From the NCBI GenBank assembly GCA_950295325.1, contig OX485807.1, positions 10,007,001 through 10,071,000 on the forward strand: a stretch of DNA of 64,000 nt, in the 5' to 3' direction. A model generated the notes under the pieces. That model was not told where the DNA came from and searched no databases. It worked only from the letters and a program-made list of their open reading frames with translations. This DNA comes from Polytrichum commune (taxonomy: Eukaryota; Streptophyta; Polytrichopsida; Polytrichales; Polytrichaceae). This document shows, piece by piece, positions 1 to 64,000 of this stretch (the first letter of the stretch is position 1; every line of letters begins with the position of its first letter). Both the position numbers and the translations under genes were made by a program.

Positions 1-1426
1 AATCATTGAGTTACATGTTATGGATGATAACCGTGTTCAATGACTTTCTCATTGGAAAGTTAAATTGGATTTTATAAGAAATTAAGGCCTATTTAATGAA
101 TGATTCTGATTTTGTATATGTAATGGAGACATTTATCACATTAAATTGAAAAGCTTAGTATAAAATACATGAGTCCATTTTCTAGCTTGCCGTTAATATT
201 TGTACATTTTTTTCTTCTTCTTAAAGTTCTTGTAAATAAGGGACTTAAATTCATAATGACCCACACATGTCATTTAGATTTCCAATGAAAAGTCCAAACC
301 CCAAGATTGGCAATCTGTTGCATACTGCTTTGTTGTTCGCACTAGGTAAGTGGTGGCCTTCATATTTGTAGTAGCTTAACAAAAAAAAAACTTGTGGATT
401 GAACTGTAATAAACCACCAACTACTTTTTGAACCAAATTTTTAAAAAATAAAAAATAAATGATTGTGTAAGCTCATTACAAAAGTGGATTATACATATTC
501 AAAACCATTGGGAGGTCATTCATCAAGTAACATACTCATGGGTTACATAAATGATGCTTTGCTGAAAAGAGAATCGGCGTGGGTCGCAAGGATTTTAGTT
601 CAACGACCCTCCTTATCGGTGGAGGGTAAATGATGACATCATTTGACCGCTTGGTCTGGTAACAATGTGATGGCTTGAAGTAACCATCATTGCTTTACAC
701 ATGCGCCCCCCCCCCCCCCCCAAATGTAGCTTCCACCATCAATGTAGCTTTCAATAGGAGAAAATGTTCACATGTGTTCGAGCCTCTCACATACATGAGA
801 GGCAACAATATTAAACATAAGTTGATGACACGTTAGCCCTAATTCCAAATACATAAATTCATGCACCATTCTTGGACAACATTACCCCTAACAATGAACG
901 GAAGAACTGACGGCAACTTACAAATGAAGTGGTTAGATTTGAGAAATTATTGGTACAAATTCAAGACTTCATGATAATTATTGATCCACTTAAAGGAATT
1001 TACATAATATTCCTCATTTAATAAAGAAAAACTGAAAGATGTCAATGTGTAAATGATTGGTCTTGGAAACACTAGGATCTTGACCGATTATGTCTAATAA
1101 TCTCCACACACATCGACCGTAATGAATTAGCAATTATATGTGTACCTTCAAATAAAGACATGGTAAAATCACAATGTAATCAATACTCATAGAGGATTTC
1201 AAGAGAGTACTTGTACATGCTACAACAAGGTAGCCAAGGATTTGTGGCACTCAAGTATTTTCATAGCTAGAGAGTTCTTCTTTTGCTTTCATCTTATCAG
1301 TAATAATGTTGTTACAATTTTTTTAAGCAATAAGCAATAAGATGGTCCCATGTCTCATGCGGGGTAGAAATACAAGCATGTTGGCAAACTCTTACAAAAC
1401 TTAACTTAGAACTAGGTTGTTGACTA
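1..1426. other. AT-rich spacer, no gene
   Basis: No coding frame with recognisable motifs is visible on either strand. There is a poly-C run at about 707-721. Around 1030-1100 the sequence resembles part of the dispersed repeat family that also occurs near 23060 and 59635; the shared core is a 'cttggaaacact' and 'gaccgatt' context. I see nothing else to annotate. Confidence 0.6.
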
Positions 1427-1691
1427 CCGTAACACAATAGCTGGTTCGTCCCCTGGCGAACGAATATTTATTTATTTTGAAAAAATAAGGTTCGCCTCTC
1501 AAAAAACTGAATTTCTCCATTTTCATTTTTAGCAAAAAAATCAGTAAAAATGACCTTAAATGGCTTAGAAACACCAAAAGATTGCAAAAATTAATTAATT
1601 TTATTTTCGTTTTTCTGTCTTCATAATTTCATAATTTTTACGTTTTTTATTTTTAGAATTATTTTTGAACGAACCAGCTATGGTACTACGG
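1427..1691. mobile_element. Small TA-flanked MITE, 'CCGTA' family, 265 bp
   Basis: The ends form an inverted repeat of about 23 bp with 20 matches; the shared core is ATAGCTGGTTCGT and both ends begin CCGTA. Each end is flanked by TA (1425-1426 and 1692-1693), the target duplication of Tc1/mariner-type elements. No coding capacity. The termini resemble those of the larger element at 45803-46741, so the two probably belong to one family. The assignment rests on TIR plus TSD only. Confidence 0.65.
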
Positions 1692-1693
1692 TA

Positions 1694-2843
1694 TGCAATT
1701 TTGCCCCCCCCCCACACACACACACACACTATCATCATAATTTTTTTTTAATTAATTAATTTTATCATATCCTATCTATGGACCTTCGATAACACAATCT
1801 ATTGTGTATGCTCACTATAAGTATTTGATGGGATGATTGTTATGCATGTCATGAGATCAAATAAAAAGTTACATTTAAATATGTTGTCAAAATACAAATA
1901 ATTACATTTTATCTCATATCATTCTACTTATACAATGTAAACATAATAACATATTATGATATTTTTATTGACTATAATCTAAATTTTTGTTGAATATGTT
2001 ATCAACATGTTTGAAAATTTTGTGCAAAATAAATAGTAATATGAAACATGGCTATGACAATATATAATATTGACTTGCTGCATGTTACACACATTATTAA
2101 TAAAAATGCTATGTGGAATTGAGTGCCACATTTGGCCTTGGTGACACTTGTAGGAGGTTAAAATATAGGCCTTAAAATATCCATAGCCACATTATGGTTC
2201 CTTCCCACTTTTTTATTTATTTACAGAATAACAAATGCCTCATAATAGGTAAGAGGGGACAAAAGCGTCTTACGTGCCAACTTGAAGGTGCTTACTTGAA
2301 ACTAAGCTCCATGGGTACCTCTTGATGGACTCATCCAATACTTGTTACCGGATGACTATACTTAAGTTCCATGAATCCCCAGCTAAATAATACCCTTTCT
2401 TACACTCTTGTTAGTTCGTACATGGTATGAAGAGTCCACCCCCGAGCATATACATCAGAATGTTACCTAGCCTTTGAGTTAGTAACATGATTGGCGTTAC
2501 AACATTTATGGTATTTAATATCACTTACTTTTTGAAAATTATGCAATGCTATAAGTATATTATATAGATCTTAATTTTAAACAACAAAGGTTGAATTAAT
2601 TGTTTTGACATATAAAACATGCAGGTCTTTGCTTGGTCAAAACTCACTCTAACAATAATAAGTTACAAGCATTGCGTAACTTTGTATAGAAAGTGACACT
2701 AAATACCATAAACGGTGTACTACAAGGAATCCCAAACATTGTTGACCCACATGAGCCTTATTGGGGCTCAAGGACCAATTATCAAAGAACCAGTGCTCTC
2801 ATTTTATAGATTTAAATGCCAATATGATAGTGGCAAACTCTTC
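1694..2843. other. AT-rich spacer, no gene
   Basis: No supported gene. It contains a short CA run near 1711-1728 and long A/T stretches. No motif or splice-compatible coding block was found. Confidence 0.6.
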
Positions 2844-2998
2844 ATAACATTATTTAGATCCATAACAATGTTATGTGGGACCGACAATATTCCACAGAAC
2901 ATTCTTTGTTTTTTCCACATTCATATTGAAATCCAAGAATATTTTGTAAAATATTGTCAGTCCCACATAACATTGTTATGGATATGAATAATGTTATG
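2844..2998. repeat. Foldback (hairpin) element, arms about 60 bp
   Basis: The left arm (about 2844-2905) and right arm (about 2936-2998) are near-perfect reverse complements, including the shared core CCATAACAATGTTATGTGGG, separated by a loop of about 30 bp. Transcribed RNA would form a long hairpin, as MITE-derived small-RNA precursors do. A short ORF crossing it (2715-2987) is read straight through the palindrome and is not a gene. No clear target duplication was identified. Confidence 0.75.
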
Positions 2999-3128
2999 TT
3001 ATGTTATGAGGCATCACTGTAGTATTGTTGCCTATCTTAATGCCTTAAACCAACACACATTTTGTACATTATATCGAGCACAAAAAAATCTATCCAAATA
3101 TCCCACGTATTCTCAAATAGATTGCACT

Positions 3129-3461
3129 GGTTATGGTAAATATGGTGGGTAAATCTACAAAATGCTTTACCATGGGTAGCTTTATAATGTGGCCCACACT
3201 ATCAGACACTGTCAAGAGGATTAGTGTACAACCGCAACCAATATAGAATAATAATATAAAATAAAGAGAAAAACAAATAAAGAACTAAAATTATAGGTGT
3301 AGTATAAAATATTTATTGTAATAGACATGTAATGTGGTCCACGTTATTACCATTGGACGGTAAATAATGTAAGCTGGAAAATAATGTGCACCCACACTAT
3401 TATCCCCAACGAATATAGTGTGTAAGTAAGCTCCTTATTGCCCACATTATTTTACCATAAC
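3129..3461. repeat. Candidate small TIR element
   Basis: The ends share an imperfect inverted repeat of about 24 bp beginning GTTATGGTAAA, with about 20 matches if one gap is allowed. The interior is rich in short palindromic 'aatgtgg' and 'ccacatta' pieces. I could not find a convincing target duplication, so this may be a decayed MITE or a chance arrangement. Confidence 0.35.
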
Positions 3462-4006
3462 TGTTGTCCTTAGTAATGTCATATGACAAACTTTTACATA
3501 TTTGCTTTTACATTCCATTGCAGAACTTTTACTTTATTATAATTGTAGTGCCTTTCAGTGAAATCAAGCGAACAATCGTACCATCATAAGTTAATATACA
3601 TACAGAAGTTAAAGATTGCGCTTTGTCTTTTTGGGGCAGCCAAGAGTCACAGTGTGTTGCTTGCTGCATGCTTTCTGAATAATAATTTCAGTTTTCTTGA
3701 GAGTGTGCATGAAAATTCCAATACTCTTGAAAGACTGACTGAGGCTTATTTAGGTTTTATGCTTTGAGTATGTTGGGTGAGTAGCAGGGTAACACATAAG
3801 TCTTCCTTCCTTCCGAATGCTCACTTGGTTAATATTTCTAATGGGCGCACCGCAGAAACGGTTTCTCCTCTCATCTGCACTTTAAAAATAAAGATTCGCA
3901 CCAATGCCCCAGGGGTGCTTACTTGCTATGTAGATCAGTCCAGTTCGCTCGTGCAGCAAAATTCATCATCAGCGTCATCCACTCGCCATCGCGTGTATCA
4001 TGTGTC

Positions 4007-4060
<54 letters not shown>

Positions 4061-4787
4061 TGAAGTGTAAGCAGGTTATTAGGTGCACATTGCAGATCAA
4101 AGGTGGCACCGTTGCCAAGCAGGTATGGTAACTTTCCTTCCCAAATTTTGTGTGTGTGTCTTGTCTGTTGTGGATTTTGCCACTGTCTGAGTTATGGGTT
4201 ACTGTGGTAAGTAACTTCAAGCACCTTCAACCTGGCCAAGCTCTCGAGTCAGGTTGAGAATTTTACAGTGAAGGCTTCGGGAGGTGACTGGAGGATGGAT
4301 GGGCGGTTACGGACTTCTTTTATACTTATTAGTTGATGATGGTGGAGCGGGAGGGTTGGGCTAGCGGGAGTGGTGCAAGTGATGTTTTTGGATCGAATGA
4401 GGAGTAAAGTAGCGGTGCAGATTTGGATCACAGCTCCGACTTGTGAAGTTCAATCTTGTGTCGGAGAGGAGCTCCATGGGGACATTGTTTCACTTTCTAA
4501 TATGTGATGAGAGCTTCCCGTTCTCAAGTTGCTCGGAGCTTGCAACATCACATGAGTAGCCTGACACTCGGTTTGCAGGAATTTGTGGAAGGTGCCATCG
4601 ACAAGAAGAATCATCATCGCCTCAGTTGCATTATTTGGGACTCCAGAGAGAGCAGGTTGGAGTACTGAACAGGGGAGGGGATCTTTGGAGGAGGAGGAGG
4701 AGTCTTGGGAATTTGGAGACGACAAGTATGCAGTTGTAGGTTGTGTTTTTTGTTTGTGAAGTACAGGGCGAGTGAAAAAACTTAGTC
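3462..4787. promoter_or_regulatory. Upstream region of the transporter gene
   Basis: This stretch holds no supported coding exon; ORFs here, including antisense ones at 4249-5095, have no motif. It should contain the promoter and 5' untranslated leader of the transporter that starts at 4788. Its notable feature is the GA tract at 4009-4058. No TATA box could be assigned with confidence. Confidence 0.4.
4009..4058. repeat. (GA)25 microsatellite
   Basis: An uninterrupted GA dinucleotide run about 730 bp upstream of the transporter start codon. GA repeats in plant promoters are known binding targets of BBR/BPC GAGA-binding factors, so a regulatory role is possible. It may equally be a neutral microsatellite. 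Confidence 0.9.
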
Positions 4788-7700
4788 ATGGCGGCCCGTG
4801 TGGACGTGGATGATGGTGTGCAAACGAGGCTGATCACCGACAATGGGGAGGAGAGTGAAGTAGGTGGCCACCAGACTGGTTCTTGCGGAAGTGATGGGTT
4901 TGTGTGTGAAAGTTTGTCTGTGGACGACATGCTTGTGAAGTGGGTAGGGGAGTTCGGACTAGCGCAGCTGGCCCACTTTATTGCAGTCAGCTTTGCTTGG
5001 ACTCTCGAGGGATTGCACACCTTTGTGATGGTTTTTGCAGACCACCAGCCTGCTTGGCAATGTCGAAAGCCCGCATTGCTTTCTTCTTCCATCAAAAACG
5101 TCCTTGCTATGGCAGGTCTGGCTTTTTTCTACCCCAAGTGCACTTCTGCTCATAATCTAGAGATTGCGGCTATTAATGAAATCCTTGCAGGGATTCGAGC
5201 TTAGGGTGATGTCATGAGCGTGATCGGTGGTTGAAAACATAGAGGTTAGGGGAGAATCTGTATAGATGATTTAATTCCTGGACTACTGAAGTCTCGTTTG
5301 AGTAGGTGATGCAAACTCCATTGCCGTGATGATGGTAACCGGCAGATCAGACATAACAGACGAGGTTGAATGTAAAATTAGGCAACAATATTAAATTGGC
5401 TCCATCTTAGGTTTGTGTGAGCACCAATCGACCCTTGATATTCCTGAGCCTGGTCACATGGTATGAGATGCCGGTAGAATTGGATAAAAATCCTAATTGG
5501 CTCAATCTTGGGTTTGTCAGCACCCATTGACCTTTGATTCTACTGAACCTGAGGGCATGGTATTAAGATGCCATTGTTTGCAGAAGTTTGTCGGGTGTAG
5601 CATCATGATTCTGTGTTGAATGCACGTGACAGTACTAGCTTATCTCCTTGTTTGGGTTGTAAAGGGAATCAGAAATTACAGATGCTTAAGATGACCATCA
5701 ATGATATTCTTACAGGGGTTGACCTTAGGGTACCGTCATGAGAGTGATAGCTGGTTGGAAGCTCGAGCTTATGCAAAAACCTTTATAGATCTTTAATTCT
5801 TGGATTCCTGAAGTTTCATTTTAGTAAGTGGTGGAAGCTCCTTTGTTGTAATGGTGGTAAGCAGCTGATCATACATATGAGAAGTAGCTGAAAGTAGAAT
5901 TAGGTAGCAAGTTCAACAGCGCTCTATCTTATGTTTGTGTCAGCATCCATCGACCCTTGATTCTCCTGAACCTGGTGACATGGTAATAAAATTCCATTGT
6001 TTGCAGAATCCTGTAAAATAAACACCATGATTCTGTGATTGTGTCAGCTCCGAACACTAACTCCTTGTTTGTTTTGGTTGTACAGGCAATAGCACTGGAA
6101 TCATTGAGCCGTCCTGTACAGCTTCTGCATCACTTTGCTCCATGGACCCAAGGTTTTGGGAATGGGTTGGAGGTCCAGGGGTGTCCACTGTCTCACAGTT
6201 TAATCTGATTTGTGGAGATGAGTATAAGGTTGGCCTGGCCCAGTCCGTGTTCTTCATTGGTGGATTTCTAGGTAAGAGTTCTCTTGTTCTCGTTGGAACT
6301 TGTTTTGTTCTGTCTTGTCAATTCCTAATTTTCTAGATTTGATCTCCCCCTTTCTACATTTTAGAGCTTATCCTGTTTATGGCCAATACTTTCTGCTGTA
6401 GCTTATGGTTTACTGAAATAAAGCACACTGGACCAATTTCTGTAGGTTCAATGTCTTCAGCAAGTAGTCAAGATAGTTGTTTCTAGAGATGTTATCCCTG
6501 GATCTCCCATGATGTAAAATTCCTTGTAGCAAGCTGATAATTTCCCCTCTGGTAGTGATAGTTTGATATGCTATCCAGATTTGATTTATGGTGCTCAAAT
6601 ATATGGTTCTCTCTTTGTATTTTAGGTGCTGGGGTATATGGCCACCTTTCGGACTCATTCTTGGGGAGAAAAGGAGCTTTGTTTCTCGCATGTTTACTCT
6701 CAGGACTGGCAGGTCTTGCAACGTCATTGGCACCTACTTACTGGATCTATGTTCTACTCCGGGGGTTAACCGGGCTGAATTGTGGAGGGGTTGGCCTTTC
6801 AAGTTTTGTTCTGGCTACGGAACCGGTTGGGCCTTCAAGAAGAGGGCAAGTAGGAATGTCCGCCTTCTATTTCTTCTCGGTTGGTATCATGACAATTCCT
6901 GCATATGCCATATGGACGCCGTCGTGGAGATGGTTGTATGTGGCGACATCTGCACCTGCCCTCCTGTATTGTGCTCTGGTGTTGCCCTTTATCTGGGAGT
7001 CACCACGGTGGTATCTCGTCCAAGGGCGTGTTCAAGAGGCCATGAAAGTATTGAGGGCTTTTGCAAAAAGGAACGGCAAGCATGTACCTGACGGGGTTAG
7101 GTTGATAGTTGAAGAAGACGACACTACAGAAGACTTAAATCCACTACATGTGTCGGCAGAGGATACACGAAAAGCGAAGTGTGATGATTTAAATGCAAAC
7201 AACGAAATTGATGCTACGAAGGAAAGAGGAATTCCAGATACTGTAAAAGCCTCTGGAACTCTCCTTGATGTGTTCCGAAACCCCGTGACTCGTTCACGGA
7301 TGCTCATCATGGTGGTCATATGGTTCATGTGTGCTGTGGTCTACTATGGAATAACCTTAAATGTTGTTAACCTGGGAACAAACCTCTATGTAAGCGTGTT
7401 TCTCAATGCGTTGGTTGAGATGCCAGCTTTTACCATCACTGCCTTGCTTCTTGATAGATTTGGGCGACGGTGGATGCTAGCCTCGGCTATGTTTTTGAGT
7501 GGAATTTGCTGCCTTGCTGGGAGCTTCCTCTTTGTCGAGCCTGGTGTTACTTTGGGGACAGTTGGAGCTGGTGCAGAAGTCTTCAAAGTGCTGAGGGTCT
7601 TGTGCAGTGTCATTGGCATATTCGGAATGGCTGGATCATACAACTTGATTTATATCTACACATCCGAGCTATTCCCAACTGTCGTTAGGAACGCGGCACT

Positions 7701-7911
7701 TGGGCTTACTACCCAAATGGCTGGGATCGGGTCCATTATTGCTCCTACTGTTGTAGTTTTAGGTCGTTATTATTCTTTCCTGCCATTTGCAATTTTCGGA
7801 GTCATGGCTATGGTGGGTGCTGTACTATCGTTAGGCCTCCCAGAAACTTTACATCAACCTTTGTTTGAAACCATGCAGAGTATGCAAAGAAATGAGAAAA
7901 GTAGAGTATGA
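4788..7911 (+). CDS. OCT: Organic cation/carnitine transporter (MFS), 3 exons
   Basis: Exons 4788-5115, 6086-6271 and 6626-7911 join in frame (CAG|GTCTGG..TACAG|GC; CTAG|GTAAG..TTTTAG|GT) into 599 codons plus stop. Arabidopsis OCT proteins are somewhat shorter, about 520-540 residues. The N-terminal block has the plant OCT pattern: an acidic leader, then 'FGLAQLAHF' and a 'WQC' that starts the large extracellular loop. Exon 2 supplies the loop and the 'FNLIC' motif before the second membrane segment. Exon 3 carries the remaining helices, 'DSFLGRKGALF' after TM2, 'WESPRW' before the central cytosolic loop, 'LLDRFGRRWML' and 'SELFPTVVRN'. These are signatures of the OCT branch of the sugar-transporter MFS family. 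The product is predicted to be a membrane carrier for organic cations such as carnitine or polyamines. The exact substrate cannot be read from sequence. The first loop is less conserved than the rest, so exon 1's end is the least certain splice. Confidence 0.9.
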
Positions 7912-8262
7912 GCATTCCATCTTTCTCTTGGAATGGGCATAAGTGTACACACAGTAGTATTGCGGGAGGAGTTGAGAAGGGTTGTTTTTTTCAACCCTTG
8001 AGTTTCATACTTTGGGTTGTAACCTTGGGACACCCTTTTCAGGTCAAGAAACCAGTAACAGAGTGTTGCTCTGAACCTGTACTTGGGTTATTCAATTTTC
8101 AAGAGGAATTGTGCTGTAGGTCATGGACAGGTATAGATAGTTTATTGTGGTTGGCGTTGGCCTTACCACTGACCAATTATGAAGCTGGGAATTGCTACAG
8201 CTGAGCAACTGTACACCATTTTATTTTATTGACGAATAATGTTTGAGAAGGTTCAAAATTGG

Positions 8263-8268
8263 AATAAA
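8263..8268 (+). terminator. Candidate poly(A) signal AATAAA of the transporter gene
   Basis: AATAAA lies about 350 bp after the transporter stop codon in AT-rich sequence, a plausible plant polyadenylation signal. No transcript evidence is available. Confidence 0.4.
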
Positions 8269-8299
8269 TTGTGAATGGCGACCAAATTGTAATCGAATG

Positions 8300-9339
8300 T
8301 GATGTACCAGGAGGCTAAGAAGCCAAGCACTTGACACTAAAAAATGTGCATAGAACATCCTTAAGCAAGTTAAACGACAGACTGGATTTCAGTATTTATC
8401 CTCCATGCCAGAGTTCTTCGACATACTAAATCTCCATCACTGTCAACCCAGTATCTTATAGAATGTAAGGGGGCCTGTAGGTGCTATGTTAGTCATTGCT
8501 CCATCCTATGGAGCAACTCCTAGGGTCACTGTATAACGATTCTCTCAATAGAAGGCTTTGAAAGCATTTTGGGCCATTACTGCAAGCTCATCTCAGTCAT
8601 AAGCATTCATTTCTCACCAATTGTTTTGAGAGAGAACCCTCTAAAATGCTGTGATCCTTCAATCCTCTCCCTCAAATAATCGGTAGGCAGCAGCGATTTG
8701 GAAAACCTGTAGGCATTGTATGTGGTCTTGCCCCCCCTAAAAGCCTAGAAAGCTGACTATTGTTGTGAGAATCATATTCCACTGACCATAGGAGTTGCCA
8801 TGAGCATTGAAGGTGAAACAAAATTGCCAACATAATTGATCCTTCAATGGGAGTAGGAATTCCATCTACTTCCAAAAGCCTTTAGAACTCTGCTCGGTGT
8901 TTTTTAACACCCGGCAACTTGTTCATTGATGCTCATCATGGTGTTCAACCCTCACCTTAATTCCAGAATCTTATACCATGCTAGGCCTAGTAGGTTTTCC
9001 TGCCTGGAGGCCATTGTTCCATACTTCGAGCATTGAAGATGAAGCTAGGTAACTACTAAAGGTAGTCGAACCTATTCCTGATACTTTGGCGAGTTTGGGT
9101 ACTTGCTGGGGGCTGTGTGAAGTGCTAAATATACCATTGGAGTAGCCTTTCAAAGTGGAAGCCATGTGGCGTAAACATTTGAATTCAATCTCAATTTCTT
9201 ACAGATTTTTAATGTCAGCATGTTTGAAAATCCATTGTGATTGGCGCAGCAGCATAATGGAAGATTGGGGTCGTGAAGTCAATTGGCAGAAGAAACCAAG
9301 GAAACTGGGGACGAATTGGGTAGAGAGATTCCACAGTAA
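8300..9339. other. Spacer, no gene recognised
   Basis: No coding block with motifs or consistent splice sites was seen on either strand. Short ORFs here (for example 8672-8875 minus and 8971-9165 minus) lack any family signature. Confidence 0.5.
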
Positions 9340-10520
9340 GATATCAAGAATTGGCATACCATGGATGCATTTGCAACAAAAAAGGATGGAGACTGTGTTC
9401 AGTGCTACCAGAAGCCAGGGTGATCACCCGCCAACGCTCAAGCCTGTTATCCCTCCACTATCCAAAGCGGGAGGTAGCGTTGCTCGGTTGCCCGCCTCAC
9501 GCGGTGCCCTCCTCTGCAATACCTTCTTTGCCTAGACTTGAGTTCAGACAACCAAGGTGACTTCAGATTTGGAGTGGGCAGACTATCTACGCGCAAGCAG
9601 ATGGCCTTGCTTAGATAAGGAATGTGCACAGTCTCCTGGCTCCCAGCCTGGGTCACAGGCGGCCGCTACACCACCCAGCTGACAGATGCCTCTCATTTCT
9701 GCTTCGTCTACTTTCTCATGGGGAATGCAGCAAGCCTTATGGGTTGGGGTGAACACGGGTAGAATTTTCTCTTGGCTTCTGTCTTTGAGCACCACCGTTG
9801 GTGACAGATTTGCTGCTGGGGCCTCAATGCTTCATGTGAACTCTTCTTAGTCTGAAGCTTTCATGGAGATGGGTTAAAGCATTCATGCGGATGGCTGTGT
9901 TGGAATATAGTTTCTTCATAACGGTTTGTGTCTGACATGGACAACATACGGACCCCGCCCATGTGCCGGCAGCGAATAGATTGTGATGTATGTAGGTTGG
10001 TAGAAAGACTGCAAAATTCTTCAAGAACTTTGAAACTGAGAAATGCTTAGAGTTGTAAAACCGTGTGAAGGATCTAAATTTCTTCACTTTTCTTACATAT
10101 TGTTTGGATGCATGGCATAAGTATTGAGATGGTGTTCAGTGGTACCATAAACTAGGTTGGTCAGACACTACTATTATTTGTGCGACTTGAGGTGGGAAGA
10201 TTAATTTAGCTTGGCTCCTGCACATAACACCAAGGGCTCACGGTGGGTACATGGTTGGGTGTGTAGATATGGGTACTAGGAAGCTGCAAAATACTTCAGA
10301 AAGTTTCGATTCAATAAATGTGTGAAGTTGTAAAACCGTGTGAGAAATTTGCGTTTCTTCATATTTCATACAGAGTATTTGGATGCAATCGCAACATATA
10401 AGGATGATGACTATGACCAGTGCTCCCAGAAGCCAAAATGATTCACTTGCCAACACTTAGGCATGTTCTCCCCCCACTACCCAAAGCAGGAGGTAAGATT
10501 GCTCAATTGCCTGCATCCAT
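9340..10520. repeat. Cluster of degenerate direct repeats
   Basis: The block at about 9385-9500 recurs at about 10405-10520; the shared text includes 'cagaagcca', 'gccaac' and 'ccactacccaaagc'-like segments. Another block at about 9985-10110 recurs at about 10265-10395, sharing a 'gttgtaaaaccgtgtga' core. The copies are diverged and carry no coding frame. They look like fragments of one repeat family inserted or duplicated several times downstream of the transporter gene. Confidence 0.6.
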
Positions 10521-10544
10521 AGAGTTACTTTTATTAAGTTTGAT

Positions 10545-11470
10545 TTGACACCGGATTCAGTTTTAAAGATCTCAAAATAGTCCACCTGAAGTCATTTGAG
10601 ATGAATCAACAACAGACCTACAAGGGGTCATGTGTTTATGTTGGACAGATGAGAGGCACGCTTGTATACGATAATTCCCTCTTTCCACATGTCCAATCCT
10701 AAACACTCCAACTGTCCTCCACCTTCAAGGTTTGGAGATTTTGGTGTTTGTGTACTTCACAACCACCAAAGGGTTTAGGAGGGGGTTTGGACCGTTGTTG
10801 GTTTGATATCGTCGTTTTTAGATGCCATTTGAATATCCATATGACTACTTCACATTTCTTGAAATAGGCTTTCAGTCACATTGTATGGATATGGGATGGG
10901 TATGAGGATTTGACGGCATTTTTGTTTTCAATAACCATTTAGGTCTATATATATATATATATATATATATCATGCAAGAACCTTCATACCTAGACAAAAT
11001 TGTCCTTGTATCAATATGGTCTAGAATGGTATTTACTCAAAAAGTAAGTCGGGCATACAAAGATTCTCTCACCTTATACCCACAAAACATTGAGATTTTA
11101 TTAGATATTCAAAATCGATACCCATGAGTAATTATTATTATTATTATTATTATTATTTTTCATACCAATCCTGATGTTGATTAGTGATACCATGTATTCA
11201 CATGTATACGAGACCAACACTAGTTTGGGGAGGGAGGGAGAGAATTATCGTATACAATCGTATCTCTCATTCATCCAACATGAAACCCTAAAATACAATG
11301 CAGCCCGAAAATTACCTTTCCAATTGATTTGACACCGGAAGCAGCTACAAAGACCCTGCATTAGTAAACTCTAGGTTGTTTGAGCTGAATTGGCAACAAA
11401 CCTCTAGAGAGTCAAGCTTTTATGCGGGATGGATGAGATATATGCTTGTGTATGATAAATCCCCATCTCC
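10545..11470. repeat. Second repeat family with direct and inverted copies
   Basis: A segment beginning 'tttgacaccgga' at about 10545-10690 recurs in direct orientation at about 11322-11470. An inverted partial copy at about 11232-11290 pairs with about 10630-10682 through the 'tatacgataatt' core. The result is a foldback arrangement with arms of about 50 bp and a spacer of about 550 bp. Two microsatellites lie inside, (TA)n at about 10946-10970 and (ATT)n at about 11130-11157. No gene. Confidence 0.55.
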
Positions 11471-11744
11471 ATAGTTTTGGAGTGTGGACGGTTGGTTAAA
11501 AACAAAATTCCTGAGCTACGGAAGTTACTTGGAAGGCTTGGCTATGTCCAGTCTCCAGTCCTCCCCCATCATTTGTTTTTAGCTGACGAGCTAAAAACAA
11601 TACACCCACCTACCCATAATGAATCCCTCTCACTTTTTCCCTTATTTAGGCTTCAAGAAATTGTTCGTGCAAAAAATAATAATATCATGTGAGCAAGCTG
11701 TGTCACTTCTTCCCTTGCATACAGTGTATACACCGGTGCCCGGG

Positions 11745-11753
11745 AAGGTTTTG
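11745..11753. repeat. Left target site duplication of the MULE
   Basis: The sequence is AAGGTTTTG. The right flank at 31567-31575 is AAGGATTTG, 8 of 9 identical. Mutator-superfamily insertions duplicate 8-11 bp, usually 9. Confidence 0.8.
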
Positions 11754-11838
11754 GGCGGACGTTAAAGTACCCCCTACGAACTTGTAGGGGGCATGTCAAA
11801 CCAAAAATCAGCCCTGCCCGCCCTTTGACGACGATGAC
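11754..11838 (+). repeat. Left terminal inverted repeat of the MULE
   Basis: It begins GGCGGACGTTAAAG and matches the reverse complement of the right end with three mismatches in 85 bp. It contains an internal hairpin, CCCCCTAC then GTAGGGGG around a 6-base loop, conserved in both ends. Confidence 0.88.
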
Positions 11839-11868
11839 GTCAGCAATAAAGTTTGTGATATTGTTTCG

Positions 11869-12144
11869 TCCACCATCCGTCCAATGAATGACGCAGGACG
11901 ACACCAAAAGCCCTGCACACGAAGCCCACGTCATTCACGATTAAGTCATTCAAGTCAATGTCCTTCCGCAAATATCGGATCTCAAATCTAAACTTTTAGG
12001 GTTTCATCCACCATCCGTCCAATGAATGACGCAGGACGACACCAAAAGCCCTGCACACGAAGCCCGCGTCATTCACGATTAAGTCATTCAAGTCAATGTC
12101 CTTCCACAAATATCGGATCTCAGATCTAAACTTTTAGGGTTTCA
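11869..12144. repeat. 138-bp tandem duplication next to the left TIR
   Basis: Two adjacent copies, 11869-12006 and 12007-12144, differ at only a few positions. Each contains 'gaatgac' and 'gtcattc' motifs that also recur in introns of the unknown gene and near the right end. Position and repetition are compatible with subterminal transposase-binding or promoter sequence, but that is inference. A TTTAGGG-type run follows at about 12343-12360. Confidence 0.8.
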
Positions 12145-12899
12145 GGGGGTAGCGAGTTTGTTTTTTGAATGTTGATTTCTGGTAGCTCCGAGATGTGTCT
12201 CTTCATGTCTATGCACACATTCTTGCAAAGCGAAGGACATCCTATTGAATGTTGCAGCATCTTCCCTCAGCTCCCACAATACACATAGCAACAATTCGTT
12301 TGAAGTAGCTTGGACATGTATGTTGCTGATGGGTTGATGGTTGTTTAGGGTTTAGGGTTTATATGATTATGCATTGTGAAGTACCCATGGTTTCAACAAG
12401 TCAAATTGTTTTGATTGAAGGATTGCCAATACCACAAGATGACTTTGAGAATACTAATCCGCCAACATTCCAAGCACATCAAGCTGATCTCATTATAGCC
12501 ATGCGAGACAAACTTCAGCTCCTCCTGCTGAGTTTAGGATGGAGGACTTAGTCTGGACAGATCATGTCACCAATGGGAAAGGTAGACACAAGGGCTCAAG
12601 ATTGGCTGTGATTCCATGACATAGGTTGCAGGATTTCATATCAGGAGAGCAACATCACCCTGATTACCCATGCAGATTCAATCTTGAGGTCATTAGGCGC
12701 AACTTGCCTAACTCATTGAAATCACCACGTGCACACTATCCGGCTCTTGTAGTAAGGTTTATTTTTCTCCTCTCTCCTCCACTGGCTGTCGTCCATGATA
12801 GCTATTTGCTATCCATGTAGTTCACATTGTTCTTCAAGAAGCTTCTTCTGTATTTTAAACCTCAATCTATGTCATTCTGTATCATTCAAAGTTTGTGCT

Positions 12900-15458
12900 T
12901 CACATTTCAATGTGGGATTGTGTGACTAGCGGATACCATTGCAATTTTGGGCCAGATGACAAGTCTGATGTTGTCCCAGAGGACATGCAAGCCCTTCTGA
13001 AATCCACCCAGAAACGAAGGATTAAAAAGAAACAAGCCAAACAGAAAAAGGGAAGAAGGTCATACTAGAGTATAACGCGTTCCCTCTAAACAAATCAATT
13101 GCTGCCAAGGTCAAGTGTGTGGGCAAAACAATTGGTGGTTTCTCCATTAAGAGGGGGTGCATGCGTTGTTTTGTTGCTAAACAACTATATCTGGATCCCA
13201 CTTTGTGCATGTTGGTTTATGAGAACACCATGCACCTCAACGCACGCGGTGAACATTGCCACGGATCAATGGTCAGTGGCTTATGGTATGCATTGGGTGT
13301 TGGTATCTTAGATGAGATGAAATACAAAATAGCTAAAATGCATGCTTTTGGGCTATCTCCGACACAAATTATGCAACAACACACCAAAGATGTCAGGAAA
13401 TTGGCTTTGGTTAATGGCACTGTCACTCGCGATACGTTTTTGTTGCCTACAGATGTAAAGAATATTTGTCGCAGGCGTGCGGAAGAACTCTGGATGAAAC
13501 ACCCTTCTGATCCAATAAGCGTTCGTATGTGGACGCTAGAAAATCCTGATAGTGTATTCTATTATCAGGAACATTCACTTATGGACCTGAATTCTTCTAC
13601 TCAGACTGATGCACCCTTCACCCTTGGAATCCAAACTGCATGGCAACTGGAAATGATGGGAAAATTTGGTCACAACAGTGCACTCTCAATTGACGCAACA
13701 TTTGGGACCACCCAAACACGGGTTATACACTTCCCTCTACGTCCTTCACCTTTTATGCATATCATTCATTGTTTGTGTGTCAGCACCTATGTCATGCACT
13801 GTCATTCCTATTCATAAGCTTTTATTAATGTCCTTGTTGGTTTAAGCTGGCAATTTACTTGTTTGTGACAATATCCACTATACACTGTTATGGTTTTTGA
13901 CGAATGGAGGAATGACATACCTGTGGCTTTCTTTGTTATCTCACGCACCCGCGAGCAGGACCTCATACATGTTCTTCAAGCCCTCCACAATAAAGTTACC
14001 GAGTACATGCCGAATTGGTGTCCTTCGTCCATCATTGTTGATAATGCCCAAGCTGAAATCAATACATTGAGGTATTGCCAAATTTCAACCAATTTTTTCT
14101 TGTTATTTTCTACGAGTTAGGGTTTAGGGATCCTTACAGTGTCATGCATGTGCAGGCTTGTATGGCCGGATGCAAAGATCCTCTTTTGCCTTTGGCATGT
14201 TCGGAAGGGCTGGGCAGAAAATGCCATTAAAAAAATTCCCACACATGCAGAACGTGCTGCGGTCCTCCATATGGTGGTTGATATTATGTATGGTAACGGA
14301 TGTGGTGTGGACGATGATCCAATCCATTGGGCTCTAGAACAACTCGACATTATAACCAACACTAGACCATGATCAGCCGCATTCATGAGGTACATGAATG
14401 ACAACTGGAGAACAAAGGTACCGATGTGATGTGTGGGTGCGAGAATGATACCTCATGCTGGCCAAAACACTAATGCTACCATTGAGTCGTACCACTCTAA
14501 CTTGAAAAGTATATTAACCTCTACAAAGGAGCGTTTCGTCGGGAGACGCATGGATTGGCTCATCTACCATCTCACCGGTGATGTGGTTACACATTATTGG
14601 TACGGAGTCCAATGCAAGGCATTTGGGTTTGTACGAAACAAACATCACGAAAGTATTGTATGTTCAGCCATCATTTACGCATTAAGAATACCTGATACTA
14701 ATGTATTGATATGTATGGAGGACACCATAACATATGTTGGATTTGTGAATAATAGGCCTAAAGTATGGACCATACATTCACATGATTCAGAATGGGCCCA
14801 GTGTGATTGTCCAATCGCACAGGAAGGTATGATATGCAAGCATACCATGAAGGTCTTCAAGATGCTCCACCCCGACATCCAAGATGGTGTCATTGTTAGG
14901 CAGGCATGTACTTTGCACGGGGTTGATCGTAGCACTCTAATGTCTCAGTGTTATTCAAAGGTCCCACCGGTTGTCATACGTGAAGAACACGCGCAACATG
15001 TTTCGGACACCTTCACAGACAATGTCACCAGTGACATCGTGGATCTCCACACTAAAACCATTGGGTACATTGGTGGTCCACAACATCCAATGCTCATGGA
15101 CGAAGAAGACACTCCGGAGATGTCATCTCATGTGTTGTTGGGCACTGTTTCAACCTGTAATGAACTTTTCCAATATGACATTGGAAGTAGCCAGGCTGCG
15201 GCGGAAGCAACAATTCATAATCTATACACGACATTGACGAAGAACGTCGATACTTACCCCGCTCTTTATACTCATTTGCTTGCGGACTTGAAACACATCC
15301 ATGGAAAGCAGACTGAGCTCATTGCTCGCGGTGACGCCATATTGCAGCTGACATCCACGCCCATGTCATTCCCTACACGAGATGGTGATAACTCCCTCAA
15401 GCGTCATCGGAGCTTTCTGGAAAACCTACCACCCAGAAAGAAAAAAATAAATCATTAA
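12900..15458 (+). pseudogene. MULE transposase (DDE + SWIM), interrupted
   Basis: The reading frame is recognisable from about 13060. An N-terminal basic block around 12910-13060 lies in another frame, so a frameshift or missed splice near 13050 is likely. The DDE core is visible: Asp in 'SIDATFGT' (codon 13692), Asp in 'IIVDNAQ' (codon 14040) and Glu in 'ATIESYHS' (codon 14484). A SWIM zinc finger follows, CDC at 14812-14820 then CKH at 14835-14843. An intron 14072-14155 closes in frame (GAG|GTATT..GCAG|GC). Another intron, somewhere between about 13720 and 13870, is needed, but its acceptor AG is missing. Two in-frame TGA stops sit at 14370-14372 and 14427-14429. The family role is cutting and joining element ends in the nucleus; this copy could not make a full protein. 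Confidence 0.85.
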
Positions 15459-16361
15459 ATTCACAGTTGTAGTACGTATTTATTGTGAATAACGTTGTTT
15501 ATGATTCATACATGTATAAGCTATTGGAGCACAATGTAGCTAAACATGTATATATGTTTTACGTATAAAATAATTGAGATAGTCAACTTACCAGTACATG
15601 TTTGATATCTTGGATATATTTATGACTTCAACTATTCGGAAATATTTGTGCAAGACTAGAATGACTGAAGTACATAGATTCAAATGAGTGCATTATTTAT
15701 GTAAACTGAAGGACTTCTTTTCAAAGTCCTTAGTTGAACGACTCGATTACTGATTGACTAGATGACTATGTCTTCCAACAAGGCTAAACATGCGATTTGT
15801 GACATGATACCGCTGCAAATGATTGAATGATTACATGACCACATCACAACATAATCTCACATCCTTCACACTAACTACACTTGTTCTATATAATCCAAAA
15901 CCATCATATGCAGGATATCTTGTAGAATACCACAATGAAAAAAACCCCGCTTTTTATTAAAAAAAAATGTACAATTTCCCAATCACTATACTATATTGAT
16001 CATGTGTTGGTAATATACATTTTGTATTGGGAGATGTATAATTATACAATACTAAAAATTGCCTTTCACAAAAATGCACCATCATCTTCCTCCGCGCTGG
16101 CTGGTTAGACGGCAACGTTTTCTGTTGTTGCTCCTTTGTGGCGTTCATTTCTTCGCAGTCACTTTCACAATCCATTCCGACCCCTCGTGCATCCCAGTTG
16201 TCAAAACATCAAACAAAACATCACTTATGATTTGACGTTGCTTTATCGCCTCATTCTTTTTATAATGAAATACACAGCCCTACACAATGAAGGACACATG
16301 ATACAGGTCAGCACATACATTATGTTGTATAACATACAAACAAATACAGTATTTTTATCAT
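15459..16361. other. Spacer between convergent MULE genes
   Basis: AT-rich and without coding signal. The transposase and protease genes end towards each other here, so both polyadenylation sites should lie in this stretch. Candidate A-rich motifs are present but none is decisive. Confidence 0.5.
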
Positions 16362-17719
16362 CTATATTAATTTGTACTGGATTATTCGATGCACGGAATC
16401 GTAACTGATATCACGCAGGGTTTGGGGATTATGTCTCAGGGCGTGAATATATTCCATTATGTTCTTCAAAACATAATATCCACATGCCCAACCTGAATTG
16501 TGTTGTGGAACAGTTGGCTGGATCCAAACAGTCGGTGATTGTACATTTTGCCACATGACAGATTGTTCAGCGTAGCCACCCCGCGTTGTTCACATCTTTG
16601 CTAACCGCTTGCGAATCTTTGAAACAAAATGTAGTCCAGCGTTGCTCATAAAATCAAAATGAACAAAACCTTGATTCCCTAGAACGTACATGGTCCAATG
16701 TTTCCCGCAAGTGTAGGGCACTAGAAGAGTTGTAATGTCCAACTCCGGAAAAGTTGGATACTTCTCATAGACGAACTTTATAAATATTTGTAAGCTCTCG
16801 GTCGGATGCAGACGAAGAAAATCCATTAAAATTGGAATGAGATATGGACTACAGACATGACACTTAACATCTTCAAGTTGTGGATTCAACCACGTTCTTA
16901 TCCATTCCATCAAGTGGTTGGACACCTCACCGTATCTAACAGTTAATGGTTTTATATCATACGTCCAGTCTAATGTACAAAATTTACCCTTGAACGTAAA
17001 TTCAAACGAAGGACTTACTGCCCCACTTGCATCGGCCACAATTGTGTTGACTAGTTCTTCTAACTTGTACACCACAAATGCATATCCATTAGAGAACAAT
17101 AAGACCCTGTACTATAAGAGCAATTGTATTTATCCACGAACAACATTAAACATAACAACATTTAATTCTTACCGTCCATCGGACTTCTGATATGTCTTGG
17201 AGATGACATCGTCAATTGTGTTATCCACAGGTTTTTTGCGATGTCCTTCAACTACTTTTGACATGATTGACGTACTCAGTGTTTTTGACACTTGACCTCC
17301 GCGTGTGCTATTGATGCAGAGTTGTCTTTGACACATGTAATGTCCTTCGCATTTCGTCGCTCGGTACAAGCTAACGAGTTGTCAAGGCCATTAGTAAGAG
17401 TTGGTGGTGATCCTAATCGACACGTGACTGAAACCGACGGAGGCACTTTAATGATAGTCAACGCAGGAGTTCTTCAGAACCATGGTCCTTCACGCTTTCC
17501 TTTATGCAACTCTATTGCTGTACATGGCGATTTTGAATGCATCGTGCAAAGCAAACCGTCGGGGGAAAGAGGCGCCGGGGAAGTAACCGTCTTCATAGGC
17601 GTGCCTTGAATGTCCTTTAGGGTTTGCGTAAGGTCTTGGGTATCACTGCTCTCTAAATCATTTACTTGCATTTTTAAAGGGAGTGGAACACTTATGTGAG
17701 CCCAAAACGGTGCCCACAT
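16362..17719 (-). pseudogene. Ulp1/C48-type SUMO-protease-like gene of the MULE, disabled
   Basis: The C-terminal half shows the cysteine-protease triad in order: His in 'GKHWTMYVL', Asp in 'HFDFM', then the Gln-to-Cys segment 'TVPQHNSGWACGYYVL'. This is the layout of Ulp1 (C48) peptidases, which process SUMO or related proteins. A 66-bp intron at 17107-17172 closes in frame (CG|GTAAGA..TACAG|G). Upstream coding runs to about 17719. Defects are an in-frame TGA at 16590-16592 just before the catalytic Cys segment, another TGA near 17474-17476, and a frame change around 17287 in an A-run. Ulp1-like genes captured or carried by MULEs are known in plants; their role in transposition is unproven. 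The exact 5' end is not certain. Confidence 0.8.
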
Positions 17720-18892
17720 GTGTTTTTAACCCTTAGGAATTTATTAGGATTTGATTTTGATTTGATTTTATCTATTCAAAATATAAAAGAGTGAGGTGTG
17801 GAGTGGGATTGGATTTTAAGCCGTACGTTGGGTATGTGCACTCAATGTTATGAAATTGCTAGAGTTGAGAAGGGGGTGATTAAATTAAGAATAAGCGGTG
17901 TTTAGAGCAAGGGAAGAAGACACATGGTTTAACGTTTGAATTAGAACCCCCTTGTGTCGGTTTAAGGGGTCGGGGTTTAGTGGATAGGCTTGGGAAGTCA
18001 CATTTTGAACCGGCAGAGAACGACCACAAGGAGGGGTCTTTCAGCAGGAGAGGGTTGTTCCTCCAAGGCGATCTCAGAGGTTCGGAAGAATGTGAAGGCT
18101 GCTGACCAAGGCCAAGGCGATCTCAGAGGTTTCGGAATAATGTGAAGGATGTTGGCCGAAGCCGAGCAGATTCAGAGGTTTCGGAAGAATGTGAAGGTTG
18201 CTGGCCGAAACCAAGCAGATTCAAAGGTTTCGGAAGAATGTGAAGGCTGCTGGCCAAGGCCAAGGCGACCTCAAAGGTTTCAGAAGAATGTGAAGGCTGC
18301 TGGCCGAAGCCGAGCAGATTCAGAGGTTTCGGAAAAATGTGAAGGCTGCTGGCCAAGGCGATTTAGAAGTTCTGGGAAGGAAGTGGCATGGACTGTTGGC
18401 GGCCAAAGGAATTTATCGTGTAGACCAGTTGCTGGTTTAGTAAGTAATTAGTCCTAGAATTAGGCTTGGGGTTTAGAGAATGTGGAACTAATTAGGATCC
18501 TACTTAATGTAGGTTGTGGCACAAGTATTTATGAATACTTTGGCATATAAGAGTTTAATAAAAAGATAGGGTTGTGCCCTCATTGTCTCATTCACGGAGG
18601 GTTGATACATTTTCACAATGCGGGAGAGGAGTGTGACAGAGGATCCCTCGCCTGGATTCAGACGTAGTTAAGGGCGGGGGTGATTCTGGGCTCACAACCC
18701 TCAAGGCCTTCCAACCTTAGTGCATCGATCCTGGACTTCAGCTACAAACCCTTTTGGAGTGTGCATCCCATCCTGCTGGGTTGGTTGTGTAAACTCACCT
18801 AATAATGTATGTGTAGCTACCACATCCTCTGCAATGTCGTCGTTGGCCTCCTCCAACCCTAAACCTATGTAAAGTAGATGTAGTTGCGTGCG
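17720..18892. other. Insert-like stretch with minisatellite and LTR-like promoter features
   Basis: No gene. It separates the protease gene from the unknown gene. It carries the 49-50-bp minisatellite at about 18068-18362, then a TATA-like 'catataag' near 18544, an AATAAA near 18555 and a GC-richer tail. That order resembles an LTR, and a 5-bp 'ccaca' occurs at both 17714-17718 and 18820-18824. However, the right end would be TA rather than CA, so the boundaries are not established. Confidence 0.35.
18068..18362. repeat. Six-copy minisatellite, 49-50 bp unit
   Basis: The anchor 'tgtgaagg' recurs at 18091, 18141, 18190, 18239, 18289 and 18338. Each unit has 'cagaggtttcggaagaa' before the anchor and 'ctggccgaagccgag' or a 'ccaaggccaagg' variant after it. 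The units are contiguous, with no unique spacers, so this is not a CRISPR-like array. Confidence 0.85.
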
Positions 18893-19045
18893 TCAAAACG
18901 CCACCAGAACTTCAATCGCCTCGGCAAGCCGCAGTTGAGCACAAATGTTTTTCTTGTGGATGTCGCCAACTACCACTGAACCTATGTCGGCGTCTTCGCG
19001 AATGACCATTGCAGAACATAATACATGTATGTCATTAACTAAAAA

Positions 19046-19195
19046 AACGTAAGTCACTATATGACAACATGAATGACGTAAGCCACTAAATGACAATATG
19101 AATGACGTAAGTCACTGAATGATGTATATGAATGATGTAAGTCACTGAATGACGTAAAACACCTAATGACGAGTATGAATGACGTATATGAATGA
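19046..19195. repeat. Short tandem repeats in the last intron of the unknown gene
   Basis: About five units of 30-38 bp built on 'gaatgacgtaagtcact'. They fall between the exons ending at 19234 and starting at 19038. The same 'gaatgac' heptamer occurs elsewhere in the MULE. Confidence 0.7.
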
Positions 19196-20084
19196 ACATT
19201 GACATATACAATAAATGACACACAACAAATTACGTATCTGTTCACACTTGGCCCTCCGTTGTTCAGGGACATCGACGGCATACCACATGTCCTCGAGCTC
19301 TGAGCAGCATTGCATTCTGATCATATCATAGACAACCCTATGTGCAATTCTCCCAATGAAGGCGTTGATCCTTTCTACAACTCCAACTTGCTTTTCTGGA
19401 TCATAACCAAGCAATGCAACGGTGCCCGAATGGAGATTGCTAAAGGTATCGGTCACTTCTTGAATACCTGGAAACAAAGCCCACCCCGTCGTAGCCAAAC
19501 TATACACAATATTCGTCAATGCAACTGATTTATCCTTGTCTTTTGCAAAGTCCAGAATGTACTGCTCCGTGAGACCTACATATGGATGAGGAAGAGGACG
19601 TGTGTTACCATGTAATGTCCTGACTAAGACCAAAAACTCTCTAACAATATGAGGACACTCAAGCTCAAGAGAAAGAGGCTCCGTACTGACATTCTCTAAC
19701 AATATTTTCTGTAATTCTTCCCCTTCATCGCGCGTGTGCGCCCAAGGTGAGTTTCGGAAATTGGGCAGAGGCCATTTCTTGAAAATACTGTACAGTGGGG
19801 ACCATCCCCACTTCTTTTGTTCGGCACGACTCTTCTCTGCATTATTAAACTTCTCCAACTTCTCCTTCACATATTGACTGTGTAATTCGGCGATATTCCC
19901 ATGGGCATCAACAACTTTGGCCTCGTACTCTCTGGTTTGAATTCTGAAGTTGAGGTACTCCTTTAAATGCATGAGCTCTTCATACCTTTGCACGTCTGAA
20001 GGGCTATTGAAACATCTAATTTGCGACGTTATCTTGGTGAGAAGAGCTACGTGATCTTTTGGGTCTCGATTGTTTTGAAATAAA

Positions 20085-20290
20085 TGAAACGTGTATGTCA
20101 TTCACTGTTACACTCATGAATGACATAATATACAACTGGTGACATATACGATATCTGTAAAGTTCGATGAAGGACAAATAATTAATAAATTAAACGTGTA
20201 TGTCATTCAATGTTTCAGTCATGAATGACATAGTATACAACTGGTGACATATACCATATATATAAAGTTCTATGAAGGACAAATACTTAA
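20085..20290. repeat. 105-bp tandem duplication in an intron of the unknown gene
   Basis: Two diverged copies share 'aaacgtgtatgtcatt' and 'atacaactggtgacatata' cores offset by 105 bp (20115 against 20220). The duplication reaches the exon edge near 20100, which makes the splice acceptor hard to place. Confidence 0.75.
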
Positions 20291-20718
20291 CATACATAGA
20301 CATCACATACTGAATTTCCGTAAAGGTACCAGGTGCCAAATGCGCTGCCAAGTTTAACACCAAGGGTCCCCTCCTCCACCATCCTATGGAGGAATTGAAT
20401 GCAAGCTTGAGGATCTTCAATGAGGTCTTTGGGCATCCAATCATTATCCACCTCGGTGATCAAGATGTATAATCCACTTATATCAACAGTTGTAGGCGGA
20501 GGAGGAATGCATACAGGGTTTCCATCAGGGAACTTCAACTTGGCTTTAAGCCACGCACACTCTTCAATTTTATCCCGAGTGAGAATGCGACCAGAATGAC
20601 GGTTGTTGAAGTCACGTCCTTCAGATGTGGTTTCGCGCGAAGTGGAGCGGATGTCGGAAGAGGTTGGCGCTGCAACCGGTGGTGTATCATCATCATTGTC
20701 TTCTTTGGTTGATGTCGT

Positions 20719-21654
20719 TGTCGCAACCCTTGCTAGTTTTCCTTCACTTAGCTTGACCGCCTTTCCAACCTAGCAAGTGCCACGAGCGCTAACCTGCACA
20801 TCCCACGCACATGCATGGTTAGCTCCCAAAACCGCGGACTCAAGCTCATGGCTAGGTCACCAAACCCTCCTACACATGCATTCGGGACTCTCCCTTTAGT
20901 AGGTAGCCAATGGCTAAGGTGGACTTCCATCCATGGAAGTCCACTCTTGAGTTGATCATCGTGTTGCCAAAACAACACTACAACTACCCGGAGCACATTG
21001 CCAAGTATGCTCCGGGGGGGTTGGTCAGCTAAGCCGCCTCACCCATATAAGCCTCTAGGACTTTGGGCGGGGCCCCTACCCCACCATCAAGTATCCTTTT
21101 GTCTCTCTACAAGGGTTGGGGCCAGGTGGACATTTTCCCTTAGCCGCTGGGGCTAGAACCCCCCCAGCAGCTTCAGACCACCATAACTTCTACATATGAT
21201 GTCGGATGCTATTAAGCAACCACTCTATCGTCACCTACTCTTTGCGTAGATGCCGATGGACCCCTCACTTGACCCATTCGGACAAGTATTGAGGAAGTTA
21301 TAGCTCTTCAAACCTTGGCAGTCCCGGGCACCACTCCCAGGTCACTGCTGTCCCAGGGTGCTGTCCCGGGACAGTGCCCCACTCAAATTGCCATATCTCC
21401 TAGCTAGCACCTCCGATTGAGGTGTTCCTTAGCATTCTAGAATTCCACCGCCATAAGCTACTCATAACTTATGGCCTTACCCTCATGACTCTTAGTCTCT
21501 GTGGGTGAGAGGCGTTCTCAACGCCCGGGGCCCTCACCCACACTAAGAGTACTTGGGCCCTCTCACCAATGGCCCCACAAGTCCCGGGTGTCACTCCGGG
21601 GTCCCCCTTGTGCCCATGGTGTTGCGGGCACTCCTCATGGAGAGGTGCGCGACA
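20719..21654. mobile_element. Solo LTR, 936 bp, inside the unknown gene
   Basis: The ends are perfect short inverted repeats, TGTCGC at 20719 and GCGACA ending at 21654. They are flanked by GTCGT (20714-20718) and GTCGC (21655-21659), a 5-bp duplication with one mismatch. The GC content is higher than the surroundings. On the plus strand a 'catataag' TATA-like box occurs near 21044, suggesting plus orientation. A 24-bp hairpin (TGGACTTCCAT, CC, ATGGAAGTCCA) sits at 20920-20943. Removing the LTR plus one duplication keeps the minus-strand gene in frame across the junction. No internal retrotransposon region is present. Confidence 0.8.
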
Positions 21655-22867
21655 GTCGCGGATGATTGTTCTTCAGAACAATCAACCATTTGGTCGTCGC
21701 TATCATGTGACACCTCCTTCTCCTCACTGTGATGAGTGGCCTGAAATGAGACATGCAATGCCAAAGGCTTCACCGCAGACCGTGATATCTTGCACGGAGG
21801 AACAACATGCGGGTTGGGGGCAGAAATTGCGGGGATCTTGCGGTGTTTTGCACTGGGTTGTGGAAGGACATCCTCCGCCTTCCTTGTCCTGCCTGTAGAA
21901 GACTTAGGAGCGGCGTGTTGCTGGAAAACTCTTCCGTACTTTTTGGCAATCCGGTTCAGCTCGCCGTGATCACTCTTCTCCCAAGTTGGGTACATCTTAA
22001 GAGCATGCGAATCCTTGTACACCTTACATAGATTAAACTTCCTATGGTAAGATGTCATGTTTTTATCTTTATGTATTTCTTTACAAAAAATACACAAAAA
22101 AGGAAACCTGCCATTTTTTAACCTTTCGGTAGTGACTCTGGCCTTCAAATAACATTCAAGGGTCAGACGATCATAATCCTCTTCTAAGAACAGAGCCGCA
22201 CATGGCTTCCTATTGTGTGTCATGGTGCTCTTATACATCCTCTGCCCACCATACACCTGCAAGTATAACAAAAAACGAAGTGTTAAGGGAGAAGTCACTG
22301 AATGACTGAATGACAACTACCCTATAATAATTGTCGCAAATGAACACATATCAATGCATGACATATATGAGTGAACTACATGAAAGACTGCAGAACACAT
22401 AATATCTAGACCACGACAAGTGATTGTGAGCAATATTGGACCGAAAATCAACCCACCAAATCAACATAAGTTCAAATGCAAAAAAATTGAGCAAAATGTG
22501 GCCAGTGTGCAAAAAATATTCGACATACGAAACAAAATTGAACAGCCGGAAACACTGAATTGCGAGTCGGAGCAAGAAAGCAATGAAATAGAAGATTGTG
22601 GGCAATCAATAATCACAAAGATGACTCACCCTTTGTTGCCAACCCACCAGACCGAAGACCACCATGTCCACAAATTTTGCTCGCCCAAGGATCTGGATCA
22701 ATGGCGGATCCTCCAACACGTGTAGTCGATGCTGCAAAGCTTCTGGAACCAGCTTTGCAGTTGTCTATGCCACCTGTTGTTGAAAGGAAGGGTCGCCATA
22801 GATCCTGAAGGACGCAATGAGGTTAGGATCGGCACTCCTTGGGTAAGACTTTTGTGAAGAATGAACC

Positions 22868-23009
22868 CTGCTCAATAATTAAGGATTCACTTTCTTTGAT
22901 GGTTAGAGAACATGAGAATGGCCTAATACTATCAGTAGCTTTCATCTGTACACATCAGTAGACATCAAATGTGCAACATGAGTTTGAATTACCTAGTTAG
23001 GAAAGACCA
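22868..23009. other. Short non-coding stretch of the MULE
   Basis: No coding signal. It lies between the first visible exon of the unknown minus-strand gene and the dispersed repeat. Confidence 0.5.
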
Positions 23010-23471
23010 ATGTAACAGGCAAAAAAATATTGACCATGCATCCCTTACCAAAATGTCCCTCTGAAGATATCAACATGTAACTGGTTGGACTTGGAAACAC
23101 TTGAATGTTGACCGATTTTTCTCAAAATTTTCTGAGACACTACATCCAGTGCTAAGTATTCTGTCATACTTCTGACATCCACGCCAGCAAAATACCAGCC
23201 AACTAAACATATTGACTGAAGGCCCCCTTTCCACTAGAGCTCGAGTTGCTTGCAAATTTGCAGGAGTTTGATTCAACAAGCGATCATCCAAAGCTCAAAA
23301 TTTTACGAGCTTGACCAATCATTAAAATCTCAACAGTTTGAGCAAGTCGTGTAAGTTGACCCTGCTCAAAGTGAGATACTAAGGAGGGGGAGAATGGGCA
23401 TTAAACAAAGGGAGTCCACCACCAACCCAAAAATGCTTTGTAACGCATTGGCGGCTGGGGGCCTACAAAAC

Positions 23472-23940
23472 TGTTGTAGAAATTAGTTTAGAACTAATTA
23501 GAAAACAATCTGATGTATCAGCAGATGAAACCATTTGAGGCTAAGGGTCTGAGCCATTTGAGGCTTAGGGTTAATACCCTTTTTAGTCCAGGGTATCAAG
23601 TGATTAATTAGAACCTGGACACCTAGCAGGTTACTTAGACTGTAACAAAGTTTAACTAAGGGACCTAGCCGGGTATCCCGAGGGTATCTGACCCCTTTAC
23701 ATAGTGTAGATAGTATTACACCCCGGATATCCCGAGGGTATCGGCCTAGGTATCAACCAGGTTGGTATGGCCAGACACTAAGGTGCTACCAGATGGTGAC
23801 AAGTGGCATACATTATTATTTTATTATTTTTATACAATATACATACCCTCGTCTACCATACACAGGTAGTTCTGAGTATTCGCACCTACATACTGTCCAA
23901 AATACACTCTGTGTACACCATCTATATCTCAGTTCTAACA
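23472..23940 (+). repeat. Left LTR of the Copia element
   Basis: Starts TGTTGTAGAA and ends TTCTAACA. It contains the duplicated 'tatcccgagggtatc' segment. It is directly followed by the primer-binding site. Confidence 0.95.
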
Positions 23941-23953
23941 CGTTATCAGCACT
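23941..23953 (+). promoter_or_regulatory. Primer-binding site of the Copia element
   Basis: CGTTATCAGCACT starts immediately after the left LTR. From memory, similar 'gttatcagcac' sequences occupy this place in other plant Copia elements. The matching tRNA was not determined. Confidence 0.6.
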
Positions 23954-24565
23954 CGCTCTTGGCCTACATCTACTTCTACACTACTTTCTTTCTGCCTATA
24001 CGTATATACACACACTGATAGATAGTATTGTGAGGACCCGAGTGAACACATGAGGGAGTATTTTAGTTTTCTACATGTAAAACCTATCTATGCACAAGTT
24101 TCTGATCACACATAGACACAATAGGATGCTCTATCAGTAACCACTCCACATTCTGATATTACTACTCCTAGATCAGCAACTTTTTCTTTACCCTTAGTTT
24201 ACATTCTTCACAATCTGAATTGTTATGCTGCCGGAATCTAGGATCATATTTTCATCTTTTTACCTATAGGAAGGTTATGCTGCCAAATTTTTTTTTAGGG
24301 ACCTGACTTACCTCTTCCATAGGACTGTTATGCTGCCCAAATCTCCCCAGCACTTTTGAAGCTCTAACACCCGGGTTCTATCCTCCCTTCTTACATTTTC
24401 TGTCCATATATATATATATATACATATATATTTTTCTGTTTATATCCTGTCAATATTATTAACCACTGTCTGTTTGATGCCTTCTGATTTGGTATATAAT
24501 ACCAAATTGCTGTCAAAATTTTGTTTGCACCCACTAACTTGATTATCATATATATATATCTTTTT

Positions 24566-24601
<36 letters not shown>

Positions 24602-25064
24602 TGATTACTAACTATATATATATATATATATATATTGTTTTTCCATATCCTGAAATAATCCTGTTTTATTTCAGAACTAACACTTTCATTTTTTCCTTTC
24701 TGTTTTTTTTTAAATTCCCAATTACATATGACCTGTCTATACTAACCTGATTCGGATACTTATATCGTACCGAAACTCTGCCAAAATTCTATAAGAATTT
24801 TCTACCCCCCCCCCCCCAATTTTTTTTTTTCTGAATATACTGATTGTATATTTATACCCTGTTTTCATATATATATATACATTATCTATAAATATCATGT
24901 CTGTATATATATATTTTGTCTATCCCTTTAAGCTAAATCCTCCCTATAGACACCCCATTTTCTGTCTGAATTCTACCCACCTGTTTATCTAATAGATATC
25001 CTGCCTTATACCTTTAACTGTAAAATTAGTATCCAACTACTGTCCAACCCATATACATTCTGAT
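23954..25064. other. Copia 5' leader with AT microsatellites
   Basis: Untranslated leader before gag. It has long (TA)n runs (about 24410-24430, 24567-24600 and 24615-24636) and a C-run near 24806-24818. No coding frame. Confidence 0.7.
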
Positions 25065-28000
25065 ATGAATAAAACCAACAGAAACATGGTAGAATCTAGA
25101 CTACAGAACCTTTTATTCTCACCTCTCCAAGCAGATGGGTCCAATTTTCTGGAATGGATAAATGATGCTAGAACAATACTATGTGCAGAAGACTTAGCTA
25201 AAACCCTCACACCAGAGTCCTTACCTTCCACTCCAGTTGATGATACTAATGAAGATCCTCCTGTTCATCCTGAGGTACCCACGGTATCTAAATGGCAAGC
25301 ACTTGCGCTACTCCGACGGCACATGGACCAGTCTCTTCGATTGCAGTACCTGGAGGTTGATGATCCAGCGGACCTGTGGACCAAGTTACAAGCTCGATTC
25401 GACCATCAACAAACCCTGTATCTTCCACAAACTCGCACAGATTGGGCGAATCTACGTGTGTTGGACTTCCCCGATTTTGTTACCTACGACTCCAAGCTCC
25501 ATCGCATCGTGGCACAACTCCGATTATGCGGCCAACGTGTCACCGAAGCTGAGATGGTGGAGAAGACGCTGTCGACATTCCCACCAGCCACTACGATCCT
25601 GTCCCAGCAGTATCGAAACATGAAGTTCAAGAAGCATGCCAATCTCATGGCACACTTGTTATTGGCGGAGAAGCACCAGCAGCTGCTCCTACGGAATGTT
25701 GAATCCCGACCCGCACGCGAAGTACATACAACAACTGCTGTACCTACTCAACCTACTGCCATGGTGGAGGCACATGCCGCTGAAGCTTCTAGAAGGCCGC
25801 CTAAAGGTTCTTATCGGAAATCCTATCCCTCTCACCCTGCAAGAGAGACGCGAGCCTATGGCAAGAGCGATGCGCATAAGGGTTATAACAAGAGAGATGA
25901 ATACACAAGGAGAGAACCCCCTAGGCCCCGATCCAACCAGTTCAAACCTAGGAACTTTCCACCGAGACAATTTCAGGGTAATTGTCATAAATGCGGGCGT
26001 AAGGGTCATTTCGCTAAAGATTGTAGAGCCCCGTCCTATATTACCAGCATGTATAAAGAACTTCAGCAACTCCGGAACCAAAATAGGCAGGCCTACAACT
26101 TCGAAAACCCCAACCCGAATCCATCCTCACACACTGAAAACCTTGAAAATTACATGACTATCTACGAGAAGTGCTCATCAAAACCAAATGAGGCTCTCCT
26201 AGATAGTGCATCAACCCATACCATCCTTACAAACCCAAAATTTTTCCATTTCAGAGGAAATGATGAACCCTGGCAGCATTGTACAATTATTACAATGGCC
26301 GGAAGCCAAAATATAAGATTTCGGGAGGGCCGGGCAACGGTGATATTGCCCGGGGGATTCCCCCTCAATTGCGCAAGAGCAATGTATGCCCCAGACACCC
26401 CGAGGAGCCTGATCAGCTATCGGGATCTGAGGGCGAGGAATATCCACGTTTCTACTGCGGTAAAAAATGATGAAGAGGTTCTGGAGCTCAGGCAAGGGCT
26501 GATGATCCTTGCCACCGCGAAAGCAGGAGATGACGGCCTATACAAGATTGTCATAAATCCCCTTGACAATGAGAGCCCCATCTCACTGATAGATGAGGAA
26601 GAGGTGTGCATGGCTGCTTGGGCTGGAGACCCTGAAGCATTACGCCGCAACCTAGCGGAGGGAGTGTCTGTAGACACTAAAGCCAAGCCTGATTTATGGC
26701 ATGAGAGATTAGGACATCCGGGCACAACAATTTTTCGCCGGATGATTCTTTTGCTGACAGGTCATAACCTAGTTACAGCGGATTCAGGGAAAACACATGA
26801 ATGTGTAGCATGTATAAAGGGAAAATACATTAAAAAGCCTTCGAAATGGAAACTACCAACTGAGCTACCTCCCCCGCTCTACAGACTCCATGGGGATATA
26901 TGCGGCCCGATTAATCCACCATCAGGAACCTTCCGATATTACCTAGTCTTAGTGGACGCATCAGGTAGCCATTTCGAAGTTGCATTACTCCCCACCAGAA
27001 ACATGGCTTTCCCAAGGTTATTAGCGATAATCCTCCGCTACAAAAACCATTTCCCTGAATATCCAATTAAATATCTTCGCATGGATAATGCCCAAGAATT
27101 TAAATCCCATGCTTTTGAGGATTATTGTACAGCTATAGGAATAGCACTAACCTATTAAGTACCCTATGAGCATGAACAAAATGGGTTAGCTGAGGCATTT
27201 GTGAAGAAGATTCAACTCATTGCTAGGCCTCTGCTGTTATATGCTAAGCTACCATCTAACATGTGGGGTCATGCAGTATTACATGCAGCATCCTTGTTAA
27301 AATTACGACCTACCTTACTAAATACCCATACCCCGCAGGAGCTTTTATCCGGGAAACCACCTGATATCTCTCATATCCGAGTATTCGGCTTCCAAGTCTG
27401 GATACCAATGCCAGAACCACATAGGCACACCATTGGCGCACACCGCCAAGAGGGTGTTTATGTCGGATTTGATTCTCCTTCCATCATCCGTTACCTAGAT
27501 CCTTTAACCACTAACCTTTACAAGGCCAGATTCGCAAACTGCCACTTTATTGAAACCCACTTTCCAACCTTACCCTCATCCTCTACCCAAAACAACCTGA
27601 ACTTTGGTGCACCAGAGTCCTTAACCATGAACCCTGATCCCCCAACCTCCTTAGCCAACAAAGAAATTACTAAACTTCTACATCTGAAAAACCTGGCCGA
27701 ATCTACCCCAGATGGTTTCTCCACTCAGCCTAGGATAATTCGTCACCCTATACCCGGGACAGGCCAAATTTTACCTAGAAAAAAACCTGAACCTACTACA
27801 CCCATAATCCAGCCCTCTAAATATCCAAAAATCCACTACACAACCGAGTCTGTAGACTCGATTCCCGAGTTTGATCCCACAACATTAGACCAGACTATGA
27901 CTAGATCATATTGGCCTCATTGGAAAACCGCAATTGAAACAAAATATGCATCCTTGAGAAAACATGGTGTCTTTGCTGAACTAACCACAAACTTAGACAC

Positions 28001-29489
28001 CCAGCCCATAGGCCACAAACTAATATTCACTAGGAAACTTGATTCTCAGGGCAGAACACTTAGATACAAAGTTAGATTAGTGGCCCAGGGATTTACACAA
28101 GGACCAGGAATAGATTATGAAGAAACTTATTCCCCTGTAATGGACACAGTTTCTTTCCGATATCTTTTAGCACTTTCTGTCCAGCTATCCCTCAAAATGT
28201 ACTTGCTGGATGTAGTAACAACCTATCTACATGGAAATCTTGAAACAAAACTGTATTTAAAACCTCCCCCTGGATTTCTGAAATCTACCCCCCAACCCAA
28301 ACCTGGAAAATTTTCTGGACTTAGAATCTGCAAGGCTTTGTATGGTCTAAAACAGTCTGGGAGGGCCTGGTATCATCATTTGTGTCATTTTCTGATCTCC
28401 CAAGGCTTTGTTCACAATAATAACATACCTTGTATATTTACTTACACTACAAATGTTGGCTTTGTAATCCTAGCAGTCTATGTTGATGACCTGAACATAT
28501 TAGGCACACCAAAATTATGTGAATTTGCTCAAAATATCTTAACCAAGAATTTTGACATGAAATACTTAGGCCAAACATCTTATTGCCTAGGATTACAAGT
28601 GCATTATGTACCTAATGCTGGAATCTTATTGCACCAGCAAGCCTATGTTCAGAAGATTCTCAAACAGTTCAAAATGGATCAAGCTAATCCTTTAGCTGCC
28701 CCTATAATAGGCCCCAGCAAAACTAAAGATGATCCTTACCAACCTCGTGAGGAGGAGGAGGAGGTAATTGATAAACCTAGATACCTCACAGCGGTTGGAG
28801 CATTAACCTATCTTACAACTCATACTAGACCTGATATCGCATTTGCGACTAGTATTTTAGCAAGACATAGTCAAAACCCAACCTTGAGACACTGGAATGG
28901 AATTAAACACCTGTTAAGATACCTGTGAGGGACATCTGACCTTGGCATGTACTATCACAAGACTGACCAACATGAAATCCAAGGTTTTGCAGATTCCGGG
29001 TTTAGAACTGATATGAATGCAGGTAAATCACAAACTGGTTATATTTTTCTAAAGTGTGGAGCCCCTATCTCATGGAAGTCCACGAAGCAGACTGTAACAA
29101 CTACTTCAACGAACCACGCTGAACTACTTGCATTTCACGAGGCTGCTCGTGAAACCGTGTGGCTGAGGACAATGGAGAGAATTCTGGACCAGCAGTGTCG
29201 ACTCCGATTCCCGAACTAGCCAACTATAGTCTATGAAGACAACTCGGCGTGCGTGAGACAGATGGCCACTGGTTTCATCAAAGCAGATAGAATAAAACAT
29301 GTTAGCCCACACATTTTTGGTTTTTCTCAAGATCTGATAGAACAAAAACAGTTGAGAATTGTAAAGATAGAGTCTGAGAACAATATTGCTGACATGTTGA
29401 CTAAAGCTTTACTAGCTTATAAGCATAGAAAATTAGTACATGCAGCTGGACTTAGAACACTCCAAGAATTAACCACATCTGGTAATTAG
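25065..29489 (+). pseudogene. Copia gag-pol polyprotein with three in-frame stops
   Basis: One frame spans 1475 codons including the final stop. Residues 1 to about 300 are gag. A CCHC knuckle (CHKCGRKGHFAKDC) starts at residue 307. The protease motif DSAS is at residue 380. The integrase has its zinc-binding region, then catalytic Asp codons at 26895 and 27084 and Glu at 27168. Reverse transcriptase shows 'LVAQGFTQ' and 'YVDD' (28479-28490). RNase H motifs 'FADSGF' and 'HAELLAF' follow. In-frame stops are TAA 27156-27158 (inside the integrase, before the catalytic Glu), TGA 28926-28928 and TAG 29217-29219. Without them the protein would have normal Copia length, so only point nonsense changes disable it. 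Confidence 0.93.
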
Positions 29490-29580
29490 TGCTCTTTTCT
29501 CTAGTTAAGGTTTTTTCCCAAAATTTGGGTTTTACTTAACAGAGTTTTTAATGAGGTTAATTCATCAGCTTGAGGAGGAG

Positions 29581-30048
29581 TGTTGTAGAAATTAGTTTAG
29601 AACTAATTAGAAAACAATATGATGTATCAGTAGATGAAACCATTTGAGGCTAAGGGTCTGAGCCATTTGAGGCTTAGGGTTAATACCCTTTTTAGTCCAG
29701 GGTATCAAGTGATTAATTAGAACCTGGACACCTAGCAGGTTACTTAGACTGTAACAGAGTTTAACTAAGGGACCCAGCCGGGTATCCCGAGGGTATCTGA
29801 CCCCTTTACTTAGTGTAGATAGTATTACACCCCGGATATCCCGAGGGTATCGGCCTAGGTATCAACCAGGTCAGATGGCCAGACACTAAGGTGCTACCAG
29901 ATGGTGACAAGTGGCATACATTATTATTTTATTATTTTTATACAATATACATACCCTCATCTACCGTACACAGGTAGTTCTGAGTATTCGCACCTACATA
30001 CTGTCCAAAATACACTCTGTGTACACCATCTATATCTCAGTTCTAACA
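29581..30048 (+). repeat. Right LTR of the Copia element
   Basis: Same termini as the left LTR, preceded by the purine-rich tract at about 29572-29580. One base shorter than the left copy. Confidence 0.95.
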
Positions 30049-30200
30049 AAAACGACAGTGCAAACTCTTGACAATGTTCCTCCTAAGCAACCACTTGTGA
30101 CCATGGAGGCCGCTTAAGATTTTGACCAGGACCTTGTCATCAGACAGTTCTGCATGGAATTCGTCATCAATGTCCAATCGCGCACGTCGAAAGCTTGAAG

Positions 30201-31481
30201 TGTAAAGTGAAGTTGAGTCACCAAACTTAAACGTGGAGAATTAGGCACCTTTCTCCGAGCTCCGAGCTACTCTCCACCTCTCTCTAGTGTGAAAGATGGC
30301 CTAACTTGAATCACAATAGCAGTTTTAGCACATCGATAATCCTTTGCTAACCACGACAACCAACCAATTCACAAACAATCAATGACTACTGCAAGCATTT
30401 CCATTCACAAGTGATCGGATTTCTTCGTAGAGTCCACATGCCTCTTAATCCGTCCTCCTGTTCGCGAAGTAGTTGAACTATCAACTATGGAATTCCTGTA
30501 CACACGCTCCGCCTCCCTCACATTTACAAATCGATGAAATTCCTTCGGCTCTTCTAAGAAATGTATCCCCCGCCGAACCTAAACTATACCCTAACCAACC
30601 GACAAAAAACCCTCACAGATGGAGGACTCCCACTCCCACCGAATCCCTGCGAACCCAATAAGTCTAATTAGGCAGTCCTACATGATCGCCTGAAACCCAT
30701 GAGCATCTTAACAAGGAATGTAGACCGCTGGGATAGTTCATACCTTGGGATCGCAAGTTGTTGATCGCAAGTTCTAGATCTGGGTGTGTCGCACCTGGTC
30801 GCGAAAGCTCGCGCGCGCGCCTGATTGGCAAAGATACGCTCTTTGAATGCTCCTTGAATGCCAAAGAGATGCCTTAGTCCTCAACCGAAACCCTGCCTCA
30901 GATGCCTCGGTCCTCAACGAAAGAGATGCCTCAGTCCTCAACCGAAACCCTGCCTCAGATGACTCGGTCCTCAACGAAAGAGATGCCTCAGATGCCTCAG
31001 TCCTCAACCAAAACCCTAGATGGCGATGGCGATGGCGAAGAGACGTGTTACAGTGGATGATCCAATCAACTAGAGGATCAAATCTGTACTCGTTGTATGC
31101 CCAGATCTATTTAATCAAGATGGCCACAATTGAAGCACGACAGATGTAACACCTAACCACTCAAAGTGCTCAGTAACGTCCTGCACTCATTACTCGCTAA
31201 ACAGTGAAAAGACAGCAACACACACTCCCAAAGAAGTCTAAGTTTTCACAATCATGATCAATTAACAATCACAATCATGAGAAAGATTTGCCATTGAGAG
31301 AGGCAAACTCCAATGAATGACATGACCGAAGGACAACACTAAACCCTAAACAGCTAACCTTGAAGGACGAAATCTTCTCCCTAGCGCGTCCCTGCATACA
31401 ACCTCGGCAGTTACTCTGTCATTCTGTCATGCCGCCCTTCCGTCCTTCCGTTAATCCGTCCATTGGTGACCGGTTGTGCCG
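30201..31481. other. Non-coding right arm of the MULE
   Basis: No gene recognised. It contains the 57-bp tandem repeat at 30866-31012, a short (GC)n near 30811-30820 and scattered 'aaccctaa' telobox-like motifs. It ends at the right TIR. Confidence 0.5.
30866..31012. repeat. 57-bp tandem repeat, two and a half copies
   Basis: Units start at 30866, 30923 and 30980. Each unit is two related halves built on 'cctcagatgcctcggtcc' and 'gagatgcctcagtcc'. All copies are in frame with each other (57 = 3 x 19), which produces open but meaningless frames on both strands. Confidence 0.85.
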
Positions 31482-31566
31482 GTCATCGTCGTCGACGGGC
31501 GGGCAGGGCTGATTTTTGGTCTGACATGCCCCCTACAAGTTCGTAGGGGGTACTTTAACGTCCGCC
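31482..31566 (-). repeat. Right terminal inverted repeat of the MULE
   Basis: Reverse complement of the left TIR, followed directly by the 9-bp duplication at 31567-31575. It has the same internal hairpin. Confidence 0.88.
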
Positions 31567-31575
31567 AAGGATTTG

Positions 31576-32572
31576 GGCATAGTCGGTTAAGATCCTAGTG
31601 ATTCTAAATCCAACCGGTTACATGTTGACATCTTCCGGTTTTGCTTTCATTCGTTTGAGGTATATTCTTCTATAGATTCCTTTGAAAGGATCGGTAATTC
31701 TCCTAAAGTCTTCAACTTCAACCAGTCATTTCTTGAGTTCAACCAGTTCATTTGCAATTAACCGCCAATTCTTCCTAAACATAGGTATACACCCACCCAA
31801 AGTTCCAGATGTTTGGAGGCCAACGAGAACTCAAGTAGACGAGGTTAATGTGGACACCTCCAACTTTGTGGAATCACCCGGTTGATGGATTTGAGCATTA
31901 GAAGCTTGAGCGTGGTAGCAATTGTGAATCGGGACCAAACAATTTGAAACCGTTGAAATCGGAGTCGGGGAAGGTGTTGATCTAGGCTCCGGAATCAAAG
32001 ATCCTCTACTTCCCAACGTGGTGTTATAGGGGGGAGCTCTTTCATCATCCAATGTTGTGTAAGTGGACAACATCAATAGTAGATTCTACATGGGTCATTT
32101 AATTTGCCAATGGAAACCAAGTTGAATGCCCATATTGGTTGTGTCATGTCTCTAAAGTGGTCACATGTAAGATAAAATGTTGTTGATTTTATTTTATTTT
32201 ATTTCATTATAGAATACCCATGATACAAATTAGTCAGTACCTCATAGCCACATGTTGCTTCCTAATTTGCACACCTCGGGCACAAAAATCAAGCATGTCA
32301 TAGCTTGGTGGATAGCACTCCTCATTATGGAGGATGGTGGGTGTACTTTGACTTTTGCAAAGGTGACTAACCTAAATATCATCAATGTGGCGGCTAAATC
32401 ACCTTGTATTACTCACCCACCGAAATAAGATGATTGTAATGTTGATTGAGAGCCAAAATCAAGTGACCGAATAAGAAACCTAACCGAATTAGCCTCACCT
32501 ACCTTAAGCAAGACAATGAATGTCTAGGGCATGAAGTCCTCTGCTTTTAACAAGACTTAGCAAAGCAACGAG
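31576..32572. other. Spacer or LINE 5' part, no ORF1 recognised
   Basis: Between the MULE and the visible LINE endonuclease. No nucleic-acid-binding motif typical of LINE ORF1 could be read. The 5' limit of the LINE is therefore unknown. Confidence 0.4.
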
Positions 32573-35500
32573 GTGGCGCGTAGCTTCTCATGGAGGAACT
32601 TCAGTAGATCCTCTCTTCCAAAGACACAAACAAGTTCAACTTTAGTAGATCCCCCCATCTTTTGCATCCTCCTTATGAAGTTACACCTCTTATCAATTAA
32701 TGTTCAGGGCATAAATAATGATCATAAAGTTGGAGTAATTAGATACTACACTAGTAATCTTACTCCTAGGATTGATGTCTTTTGTTTTCAAGAACATAAA
32801 TTAAGAGGAAATAATGTGGACAAGGACATTAGGACACTTTCAGAAGAGAAAGAAGCTTTTTGGTCTATAGAAGCTTGCCCTAGCAATGAGGTTGAGATAA
32901 GAAAGCAGGTGTAAGGTGTGGTGGTATTGCCATGTGTTTTCAACCTAGACTATAAGCCGCTAATTCTTGACCAAGGCACGATATTTGGAAATAGAGTTCA
33001 GTGGATTAGATTTAAAAGGTTTGGAAGGTGGGAATGTTGGGATCCTTAATGTTTTACACTTCAAACTTGGTTGGGGAAAGTTGTGCCATGTGGATAGAAG
33101 TACTTTAACTTCTTCCTTTGGACTGTAGGTGGATTATGTCGAGAGACATTAACATAGTAGAGAGTTCTCTAGATAGAACCTCATCCTCATAAAGCCAACT
33201 CATGGGATTAAGAGAAGAACTATTATGGATTGAAATTAAAAATAAATATAATATCAAGGACTATTTTAGTAGGAATGATGGCCCTATTTTTTGTTGAGAT
33301 AACCTTAGGGATGATGGCATTAGAGTTCTTGCAAGACTTGATAGATTTTATTCTTTTCCAACTCAGTCCAATGCATGGCTTCTCATATTCTCCATTATAA
33401 GATCCTTGGGGATTCATTGTTTTTTTAATCATCATCCGGTCTTTTTTTTTTATTAATCTCAACACTAACTCTCAAGGGGGTTCTTTTGGAAGAGGTTAGA
33501 CTTCAGAAATCTCTCAAGTTTTGGCAAGTTCAACTCCACTATGACTTGCTTAGTGAGACAAATGAATCTACTATCAAGATCTTTGGCCTCAACTAAAGAT
33601 CCTTTTAGAGAGGAAAGAAGATGGGTGTAGAATTTGGTCTAGAACGAAATGAATGAAGCTTGGAGATAGGATGAACAAATACTTCTTCTCCTTGATTAAG
33701 AAGTGTCTGACAAGTTGCCTTATCATTGAACTATATGATGGAGATGATACAGTTGCTTCTTCGAGCTTGGATCTTGCAAAGGTGTGCAACTCCTTTTACT
33801 CAAGTTGTGCTCGAGCCCGCCTCCGGATATGTAGAAAGAAGAATGTTGTGCGGAATTGCTATGATATGTCCCTTGTAAATTTTCTCTTGCAACTCATAAA
33901 GTGTTGGAGGCACCCATGACAAAGGAGGAGCTTACCCATGCGGTTAAGGCATTGGCGAAAGGGAAGAGTCCAGGTTTAGACAACTTCATTGCAGACTTTT
34001 TAAAAGCATGTTGGAGCGTCATGAGTACAATTTTCACCACTATGGTGAATGGATCTCTAAACTGAAGCATGTTTCCCAATGGATTTATGTGGGGCTTGAT
34101 TGCATTGTTGTTAAAAGATGGGGATAGATTGAAGCTAATTAATTGGAGGCCTATTACTCTTCTCAACACCATTTTTAAGATCTATGCCAAAGCTCTCCAA
34201 AGGTGTTTCCAACCTTTGTTGGTAGAAGTAATTGATAACGATCAAATGGACTTTCTTCCCCTCATGTTTAATCCTTCATAACATCCTCCTTACACATGAG
34301 CCAATTCAATGGGCTAAGGAGTTGCGTCAAGATGCACTCCTCCTTAAACTTGATTTGAGTAAGGCATATGATAGAGTTGATTGAAGGTTTATGTTTCAAG
34401 TTATGGAGAAGTTAGGGATGTGTAACTCCTTTACCCATATGATTAGATTTTTTTATTTTAAGATGCAACCGTCTTAATCAACATTAACAATCAAGCCACA
34501 AAACCTTTCGAACTTCATAGAGGAGTGCATCAAGGATGCCCCCTAACTTAGTACTTGCTTATTATTATTGCGGAAGCTTTGAATGCCACTACAATCTAAC
34601 CTTGTTAATATGACACTCGTTTATATGACACCCTCGATATTACGACACATTTTTGCGAGGCCATATTTTTTAGTTCAAAACTTCCTCTTTTATACGACTA
34701 CGACACTTGATAATGCGACATTTAGAATCTCCATTTTGTCATATTAAAGAGGTAGTTAATTTTAACATTCCTTTCATCTATGTTATGTACATCTAAAATA
34801 CATCCATTTTTACTTGGGAACTACTTGGGAACTTCACTTATCATTGGGTACTTAATGAGAATTAGGGTTACTAGTGTAGAATGGACATGGTGCTCTGATT
34901 TCAAAGTTGTAATTGAGTGATGATGAGATGTCAATCAAGACTTACATTCAGTTGGAAGGGGAAGAGATTATTGAGCTTGAATTGAGTACTAATGAGTTGG
35001 TGGATATTGCTTTGGAAACCATCGTAATGTTGATCTAGATTTAGTAGATGTGGGTGATATTGCTCCATCTATAGTAAAGCTTAGTGATGCTAAACGTCAT
35101 GCATTATTGTTGTCAAGAATCTTATTAGAGAACTCTTTATATGTTGGTGTTAATGAAAATACTAGTTTTCAAAAGTTAGTGGGGAATTTAGATAAGATGA
35201 CAGTTGCTAACTTGGGTGGGCAACACCATCTTTGGACTCTTATTTCAAGAGTTCTTGAGAATATTTATATTTGTTTGAAGTTATTAGTTATTATTTCATA
35301 CCATGCTTAAACTTGTTGTATATATAGCTTAAGCTCATATTACTTATGTTTTTGTATTCCCTCAATAATACGACAACTTTACGCCATTTGTCATATTAAT
35401 GAGAAGACGACACTTCAATACTACAACTTTTTTTGTGTTTCCCAAACGTGTCATACTAAAGAGGAGAACAATATCAAGAATGTGGTGCGGATTGGCCATA

Positions 35501-37747
35501 TTGAAGGTGTTTCCCTTCCATAATGGAGTGCCCAACACTTCATTAGTCAATATGTTGATGACACCAATTTACTATGAGAGTGAAAGAGGCTAGTGTTGAT
35601 AATCTTGTCAAGATTCTCCGTAATTTTGGGATTGCTTATGGCCTTGAAATTAAATGACATAAGAGTGTAGCATATTGGTGCGGTTGAACTCCACCGAGAT
35701 GGGGTAGAAATATCAATGGAAATGGGTTCTACCGGTGACTTGTCAAAGATATTGGACACATCATTCAGTCTACATTTGGAATTGCCGAATGTTGATCAAT
35801 TTCTTGTTGACAGAGTCAAAGCTAAGCTCAAGAACTAGATCTCTACACATATGTCATTACTTGGTAGAACCCTTATTGTGAATCAAGTGTTGATGTCATC
35901 CCTTTGGTATTTCATTGTGTTGTGGGTTGGCTTGAAGAAAGTTTTAGGGAAGATTAAAGCCTTGTTGCGCAATTACCTGTGGTCTAGATCTACAAACACG
36001 GCACGCACATGAGAAAGTTGGGATGACTATATGATGCCAAAGAAAAATGGACACCTTAGTCTTACTTCTCTGGAGGACGCTATCAAGGCGCTAATGAACA
36101 AATGGATCATTCAAGCATTCATGCATGGTCAGGCTAATCTGCAAATTCTATTGAGATTCTGAACCACTTGGTTGCAACCTTCTTGCCATGGCAATTGGGG
36201 TCTTGCCTCTCTTTGGTTGTTCTCTCCAAACCTCCTCATCCAAGGCGGTTCTAAAGTTTGGCGACACATCGCTTAGTCTTGGAAGATGGTGGCCCCGTAA
36301 GACTGTTTTTCTTTCTCCATCTTGTTTGGAGGACATCTTGCAATTAAGTCAACTATGGTGGAAGATGGAGTATCAAGGGATTATTTTGGCATCATGATGG
36401 ATAGAGCCTTGGTTCTTTACACAAGAGGGTTGCGACATTTGGGATCCATGTCAGAATGGTTCTTTTGAGATGGGAGGACGCGCGCATGAAATTCTCCCTT
36501 ATTGAGATATATTATGATTTGTGGGTTAAGCTACTAGAGTTTTACAAATCCTTCCATGCCCGAATGCTCAACAAAATTGATGCTCCACCCAGTTCACATG
36601 ATTGGGTTGGTTTGTACAAGAATTCAGAAGATGCGATTCCCAAATGGGTGGCTTGTAGTGGGTTCTTTAAGGAGTAGAAATATCGCATGGTTCAATGTAG
36701 TGGGGAGTTTGTGAGCACTTTTATTAAGTACATAGTTGGGTTGCAATACTTCACCCTTACTGAAGTGAAACTGAATGATTGCAATGTGGAACCTTCGATG
36801 GCCTTTTTGGGATGGACGACGAGGGTTTGGGTGGACAGATTGTCACACAATTATTTGACCCAACACGTTGGTGGGGTCCTGAGGTTACTCCCTTCTTGGA
36901 GTACTCAACCAAACTTGGTCAGAAACGAATTACAAACTCAAGAGGCTCTAAAGAAACCATTTCCCGCAAAATGATGGAACGAAACTCCTCCTCCGACCTC
37001 CCCAAAGTGGAACATTGGTTGGCACAAACATAAGGCACAAAAGGAAGCAACATTCCTTTGGTCAAGTTATTCATAAAGCGGTGGCAATGAATGAGTGGCA
37101 TGGCCGGATCTCAACGGAGATTCAACAATGTTGCCCTCATTATGGCTCGCAATCTATGGGGTTGGTGGAGCACACATTCTTTAGTTGCCCACTAGCTCAA
37201 CAAGTGTGGCGCTACACGGCAACATCATGTGGCAACTCTTTGCCAAAAAAGGCAACCTTGGTCCTTGGAAAACTTTTTCAATGATGCAATGCCTCTTTAA
37301 TCAACCTCTTCGTAAGCCGCTAAAATCCTTTAGCCAAATTTGGTTTTTCTTGAAAGATAGTCCCCCTTGGATTATTTGGTGGCAGAGAAATGATCTTGTT
37401 TTTTAAACTTTTGCATTGGCAAGTGGAGAAAACACACCAAGTGGTGTGGGACTCTTTGCTTGACTATGGTAGACTTGAATGACAACAGACTCTTGAAGAT
37501 TTGGAGAAAGCTCCGGATGTCGCCTATCAAGATGTCCTTAAAGAATTTGACACGGTTTGATGTGTCAAAAGTCTTATTGTGACTTGTAGTGATTTAGTGG
37601 TTACTTGGAAAGTTAGGCCCTGGATGGGCATTATTTCTTGAATCCCCTTGGGTTGCATTAGTTCCCCTTGGTGGTTGTGCTTTTCCCTTGCAATTGGATG
37701 TGTTTCAATTTGTACCAAGAAAAGGAAAGGAAAGGAAAGAAAAGAAT
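32573..37747 (+). pseudogene. Dead L1-type LINE (endonuclease, reverse transcriptase, zf-RVT)
   Basis: The order is that of plant L1 ORF2. Apurinic endonuclease motifs 'LLSINVQGIN' and 'DVFCFQEHKL' lie at about 32680-32810. Reverse transcriptase motifs 'GLIALLLKDGD' and 'NWRPITLLN' are near 34090-34170, 'LSKAYDRVD' near 34360-34382 and 'HRGVHQGCPL' near 34515-34550. After the pogo-like insertion the catalytic 'YVDD' appears near 35550-35565. A C-terminal zf-RVT-like segment ('HTFFSCPLAQQVWR') is near 37170-37215. Many stops and frame changes separate the pieces, including TGA at 34382-34384. A GGAAA-rich A tract near 37718-37746 may be the 3' tail. No target duplication was found. Confidence 0.85.
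34592..35471 (+). mobile_element. pogo/Tigger-like element, 880 bp, inside the LINE
   Basis: TA at both borders (34590-34591 and 35472-35473). The ends are imperfect inverted repeats, 'gttaatatgacac' at the left and 'tttagtatgacac' in reverse complement at the right. The interior repeats 'tatacgac' and 'cgacac' motifs near both ends. A fragment at about 35050-35230 (LSDAKRHALLLSRILLENS onwards) resembles the tail of plant pogo-type transposases; the catalytic domain is absent. Excising it with one TA keeps the LINE reverse transcriptase frame open across the junction, which confirms the borders. Confidence 0.75.
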
Positions 37748-38220
37748 AGCATGTGTGGTCATATCCTTCCGGTAGTATCCCATGTGAAAAATCCAGTTTT
37801 GATGCTTAAAAAGTCTATCACGCATTTAGACCATACCCATGAGTTGCAACCTTGTACACTCCCGTATGAGAAAAGCATAAGATATGCACTCTTGTAGAGT
37901 CCATACAAAGCACTACTAAGCTCGGGGGGGGCACTCCCTTGTATATTTTGCATACACCTGCGATAATGACCTATTAAAATGGGGGCTATTTACCTATGAG
38001 AAAGGATTATAAGGGATGCTAATTTTTGAAATAATGGTAAATTGTTGTGATTATTTGCACCCTATTGGTAATTATAAATTCTTGGATGGTTGATTTTATG
38101 GTACCCTATATTACTTATATGTATTTTTTTTCCCCTGATTGCCCCCATTCCTTAAAGTGTATGATACAGTAGAATTCTTGTTAGAAGCACATGTACAGAG
38201 TAAGAGAAACAAACATTTAC

Positions 38221-38241
38221 TAGGGTTTAGGGTTTAGGGTC
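38221..38241. repeat. Short interstitial telomere-type tract
   Basis: About three TTTAGGG units, the plant telomere motif. Similar short runs occur at about 12343-12360 and 14117-14129. Too short to suggest a chromosome end. Confidence 0.8.
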
Positions 38242-38652
38242 ACACTAAAGTCCGGGCAAAGCAAAACACTAAACAATAACAACAAAAGATTGCAATTACA
38301 TGTCATAAAGCAACACGAGCCAACGAATAAAAGTTGTGTTGGATAACACGGTTAGAAACCTTGAGGTCTTAGGGAACATGCCAGCCACATGTGTCTCAAA
38401 GTCACATTTACAAGGTTTGCAGAATCCCTACAATTGATGCTTTGATCTTCCAATCCTACACATTGGAGGAAAATCCCACGCCATGCAAGCAAAATCCACC
38501 TAAACTAGCTAGGCTACCATTTACACATGTGGGAGATATGAGGGTACTCGAACTGAAATGACTACTACAGATTTCAAGGTATACTAATGATCATTCAGCC
38601 CTTTTCCAAATTATATCTCCACATGTGTGAGATAGTACAAATTTAGCAGGTT

Positions 38653-38997
38653 TTATTTTTTATTTGAAATGAACTCACTCAATGAGTTTGCATCTACCTC
38701 ATCTAAGGTGTAGATTTTGCTAGTTGATTCATACAATAGAGACACAGTTGAGATAATAGCATCCACATCAACCCACACACAGCCACTCTCAACATACTTA
38801 TATTTGTTGAGACCCGGCTGTTTTTTGAACCAATGGAGGTAAGCCATAGCAGTTGGGAAGAGCGTTTCTCTATTTCCGTTCTGGACTACACGTTTCATCA
38901 AGTCAATGGGTTGCCAACAATTGCCCCACTTAGTACCAACCTTCACCCTTATCTTTTGAACCCTTCCTATATAGAACATGCCATATTTTGGTAGCAA
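38653..38997 (-). CDS. Conserved-looking ORF of the G8 TIR element, unknown
   Basis: A 114-residue frame with the composition of real protein: a basic start 'RVQKIRVKVGTKWG', an aromatic centre 'AYLHWFKKQPGLNKYKY' and an acidic C-terminal part containing 'YTLDEVDANSLSEF'. No signal peptide or membrane segment. I do not recognise the family and see no catalytic motif. It lies between the two inverted termini and reads away from the right end, so it is probably the remnant of a transposon-encoded protein. It may be one exon of a longer gene. Confidence 0.45.
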   Translation of the reverse strand: MLPKYGMFYIGRVQKIRVKVGTKWGNCWQPIDLMKRVVQNGNRETLFPTAMAYLHWFKKQPGLNKYKYVESGCVWVDVDAIISTVSLLYESTSKIYTLDEVDANSLSEFISNKK

Positions 38998-39228
38998 AGT
39001 ATTTAATTTTTGAAACTATCGCTTTTTCTCCATGCTATTTTATATGTACCACTTAGGTAATTTAATCATGTTTTGTCAAATGCTATATTACATATAATCA
39101 TGTTTCACAATCCCAAAGCACCCTATACTACATCTAATAATTTACAAATTTTACGCCAAATTTTTATACAAGACCCTATATTTTATCGCACGTAGTTCCT
39201 ACGCTTTTCGCCAGTGCCCCCCCCGAGC

Positions 39229-42226
39229 CACTAAGTAGCTAGGTGATGATCTCTTTCCCAAGAAAGAGGTTGCAATTAAAAAAAATGGTTAAATTGAAGT
39301 TGCTTGTTGGAAATTCTACACTAAATTGTAACATGAGTGATCCCCATAAATGGGAATCCTGGAATTAAAGAAGAATTATGCTTGCCTAATACACACTGCC
39401 GCGGAAAGATATCAAAGAGTTGATAATATCATGTAGTAGGTAGTGTTGAATTAAGACTTAAGTAATTGCTTGTTGATGAGAAAATAGAAAAAAAAAATCA
39501 AACCTACACCATACAAAGTAGAGGCGTCTATAACCGATCACTTAAGAGATTCTAAGCCAGATCTGGAGAAGTATAAGGTGGTGCAAAACTTTCATGTGTA
39601 GGTAGATAGAAATCAGGAGGACTGCAATTTTTTGGTTATCTTATTCCTTAAATTGAAAATATTGCGTATTTTTTAAGCCTAAAGTTGCCCCGAACACAGT
39701 TCCAATGTCTAGAATATGCATGAACCACTCATTCTTTCTCACTTTAGCACTCAAACCCAAGACATGTGTCATGGCATTATTGGCTTGAACTTGATTGAAA
39801 TGCAGTCCCAACCTGATCGAAATTTTGGTACCCTATAGATTGCCGATAAGGTCTCGGAAACGGGAATAGGCACCTCTACCATATACCTTGATGGGAAGTT
39901 GTTCCACACGTGAAGATGCGTTCATTTACAATACACGTCCCATGATGGTGTTTCAATTTACAGCATTTATTGGATATTGTCCCATTGACTACGACGGCCA
40001 ACATTTCTAACTGTGGGCACGTGTTTTTTTGTTTTGTTTTGTTTTCACCTTTTTTCACATGGATTGCATGAGGTTGCCAACTCAAGGATATGGTGTGAAC
40101 ACATCATAAGTATCTTCAGCATCAAAATGTGATTTTCACGTGGGATACTACCCCATGCACGTGGCAACAATTCATACGGTGTGATTTGGGTTTTCTTTTT
40201 AAATGATTTGATTCTTTGTATTCCGAATAACACATTAAGGCGTTGTATGGGCATGGGCATGGGCATGGGTTTCTTTTGAATAGTTCATGAACTTGCAATC
40301 ACTTTTTAGCTTAGCACCTTGGGTCACGAAATGTGTGTGTTTTTTACACGTGAGAATTGAGGATTGCCAATTCATGGATGTGATATGAGCACGTGAGAAT
40401 TTCGTAATATGTGAAAATGTGCTTTAATTTGTTTTGTTTTAATAAGTACATCTTCTAAGCTTGTTACTATGATCCACTCTAATTCAAACATACCATGATA
40501 ATTCTGGTCAATGTAACTTTTCTTATCCGGGTCCATTCACGATTGAGGTACTACTTTTGGGACAAAGGACTTAAGGACTTCGCAATATTTGGGTACGTTT
40601 AGGGTATTTTTATTAATTACCAAAAAATCGGGGAGAACCAACGGCCGGGATCTTCTCGGATAAGCGTCAACGGGAAGGTGACGGGATTTCCAGAGCAGCA
40701 TGAATCCAAAATAAAAATTGACAATTTGGCGACATCAATGGCATTTTTTGTTATTTAGGTGTGCATTGGTGGTCAATTATTTCTTGTTTTGCATCTTGGT
40801 ACCTTGGCATAAGTGTCATGTGTCCATTCATATAATTTTTTTTGTCCAATTCTTATACTAGACGTTCCTTTTACGTGTGGCCGTGTACATATGTATTTTT
40901 GGCCATGTTTGGTGCCACATGTAAAGTTGGGCAATTGGTATTGAATACATTTTTGGTTCTATTGGTACACACTTGAACGATGATTGTGAGGAAAAAAATT
41001 GGGATCGTTTCGACTAATTCTTGTTGTCCTTTTCATTCCTTGATCCTAAGGTGAACAATTACGACAACACTCCTAAATGTCCTTTAAGGAATCAAAATGA
41101 TATCTTAGATGACCCTATTCCTTCTAAATTAACTTTGTCGGTGTACTCAATATGGAGTATGAATGGTAGGTATGATCCAAAATATGCTTCACAATACAAA
41201 TCCAAGCATGCCAAGCATGTGAAGTTATCCAAAAAAGTCCTTTTTCCGTTAGACACCCAAAAGTAGTACCCCAACCGTGAATGCCCCCATCCCATATTCA
41301 TTTTGACCCTTTAGTATGATATATTCAAAACCAAAAGTATGGAATTAATGTTCATTATACGAACATGAATCATTATGAAATCAATGTGGATAGAAAAAGA
41401 AAATTGATTTTATAACAAATTGATGGACATTTCATTCATTTTATATAATTTAAGACTTTATATAATTTATGGGGGTTGGACACTTTATTGAAAACCTAAA
41501 TGATGTTTGTGGGTGGTTATGCAACAAAATCCGATCCCCTATATATATATGACAGATTTATAGATTAAAAAAATGTATATGTACTAACAGTAGGCTAAAA
41601 AATGGACTTGTTGATTATTCTAAGATTTTTTCATTTCTTGTGATAAATGCATCCATAACATATTCAAAATATAAATTAGTTTATGAATAGGCTTTTGTTA
41701 TATATACAATTTACTGTTACTTTCCAATGACAAAAAAACATAAAACCCTTTTTTCATTCATAGGATGCAACTCATAATAATTTGACCAAAAACATACTTC
41801 ATTGAAACCAAGGCAACAAATAATAATGGACGAAAACATAAATTGGATGAAACTAGCACTTCTATTTACAAAACAATTATTAAACCTTAGCCCCCTTTTG
41901 TATATCTACCTTTACTTCAAAATTCTTAATGGCCTTTTTATATGTATACATGAGAAGGAAAAAAAAATACCTCGTCCTTTAACCTCAAACAACACCCCTT
42001 TCTACACTCATGTTTGTTTGTACGTGGTCCCCCTAATTATGTTGACTATTGCATCTAGAATGGCAAACATTTTTTTAGCATATGTTTTTTTGATCATGTC
42101 TCCAACCTCTTTTCAACACGTGTCTTTCTAATGTCCATTCATAAATTCACACACAACCATACATTACTTGATATAGATGTATGCTTAAGATTGGACATTG
42201 AATTATGCACATCTACCTTTACGGTG
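39229..42226. other. AT-rich spacer, no gene
   Basis: About 3 kb without a supported gene. Small features are a short 'atgggc' hexamer run near 40250-40270, a T/G-rich run near 40024-40045 and a short TA run near 41541-41550. Short ORFs (for example 41021-41266) have no family signature. Confidence 0.55.
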
Positions 42227-42234
42227 CCCACAAC

Positions 42235-43439
42235 CAGGGGTGTTTTTTCACAAGGTCCCTAACATGTCTAGGGACATGTTCATGTAAAAAAAACATTTCC
42301 AGTGGACGGGTTCTTAGAAAATGAACCGGTTTTGGGACGTGTCAAATTCACTTTGGACGGGTTCTAAAAATAACATTTTTTAAATTAAAAAAATGATACA
42401 AATATCAATTACGTTATGTCATATATGACATGTAAGCATAATGCAATCAAACCACTAATACCCAATCAAACTATCAATCTTGAAGTGCTTGATTCACCTG
42501 CATACATTAATTCATCAACCACAAAATTTAGAACCTTTTTAACATAATGTCAAAGACAACGCTTCCACCATCTTAGGCACATGTAAGGCTCAAATATCTA
42601 CTCATACATTGACCCAACAACTTACAAGCTCAACCCTGCAATTTGCTAGGGTTTAACTCGAATTGACAGAAATTTCCTGCACAACCCTCAAATCTGCACT
42701 CAACCCACAACAAAAGAGAGGAATAAGACTCTCAAGATTTAGGATGCTAATGAATCGAACATATGCAACTGAAAGCTAAAGCAACTGAGAGACCGGTGAG
42801 AGATAACTTGATTGCAGTCGTCAAATGAACCGGTTGAGTTTGAGAAAACACCTGTTGAAGTTCAAGATTGCAGGAGAAGATTGTTCCAGCAACACTCTTC
42901 AACTTCTTGAATTCGAGTTAGTTTCAAATGAACCGGTTGAGTTTGAGAAAACACATGTTGAAGTTCAAGATTGCAGGAGGAGATTGTTCCAGCGGCACTC
43001 TCCAACTTCTTGAATTCGAGTTAGTTTCAAATGAACCGGTTGAGTTTGAGTGACTGAGTCTAGTTCAGTTTCTCTGAACTAGTATGTGGACAAATAGACA
43101 AAATGGGGCAGTGGTAGGCTGGCAAATTGGTAATTATAATAGAAAAAGCAGAAATGAACGAAGATAGTAAGATACTATTGTTTCCAAGTGGCAAGTGCAC
43201 CAATCACATGCCGACATCTTTCGGGTTATCTTTATCGATTTGTTTTTTCCTTTAACCTTTTCATGGACGGGTTGGTTTAGAAATTACCGGTTTTGGGACG
43301 GGTTGTTTTTTCTTCAACCTTTCCATGGACGGGTTGGTTTTGAAATTACCGGTTTTGGGACGGGTTGCAATTTTTTTTGCCTTTCAATTCGAGGTTTTGG
43401 GACGTGGACGGGTAAAAACTTTGTGAAAAAACATCCCTG
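42235..43439. mobile_element. Non-autonomous hAT element, 1205 bp
   Basis: A perfect 8-bp duplication CCCACAAC flanks it (42227-42234 and 43440-43447). The ends are inverted repeats of about 21 bp, CAGGGGTGTTTTTTCACAAG at the left and CAGGGATG in reverse complement at the right. Both the 8-bp duplication and the CAGGG terminus are typical of hAT elements. Subterminal 'ggacgggtt' and 'ccggttttgggacg' motifs are repeated near both ends, as hAT transposase sites often are. No transposase is encoded. Confidence 0.92.
42825..43044. repeat. 103-bp tandem repeat inside the hAT element
   Basis: 'atgaaccggttgag' starts at 42825, 42928 and 43031. Two full units and a partial third are nearly identical. 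A second repeat of about 62 bp ('atggacgggttggttt') lies at about 43263 and 43325. Confidence 0.85.
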
Positions 43440-43447
43440 CCCACAAC

Positions 43448-44208
43448 CCTTGAAGACTTCAACCACTAGGTTGCAACTTCTCATTGTGTGCACACAAATT
43501 TGCAAAATAAGAAGGTGAAGCATCTTGAGTCTGTATAGTGGAAGAAGGGGGCAATAAGGTAGATGTGCCTAAATCAAACACAACAATTAGTTGGACACCT
43601 ATATTTGAGTGGTATGTGATATGGTATGGATCTAAGAATTGGCACCAAAAAGATAACATGTGGTCAAAAGAGATTGGACTATGTGCTCAAAATATGCTAA
43701 CGATTCTAGACTCAACAATCAACATGATTGGGGGGGGGGGGGACCTATTTGACCACGTAATGAGGGCAAGAATCTTTACTTTAATAGTGAATAAGATATT
43801 CATATTAGTTTTGAAAATTACGAGACAAATGACTATGGACATGATTTGGATTTGCAAATCATCTTGCACTAATCAAGTGTTTCATGTCCTACAAGAAATG
43901 GGTGCAGAGAGAAAAATATCCATCTAAGGCACGTCTACCTCACTATGCGATAGTAGGTGCGAAGCTCTAAGAAAAATTTGGTCGTTGTTATTCATGCCAC
44001 TTCAAGTACACCCTAAACTCCGTAATATCAAACTCCATGATGTCACACAGTTTTTGATATCCCGGAAACCCTAGGGAATGGATGTTTGTAGTTCACTCCT
44101 TATTGTCACATTTCTCTCTCTTATATCACGAGATTTGTCACTAATGTAGACCACCAAAGAAGTCAACCCACACCCTCACATTGCACCATGTGTCAACATG
44201 TGGAGTGT

Positions 44209-44239
<31 letters not shown>

Positions 44240-44473
44240 TGCCACTTGTTGAATGTTGGTGCATGCGTCCGCCACATTGCCCGGGAAGGCCAAGTGGAGT
44301 GGACAACACTAGCGTAGGTGACGGGAGAACAAATTCAAATTGTCCTCACATCTCCTTTGTGTTATTGCACAATGTCACATGCTACACTCATTTTATAGTA
44401 TCACGCATCCATGTTAACATTACAAAACCTCCATAATGTCACGTGCACATTGGTTGCCAGAGGTGCGATACTA
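43448..44473. other. Spacer with microsatellites
   Basis: No gene supported. It contains a poly-G run near 43730-43741 and a (CTT)n tract at about 44209-44238. ORFs here (for example 43538-43927) show no motif. Confidence 0.5.
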
Positions 44474-44482
44474 CGGAGTGTA

Positions 44483-44906
44483 AGGTAGAAATACCATAAC
44501 CCATTAACCACCCTCTAGCCGTGCACTAGACCGCCGTCATAATGGTGAAGTGCCATTCTAAAAACCGATCATGGCTCGGCGGCAACTTCAATGCGTGTAC
44601 ACTTAGTGTGGCCAATGGGAATCAAGTGTTAATGTACTCATGAGGTAACCGATTTAGGCGATGTTCTGTATGAAAATGCGGATTACCGTGTTCGGTGTAG
44701 GAAAAATCTAGCAAACGAGTAGGGGTTTGGACAACTTCCCACTTTGAAAAATTGTAATTTTTCTTTTGTATAGGGCAGAAAAATATGAAACAACTTGCAT
44801 TCTTCATGAATCCTTCTCATCTATCTCATGAAAATGATCTCATGATTGTGAGACCAGATCTTCAATGCGAATCACCTTATTTTCACGGGTTATGGTATTT
44901 CTACCT
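44483..44906. mobile_element. Small TIR element, 424 bp
   Basis: A perfect 20-bp inverted repeat, AGGTAGAAATACCATAACCC, forms both ends. Flanks CGGAGTGTA (44474-44482) and GAGAGTGTA (44907-44915) match at 7 of 9 positions, or 7 of 8 for an 8-bp reading. This fits a hAT-type or MULE-type non-autonomous element. It has no coding capacity. Confidence 0.65.
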
Positions 44907-45082
44907 GAGAGTGTATCATAAAAACTTGGTGACCATGTAAGAATTAGAGCGGAGTAGACATGCACATATATATATGTATAGGTAGAGAGGCCTGGAAACC
45001 AACCAGTTCACACCATGCATGAGCGGTGTGAATGCGAACTACTTCCAACTGGTTCAAGGTTTTTGAACCATGTAATTAACTA

Positions 45083-45482
45083 CACTAAATAGGTAGATTA
45101 GTGTTGGAAACACTAATAGTCGACGGAAACGCTAAATGTCAATTGTCTTCATAGTGTTAGAACACTAAATGTCAACTCTAACACTATTTGTACCAATTAG
45201 TAACTTTGAATATTTACAAAAGCGCATTTAGTGTTAGATGACATTTTTTGTAGATCTTCAAATGAAGAATTGGAGGTAGAATATGTGAGCCTCATAGAAA
45301 ATGTAATATGCTAGGAATTTGATATTACAAAATTTAAACTTAATGGAACTCAACTTTGACAATGCAAAATAAAGACAAAGGAAATTGTAACACTAATTGT
45401 ACTTTCAAGTGACATTTAGTGTTTTGGGTAACTATTGGCTCTAACACTAATCTTCATCTAACACTAATCTACCTATTTAGTG
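45083..45482. mobile_element. TA-flanked MITE, 400 bp
   Basis: A perfect inverted repeat of at least 23 bp; the first 20 bases are CACTAAATAGGTAGATTAGT. TA flanks both sides (45081-45082 and 45483-45484). The intact neighbouring unit shows the empty site with a single TA. Although the first bases read CACTA, the 2-bp TA duplication argues for Tc1/mariner-type mobilisation, not CACTA/EnSpm (3-bp duplication). Further 'acactaaatgtca' motifs repeat internally. Confidence 0.88.
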
Positions 45483-45802
45483 TAGTGGTGGGTTCTCCCC
45501 TAGCCTTCATTGTTTTTCTACCTTAGAGTGTATCATAAATACTTGATGAACATGTAAGAATTAGAGCGGAGTAGACATGCACATATATATGTATAGGTAG
45601 AGAGGCCTGGAAACCAACCAGTTCACACCATGCATGAGTGGTGTGAATGCGAACCACTTCCAACTGGTTCAGGGTTTTTGAACCATGTAATTAACTAGCG
45701 GTGGGTTCTCCCCTAGCCTTCATTGTTTTTCTATCTTAGAGTGTATCTTAAAAACTTGGTGACCATGTGGGAATTAGAGCAGAGTAGACATGCACATATA
45801 TA

Positions 45803-46741
45803 CCGTAGGTTCATAGCTGGTTCGACAGAAAATAACTCTAAAAATAGATGCCGAAATTTTTGGAATATTATTGGCATTATTTGCCGAATATGAAATTTAT
45901 TATTTTTCAAAATTGCCGAAAAGTAAGAAATTTTTACTTCTCACTAGAGTTTTACTTACAGTGGAAGCATATGTGAATTTTGAAAGAGAGAAGGTGCTCC
46001 TTTGTAATCAAGCTCACTTACATTAGTCCACAAAGAATATGGGTTAAGAAGTAGCAAGACTCTAGGTGAGGCTTTTCAAATGTGTTGTACACAAATTTTT
46101 GGAGTCCAATTGAGCATAGAAGATGAAGTTTTATAGAATTTTGTCCAACTAACAAAAGTTGAGAAATCAATCCTTCTTCTACCTCCAACAAGTTTTGTGT
46201 CAAAATAAGTCTTAATGCAAAAGATATGGACAAAACATTGCAGCCGTGTAAAGATCAAAAAATTAAAATGCGTTCATAACAGTTTTTCGGAGCTCATTTG
46301 TGCATAGAAGATCAACTTTTTTGGAATTTTGTTGGTCTAAGAAAAGTTTAGAAATCAAGTAATCTTTCACCTCCAACAAATTTTATGTCATTTGAAGACT
46401 CTATGCAAAAGTTATGCGTGTTATAAAATGAAGTCTAACTCGGTGCTTCACCTCAAAGTTTACATATCCCATATGCATTGTTGAACATAACTCCACTCTA
46501 CTTGCATAAAGCACAGAGCATTCTCAACTCTTCACTCACATCTTACTTGTCATTCAATGCAAGAGAGATGTACAAGATATAAGCTTAAAAAGAATATTAA
46601 ATATGAATTTAAGCCGAATTTTTAAAAATTAAAAAAGAAATTGCCGAAAAGGTGAATATACTATTTTTAGGTGCCGAACCTACTTTTTGACTTTAATTAA
46701 TTATTCGGCTAACATGTGTCGAACCAACTATGAACCTACGG
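45803..46741. mobile_element. TA-flanked non-autonomous element, 939 bp, 'CCGTA' family
   Basis: Inverted termini begin CCGTAGGTTCATAG and extend about 26 bp with one mismatch. TA flanks both sides (45801-45802 and 46742-46743), and the intact unit at 45521-45730 gives the empty site. The interior has a diverged direct repeat of about 190 bp (about 46099 and 46290). No transposase. The termini are related to the 265-bp element at 1427-1691. Confidence 0.85.
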
Positions 46742-46885
46742 TATGTATAGATAGAGAGGCCTGGAAACCAACCAGTTCACACCATGCATGAGTGGTGTGA
46801 ATGCGAACCACTTCCAACTGGTTCAGGGTTTTTCAACCATGTAATTAACTAGCGGTGGGTTCTCCCCCTAGCCTTCATTGTTTTC

Positions 46886-49026
46886 AACAACCATGGACGT
46901 TTTTTAAGTAGCTAGGGCACTCCATCAAGGGGCCAGGGAGGGGGGGTTTAATAAGGATATTGACCTAAAGCCAGTGCACAATAAAACGTTAGTTGTCCAT
47001 TAGTCCAGCCATGCGCGCCATCTGATGGGGCTCTTAAATGCTCCATGACACATGTATTGGGCCTCAACCTTAAAGCCCATGACACTTTGGACATTCTTAA
47101 AGTTAGCCTAGCCTAGCCTAGCCTAGCCTAGCAAGCACACCCAAAAGTCGCAAGGGCCCGGAATGAGTGCTAGATGCCGGGCTCTTTAAGGGCCTTTCAC
47201 TACTGTTAAACACATCACCGTCTTTTTCTAAATGCTAATTTGAGAGTCGAATCAACTCTAACTTCTAAATATCTAAGAAGGTCAGGTTCGAGATGATCGT
47301 AAACTATTGGTTGATATTGGAGAGGTATCTAGAATCGAATGGAGTAGTTGGTGGTTTGATTCCCGGCTATGAAATTTTCTCCCTACTTGATGAAAAACTA
47401 TTTAGGTGGTCACGTGCCTCATGTAAGAAATAACAAATGGTTACAAGCATTTATGTAAGGTGGAGTTATTATCAATGTCATATTATACAATTATTGTTTT
47501 TGAGTCCTCTTGGAATATTTTAATGTGTTCATTTATCACCTTCAACAAACTCATTGAAGTGATCTATTGACAATCTATTTAGTGGAGTTTGAGGTGGTTG
47601 TAACCCTTCATTGTTTTTCTTGCTACAAATCTATCATTTGCAAAAAAGGTAACAAGATTAGTGACATAATAACCATCCCCTTTCTCCCCTACGATTTTGA
47701 TGAAGTGATTTACTCAGATTTTTTTTTTATAAATTTGCTTGTAAATTACAAAATGAAGTGAATGTTTCTAGAATCAAGATTGATTTGGTGGAGATGGGAG
47801 ATCTTGGCAGGAAAACGGCCACACATTACAACCACTAATTGCCACCCAGACACCGACAACCTAGTATGGAGTGATGTTGCATGAAAATTTAGAGCTAAGA
47901 TCCAAGAAGAGGAAGGGGGAGGGGGTCATTTATGCACATACCCCCCCCCCCCCAAAGGACCTTATCGAGGGTAAAGCAACGTATTGTGATTTTCTAAGTG
48001 TTGGATCATAGTTAGAGAAGACGGACATGGTCTAGGGTGCAGAGAGTAGGCATTTCATGGTGAAATCTCCCTCTGTGTTTGACAGCAAGAGATTTCCCTC
48101 GCCTAGAGAATTGAAATATCGAGCAAGGCTTTCCGTAAACATTCAAGGCAATGTTCAAGACCGAAGTCTTCAATACCCTTCAAACACGATTTGGCCCTTC
48201 AAAATATACCTCTCTCAACATAGCCCTTCAAAACGCAACCCCAAATTGAAAACGAGGACAACACTTGAAGTCCTCAATATAATCTGCCCGTCACAAGAAC
48301 CAACAAGCGTAGGGCATTGTCACTACAAGAAGTGGAGTTAGATGGTTGATTATGAATTCCTCACATTGTATTGAAAACATGTACCATATGATTCATGCAC
48401 AAGTTCAATATGAGTTTTATATTTCATTTCTATATTCTTGGATTGACGTCTGGGATTTGATCCAGCTCTTCAATCAAAGGGCCGAGATTTGAGAGCCCTT
48501 CAAAATGAAACTCATATGAGGGCTTCAATGTTGAGCACTGATTCAAGGCCTAATAATGTAACAAATGCTTTAGGTCAGGACAGTGGGGGCCCAGCTGCAA
48601 AGGAAGGCATGTAAGGTGGCCCCTGGTCAAGCCGGTGGAAGCCAGGGTATGAATGAGAATGGGATCGGTGGGCCTAGCTAGGATCGGTGTGCCATATGTT
48701 CGCTTTACGAAGATGTAGAAAGCTGGCGCCATTTTTGCTTTACAAAGATGTAGCGGGGACACGGGGCTCGTGACAGGGAATGGGACAAGCAACACAAGCA
48801 AAAGGAGGAAGCCTGCTCCCATGGCGGCCATCCTGCCAGCGAGGAGTCCCTCCTCGCTCGCCTCCGTGCGCGCGCGCGCGTGCTCCCGCGTCTATTCGCT
48901 CCTCATCCTCCTCATCACTGCAAGAAATTCATCACAACAACAGGGAACTTACGAAATTATTTGGGGAAAAGCAGCCAGAATGGAACCAAAAATTTCCTCC
49001 AATCGCGCCGGGCTGTGTACATGCAG
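46886..49026. other. Spacer, no gene recognised
   Basis: It contains a pentamer run (cctag)n at about 47104-47131, a poly-C run near 47941-47954 and a CG-alternating run near 48867-48881. ORFs near 48550-49060 overlap on opposite strands and have no family signature. The GC-richer part after 48560 may belong to the promoter of the gene starting at 50781. Confidence 0.45.
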
Positions 49027-49470
49027 TAAAAGATTGTTGTCTCACTAATTTTACATTAGTCTAATGGGAAGAACGCTGGATAGATACTAGGATGAAGCAG
49101 TCTCCAAACGAGAGGTCGAGTATCTCGAGATACCGGTATTTGGATGTCGTGACCGTGGCCGTGAATTAATGAGACATTCTCTATCTACGTATTTTCGGAG
49201 CATCGGTGCGTGTGATCGTTAGATCAGACGTTGACATCTTTAGTCATGTGGAAGCGTACGTGCAGCAAAACATTATCTCACTAATAAGTTCAGTTGAATG
49301 GCGAGAAGTCTGGATATTAGATACTAATCAGCCTCCAAGCGAGTCACAGAGGTTGAGTATCTCGAGATAGCGGTGTAGGCATTTTGTGACCGTCACGGTC
49401 GTGGATTAGTGAGACATTCTGTATCTATTCGTTTCCGAAGCCTTGGTGCAACCAGTTGTTTGATTAGACG
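49027..49470. repeat. Tandem duplication of about 235 bp upstream of the long gene
   Basis: A first copy at about 49027-49235 and a second at about 49262-49470 share 'gagtatctcgagata', 'gtgagacattct' and 'agacgttgac' offset by 235-236 bp. Weaker echoes continue to about 49990. The location is 1.3-1.8 kb upstream of the start codon, so it could be promoter or leader sequence. Confidence 0.7.
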
Positions 49471-50780
49471 TTGACTACTTAAGTTGTTTGATGTAGCGTC
49501 GCGAATAGTGTCTTCTAATTCTCCTTCAATTGTCAGCGCGCTGATGAGTATCTCAAAGCAGCGTTCTTGGAATTTTGTGACTGAGGCTTTCAGAAAGCGA
49601 AGCATTCTCTGTCTGTTTTGTCTGATTCTCTCAGCAAGCACTTGCTCGCCCGTTGGGTGATTACTTCAGTTATGATGACAAAGTAGTGTTTCTAAAGTGC
49701 GTAGGGAGCGTCACAAAGTAGAGTGTCCTTGGTTGTAGTGGTCCGATGGATCGATTAAATCTCCGCCGAACGTGAGGGTGTCGAGTATGTAGAGACAATG
49801 ATATTTGGAATCTCGAGATTGAAGAAGCCTGTTAGCGAGACAATGATTCATTGTGTACGGATTCTAATTCTCCTTGCATGTTAATGTCCAATCGATCAGG
49901 TGTTAAGAGCTTCTAACGTACTTAGCAGCCTCACAAAGCAACGTCCTCGGATTTGATCGATTGGAGAGACTGTCTCTATAAACTAAAGCGTTCCTGATCC
50001 TCCGTGCTCGTTAGTACTGAGGCGTTGACTCTAGAGTAATAACTTGTAGTAAAGCATGTAGGTTCGTCAGAATAGAGTGTCCATGGTTGTACGTGGACTG
50101 ATGTGTTCAATTCTCCGTCAAGCTTTGGCTCGTCGTCATTCGACCGAGGCTTTAAGGACCTTTTACTTGTGGTGCAGCAGCTTTTTATACCTACTCCATG
50201 TAGCGATTCAATCCATTCTCATGTTCCGCTCTCGTCAATTCTGTCCCTTTCCACACTCCTGTAGATGATTTTTGGGAGCAGAGAAAGTGCATGTTGTGAT
50301 ATGAAGATTGTGCTTCTGGAGAAACGCATTGGTGTTGTACTTTTACTGAGTTGAAGATCAGCATAGTGGTGTCGTGTCGTGAGCTTAAAACCTTAGGCAC
50401 CAACCGAAAACGGCTGAGTTTGTCGGGATTAAAAATTCTAGCATGCGAAGCAAAAGAGTCGGAGTATCAAGAAAGTCTGTAGTAGACAATCCTCCCTGTA
50501 AGGTAAGCTGGAATTCGTATCTGGCCTAAAACATCTCAGCTCACGAACAAGAGCATATCTGTCTAGAAAATCGCAACGTCCATGGGCAGTTACCTGTAGA
50601 GATGTATCTTGAGTTCAGTATTCTTTTGGCGACCAACCTGGCAGGCTAGAAGACCTAAGAGAGGTTTTTGTGTTGAAAGACTATATTCCATCTTTCGAGT
50701 TAAAATTTTCCGGAGCCATTAGTGTCACGGAGTTCAATTTGATGGAGAGGTGATCGACTTCAATTTTCGAAACTTAAGAA
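49471..50780. promoter_or_regulatory. Upstream/leader region of the long repeat-protein gene
   Basis: No coding exon was recognised. It should hold the promoter or a long 5' leader for the gene at 50781. Several short upstream ORFs exist but cannot be ranked without transcript data. Confidence 0.35.
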
Positions 50781-53700
50781 ATGGCGTTCCTACTCAGAGC
50801 ATTCTCCCGAGGGGAGAAGCAGAAGGACAAAGATTCTTCCGCAGACTTTGTGAACAAAACGTTCCGAGCCGAACTGGTAAATCGTAGCTCTTACCGCGTC
50901 AACACCTGTTGCTTCCTCTATTTTCACTTCTGCTTAATAATCTGGTCCGAATTGGTCGCACTCCAAAGCGACATGACAATTTTTAAAGAGACAGCTTTGA
51001 GAACATCATCTTCGTTCAGCTCAGAATTTTATTTGCATATCTCACTAGAATATTAGGATTTTTGAACAATGGTTGTAACTGCACTTGAGATACATCTGGA
51101 TGGTTTATAACAATTTCCGAAGCTTTCTGCTTCCTTGTCAGCACTGTAGCTAGTGCACGGATACCGTTCCACATAGGGCTGCATTTGAAATTCCTTTGCG
51201 TCAGATTCTTCACTGCAATTTCTGGGTATCTGCTGCGTGTGCAATCGTCTGCGGCTTTGAAGTTTTCAAGCGTACTTCATATTGGTCAAATTTCGTATTG
51301 GCCTTTCCTCTCTCTTCTTGACGGACGTATCCAGTGAGTCTACGGACTGTTCTGGAATTCCATATATTGAATGAAGACAATGTTTGAATTGTGCGTCATG
51401 GTGAGTGTGGTTGAAGGCTCATGACGTGTGTCTCCTGCTGATTAAAACTTTGATGGAACAGAGTAATATTCGCAGCAAGCTGGCAGTTGAGGATGATGAT
51501 ATGCAGTTCCTTCTGGAGATGATCTATGACTCCTCGTTTCCTGAATCTCAGGTGCGCCTTTCACTGTATTTGACGTTATCATTTGTATGTCTTATCAAGG
51601 TCTTATCACAACATATTGCAAGGGTAGATACGCCCATCTGGCACTTTGTAGAGAAGTAGAAATTCTGCGTGACTGTATAATGGCATAGGCAGTAAATTCA
51701 AAGAACGAGGAAAAGAAGACAAGGAACCTGCAAATTCGCATCTGAAAGAGGGTTGAGAATGAAGGAAATTCTGCTTACTATGTTCCTGGATTCCCTTGTG
51801 GGATTTTGAGTTTCCAGAAATTTCTCAAGGATCCTACGAAGGATCGCCTGTTTGCGCACAAGGAGACTGTCTCCAAGCTCCTGTTTGGTCTGGCTGCAAA
51901 AGGTAACTATATGTCCCTGTCTCTTCCGTACACTTTTTTGACTACATAAGAAATTGGGGAACATGTTTTTCTTATTTTTGGCAGCTTGGAGTGTTTTCCT
52001 GTACGCTAGACCTGGTTCGTTGGAAGAATTTGTGCTGCCCCTATTCTCATTTTCAATGCAGATAGGTTCGTGCGGGGTTCTTACTTACGGTAGTCAAGCT
52101 TACTAAGATTCGAAAGAAGAGGCGGATTTACTAGAATTGAGCTAATGCCTTCGGAATCAGGCATTACTAACTCTGAAACTTGTTGCAGGTGTGCCGGTAA
52201 CACAACTTATAGTTGGCCATATGCAAAAATATGGAACTGACTCCATTCCTGATACACTCCTCACGCTTCTGGAACTGATCCGGCCTCTCCTGATATCTAA
52301 AGAGATTCCCGAGTTCACAAGCGACGATCTGTTAGATGCCATAGATGTTCAATGGCACTCCCCTCTTAGAGGAGGTTCTCGACCACAAAGTCCCTTTCAA
52401 AGCCCTCGAACTAGCGTGTCAGCGAGCCCACGATTCAGTGTGTCAAGCCCTCGTGGCCCATTCTCAATCTACTATCCAGGACAGACGCCGGCTCAGGATC
52501 TGGTCTCTCCAAGAAGATCTGGACCTCTTGGCTCAAACTTTAAGTCTCAGTCGGACGACTCTCCGCGGCCTTCACCGAATAGTGGGTGGGATGCTTCTCC
52601 TCGTTTCAAAGGCACGGGTCTGTCCCTTCCTCAAGGTCAGAACCTTCAGTCTCGTGCAAATAAGGAGAAGGAACTTGACAACAATAATCTCACGATTTCC
52701 CAGAGGAGACAGCAGAGCGAAACGCCTAAGAGAGACTCTTCCCTGAAAGCTGTTTCAACAGAAATAAATCATTTCACTGAGGAAGATGGACAGTACCTGC
52801 CAGAAAGAAAGCTCGAAAATTCTGTTACAAGTATCCAAACGGACAACTCCAGTGCTCAGGAGCGTCCTGAGGCATCTTCAAAGATGCAGCATGGCACACA
52901 ATCTTCTCAGCTTCCTCATGTCGTGCATCTGGAAAACATGCTGTCATTCGAGCATTTAAAAGAAAACCACGTAGTGGAGGGTGCTGGAGTTTCTGCCCAA
53001 GCTCAGTCTGGCTACAATGGTTCAAATCTATTTCATCCCGGTAACACGATTATTGAAAATCAACAAAAGAACGGAGGAGGGAAGGGCCCTGATGTAGGAG
53101 ATAACAATGGAAGAATTAGTGATGTGTCAAGCTCTCTTTCTAAAGAAGGGGCCAATGATACTCATCAGGAGGTTATTCCAGTTACATTGGTCCAGAGAGA
53201 AGCTGGTCAAGAGTCTGAAGCCGAGAACAAGTCTGTGAGAGAAATGCCAATGTCGGACTTGAGCAAGGAGGAGGAATTGAATACTAAATCTGGAGTCGAG
53301 GGAGTACCTACAAAACCTTCATCAGAAATACAACGGGACTCATTGGACCGGATCTCGAAAGATATCGATGACAGCACTAATTCGGAAGATGAAATTGGTA
53401 TCTACTCTTCCCTTTATGAAAGGTTCCTTTATGTACAAGACAAGTATGATGGGGATGTGTTCATTAATAGTCCAGATTCACTTTACCACATTAACACCAC
53501 AAGAAGTCGTGCTCAGGGTAACCAATTGTCGATTGTTGCAGCAGAGACTAGAAGGGAGCTTGGGGACGTTCCTATAGAGAATTCCGATTATTCCAATTTT
53601 GTTTGCGGCGATTCACCAGTCGAAGGGCACATTTTTGGTAACTTTGATGCTGGGAATAAAATTGATAGAGCTTTACATTCCAAGAATCTACCTCCCAACA

Positions 53701-56700
53701 GCAAGGATGGCCAGGGGAAGGAAGCTGAAAAGGATGATAACGTGTCGCCTCGATCGGAACTTTACGAACCCGGAGGTGGAGAAGGCAATTCGACAAGCTT
53801 TGCAAATATGCCGGAGAAGAACCTTGATTCTGAAGAAAAGCCTCAAGTAGGAAAATATATTAACGTTAACGAAGAGAAATTTACTGCCGATTCCAAACTT
53901 GACCCAAAGTTCATCGGCGACCCATCGCTGTCAAGGAAAGATAATATCAAGGAGAAACCACCTTTTGGAATCACCGATTATGAAGATCCTTCGAGCAAAA
54001 ACTCACAGGCAAGACGCTTTTTGTTGTTTGAACAAGGAGCTGAGGAAATTGAGGCCCAGAAAGCTGAGGGACCCGATACCCAACATCTGGAGGATCAGTA
54101 CAATTTTCTTGGAGGTCATACAGATCTTAAGGAGCATCACAGGTGTGGTATCCTTGAGCCTGATTTGTCTTCAAAATCAGGAGTGGAAAGCTTGCCTTCT
54201 ATGGGGGGTGATGAAGCAGAGGTTGATGGTGGTGTTATACATGATTTAGAGTTGAATGACAAGGCGTTGCCTGTACCGGCTGCTTCTATAACGGACTCTA
54301 GTCAGAAGGAAGCTGATTATGTAGAAGGTGGTTCTATGAAGGACAATAAGAGTCTCAGCCAATTTACAGGTGGTGCAGATTTGTTTCCTGTTGCAGATAC
54401 TGAGCATGGAGATGTTGCTTCAAGTATTTCTTCTCAAGTGTGTCAAGGTACAAATGACGGTGGGGAAGCTCCTACATCTAAGAATGTTGATGAAGGAATA
54501 TTTCTGGGGAATCACAATTCAAATGTTGCTGGAGATGACGTCACATCATTCGGTCAACCAGAGGAGGCTGAAAATAGTGTGTCCAAAAAGCACAATGCCG
54601 AAACTGTTCAAATAGGAGAAGGGGAAGACGAGACCACCCAACAAGTTGAGGTGGCATCAGTCACTCCAGCAGAACTTAAAATTGGCTTTGATGAGAAAGT
54701 TATATCCAAAGCAGAGTCGAAAAGTGGACAAGAATTGGCGCCTGCTCAAATTGATGATTCTAATACTGCTAATACTATTGGACATCACATGTCTCACACT
54801 GCTGAAATCATTCCATCGAGGATTGACCATGAAAGGAACCTATCTGAAGCAGAAGCAAAAGAATTTCCGGTTTCAAGTCATGAATCAAAAGCTGGTGTTA
54901 GTGACGTTGCTGGCGAAATGGACCCAAATGAAGGTAAGAAACCCATTCATGTTGACATTGAGGAATGGAATGCTTAGAAGAGTAGTAAAATAAGAATATT
55001 TTCCAAGCATTAGTATTTACAATGCTTCTGCTTCACAGTATGATGATACATTAAATAGTGACTTGAGAAATGACTTACAATGACGTGGAATTATTATTGC
55101 GGACCTTTCTCCTGGAGATGGTGCTGGCTACTATAAATAACCGTTAAATCTCATCTTCGTAATTCGAAGCTGATAATTGCAAACGTGATGCAGCAGGCTC
55201 CAGTGAGAATGAGGAGGTTCCGAGAAACTTTGACAGTGGGATACCTTCAAATGTCTCAGCACATGTTGGTGAAGCAGACGTTATATCTGGTGACGAGGAA
55301 TCAAAATTGGTTGAAACCAGGGAGGAATTTTTCTGTGTTGAGAAGCATCATGACAGCCCCGGAATCAGTTACCTCGAAATGTCTCCCACCAATGATGATG
55401 GTTATGGCGATCGTGGTGGTGAAGGTGATAACGCTCCTGTCCAAGAGAATGATCACGAAGACGAGTTGTTTTGTGAAAAAGACCAATCAAAAGCAGGTGG
55501 GAATAAAGCTTTATTCCTTGAGGAAGCTGTTGCTAGCGAGCATTTTGGGGATGACATGAAGTTTACTGAGAAGGAAATTTCTTGCGTTCCAGATGAAGGC
55601 AATGAATTTAACACTCCAGCCATCAGCGGGTCTGAGGCTTCTCTCCGTAATGACGAAAGCGAGAGAATGCTTACCTCTGATCATTATTCTGGAGAACGTC
55701 TAGTTGCGGAGGAGGACGAATCAATGGCAGGTGAAGAAGCTACGAAGTTGATGGATGTTCATGGAGAGGAGGAAGCTCTTACTAGCAGAAGTGCAAAAGA
55801 AGAGGAGATTAACTTCACTAAGGATCGTGAAATCCTTGGCGCATTCAGCACTTTGAAACCATCTCGTAGCATTGATGATAGTGACAAGGCTCCTCACAGT
55901 CAACATGGTGACCAAGCAGGAGTATCTGAGAAACTGAAGGAGCTCAAATTGTATGAAGGTAAAACCTCTGTGCCTGCTGGTTCTGAAGAAGGGGACGTTG
56001 TTGTCATCAAGCATATTATCAACAGAACAGACCGGACTGGAAGCGGAGGTGAGAATTTCTCAGCTGTTCAAGCCAGCAAAAATCTTATTGCAGGCAATGA
56101 CAAGCATGACGTGGCTATCACCAATGACATCGACAGACATGATGTGGATTCTTTTCTTTCTGGGCACATCGGTGACGAAGCTTCATCTGCGGACTGCGAT
56201 ATGAAGTTGGTTGATACAGGGTACGTAGTGCCCATTCGATCCATAGCAGACGAAGCTAGTGAGCAGGTTGAGGGTGCTGCGAAGAGGAAAGAAAGTGAAG
56301 ATACAGTTGCTCCTGATACCGGAGACGTATCCGGGGACTATGAATCTAATCGTGCTGAAGATAAAGACATTACGCCTTCTAGATTTGAAGATAAGGAAGC
56401 GTGTGCTTCCGAAGACATCAAGGATACCTCAAGGTGGGCTGACCATATTTTTGAACCCGCGACTTCCGACAATGCTGCGGATTCCATACCTGCGGTACAA
56501 CATAGATACTTCGAAGCTGAGTATCCATTTTTAGTTTCTGGTGACCCTCAAGATGAAATAGTCGAAAGCCCTCATACATCCCGCAAGGAATCAGATATTT
56601 CAGTGGAGGTTGTACATGAATCCCCTGCACAAGTTGAAGACCAATCTCAATGTGTGGCTTCGAACCATGGCCAAGAAAGAGCTGAAGACAGCAACAAAGA

Positions 56701-58970
56701 TAGTCGCTCGGACTATCAAGGTGAAGTAGTCGAAAGCCCTGATACATCCCGCAAGGAAACAGATTCTTCAGTGGAGGTTTTCCATGAATTCCCTGCACAA
56801 GTTGAAGACCAATTCCAATGTGTGGCTTCGAACCATGGCCATGAAAGAGCTCAAGACAGCAGCGAAGATAGTCGCTCGAACTATCAGGGTGAAGTAGTCG
56901 AAAGCCCTGATACATCCCGCAAGGAATCAGATTCGTCAGTGGAGGTTGTACATGAATCCCCCGCACAAGTTGAAGACCAATCTCAATTTGCAGCTTCGAA
57001 CCATGGCCAAGAAAGAGCTGAAGACCACAGCGAAGATAGTCGCTCGGACTATCAGGGTGAAGTGGTCGAAAGCCCTGATAAATCCGGCAAGGAATCAGAT
57101 TCTTCAGTGGAGGTTTTACATGAATCCCCTGGACAAGTTGAAGACCAATTCCAATGTGTGGCTTTGAACCATGGCCACGAAAGAGCTGAAGACAACAGCG
57201 AAGATGGTCGCTCGAATTATCAAGGTGAAGTATTCGAAAGCCCTGATACGTCCCGCAAGGAATCAGATTCTTCAGTGGAGATTGTACATGAATCCCCCGC
57301 ACAAGTTGAAGACCAATCTCAATTTGCAGCTTCGAACCATGGCCAAGAAAGAGCTGAAGACCACAGCGAAGATAGTCGCTCGGACTATCAGGGTGAAGTG
57401 GTCGAAAGCCGTGATGTATCCGGCAAGGAATCAGATTCTTCAGTGGAGGTTTTACATGAATCCCCTGGACAAGTTGAAGACCAATTCCAATGTGTGGCTT
57501 TGAACCATGGCCACGAAAGAGCTGAAGACAACAGCGAAGATAGTCGCTCGAATTATCAAGGTGAAGTATTCGAAAGCCCTGATACGTCCCGCAAGGAATC
57601 AGATTCTTCAGTGGAGGTTGTACATGAACCCCCCGCACAAGTTGAAGACCAATCTCAATTTGCAGCTTCGAACCATGGCCAAGAAAGAGCTGAAGACCAC
57701 AGCGAAGATAGTCGCTCGGACTACCAGGGTGAAGTGGTCGAAAGCCGTGATGTATCCGGCAAGGAATCAGATTCTTCAGTGGAGGTTTTACATGAATCCC
57801 CTGGACAAGTTGAAGACCAATTCCAATGTGTGGCTTTGAACCATGGCCACGAAAGAGCTGAAGACAACAGCGAAGATGGTCGCTCGAATTATCAAGGTGA
57901 AGTATTCGAAAGCCCTGATACGTCCCGCAAGGAATCAGATTCTTCAGTGGAGGTTGTACATGAATCCCCTGCACAAGTTGAAGACCAATCTCAATGTGTG
58001 GAGTCGAACCATGGCCAGGAAAGAGATGAAGAAAACAGTCAAGGTGGTCCCTCGAATGGTTCACCGACTATTGCAGTAACGGCGCCTGTGGAAGCGCAAA
58101 CAAATATAGAGGCTTTTCATCCTGCTGTGGTAGCGAACGCTAAGGAAGAGAGCCGTCGCAACAATTTTGGACCCCAGATCAGAGACTTCGGAACAGAAGC
58201 GTTGAAGAAAAACCTTTCTGATTCTCGATATCCGAATCTTTCAAAGGAGCAGTCCATAGAAAAGGGATTCGACGCGAACATATTGCAAGCCGAGAATTCC
58301 TGGAAACCCACGTCTGAGGAAACAAAACTATTGTCAAGAGTCGAACAACCAGGAAATGGCCAAATGAGTATTCCAGAAGGACCGTTGACAGGAATATTGC
58401 ATAACAAAATGACGAAACATGAAGAAGATAGGATGTTTGACAGAGCTTCCACGACGCGAGCTCCTCTATCTTCGACACAAATGTCAGCCCCAATCTTGCT
58501 GTAAGTTTGAAAAGCTAGTGCTTGCATGAATTCTTGTTGACTGGTCTCCATTGTGGTTCAATTTGGCGTCTTTGGCAGAAAAATTTGAAGGCTCGCATAA
58601 CCCATAAACGGGAATCTGGACTCACCTGAAAAGGGTACCTACCACTATTGATTTTTAACTAGTGAAAGTAGTCAGTAGTTGTAGGATTGTTAATGCCAAA
58701 TTGTCTTACTTTCAAACCTCTTGCTTGTGTTGAATATGGAGATGGTTGCAAGACTAATTGACTAATGACATTTACCCAATCTTGAAGTATGTACAGAGTT
58801 TTTCATAAATAATGTGTAACATGAAATAGCAAATGCTTTTGTACAGGCAACCAATCGATCAAAATTTTGATAGGGATTATCGAAAACACAAGAGTCACAT
58901 CCGGCAATGGAGGTTGAAATTCTCCAGGATGTGCTGCTCCTGTTGTTGCAGGAGCTCTCCAACATTGTAA
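50781..58970 (+). CDS. Long acidic repeat protein, about 2170 residues, 6 exons
   Basis: I do not recognise the family. Exons 50781-50876, 51462-51551, 51749-51902, 52189-54933, 55197-58500 and 58847-58970 join in one frame (6513 nt). Exon 3's acceptor is the weakest; the others follow good GT-AG sites such as AAG|GTAAGA, CT|GTAAGT and GTACAG|G. The ATG has G at -3 and +4. The first about 190 residues look folded: 'FVNKTFRAEL', 'RSKLAVEDDDMQFLLEMIYD', 'YYVPGFPCGILSFQKFLKD', then a leucine-rich helical stretch 'DTLLTLLELIRPLL'. A Ser/Pro-rich linker follows, then over 1500 mostly acidic, probably disordered residues. The repeat array is at 56555-58066. The last exon ends with a basic stretch and a Cys cluster (SRMCCSCCCRSSPTL). 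No signal peptide or clear membrane helix was seen. A structural or scaffold role is only a guess. Confidence 0.75.
56555..58066 (+). repeat. Nine 168-bp coding tandem repeats (56 residues each)
   Basis: Units start at 56555, 56723 and every 168 bp to 57899. Each encodes a 'VESPDTSRKESDSSVEV' segment, then 'QVEDQ' and a 'SNHGQERAED' segment. From about 57060 the units alternate in two flavours (HESPGQVEDQFQC and HESPAQVEDQSQF), giving a 336-bp higher-order repeat. This suggests recent unequal exchange of dimers. Because 168 is divisible by three, the reading frame is kept whatever the copy number. Confidence 0.95.
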
Positions 58971-59634
58971 CTGGGTATGTGTTTTGACTTGCAGCAGTTG
59001 AATTCTTTCTTCTTTGCTACGTTAACTGCTAAAGAGTGTTGGTATATAAATTCTTTACCTTCACTTTTTACTTGTGTTTCTTTCAGCACAAGTACATTTG
59101 TGAGGTTATCTGTCCTGGTCACTCCAATTACACCTTCCCAATTGTGCACAGAACTTCGTGTTTTAGAATGACTCACATGAATAATCATGGTTCAAAAGGA
59201 ATTGGAGTACAGAATTGGTTCAACTTTTCAATGCATTTGTCGAATGAATTACCTGAACTACTTCTCTGTTTCACAGGCATTCTGCAACTGGAACTAGAGG
59301 CGTTGTAGTTAGAAGCCTGAATACAGAGTGTCAGCAGACATTTGGCATAAGACAGCTTTGAGTTCTGCTGCAAGCAAGAGTGTACACAGTGAAATTACCA
59401 AGTCTCACATGTACCACAATGACTGTAAATTTTAAGCATGTATATATGTCCTGGATTGGCTGAAACCTGCAAAGGAGGTGTACATAGCACAGGTAAATCA
59501 GCCTGCATGATTTTAGGATATTCAAGTGCACTTGCATGATCTTAAGATATTCAACTATCCATAGTACTAGTTTACTTGCTTGGTCATCATCGCGAATTGT
59601 TCATTCTTCATGCTATTAGGCATCCTCACCAAAT
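58971..59634. other. 3' region of the long gene, no further gene
   Basis: Probable 3' untranslated sequence and spacer. Overlapping short ORFs on both strands lack motifs. A final additional exon cannot be excluded but none was needed to close the frame. Confidence 0.45.
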
Positions 59635-60250
59635 TTTGTAACAGGTAAACAAGGCGTGAACTAATGACCATACCTTCAATTAGAGATCTTCCACCTCCGA
59701 CTCCAAATGTAACCTCTACACACAAGTTCTATATGGGACCCCTGACAATCTACAAAATGCAGGATTCGCATATTAGGCCCCTGTACACTAGAGCTCAAGT
59801 TGAGATCTTGTAATTGCAAATTTTGGGAGTTTGATACTTGGAGATGACAAGCTTTCATCCAGACTCAAATTAATGAGACTTCACCAATCCTCAAGCTCTC
59901 CATAGTTTGAGCAAGTGCTAAGCAGCAATGCTCAAAATGATATAGCAAGAGGTGGATGATAATAAACAAAGTAGATTTCATAACAAGCTAAAGAATGCCC
60001 AACATGCCATTGGCTTGGATCCACAAAACATGAATTGCAACTCTCAACATTCCTATGTGACCTCCACGAAGTAGGTTAGAGTTTTATGTTTTTTTTTGGG
60101 AGATAAGAGGCCAAAAGCCAATTTCAAACAATATGGAGCTTAAGATTTTGACCAAGCACTTGTCATAGTTGTTCCACATGGGATCTTTCAAGGTGCCATC
60201 TACACATTGTAAGCCTAGTAGAATATTGAAGCTTGCAAATGTAAGGGAGA
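59635..60250. repeat. Uninterrupted copy of the dispersed repeat
   Basis: Collinear with 23010-23466 plus 30054-30200, and so equivalent to the pre-insertion state of the Copia target. Diverged (many substitutions) and non-coding. Confidence 0.7.
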
Positions 60251-62873
60251 CCTTTGCTCAGGAGTCTAATGTTTTGACTATTGGCAATGGATTCTAATTA
60301 AGGGCCATAGACATGTGCAAAATTAAAAGATTCCATTTAGAGCTTGGCTATGGTCAAACGCATCTCTTGAGAGCCAAGTCTCTTGTCGATATATTTGAGT
60401 CAGCTATTGTCTAAGCAGGCAAGGGTGAATAGAGCCAAGACTTACCTCAGTGTAGGACAAATCCACTCAAAAAAAGAGTAAATGTTTTTAGTATTGAAAG
60501 CTATAATCTGAGGGTGTGAAGCCCAAGTTATCCCATATAAATATGTGTTGTAAATTCTCTATCTCATTGTGACCAACCTTCTTGATTTATATGAAATTTG
60601 AATGCAAGGTTGTGAAGGCTCTGTTTTATGCGACTTTGAGTGATAAATGGAAGTAATTCTGTTTGGATCTAAATTGACATGAGTTTTTGGGAGAAAATGC
60701 ATTAGGTGTGACATTTAGTTTCATAGAGACATATAGTCTAAGAATAAGGGTAGGTGTGAAGCCTAACTTCAAGAAAAGAGTGGAAAGTCCTTGTTCTTTA
60801 TGGCCATAGTCTTCATATTTAAAGTGATTAAAAGTGGTTGGAATAACCTTCAAAAAATCGAAGAATTAACTATGAAGGATATAAAGAATTTGATGTTAAG
60901 ATTAGCCTTGGGAGGTGGAGTCCCATATGAAATTCAAAGAAATCTTGAGAGAAATTATTGTTAATAGTCTTATTAACCAAATATTGGAATTGAAGTAAAG
61001 ATGAGACTCAGGAATCTACAGAAGATATATATCAATTCATTTCAAGAAAAAAATGAACAATATCTTTTTTGGTGATAGATTTGTAAAGGCTATCATCTAT
61101 AACTCTTGATGTAGGGTGTGAGGCCCTTCTTGGTGTCAATTTAATTTATGAATGAAAATTTATCTAGTATTCCTATTGGTTTCCATGGTTCTGACTTGGG
61201 GGAAGGAAGTTAGTCCAAGGAAGGGAATGACTGAATATTTCCCTTCAGTTGTAAGAATGTGTGTATTGTGAAGGCAACAAGTAATTGGATTGAATTGATT
61301 TGTTGAGGCAACAATCTAACTTATATCTTCACCGAGTTTAAGTTGTATCTTATAAATAGACCATTGTCTTTTACATCTAAACGATGACGATAATCTATAG
61401 GTGGAATAGGACTAGGGTAATGAAATCTTTTAGAAATTGAGCAATCTAAAAGTTTGCGTATTACTATGGGTGGTGAAGAGTGATAGAATTGTTCCATAAT
61501 CAAAGGGGCTTACATTTTATCCCTCTTTAAAAGAGTCTTTAAAAGAGAAATCAAGGGAGGCCAATTGTTGAGTACACTTAACCATAGATCTTTGAAGACC
61601 ATATGTTTCACCTAAACCATTGACTAGAGATGAGGAGATTGATAGACTCTTGTTGCTAACCCTGGAGGAAGTTCATCCAATTCAAGCAATTGAGAGCCAG
61701 ATAAGTTCTACTAACTTTTTATTATCTATTTCAATAGATTTTGCAAGGTTGAGTAACTTTGTAACTACATCAAAACATGTAATAAAAGAGATGGATTCAT
61801 CCTGGTGAAGTGGACAACCTTACTCAACAAATAAACTATTGTTAATGAGTCAACGGAACTCTTGAAGCGTAATTGAGACGAACTACAAGGATATATGAAC
61901 GAATATATAAACATAAACATATGAACTAACTTGTTATGGCCTTTGGTTTCGGATTCATGTTGTCCTTCAATCAGTCCAGGTAAGGACAATGATCCCACTG
62001 CCTCATTAAAACAAAAGATAAATTAAGTGAACGTAGATAACCCATGCGTGCTCTACAGTAATTCATGATTCACTAAATTATCAATTAAGGAGAGACTATT
62101 GCTCAAATTGGGTGTCCTCAGCCGTGATGAAATTTGGATTATTGATTACTCAGAAAGACTATTGCTCAACCGCAATTTCCTGCATTGAAAACAAACTCAT
62201 GATATAGTGAGTCGTGACTACCATACTATGGTTGGCTATAAGAAAGAGAGTACGCAATTGCATGTACTGCACTGAGTGACCCTAATAATCTCCTTCTTAC
62301 TCTTTTAATTCCATAAAATTCATATCAAACAAGATCTTACCTAAGTTTGGTGCTCTAATTTCATTCCATAGTCATTATGACCTATCAATTGACCTAATTG
62401 TGACTCGTAGAAATCAATCCAACACTTATTCAATCTCCCCTGTGTGGTTTTGTTAATCGGAAACCAGTCCAAAAACCTATCTACAGTAATGGATCACTTT
62501 CTTTTTGGTTCTATTTTGTTTGTAGTTACTACGTGGCACCACGAGAAGCCAACGCTTTATAGAAGAAAGTTTGCAGGAGGAAGTTCCTCTTAGACAAACT
62601 TTCCACTAACATTCATAGATTGATTGTCTGCACTCCACACATTGCACCTACAGGAGGAATGATCATTGAGGTCAAAACCACTAGTGAACTACAAGAGTAG
62701 TTATATGTAAACGCCCCTTCGATATCTCATGTGTAAAGGGGCCCTTTATACAAGCACACCTTGCAATTTCACAGGCAATTGGTTTTCAATTACAACTCCA
62801 AGGTGACCATAGCCATGCATTACCTGCAAATGTACAACTTTCACTATGTACCTCCAAGCATTGCAATCTCTTG
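60251..62873. other. AT-rich spacer, no gene recognised
   Basis: No family motif was seen. 'ggtgtgaagcc' or 'gggtgtgaggcc' recurs near 60514, 60752 and 61106, hinting at a decayed local repeat. The part next to 62874 is the likely 3' untranslated region of the minus-strand DUF179 gene. Its start codons and short ORFs (61620-61808, 61765-61998) are unsupported. Confidence 0.45.
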
Positions 62874-63583
62874 CTATGCAACCCACTCTGCAGGCCACTG
62901 AATGGACCCATCTCTGTAATCCTGAAGCTGCCAAGTCTTCTCTGCAAGTTCGCCTTCCAACTGGGACCACGTCCATGACGTGCACCCAAGAAACAGCCAC
63001 AGATCGTTCATAGGTAAATTCTCCGACTCGGTTATATCCATGATGCTTTCCTCTGACATTGCTTCTTCTCTACAAAACACGCCTGGTACCACTTCTTCAA
63101 AGTTCCGTAGGCCTGGTCTCCTGGTGAGGACAAAGAAAGGGTGATTTTGAACTGAAACAGGTCCGCCATAGCTGAGAGGCCCAGCTCGTAAAGCACTGTA
63201 AGCATCAACCTGCAGGCCCTGAATGTGGTTCCATGAAATAGGCTTGTTGAGGATGAGACCTTGCACACCTTCTTCAACACTTGCTTTAAGGATCAGTATC
63301 ACAGATTTCTCAAAAATGAATGATTTGCCATCTAGTTGTGCTGTTGCCAAAAGTAGCATCCCTGGAGTTGGTTGGCCTAAATCCGCTGTCATTTTTGCAG
63401 GACTGATGACCGCTAAGCTGTCGCCTGGGGTGGCATCCGTTGTATAATAAGATACTGGGGAAGCATCTGATGCCGGACTATTTACTTTTCTTGCAGCCCG
63501 AATGGGTATTGTAATGGTGGTGGGAAACACCTCTTCTATAAGACGAGTATTGTTGGTGGTAGCTTCACTGTTCATCCATTTAC
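62874..63583 (-). CDS. DUF179/UPF0301 (YqgE/AlgH-like) protein, 3'-terminal exon
   Basis: The exon begins after an acceptor (TCTCAACCAG|G in minus orientation) at 63583 and ends with a TAG at 62874-62876, about 236 residues. Earlier exons lie beyond the window. The DUF179 fold is recognisable in order: 'PTPGMLLLATAQLDGKSFIFEKSV', 'VQGLILNKPISW', 'LSYGGPVSVQNHPFFVLTR', 'EEVVPGVFC' and 'LWLFLGCTSWTWSQLEGEL'. These match the bacterial YqgE/AlgH pattern, including the glycine turn before the conserved aromatic 'G..W...QLE..L'. In plants the domain occurs alone or at the C-terminus of longer proteins. The preceding 60 residues look like linker, consistent with a longer protein. Biochemical function is unknown for the family. 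Confidence 0.85.
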
Positions 63584-64000
63584 CTGGTTGAGACAAATGT
63601 CATAAAGTTATTCTCTAACTCAACATGACTTTTTAACCAGGATTTCATTGTTTTGCATACAACACCTTCCATGTTTGGTAAGATTGCAGTGCATGCTTGG
63701 AGGCAATCTGGAGGTTTGAATGAAGGAAAACATTCTATATCAGTTCATTGAGGGTCAAACTCATTTTGGCATGCCAAGAGGTGCTCAAAGGAGTTTGGAC
63801 CTCAATAAACCAAAATAGGTTGCCCTTCATTCAGATTTGTCTTCGTCCTTCCAGATTTTCTTTCTAGAATTCTCAAGAAGAGGGGTGATCAAGTTTTCAC
63901 TAACATCACCATGGATAACGTTGGACTTTCCAGTTTTAACCCAAAAGAACACTCTAGTTCACTTTGACCACATTGTTCAACTGTCAAGATGTTGAGACTA
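63584..64000 (-). other. Probable intron of the DUF179 gene
   Basis: Immediately upstream (minus strand) of the terminal exon. No exon is recognisable within the remaining 417 bp, so the next exon should lie past the window edge. Confidence 0.5.

Follow-up and report, generated by a model that had tools for sequence, protein, structure and literature searches.

The MULE at positions 11754–31566 of the window, i.e., of the whole 64,000-nt stretch of Polytrichum commune DNA analysed here, has decayed and belongs to an old three-gene lineage that remained active into recent times. Within this lineage, variants of the 8-mer TG[AC]ANNAC particular to each sub-lineage have accumulated in non-coding DNA. 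The three genes encode a MULE transposase, a Ulp1-type protease and a single long protein that probably contains a zinc finger of C2HC type, and they are co-inherited in a fixed order and under purifying selection. The reading that we favour, at about even odds, is a MULE lineage with built-in, motif-guided anti-silencing, in which a DNA reader and a SUMO protease would be encoded by separate genes. The element comprises the following features:

11745–11753, plus strand: left TSD copy aaggttttg, read by eye
11754–11838, plus strand: left TIR, 85 nt, with further copies in the genome
11885–12090: six TGAATGAC sites in two 138-bp repeats adjoining the left TIR
12886–13725 (end approximate), plus strand: transposase exon 1 with the first catalytic Asp (SIDATFG)
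13872–14072, plus strand: transposase exon 2 with the second catalytic Asp (IIVDNAQAE)
14157–15455 (start approximate), plus strand: transposase exon 3 with CLWHV, the catalytic Glu (NATIESYH) and SWIM CDCPIAQEGMICKH; stops in the window copy
16377–17273, minus strand: Ulp1-type (C48) protease domain, in the window copy with an in-frame stop and a Gln-to-His change
17324–17691, minus strand: first piece of the Ulp1 N-terminal region
about 17692–18693, plus strand: insertion of approximately 1.0 kb with 49-bp tandem repeats, lacking in the closest relative; 5-bp overlap at the site
18728–19033, minus strand: second piece of the Ulp1 N-terminal region
19070–19183, plus strand: four TGAATGAC sites in the gap between the Ulp1 and third genes
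19190–20197, minus strand: third gene, conserved C-terminal domain of approximately 280 aa
20097–20280: six TGAATGAC/TGAAGGAC sites, spread over two 105-bp repeats that separate conserved segments of the third gene
20218–20718, minus strand: third gene, middle part, disrupted by the adjoining insertion
about 20719–21654, plus strand: insertion of approximately 0.94 kb within the third gene, lacking in the closest relative; 5-bp overlap at the site
21655–22307, minus strand: third gene, N-terminal part with a conserved domain
22026–22094, minus strand: CIFCKEIHKDKNMTSYHRKFNLC, a probable zinc finger of C2HC type in the third protein
23472–30048, plus strand: nested copia LTR retrotransposon, foreign to the MULE; LTR pieces 98–99% alike, matches to gag, integrase and RVT_2
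31314–31368, plus strand: two motif sites close to the right TIR
31482–31566, minus strand: right TIR, likewise 85 nt, with 96% complementarity to its left counterpart
31567–31575, plus strand: right TSD copy aaggatttg, 8/9 identical to the left copy, read by eye

An earlier reading of this DNA, made from the sequence only, had proposed borders of 85-nt TIRs and a 9-bp TSD with one mismatch, both of which were confirmed. The size of 19.8 kb given there is not intrinsic to the element: because the copia retrotransposon and two inserts of approximately 1 kb are nested within it, the element proper amounts to only about 11.3 kb. Reference for the two smaller inserts was the closest relative of the window copy, located at C5:20932835-20946134. 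All three genes are broken in the window copy, which is considered decayed given the stops in transposase and Ulp1, the changed catalytic Gln of the latter and the interruption of the third gene.

The plus-strand gene is assigned to a MULE transposase by the PF10551 matches of the spliced transposases of relatives (C, 2.1e-16; J, 1.6e-17; K, 6.2e-14; all three that were given to Pfam; letters denote individual elements). Two transposase exons of the window, each searched alone, gave nothing above the Pfam cut-off, since introns split the MULE transposase domain. For the protease, PF02902 was matched by the Ulp1 proteins of two relatives (J, 3.4e-6; C2, 8.1e-5), the window piece alone had no Pfam match above cut-off, and the His-Asp-Gln-Cys residues are intact in 19 of 22 aligned copies. 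This gene bears a long additional N-terminal part, for which the proteins given to Pfam had no match, including to DUF1985, a domain of the KIU proteins; a genome-wide search for DUF1985 gave zero matches, as did its control. Proteins of four relatives searched against NCBIfam likewise yielded nothing above cut-off.

For the third gene, the sequence-only reading had noticed a Cys/His cluster, which is indeed present. In an alignment of 17 rows, the second Cys of the probable C2HC finger, the His and four neighbouring residues are invariant and the other two Cys nearly so, and a profile of the third protein matched C2H2 fingers in the PDB, namely those of ZNF473 (0.0068) and PRDM9 (4.2e-4, summed over several fingers). 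The third protein had no Pfam match above cut-off, and its C-terminal domain none in Pfam or the PDB.

A genome-wide search supported the suggestion that these elements form a distinct three-gene MULE lineage. Four protein probes occurred within 15 kb of each other at 60 loci, and the order read in the window, with the transposase on the plus strand and Ulp1 and the third gene on the minus strand, was found at all 60. TIRs together with a 9-bp TSD were present in nine elements including the window copy, the TSDs matching, by eye, at 9/9 positions in C, C2, D, H and I and at 8/9 in A, B, E and N, while J was ambiguous and the sequence of F ended too early. TIR pairs, of 38–86 nt in length, were detected by script in 11 of 17 elements, and none was found within the stretch examined for K, L, M, O, P and Q. 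Taken together, PF10551, the 9-bp TSD and the long TIRs typical of TIR-MULEs are all present.

The same early reading had considered that other TIR-bounded copies might lack the third gene and the protease, or that the third gene might be single-copy and syntenic outside transposons. Neither was borne out: the two short TIR-bounded copies without family genes that were inspected (m1 and m2) look as if derived by deletion, and multiple copies of the third gene reside inside elements. One single-copy relative exists at C2:66469038-66471107, where neither transposase nor Ulp1 was detected. Recent activity is reflected by two pairs of elements on different chromosomes with perfect 9-bp TSDs, namely H and I (99.4–99.6% alike) and C and C2 (98.9–99.6% alike in the main blocks), and dN/dS amounted to 0.04–0.28 in every part, for computable pairs with dS >0.4.

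The non-coding DNA of these elements is enriched in TG[AC]ANNAC, the variable letters of which track lineage as TGAATGAC/TGAAGGAC, TGAAGAAC, TGCAGAAC, TGCACTAC and TGCAAGAC. With only distinct contexts counted and coding parts masked by protein similarity, a member of this pattern ranked within the top seven over-represented 8-mers in 22 of 25 sequences, and none featured among the ten top 8-mers listed for the remainder of the window. Furthermore, the pattern was seen in four of the five three-gene elements added after its definition (R, T, V, X, Y). Among the three-gene elements, J and X are weak cases whose forms are all partial or mixed, and just four sites are present in R; the motif was also found within the homology-masked coding parts.

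Changes of motif class numbered eight on the trees of the transposase, Ulp1 and the zinc-finger domain and nine on that of the C-terminal domain, compared to means of 13.1–14.1 after shuffling, which reached values as low in 0 of 200 cases for each tree, a result favoured by the near-copies in the set. Since the gene trees show no conflict in well-supported groups, co-inheritance cannot identify the protein reading the motif. In the genome, 11 of 17 places found for TGCAGAAC lie in family loci (by eye; control 0), and three closely spaced TGAATGAC occurred at 125 places (84+41) versus 26 (9+17) for the reversed control. That TGAATGAC arrays are exclusive to the family was rejected, as, by eye, only 15 of the 100 places listed of these 125 could be assigned to a three-gene locus or a TIR derivative. 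Many of the remaining places appear to belong to a different repeat with an 11-bp period, one copy of which (L043) was inspected; its best match to the family proteins had an E-value of 0.046, and it contains one ORF of at least 130 aa (144 aa).

Among known systems, the VANDALs of Arabidopsis (e.g., VANDAL21/Hiun and VANDAL6, with VANA, VANB and VANC) resemble the moss elements in combining a MULE transposase with two further genes, and both feature a lineage-specific short motif in non-coding DNA (PMC5735166). As described there, the VANC target is a short motif, often located in non-coding tandem repeats and differing between related elements (PMC5735166), which the TG[AC]ANNAC pattern parallels closely; a dense, lineage-specific motif as in VANC-type systems is found here as well, weakly in J and X. 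The motifs themselves differ (YAGTATTAY or AGTTGTCC/AGTTGTAC in VANDALs), and the moss third protein has a probable C2HC finger. Moreover, VANDALs are described as non-TIR MULEs (PMC6446971; PMC13317346), whereas the moss elements have TIRs, as shown by the 11 pairs; this VANDAL feature is itself not uniform, since VANDAL21 TIRs are mentioned in the methods of PMC10398659.

The Kaonashi or KI-MULE (KIU) elements of Arabidopsis likewise have three genes, and a Ulp1 domain is encoded by one of them; this domain is, however, part of the VANC gene of non-TIR MULEs according to PMC13317346, whereas the Ulp1 and zinc-finger genes of the moss are separate and flanked by TIRs. The Ulp1 (C48) domain shared with these and with the CUMULE-type ULP1 MULEs of melon, rice and grapevine is present in J and C2 by PF02902. 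In the latter group, a Ulp1 gene downstream of the transposase and 9-nt TSDs are points of likeness, with Ulp1 in either orientation and TIRs present or absent; in contrast to the moss lineage, the grapevine ULP families are not one clade, and the account of PMC2528002, as far as it was available, mentions neither a conserved third gene nor a lineage motif (PMC2528002). The records listed by a literature search covering few subscription journals included no TIR-MULE whose three genes comprise Ulp1 and a zinc-finger gene. MuDR of maize has TIRs and 9-bp TSDs like the moss elements, but unlike them is not known to carry Ulp1. It also combines a MULE transposase (mudrA) with an accessory gene, mudrB, described as encoding a protein of unknown function (PMC6446971).

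In the mechanism that we propose, a protein encoded by the element itself, in all likelihood the third one with its zinc finger, would bind the TG[AC]ANNAC sites along the element in a VANC-like manner and recruit, or act beside, the SUMO protease, by which SUMO-dependent silencing could be stripped from copies of the element as well as from those short derivatives that keep the motif. The transposase would then mobilise the desilenced copies via their TIRs. The variable letters of the motif could drift together with the reader, so that each sub-lineage would act on its own copies.

An alternative option could be that the 8-mer is the transposase's own binding site for the transposition complex, like the subterminal repeats of other plant transposons, with the third protein as a mudrB-like accessory. 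Motifs do occur in subterminal DNA, motif and TIR are both retained in the two gene-less short derivatives examined, and the transposase tree fits motif class no worse than the other trees do. However, none of the 12 elements examined has the family motif in its TIRs, its sites spread over the transposase–Ulp1 gap, introns and 3' parts and not the ends alone, and the motif changes between main groups although the branches separating them are shorter for the transposase exon than for the Ulp1 and third-gene C-terminal domains; we regard this option as unlikely. A rather unlikely alternative would assign motif reading to the N-terminal part of Ulp1, making this gene the VANC/KIU counterpart and the third gene that of VANB. 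The considerable length of this part would fit, as would the action of some Arabidopsis VANC genes with a Ulp1 domain (KIU) on KIU elements via motifs (PMC13317346), but against this stand the lack of Pfam matches described above and the finding that a recognisable DNA-binding motif, the finger, is present only in the third protein.

Sites for a host transcription factor driving element expression, with lineage changes as switches between host factors, appear improbable to us. The variants form one family with TG, A and AC fixed and the rest changing lineage-wise, more like a single evolving reader, and the sites occur throughout the whole element. Nevertheless, the telomere-like box AAACCCTA, a plant promoter motif, shows equally strong enrichment across most of these elements and is not lineage-specific, so host factors may also have sites in them. 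Quite improbable is an origin of the arrays as neutral by-products of tandem repeat growth, as suggested by the sites within tandem repeats and the unrelated genomic 11-bp repeat containing TGAATGAC: the enrichment persists once similar contexts are collapsed, and the motif is common to elements with largely unalignable non-coding DNA. In H, all 15 sites are in distinct contexts and none falls within stretches that align with six other elements, and 18 of 19 sites in N are outside alignable DNA; in E, only one of 23 lies outside DNA alignable to relatives. That the third gene is a host-captured, functionless passenger, for which its single-copy relative outside elements could speak, was already disfavoured and is hardly credible in view of its presence alongside the other two genes at 60 loci, its purifying selection and the main groups shared by its trees over deep branches.

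To our knowledge, VANDAL-type elements, which are from flowering plants, are the sole transposons with sequence-specific anti-silencing. Somewhat short of an even chance, and hence put forward tentatively, is the more far-reaching possibility that the MULEs of P. commune possess a motif-guided anti-silencing system of independent origin from Arabidopsis VANC, or a deep relative of it, with a separate C2HC reader and Ulp1 effector that co-evolve, and with a code, TG[AC]ANNAC, changed letter by letter between sub-lineages. If true, this would be a second case of sequence-specific anti-silencing, found in a moss, and the strategy would recur; it would also suggest why MULEs repeatedly carry Ulp1. 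In this context, the at least five motif versions within one genome would offer a natural series of reader–motif pairs from which the joint evolution of a protein and its DNA word could be worked out.

The element in the window is bounded by terminal inverted repeats (TIRs) of 85 nt with 96% match and flanked by a 9-bp duplication agreeing at 8 of 9 positions, as already described in the sequence-only reading. The size of 19.8 kb given there is, however, not intrinsic, since a copia retrotransposon and two further inserts reside inside and the element proper spans about 11.3 kb. The features of the window are:

9388-9679: gene for a plant signal recognition particle RNA (145 bits to Rfam RF01855)
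11754-31566: MULE (element A) with transposase (+), Ulp1/C48 protease (-) and third gene (-)
23472-30048: copia retrotransposon with near-identical LTRs, nested in element A
55163-58504: host gene whose 1113-aa open frame contains long tandem peptide repeats in frame (ESPDTSRKESDSSVEVVHESPAQVEDQ type)

Compared to its closest relative (C5:20932835-20946134), the window copy features two extra inserts of ~1.0 and 0.94 kb, with a 5-bp overlap at the site of each. The related elements C, C2, D, E, H, I, J and N span 10.7-12.2 kb from TIR end to TIR end, and element B, its own insert included, spans 13.3 kb. The window copy is decayed, as reflected by stops in the transposase and Ulp1 frames, an altered catalytic Gln of Ulp1 and a third gene interrupted by an insert.

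Searching the genome with the 85-bp TIR gave at least 40 scored places (at least 95 candidates), with frequent facing pairs at a spacing of 1.6-24 kb. Protein probes matched 118 times for the transposase, 134 times for Ulp1 and 136 and 121 times for the third gene, which merged to 115 transposase, 120 Ulp1, 119 third C-part and 116 third N-part places (the latter two representing the two domains of the third gene). All three other probes were located within 15 kb of 60 transposase places, a by-chance neighbour at this distance being expected in <1% per probe, and all 60 showed the order transposase (+), Ulp1 (-), third C-part (-), third N-part (-), as judged from nearest matches. The three-gene family, for which a genome search had been suggested, is thereby established. 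Not every probe match is a complete element: the third C-part was found near 69 of the 115 transposase places and was missing nearby at 46, and 90 of the 119 third C-part places had a transposase or Ulp1 match nearby, with none at 29.

Our sample comprised 16 elements plus two short copies bounded by TIRs, followed by six stretches chosen for divergent lineages, one of which (S) holds the third gene by itself. A script detected TIR pairs in 11 of the 17 elements that include the window copy, and 9-bp duplications, read by eye, matched 9/9 in C, C2, D, H and I and 8/9 in A, B, E and N. Elements H and I (contigs C1 and C6) share 99.4-99.6% identity across 12 kb, elements C and C2 (contigs C6 and C2) are 98.9-99.6% identical within the main blocks, and each of the four occupies its own site, so the family has transposed recently.

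Spliced transposases matched the MULE domain, and by text search SIDATFG or SLDATFG as well as VDNAQA, Glu and SWIM-type CxCx9CKH motifs were recognised in most copies. For the Ulp1 domain, PF02902 and a solved Ulp1-like SUMO protease (0.0029) were matched; among 22 copies, the catalytic His and Asp are conserved in all, Gln in 21 and Cys in 20, the complete His-Asp-Gln-Cys set being present in 19. In several copies, the third gene can be read as a single frame that stays open over 656-784 aa and apparently includes an in-frame intron. The N-terminal domain of the protein probably contains a C2HC finger, whose second Cys and His are invariant in 17 aligned rows, with the other two Cys at ≥90%. 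The profile of this domain matched C2H2 fingers of ZNF473 at 0.0068 and of PRDM9 at 4.2e-4, the latter summed over several fingers with no single one being significant; zinc-finger proteins make up most of the 47 chains listed up to E 10, but reverse gyrase also appears there, and the protein of one relative, O, gave a below-threshold Pfam C2H2 match (0.041). The C-terminal domain of ~280 aa, in which W, WSP, CP, R and G are invariant, has no convincing relative in Pfam or PDB. A single-copy relative of the third protein, open over 690 aa and with at most 36% identity to other matches, lies at C2:66469038-66471107 (L038:6039-8108); neither transposase or Ulp1 matches nor the motif described below were found within the 10 kb fetched, and it could be a donor gene of the host or else a domesticated copy.

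The genes are under purifying selection, with dN/dS of 0.04-0.28 where pair dS exceeded 0.4 (two saturated zinc-finger-domain pairs were not computable) and 0.21-0.78 in the closest, partly decayed pairs. The four trees, one each for transposase, Ulp1 and the two domains of the third gene, have most well-supported groups in common; for instance, M/N, Q/V and O/P appear in all four, and A-F as well as H, I, J, X, Y appear in three. The order of deeper groups and the position of T differ or lack resolution, R, S and T being flagged as long branches, and the four trees do not point to any one protein as motif reader.

Non-coding DNA, i.e., what remains once regions resembling family proteins are masked, carries a lineage-variable 8-mer. 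Counting distinct-context sites only, in 22 of 25 sequences a member of TG[AC]ANNAC ranked seventh or higher among the over-represented 8-mers; only overlapping or partial forms occurred in J and X, and none in S (not an element). In the window outside the element, no member was among the top ten. The pattern was first derived from A-Q, which are hence not independent; of the later-fetched R, T, V, X and Y, four show the motif, R in a different version (TGCAAGAC, four sites). TGAATGAC has 91 non-coding sites in the 12 elements A-F, C2, H, I, J, X and Y vs. one in the ten elements K-R, T and V. TGCAGAAC has 53 in K, L, M, N, Q, T and V, 12 in the former 12 elements and seven in O, P and R, and TGCACTAC has 14 in O and P and one elsewhere (J). 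One-letter steps link TGAATGAC via TGAAGGAC and TGAAGAAC to TGCAGAAC. In H, 15 sites occur in 15 different contexts, none within DNA alignable to six other elements; sites outside alignable DNA amount to 11/17 in A (vs. five elements, close relative B excluded), 12/17 in C, 18/19 in N, 4/5 in K and 8/8 in P (the last three vs. four, four and three elements), and 1/23 in E. The motif is absent from the TIRs of 12 elements examined, and two short derivatives of 1.6 and 1.8 kb hold 11 and 10 TGAATGAC copies.

The words are not confined to the family. Three close TGAATGAC occur at 125 genomic places vs. 26 for the control pattern read backwards, and 15 of the 100 places listed were assigned to family loci; TGCAGAAC arrays occur at 17 places, 11 of them in family loci, vs. 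none for the reversed control. A long repeat in which family proteins were not found (C2:45217300-45227200, L043, and similar places on contigs C1-C5) contains 11-bp arrays of TGAATGACTAG-like units built with the clade-1 word TGAATGAC; it may ride along with the same reader, in the way AT9TSD1 does with VANC6, or the shared word may be a coincidence. The motif also occurs inside masked coding parts, perhaps partly due to short introns caught under the mask, and a telomere-like box, AAACCCTA, is as strongly enriched as the motif in distinct contexts of many elements (e.g., L003, L007, L042).

Further repeats include 31-bp arrays TGAATGACAACGTAGGACGACG... at C1:7184204, C1:38261132, C3:38394165 and C4:52074276, which are similar to the 138-bp repeat in subterminal DNA of the window element (AATGAATGACGCAGGACGACACC) and could derive from it, and non-coding tandem arrays of GTGGAACATG-like units in K and L (L021, L023), whose extent differs between copies. 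The assembly's top 5.8S match falls on contig C22 around 11690-11843 (L035); the ribosomal DNA of this contig, which looks animal-like from its signatures, possibly marks a contaminant of the plant sample. On C5, a degenerate 5.8S shows the form of plants outside the seed plants.

In the VANDAL elements of Arabidopsis, VANC proteins with short target motifs act in anti-silencing, and AT9TSD1, an unrelated element bearing the VANC6 motif, is likewise affected, according to PMC5735166. A review describes a Ulp1 domain in some VANC genes (KIU), the role of which in KIU-type elements is given as unknown (PMC13317346). The same ingredients are present here, arranged as two separate genes in an element with TIRs. 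Based on these shared ingredients, we propose that the family runs a motif-guided anti-silencing system, in which the zinc-finger third protein would be the most likely reader binding the motif and the SUMO protease could serve as effector by de-SUMOylation.
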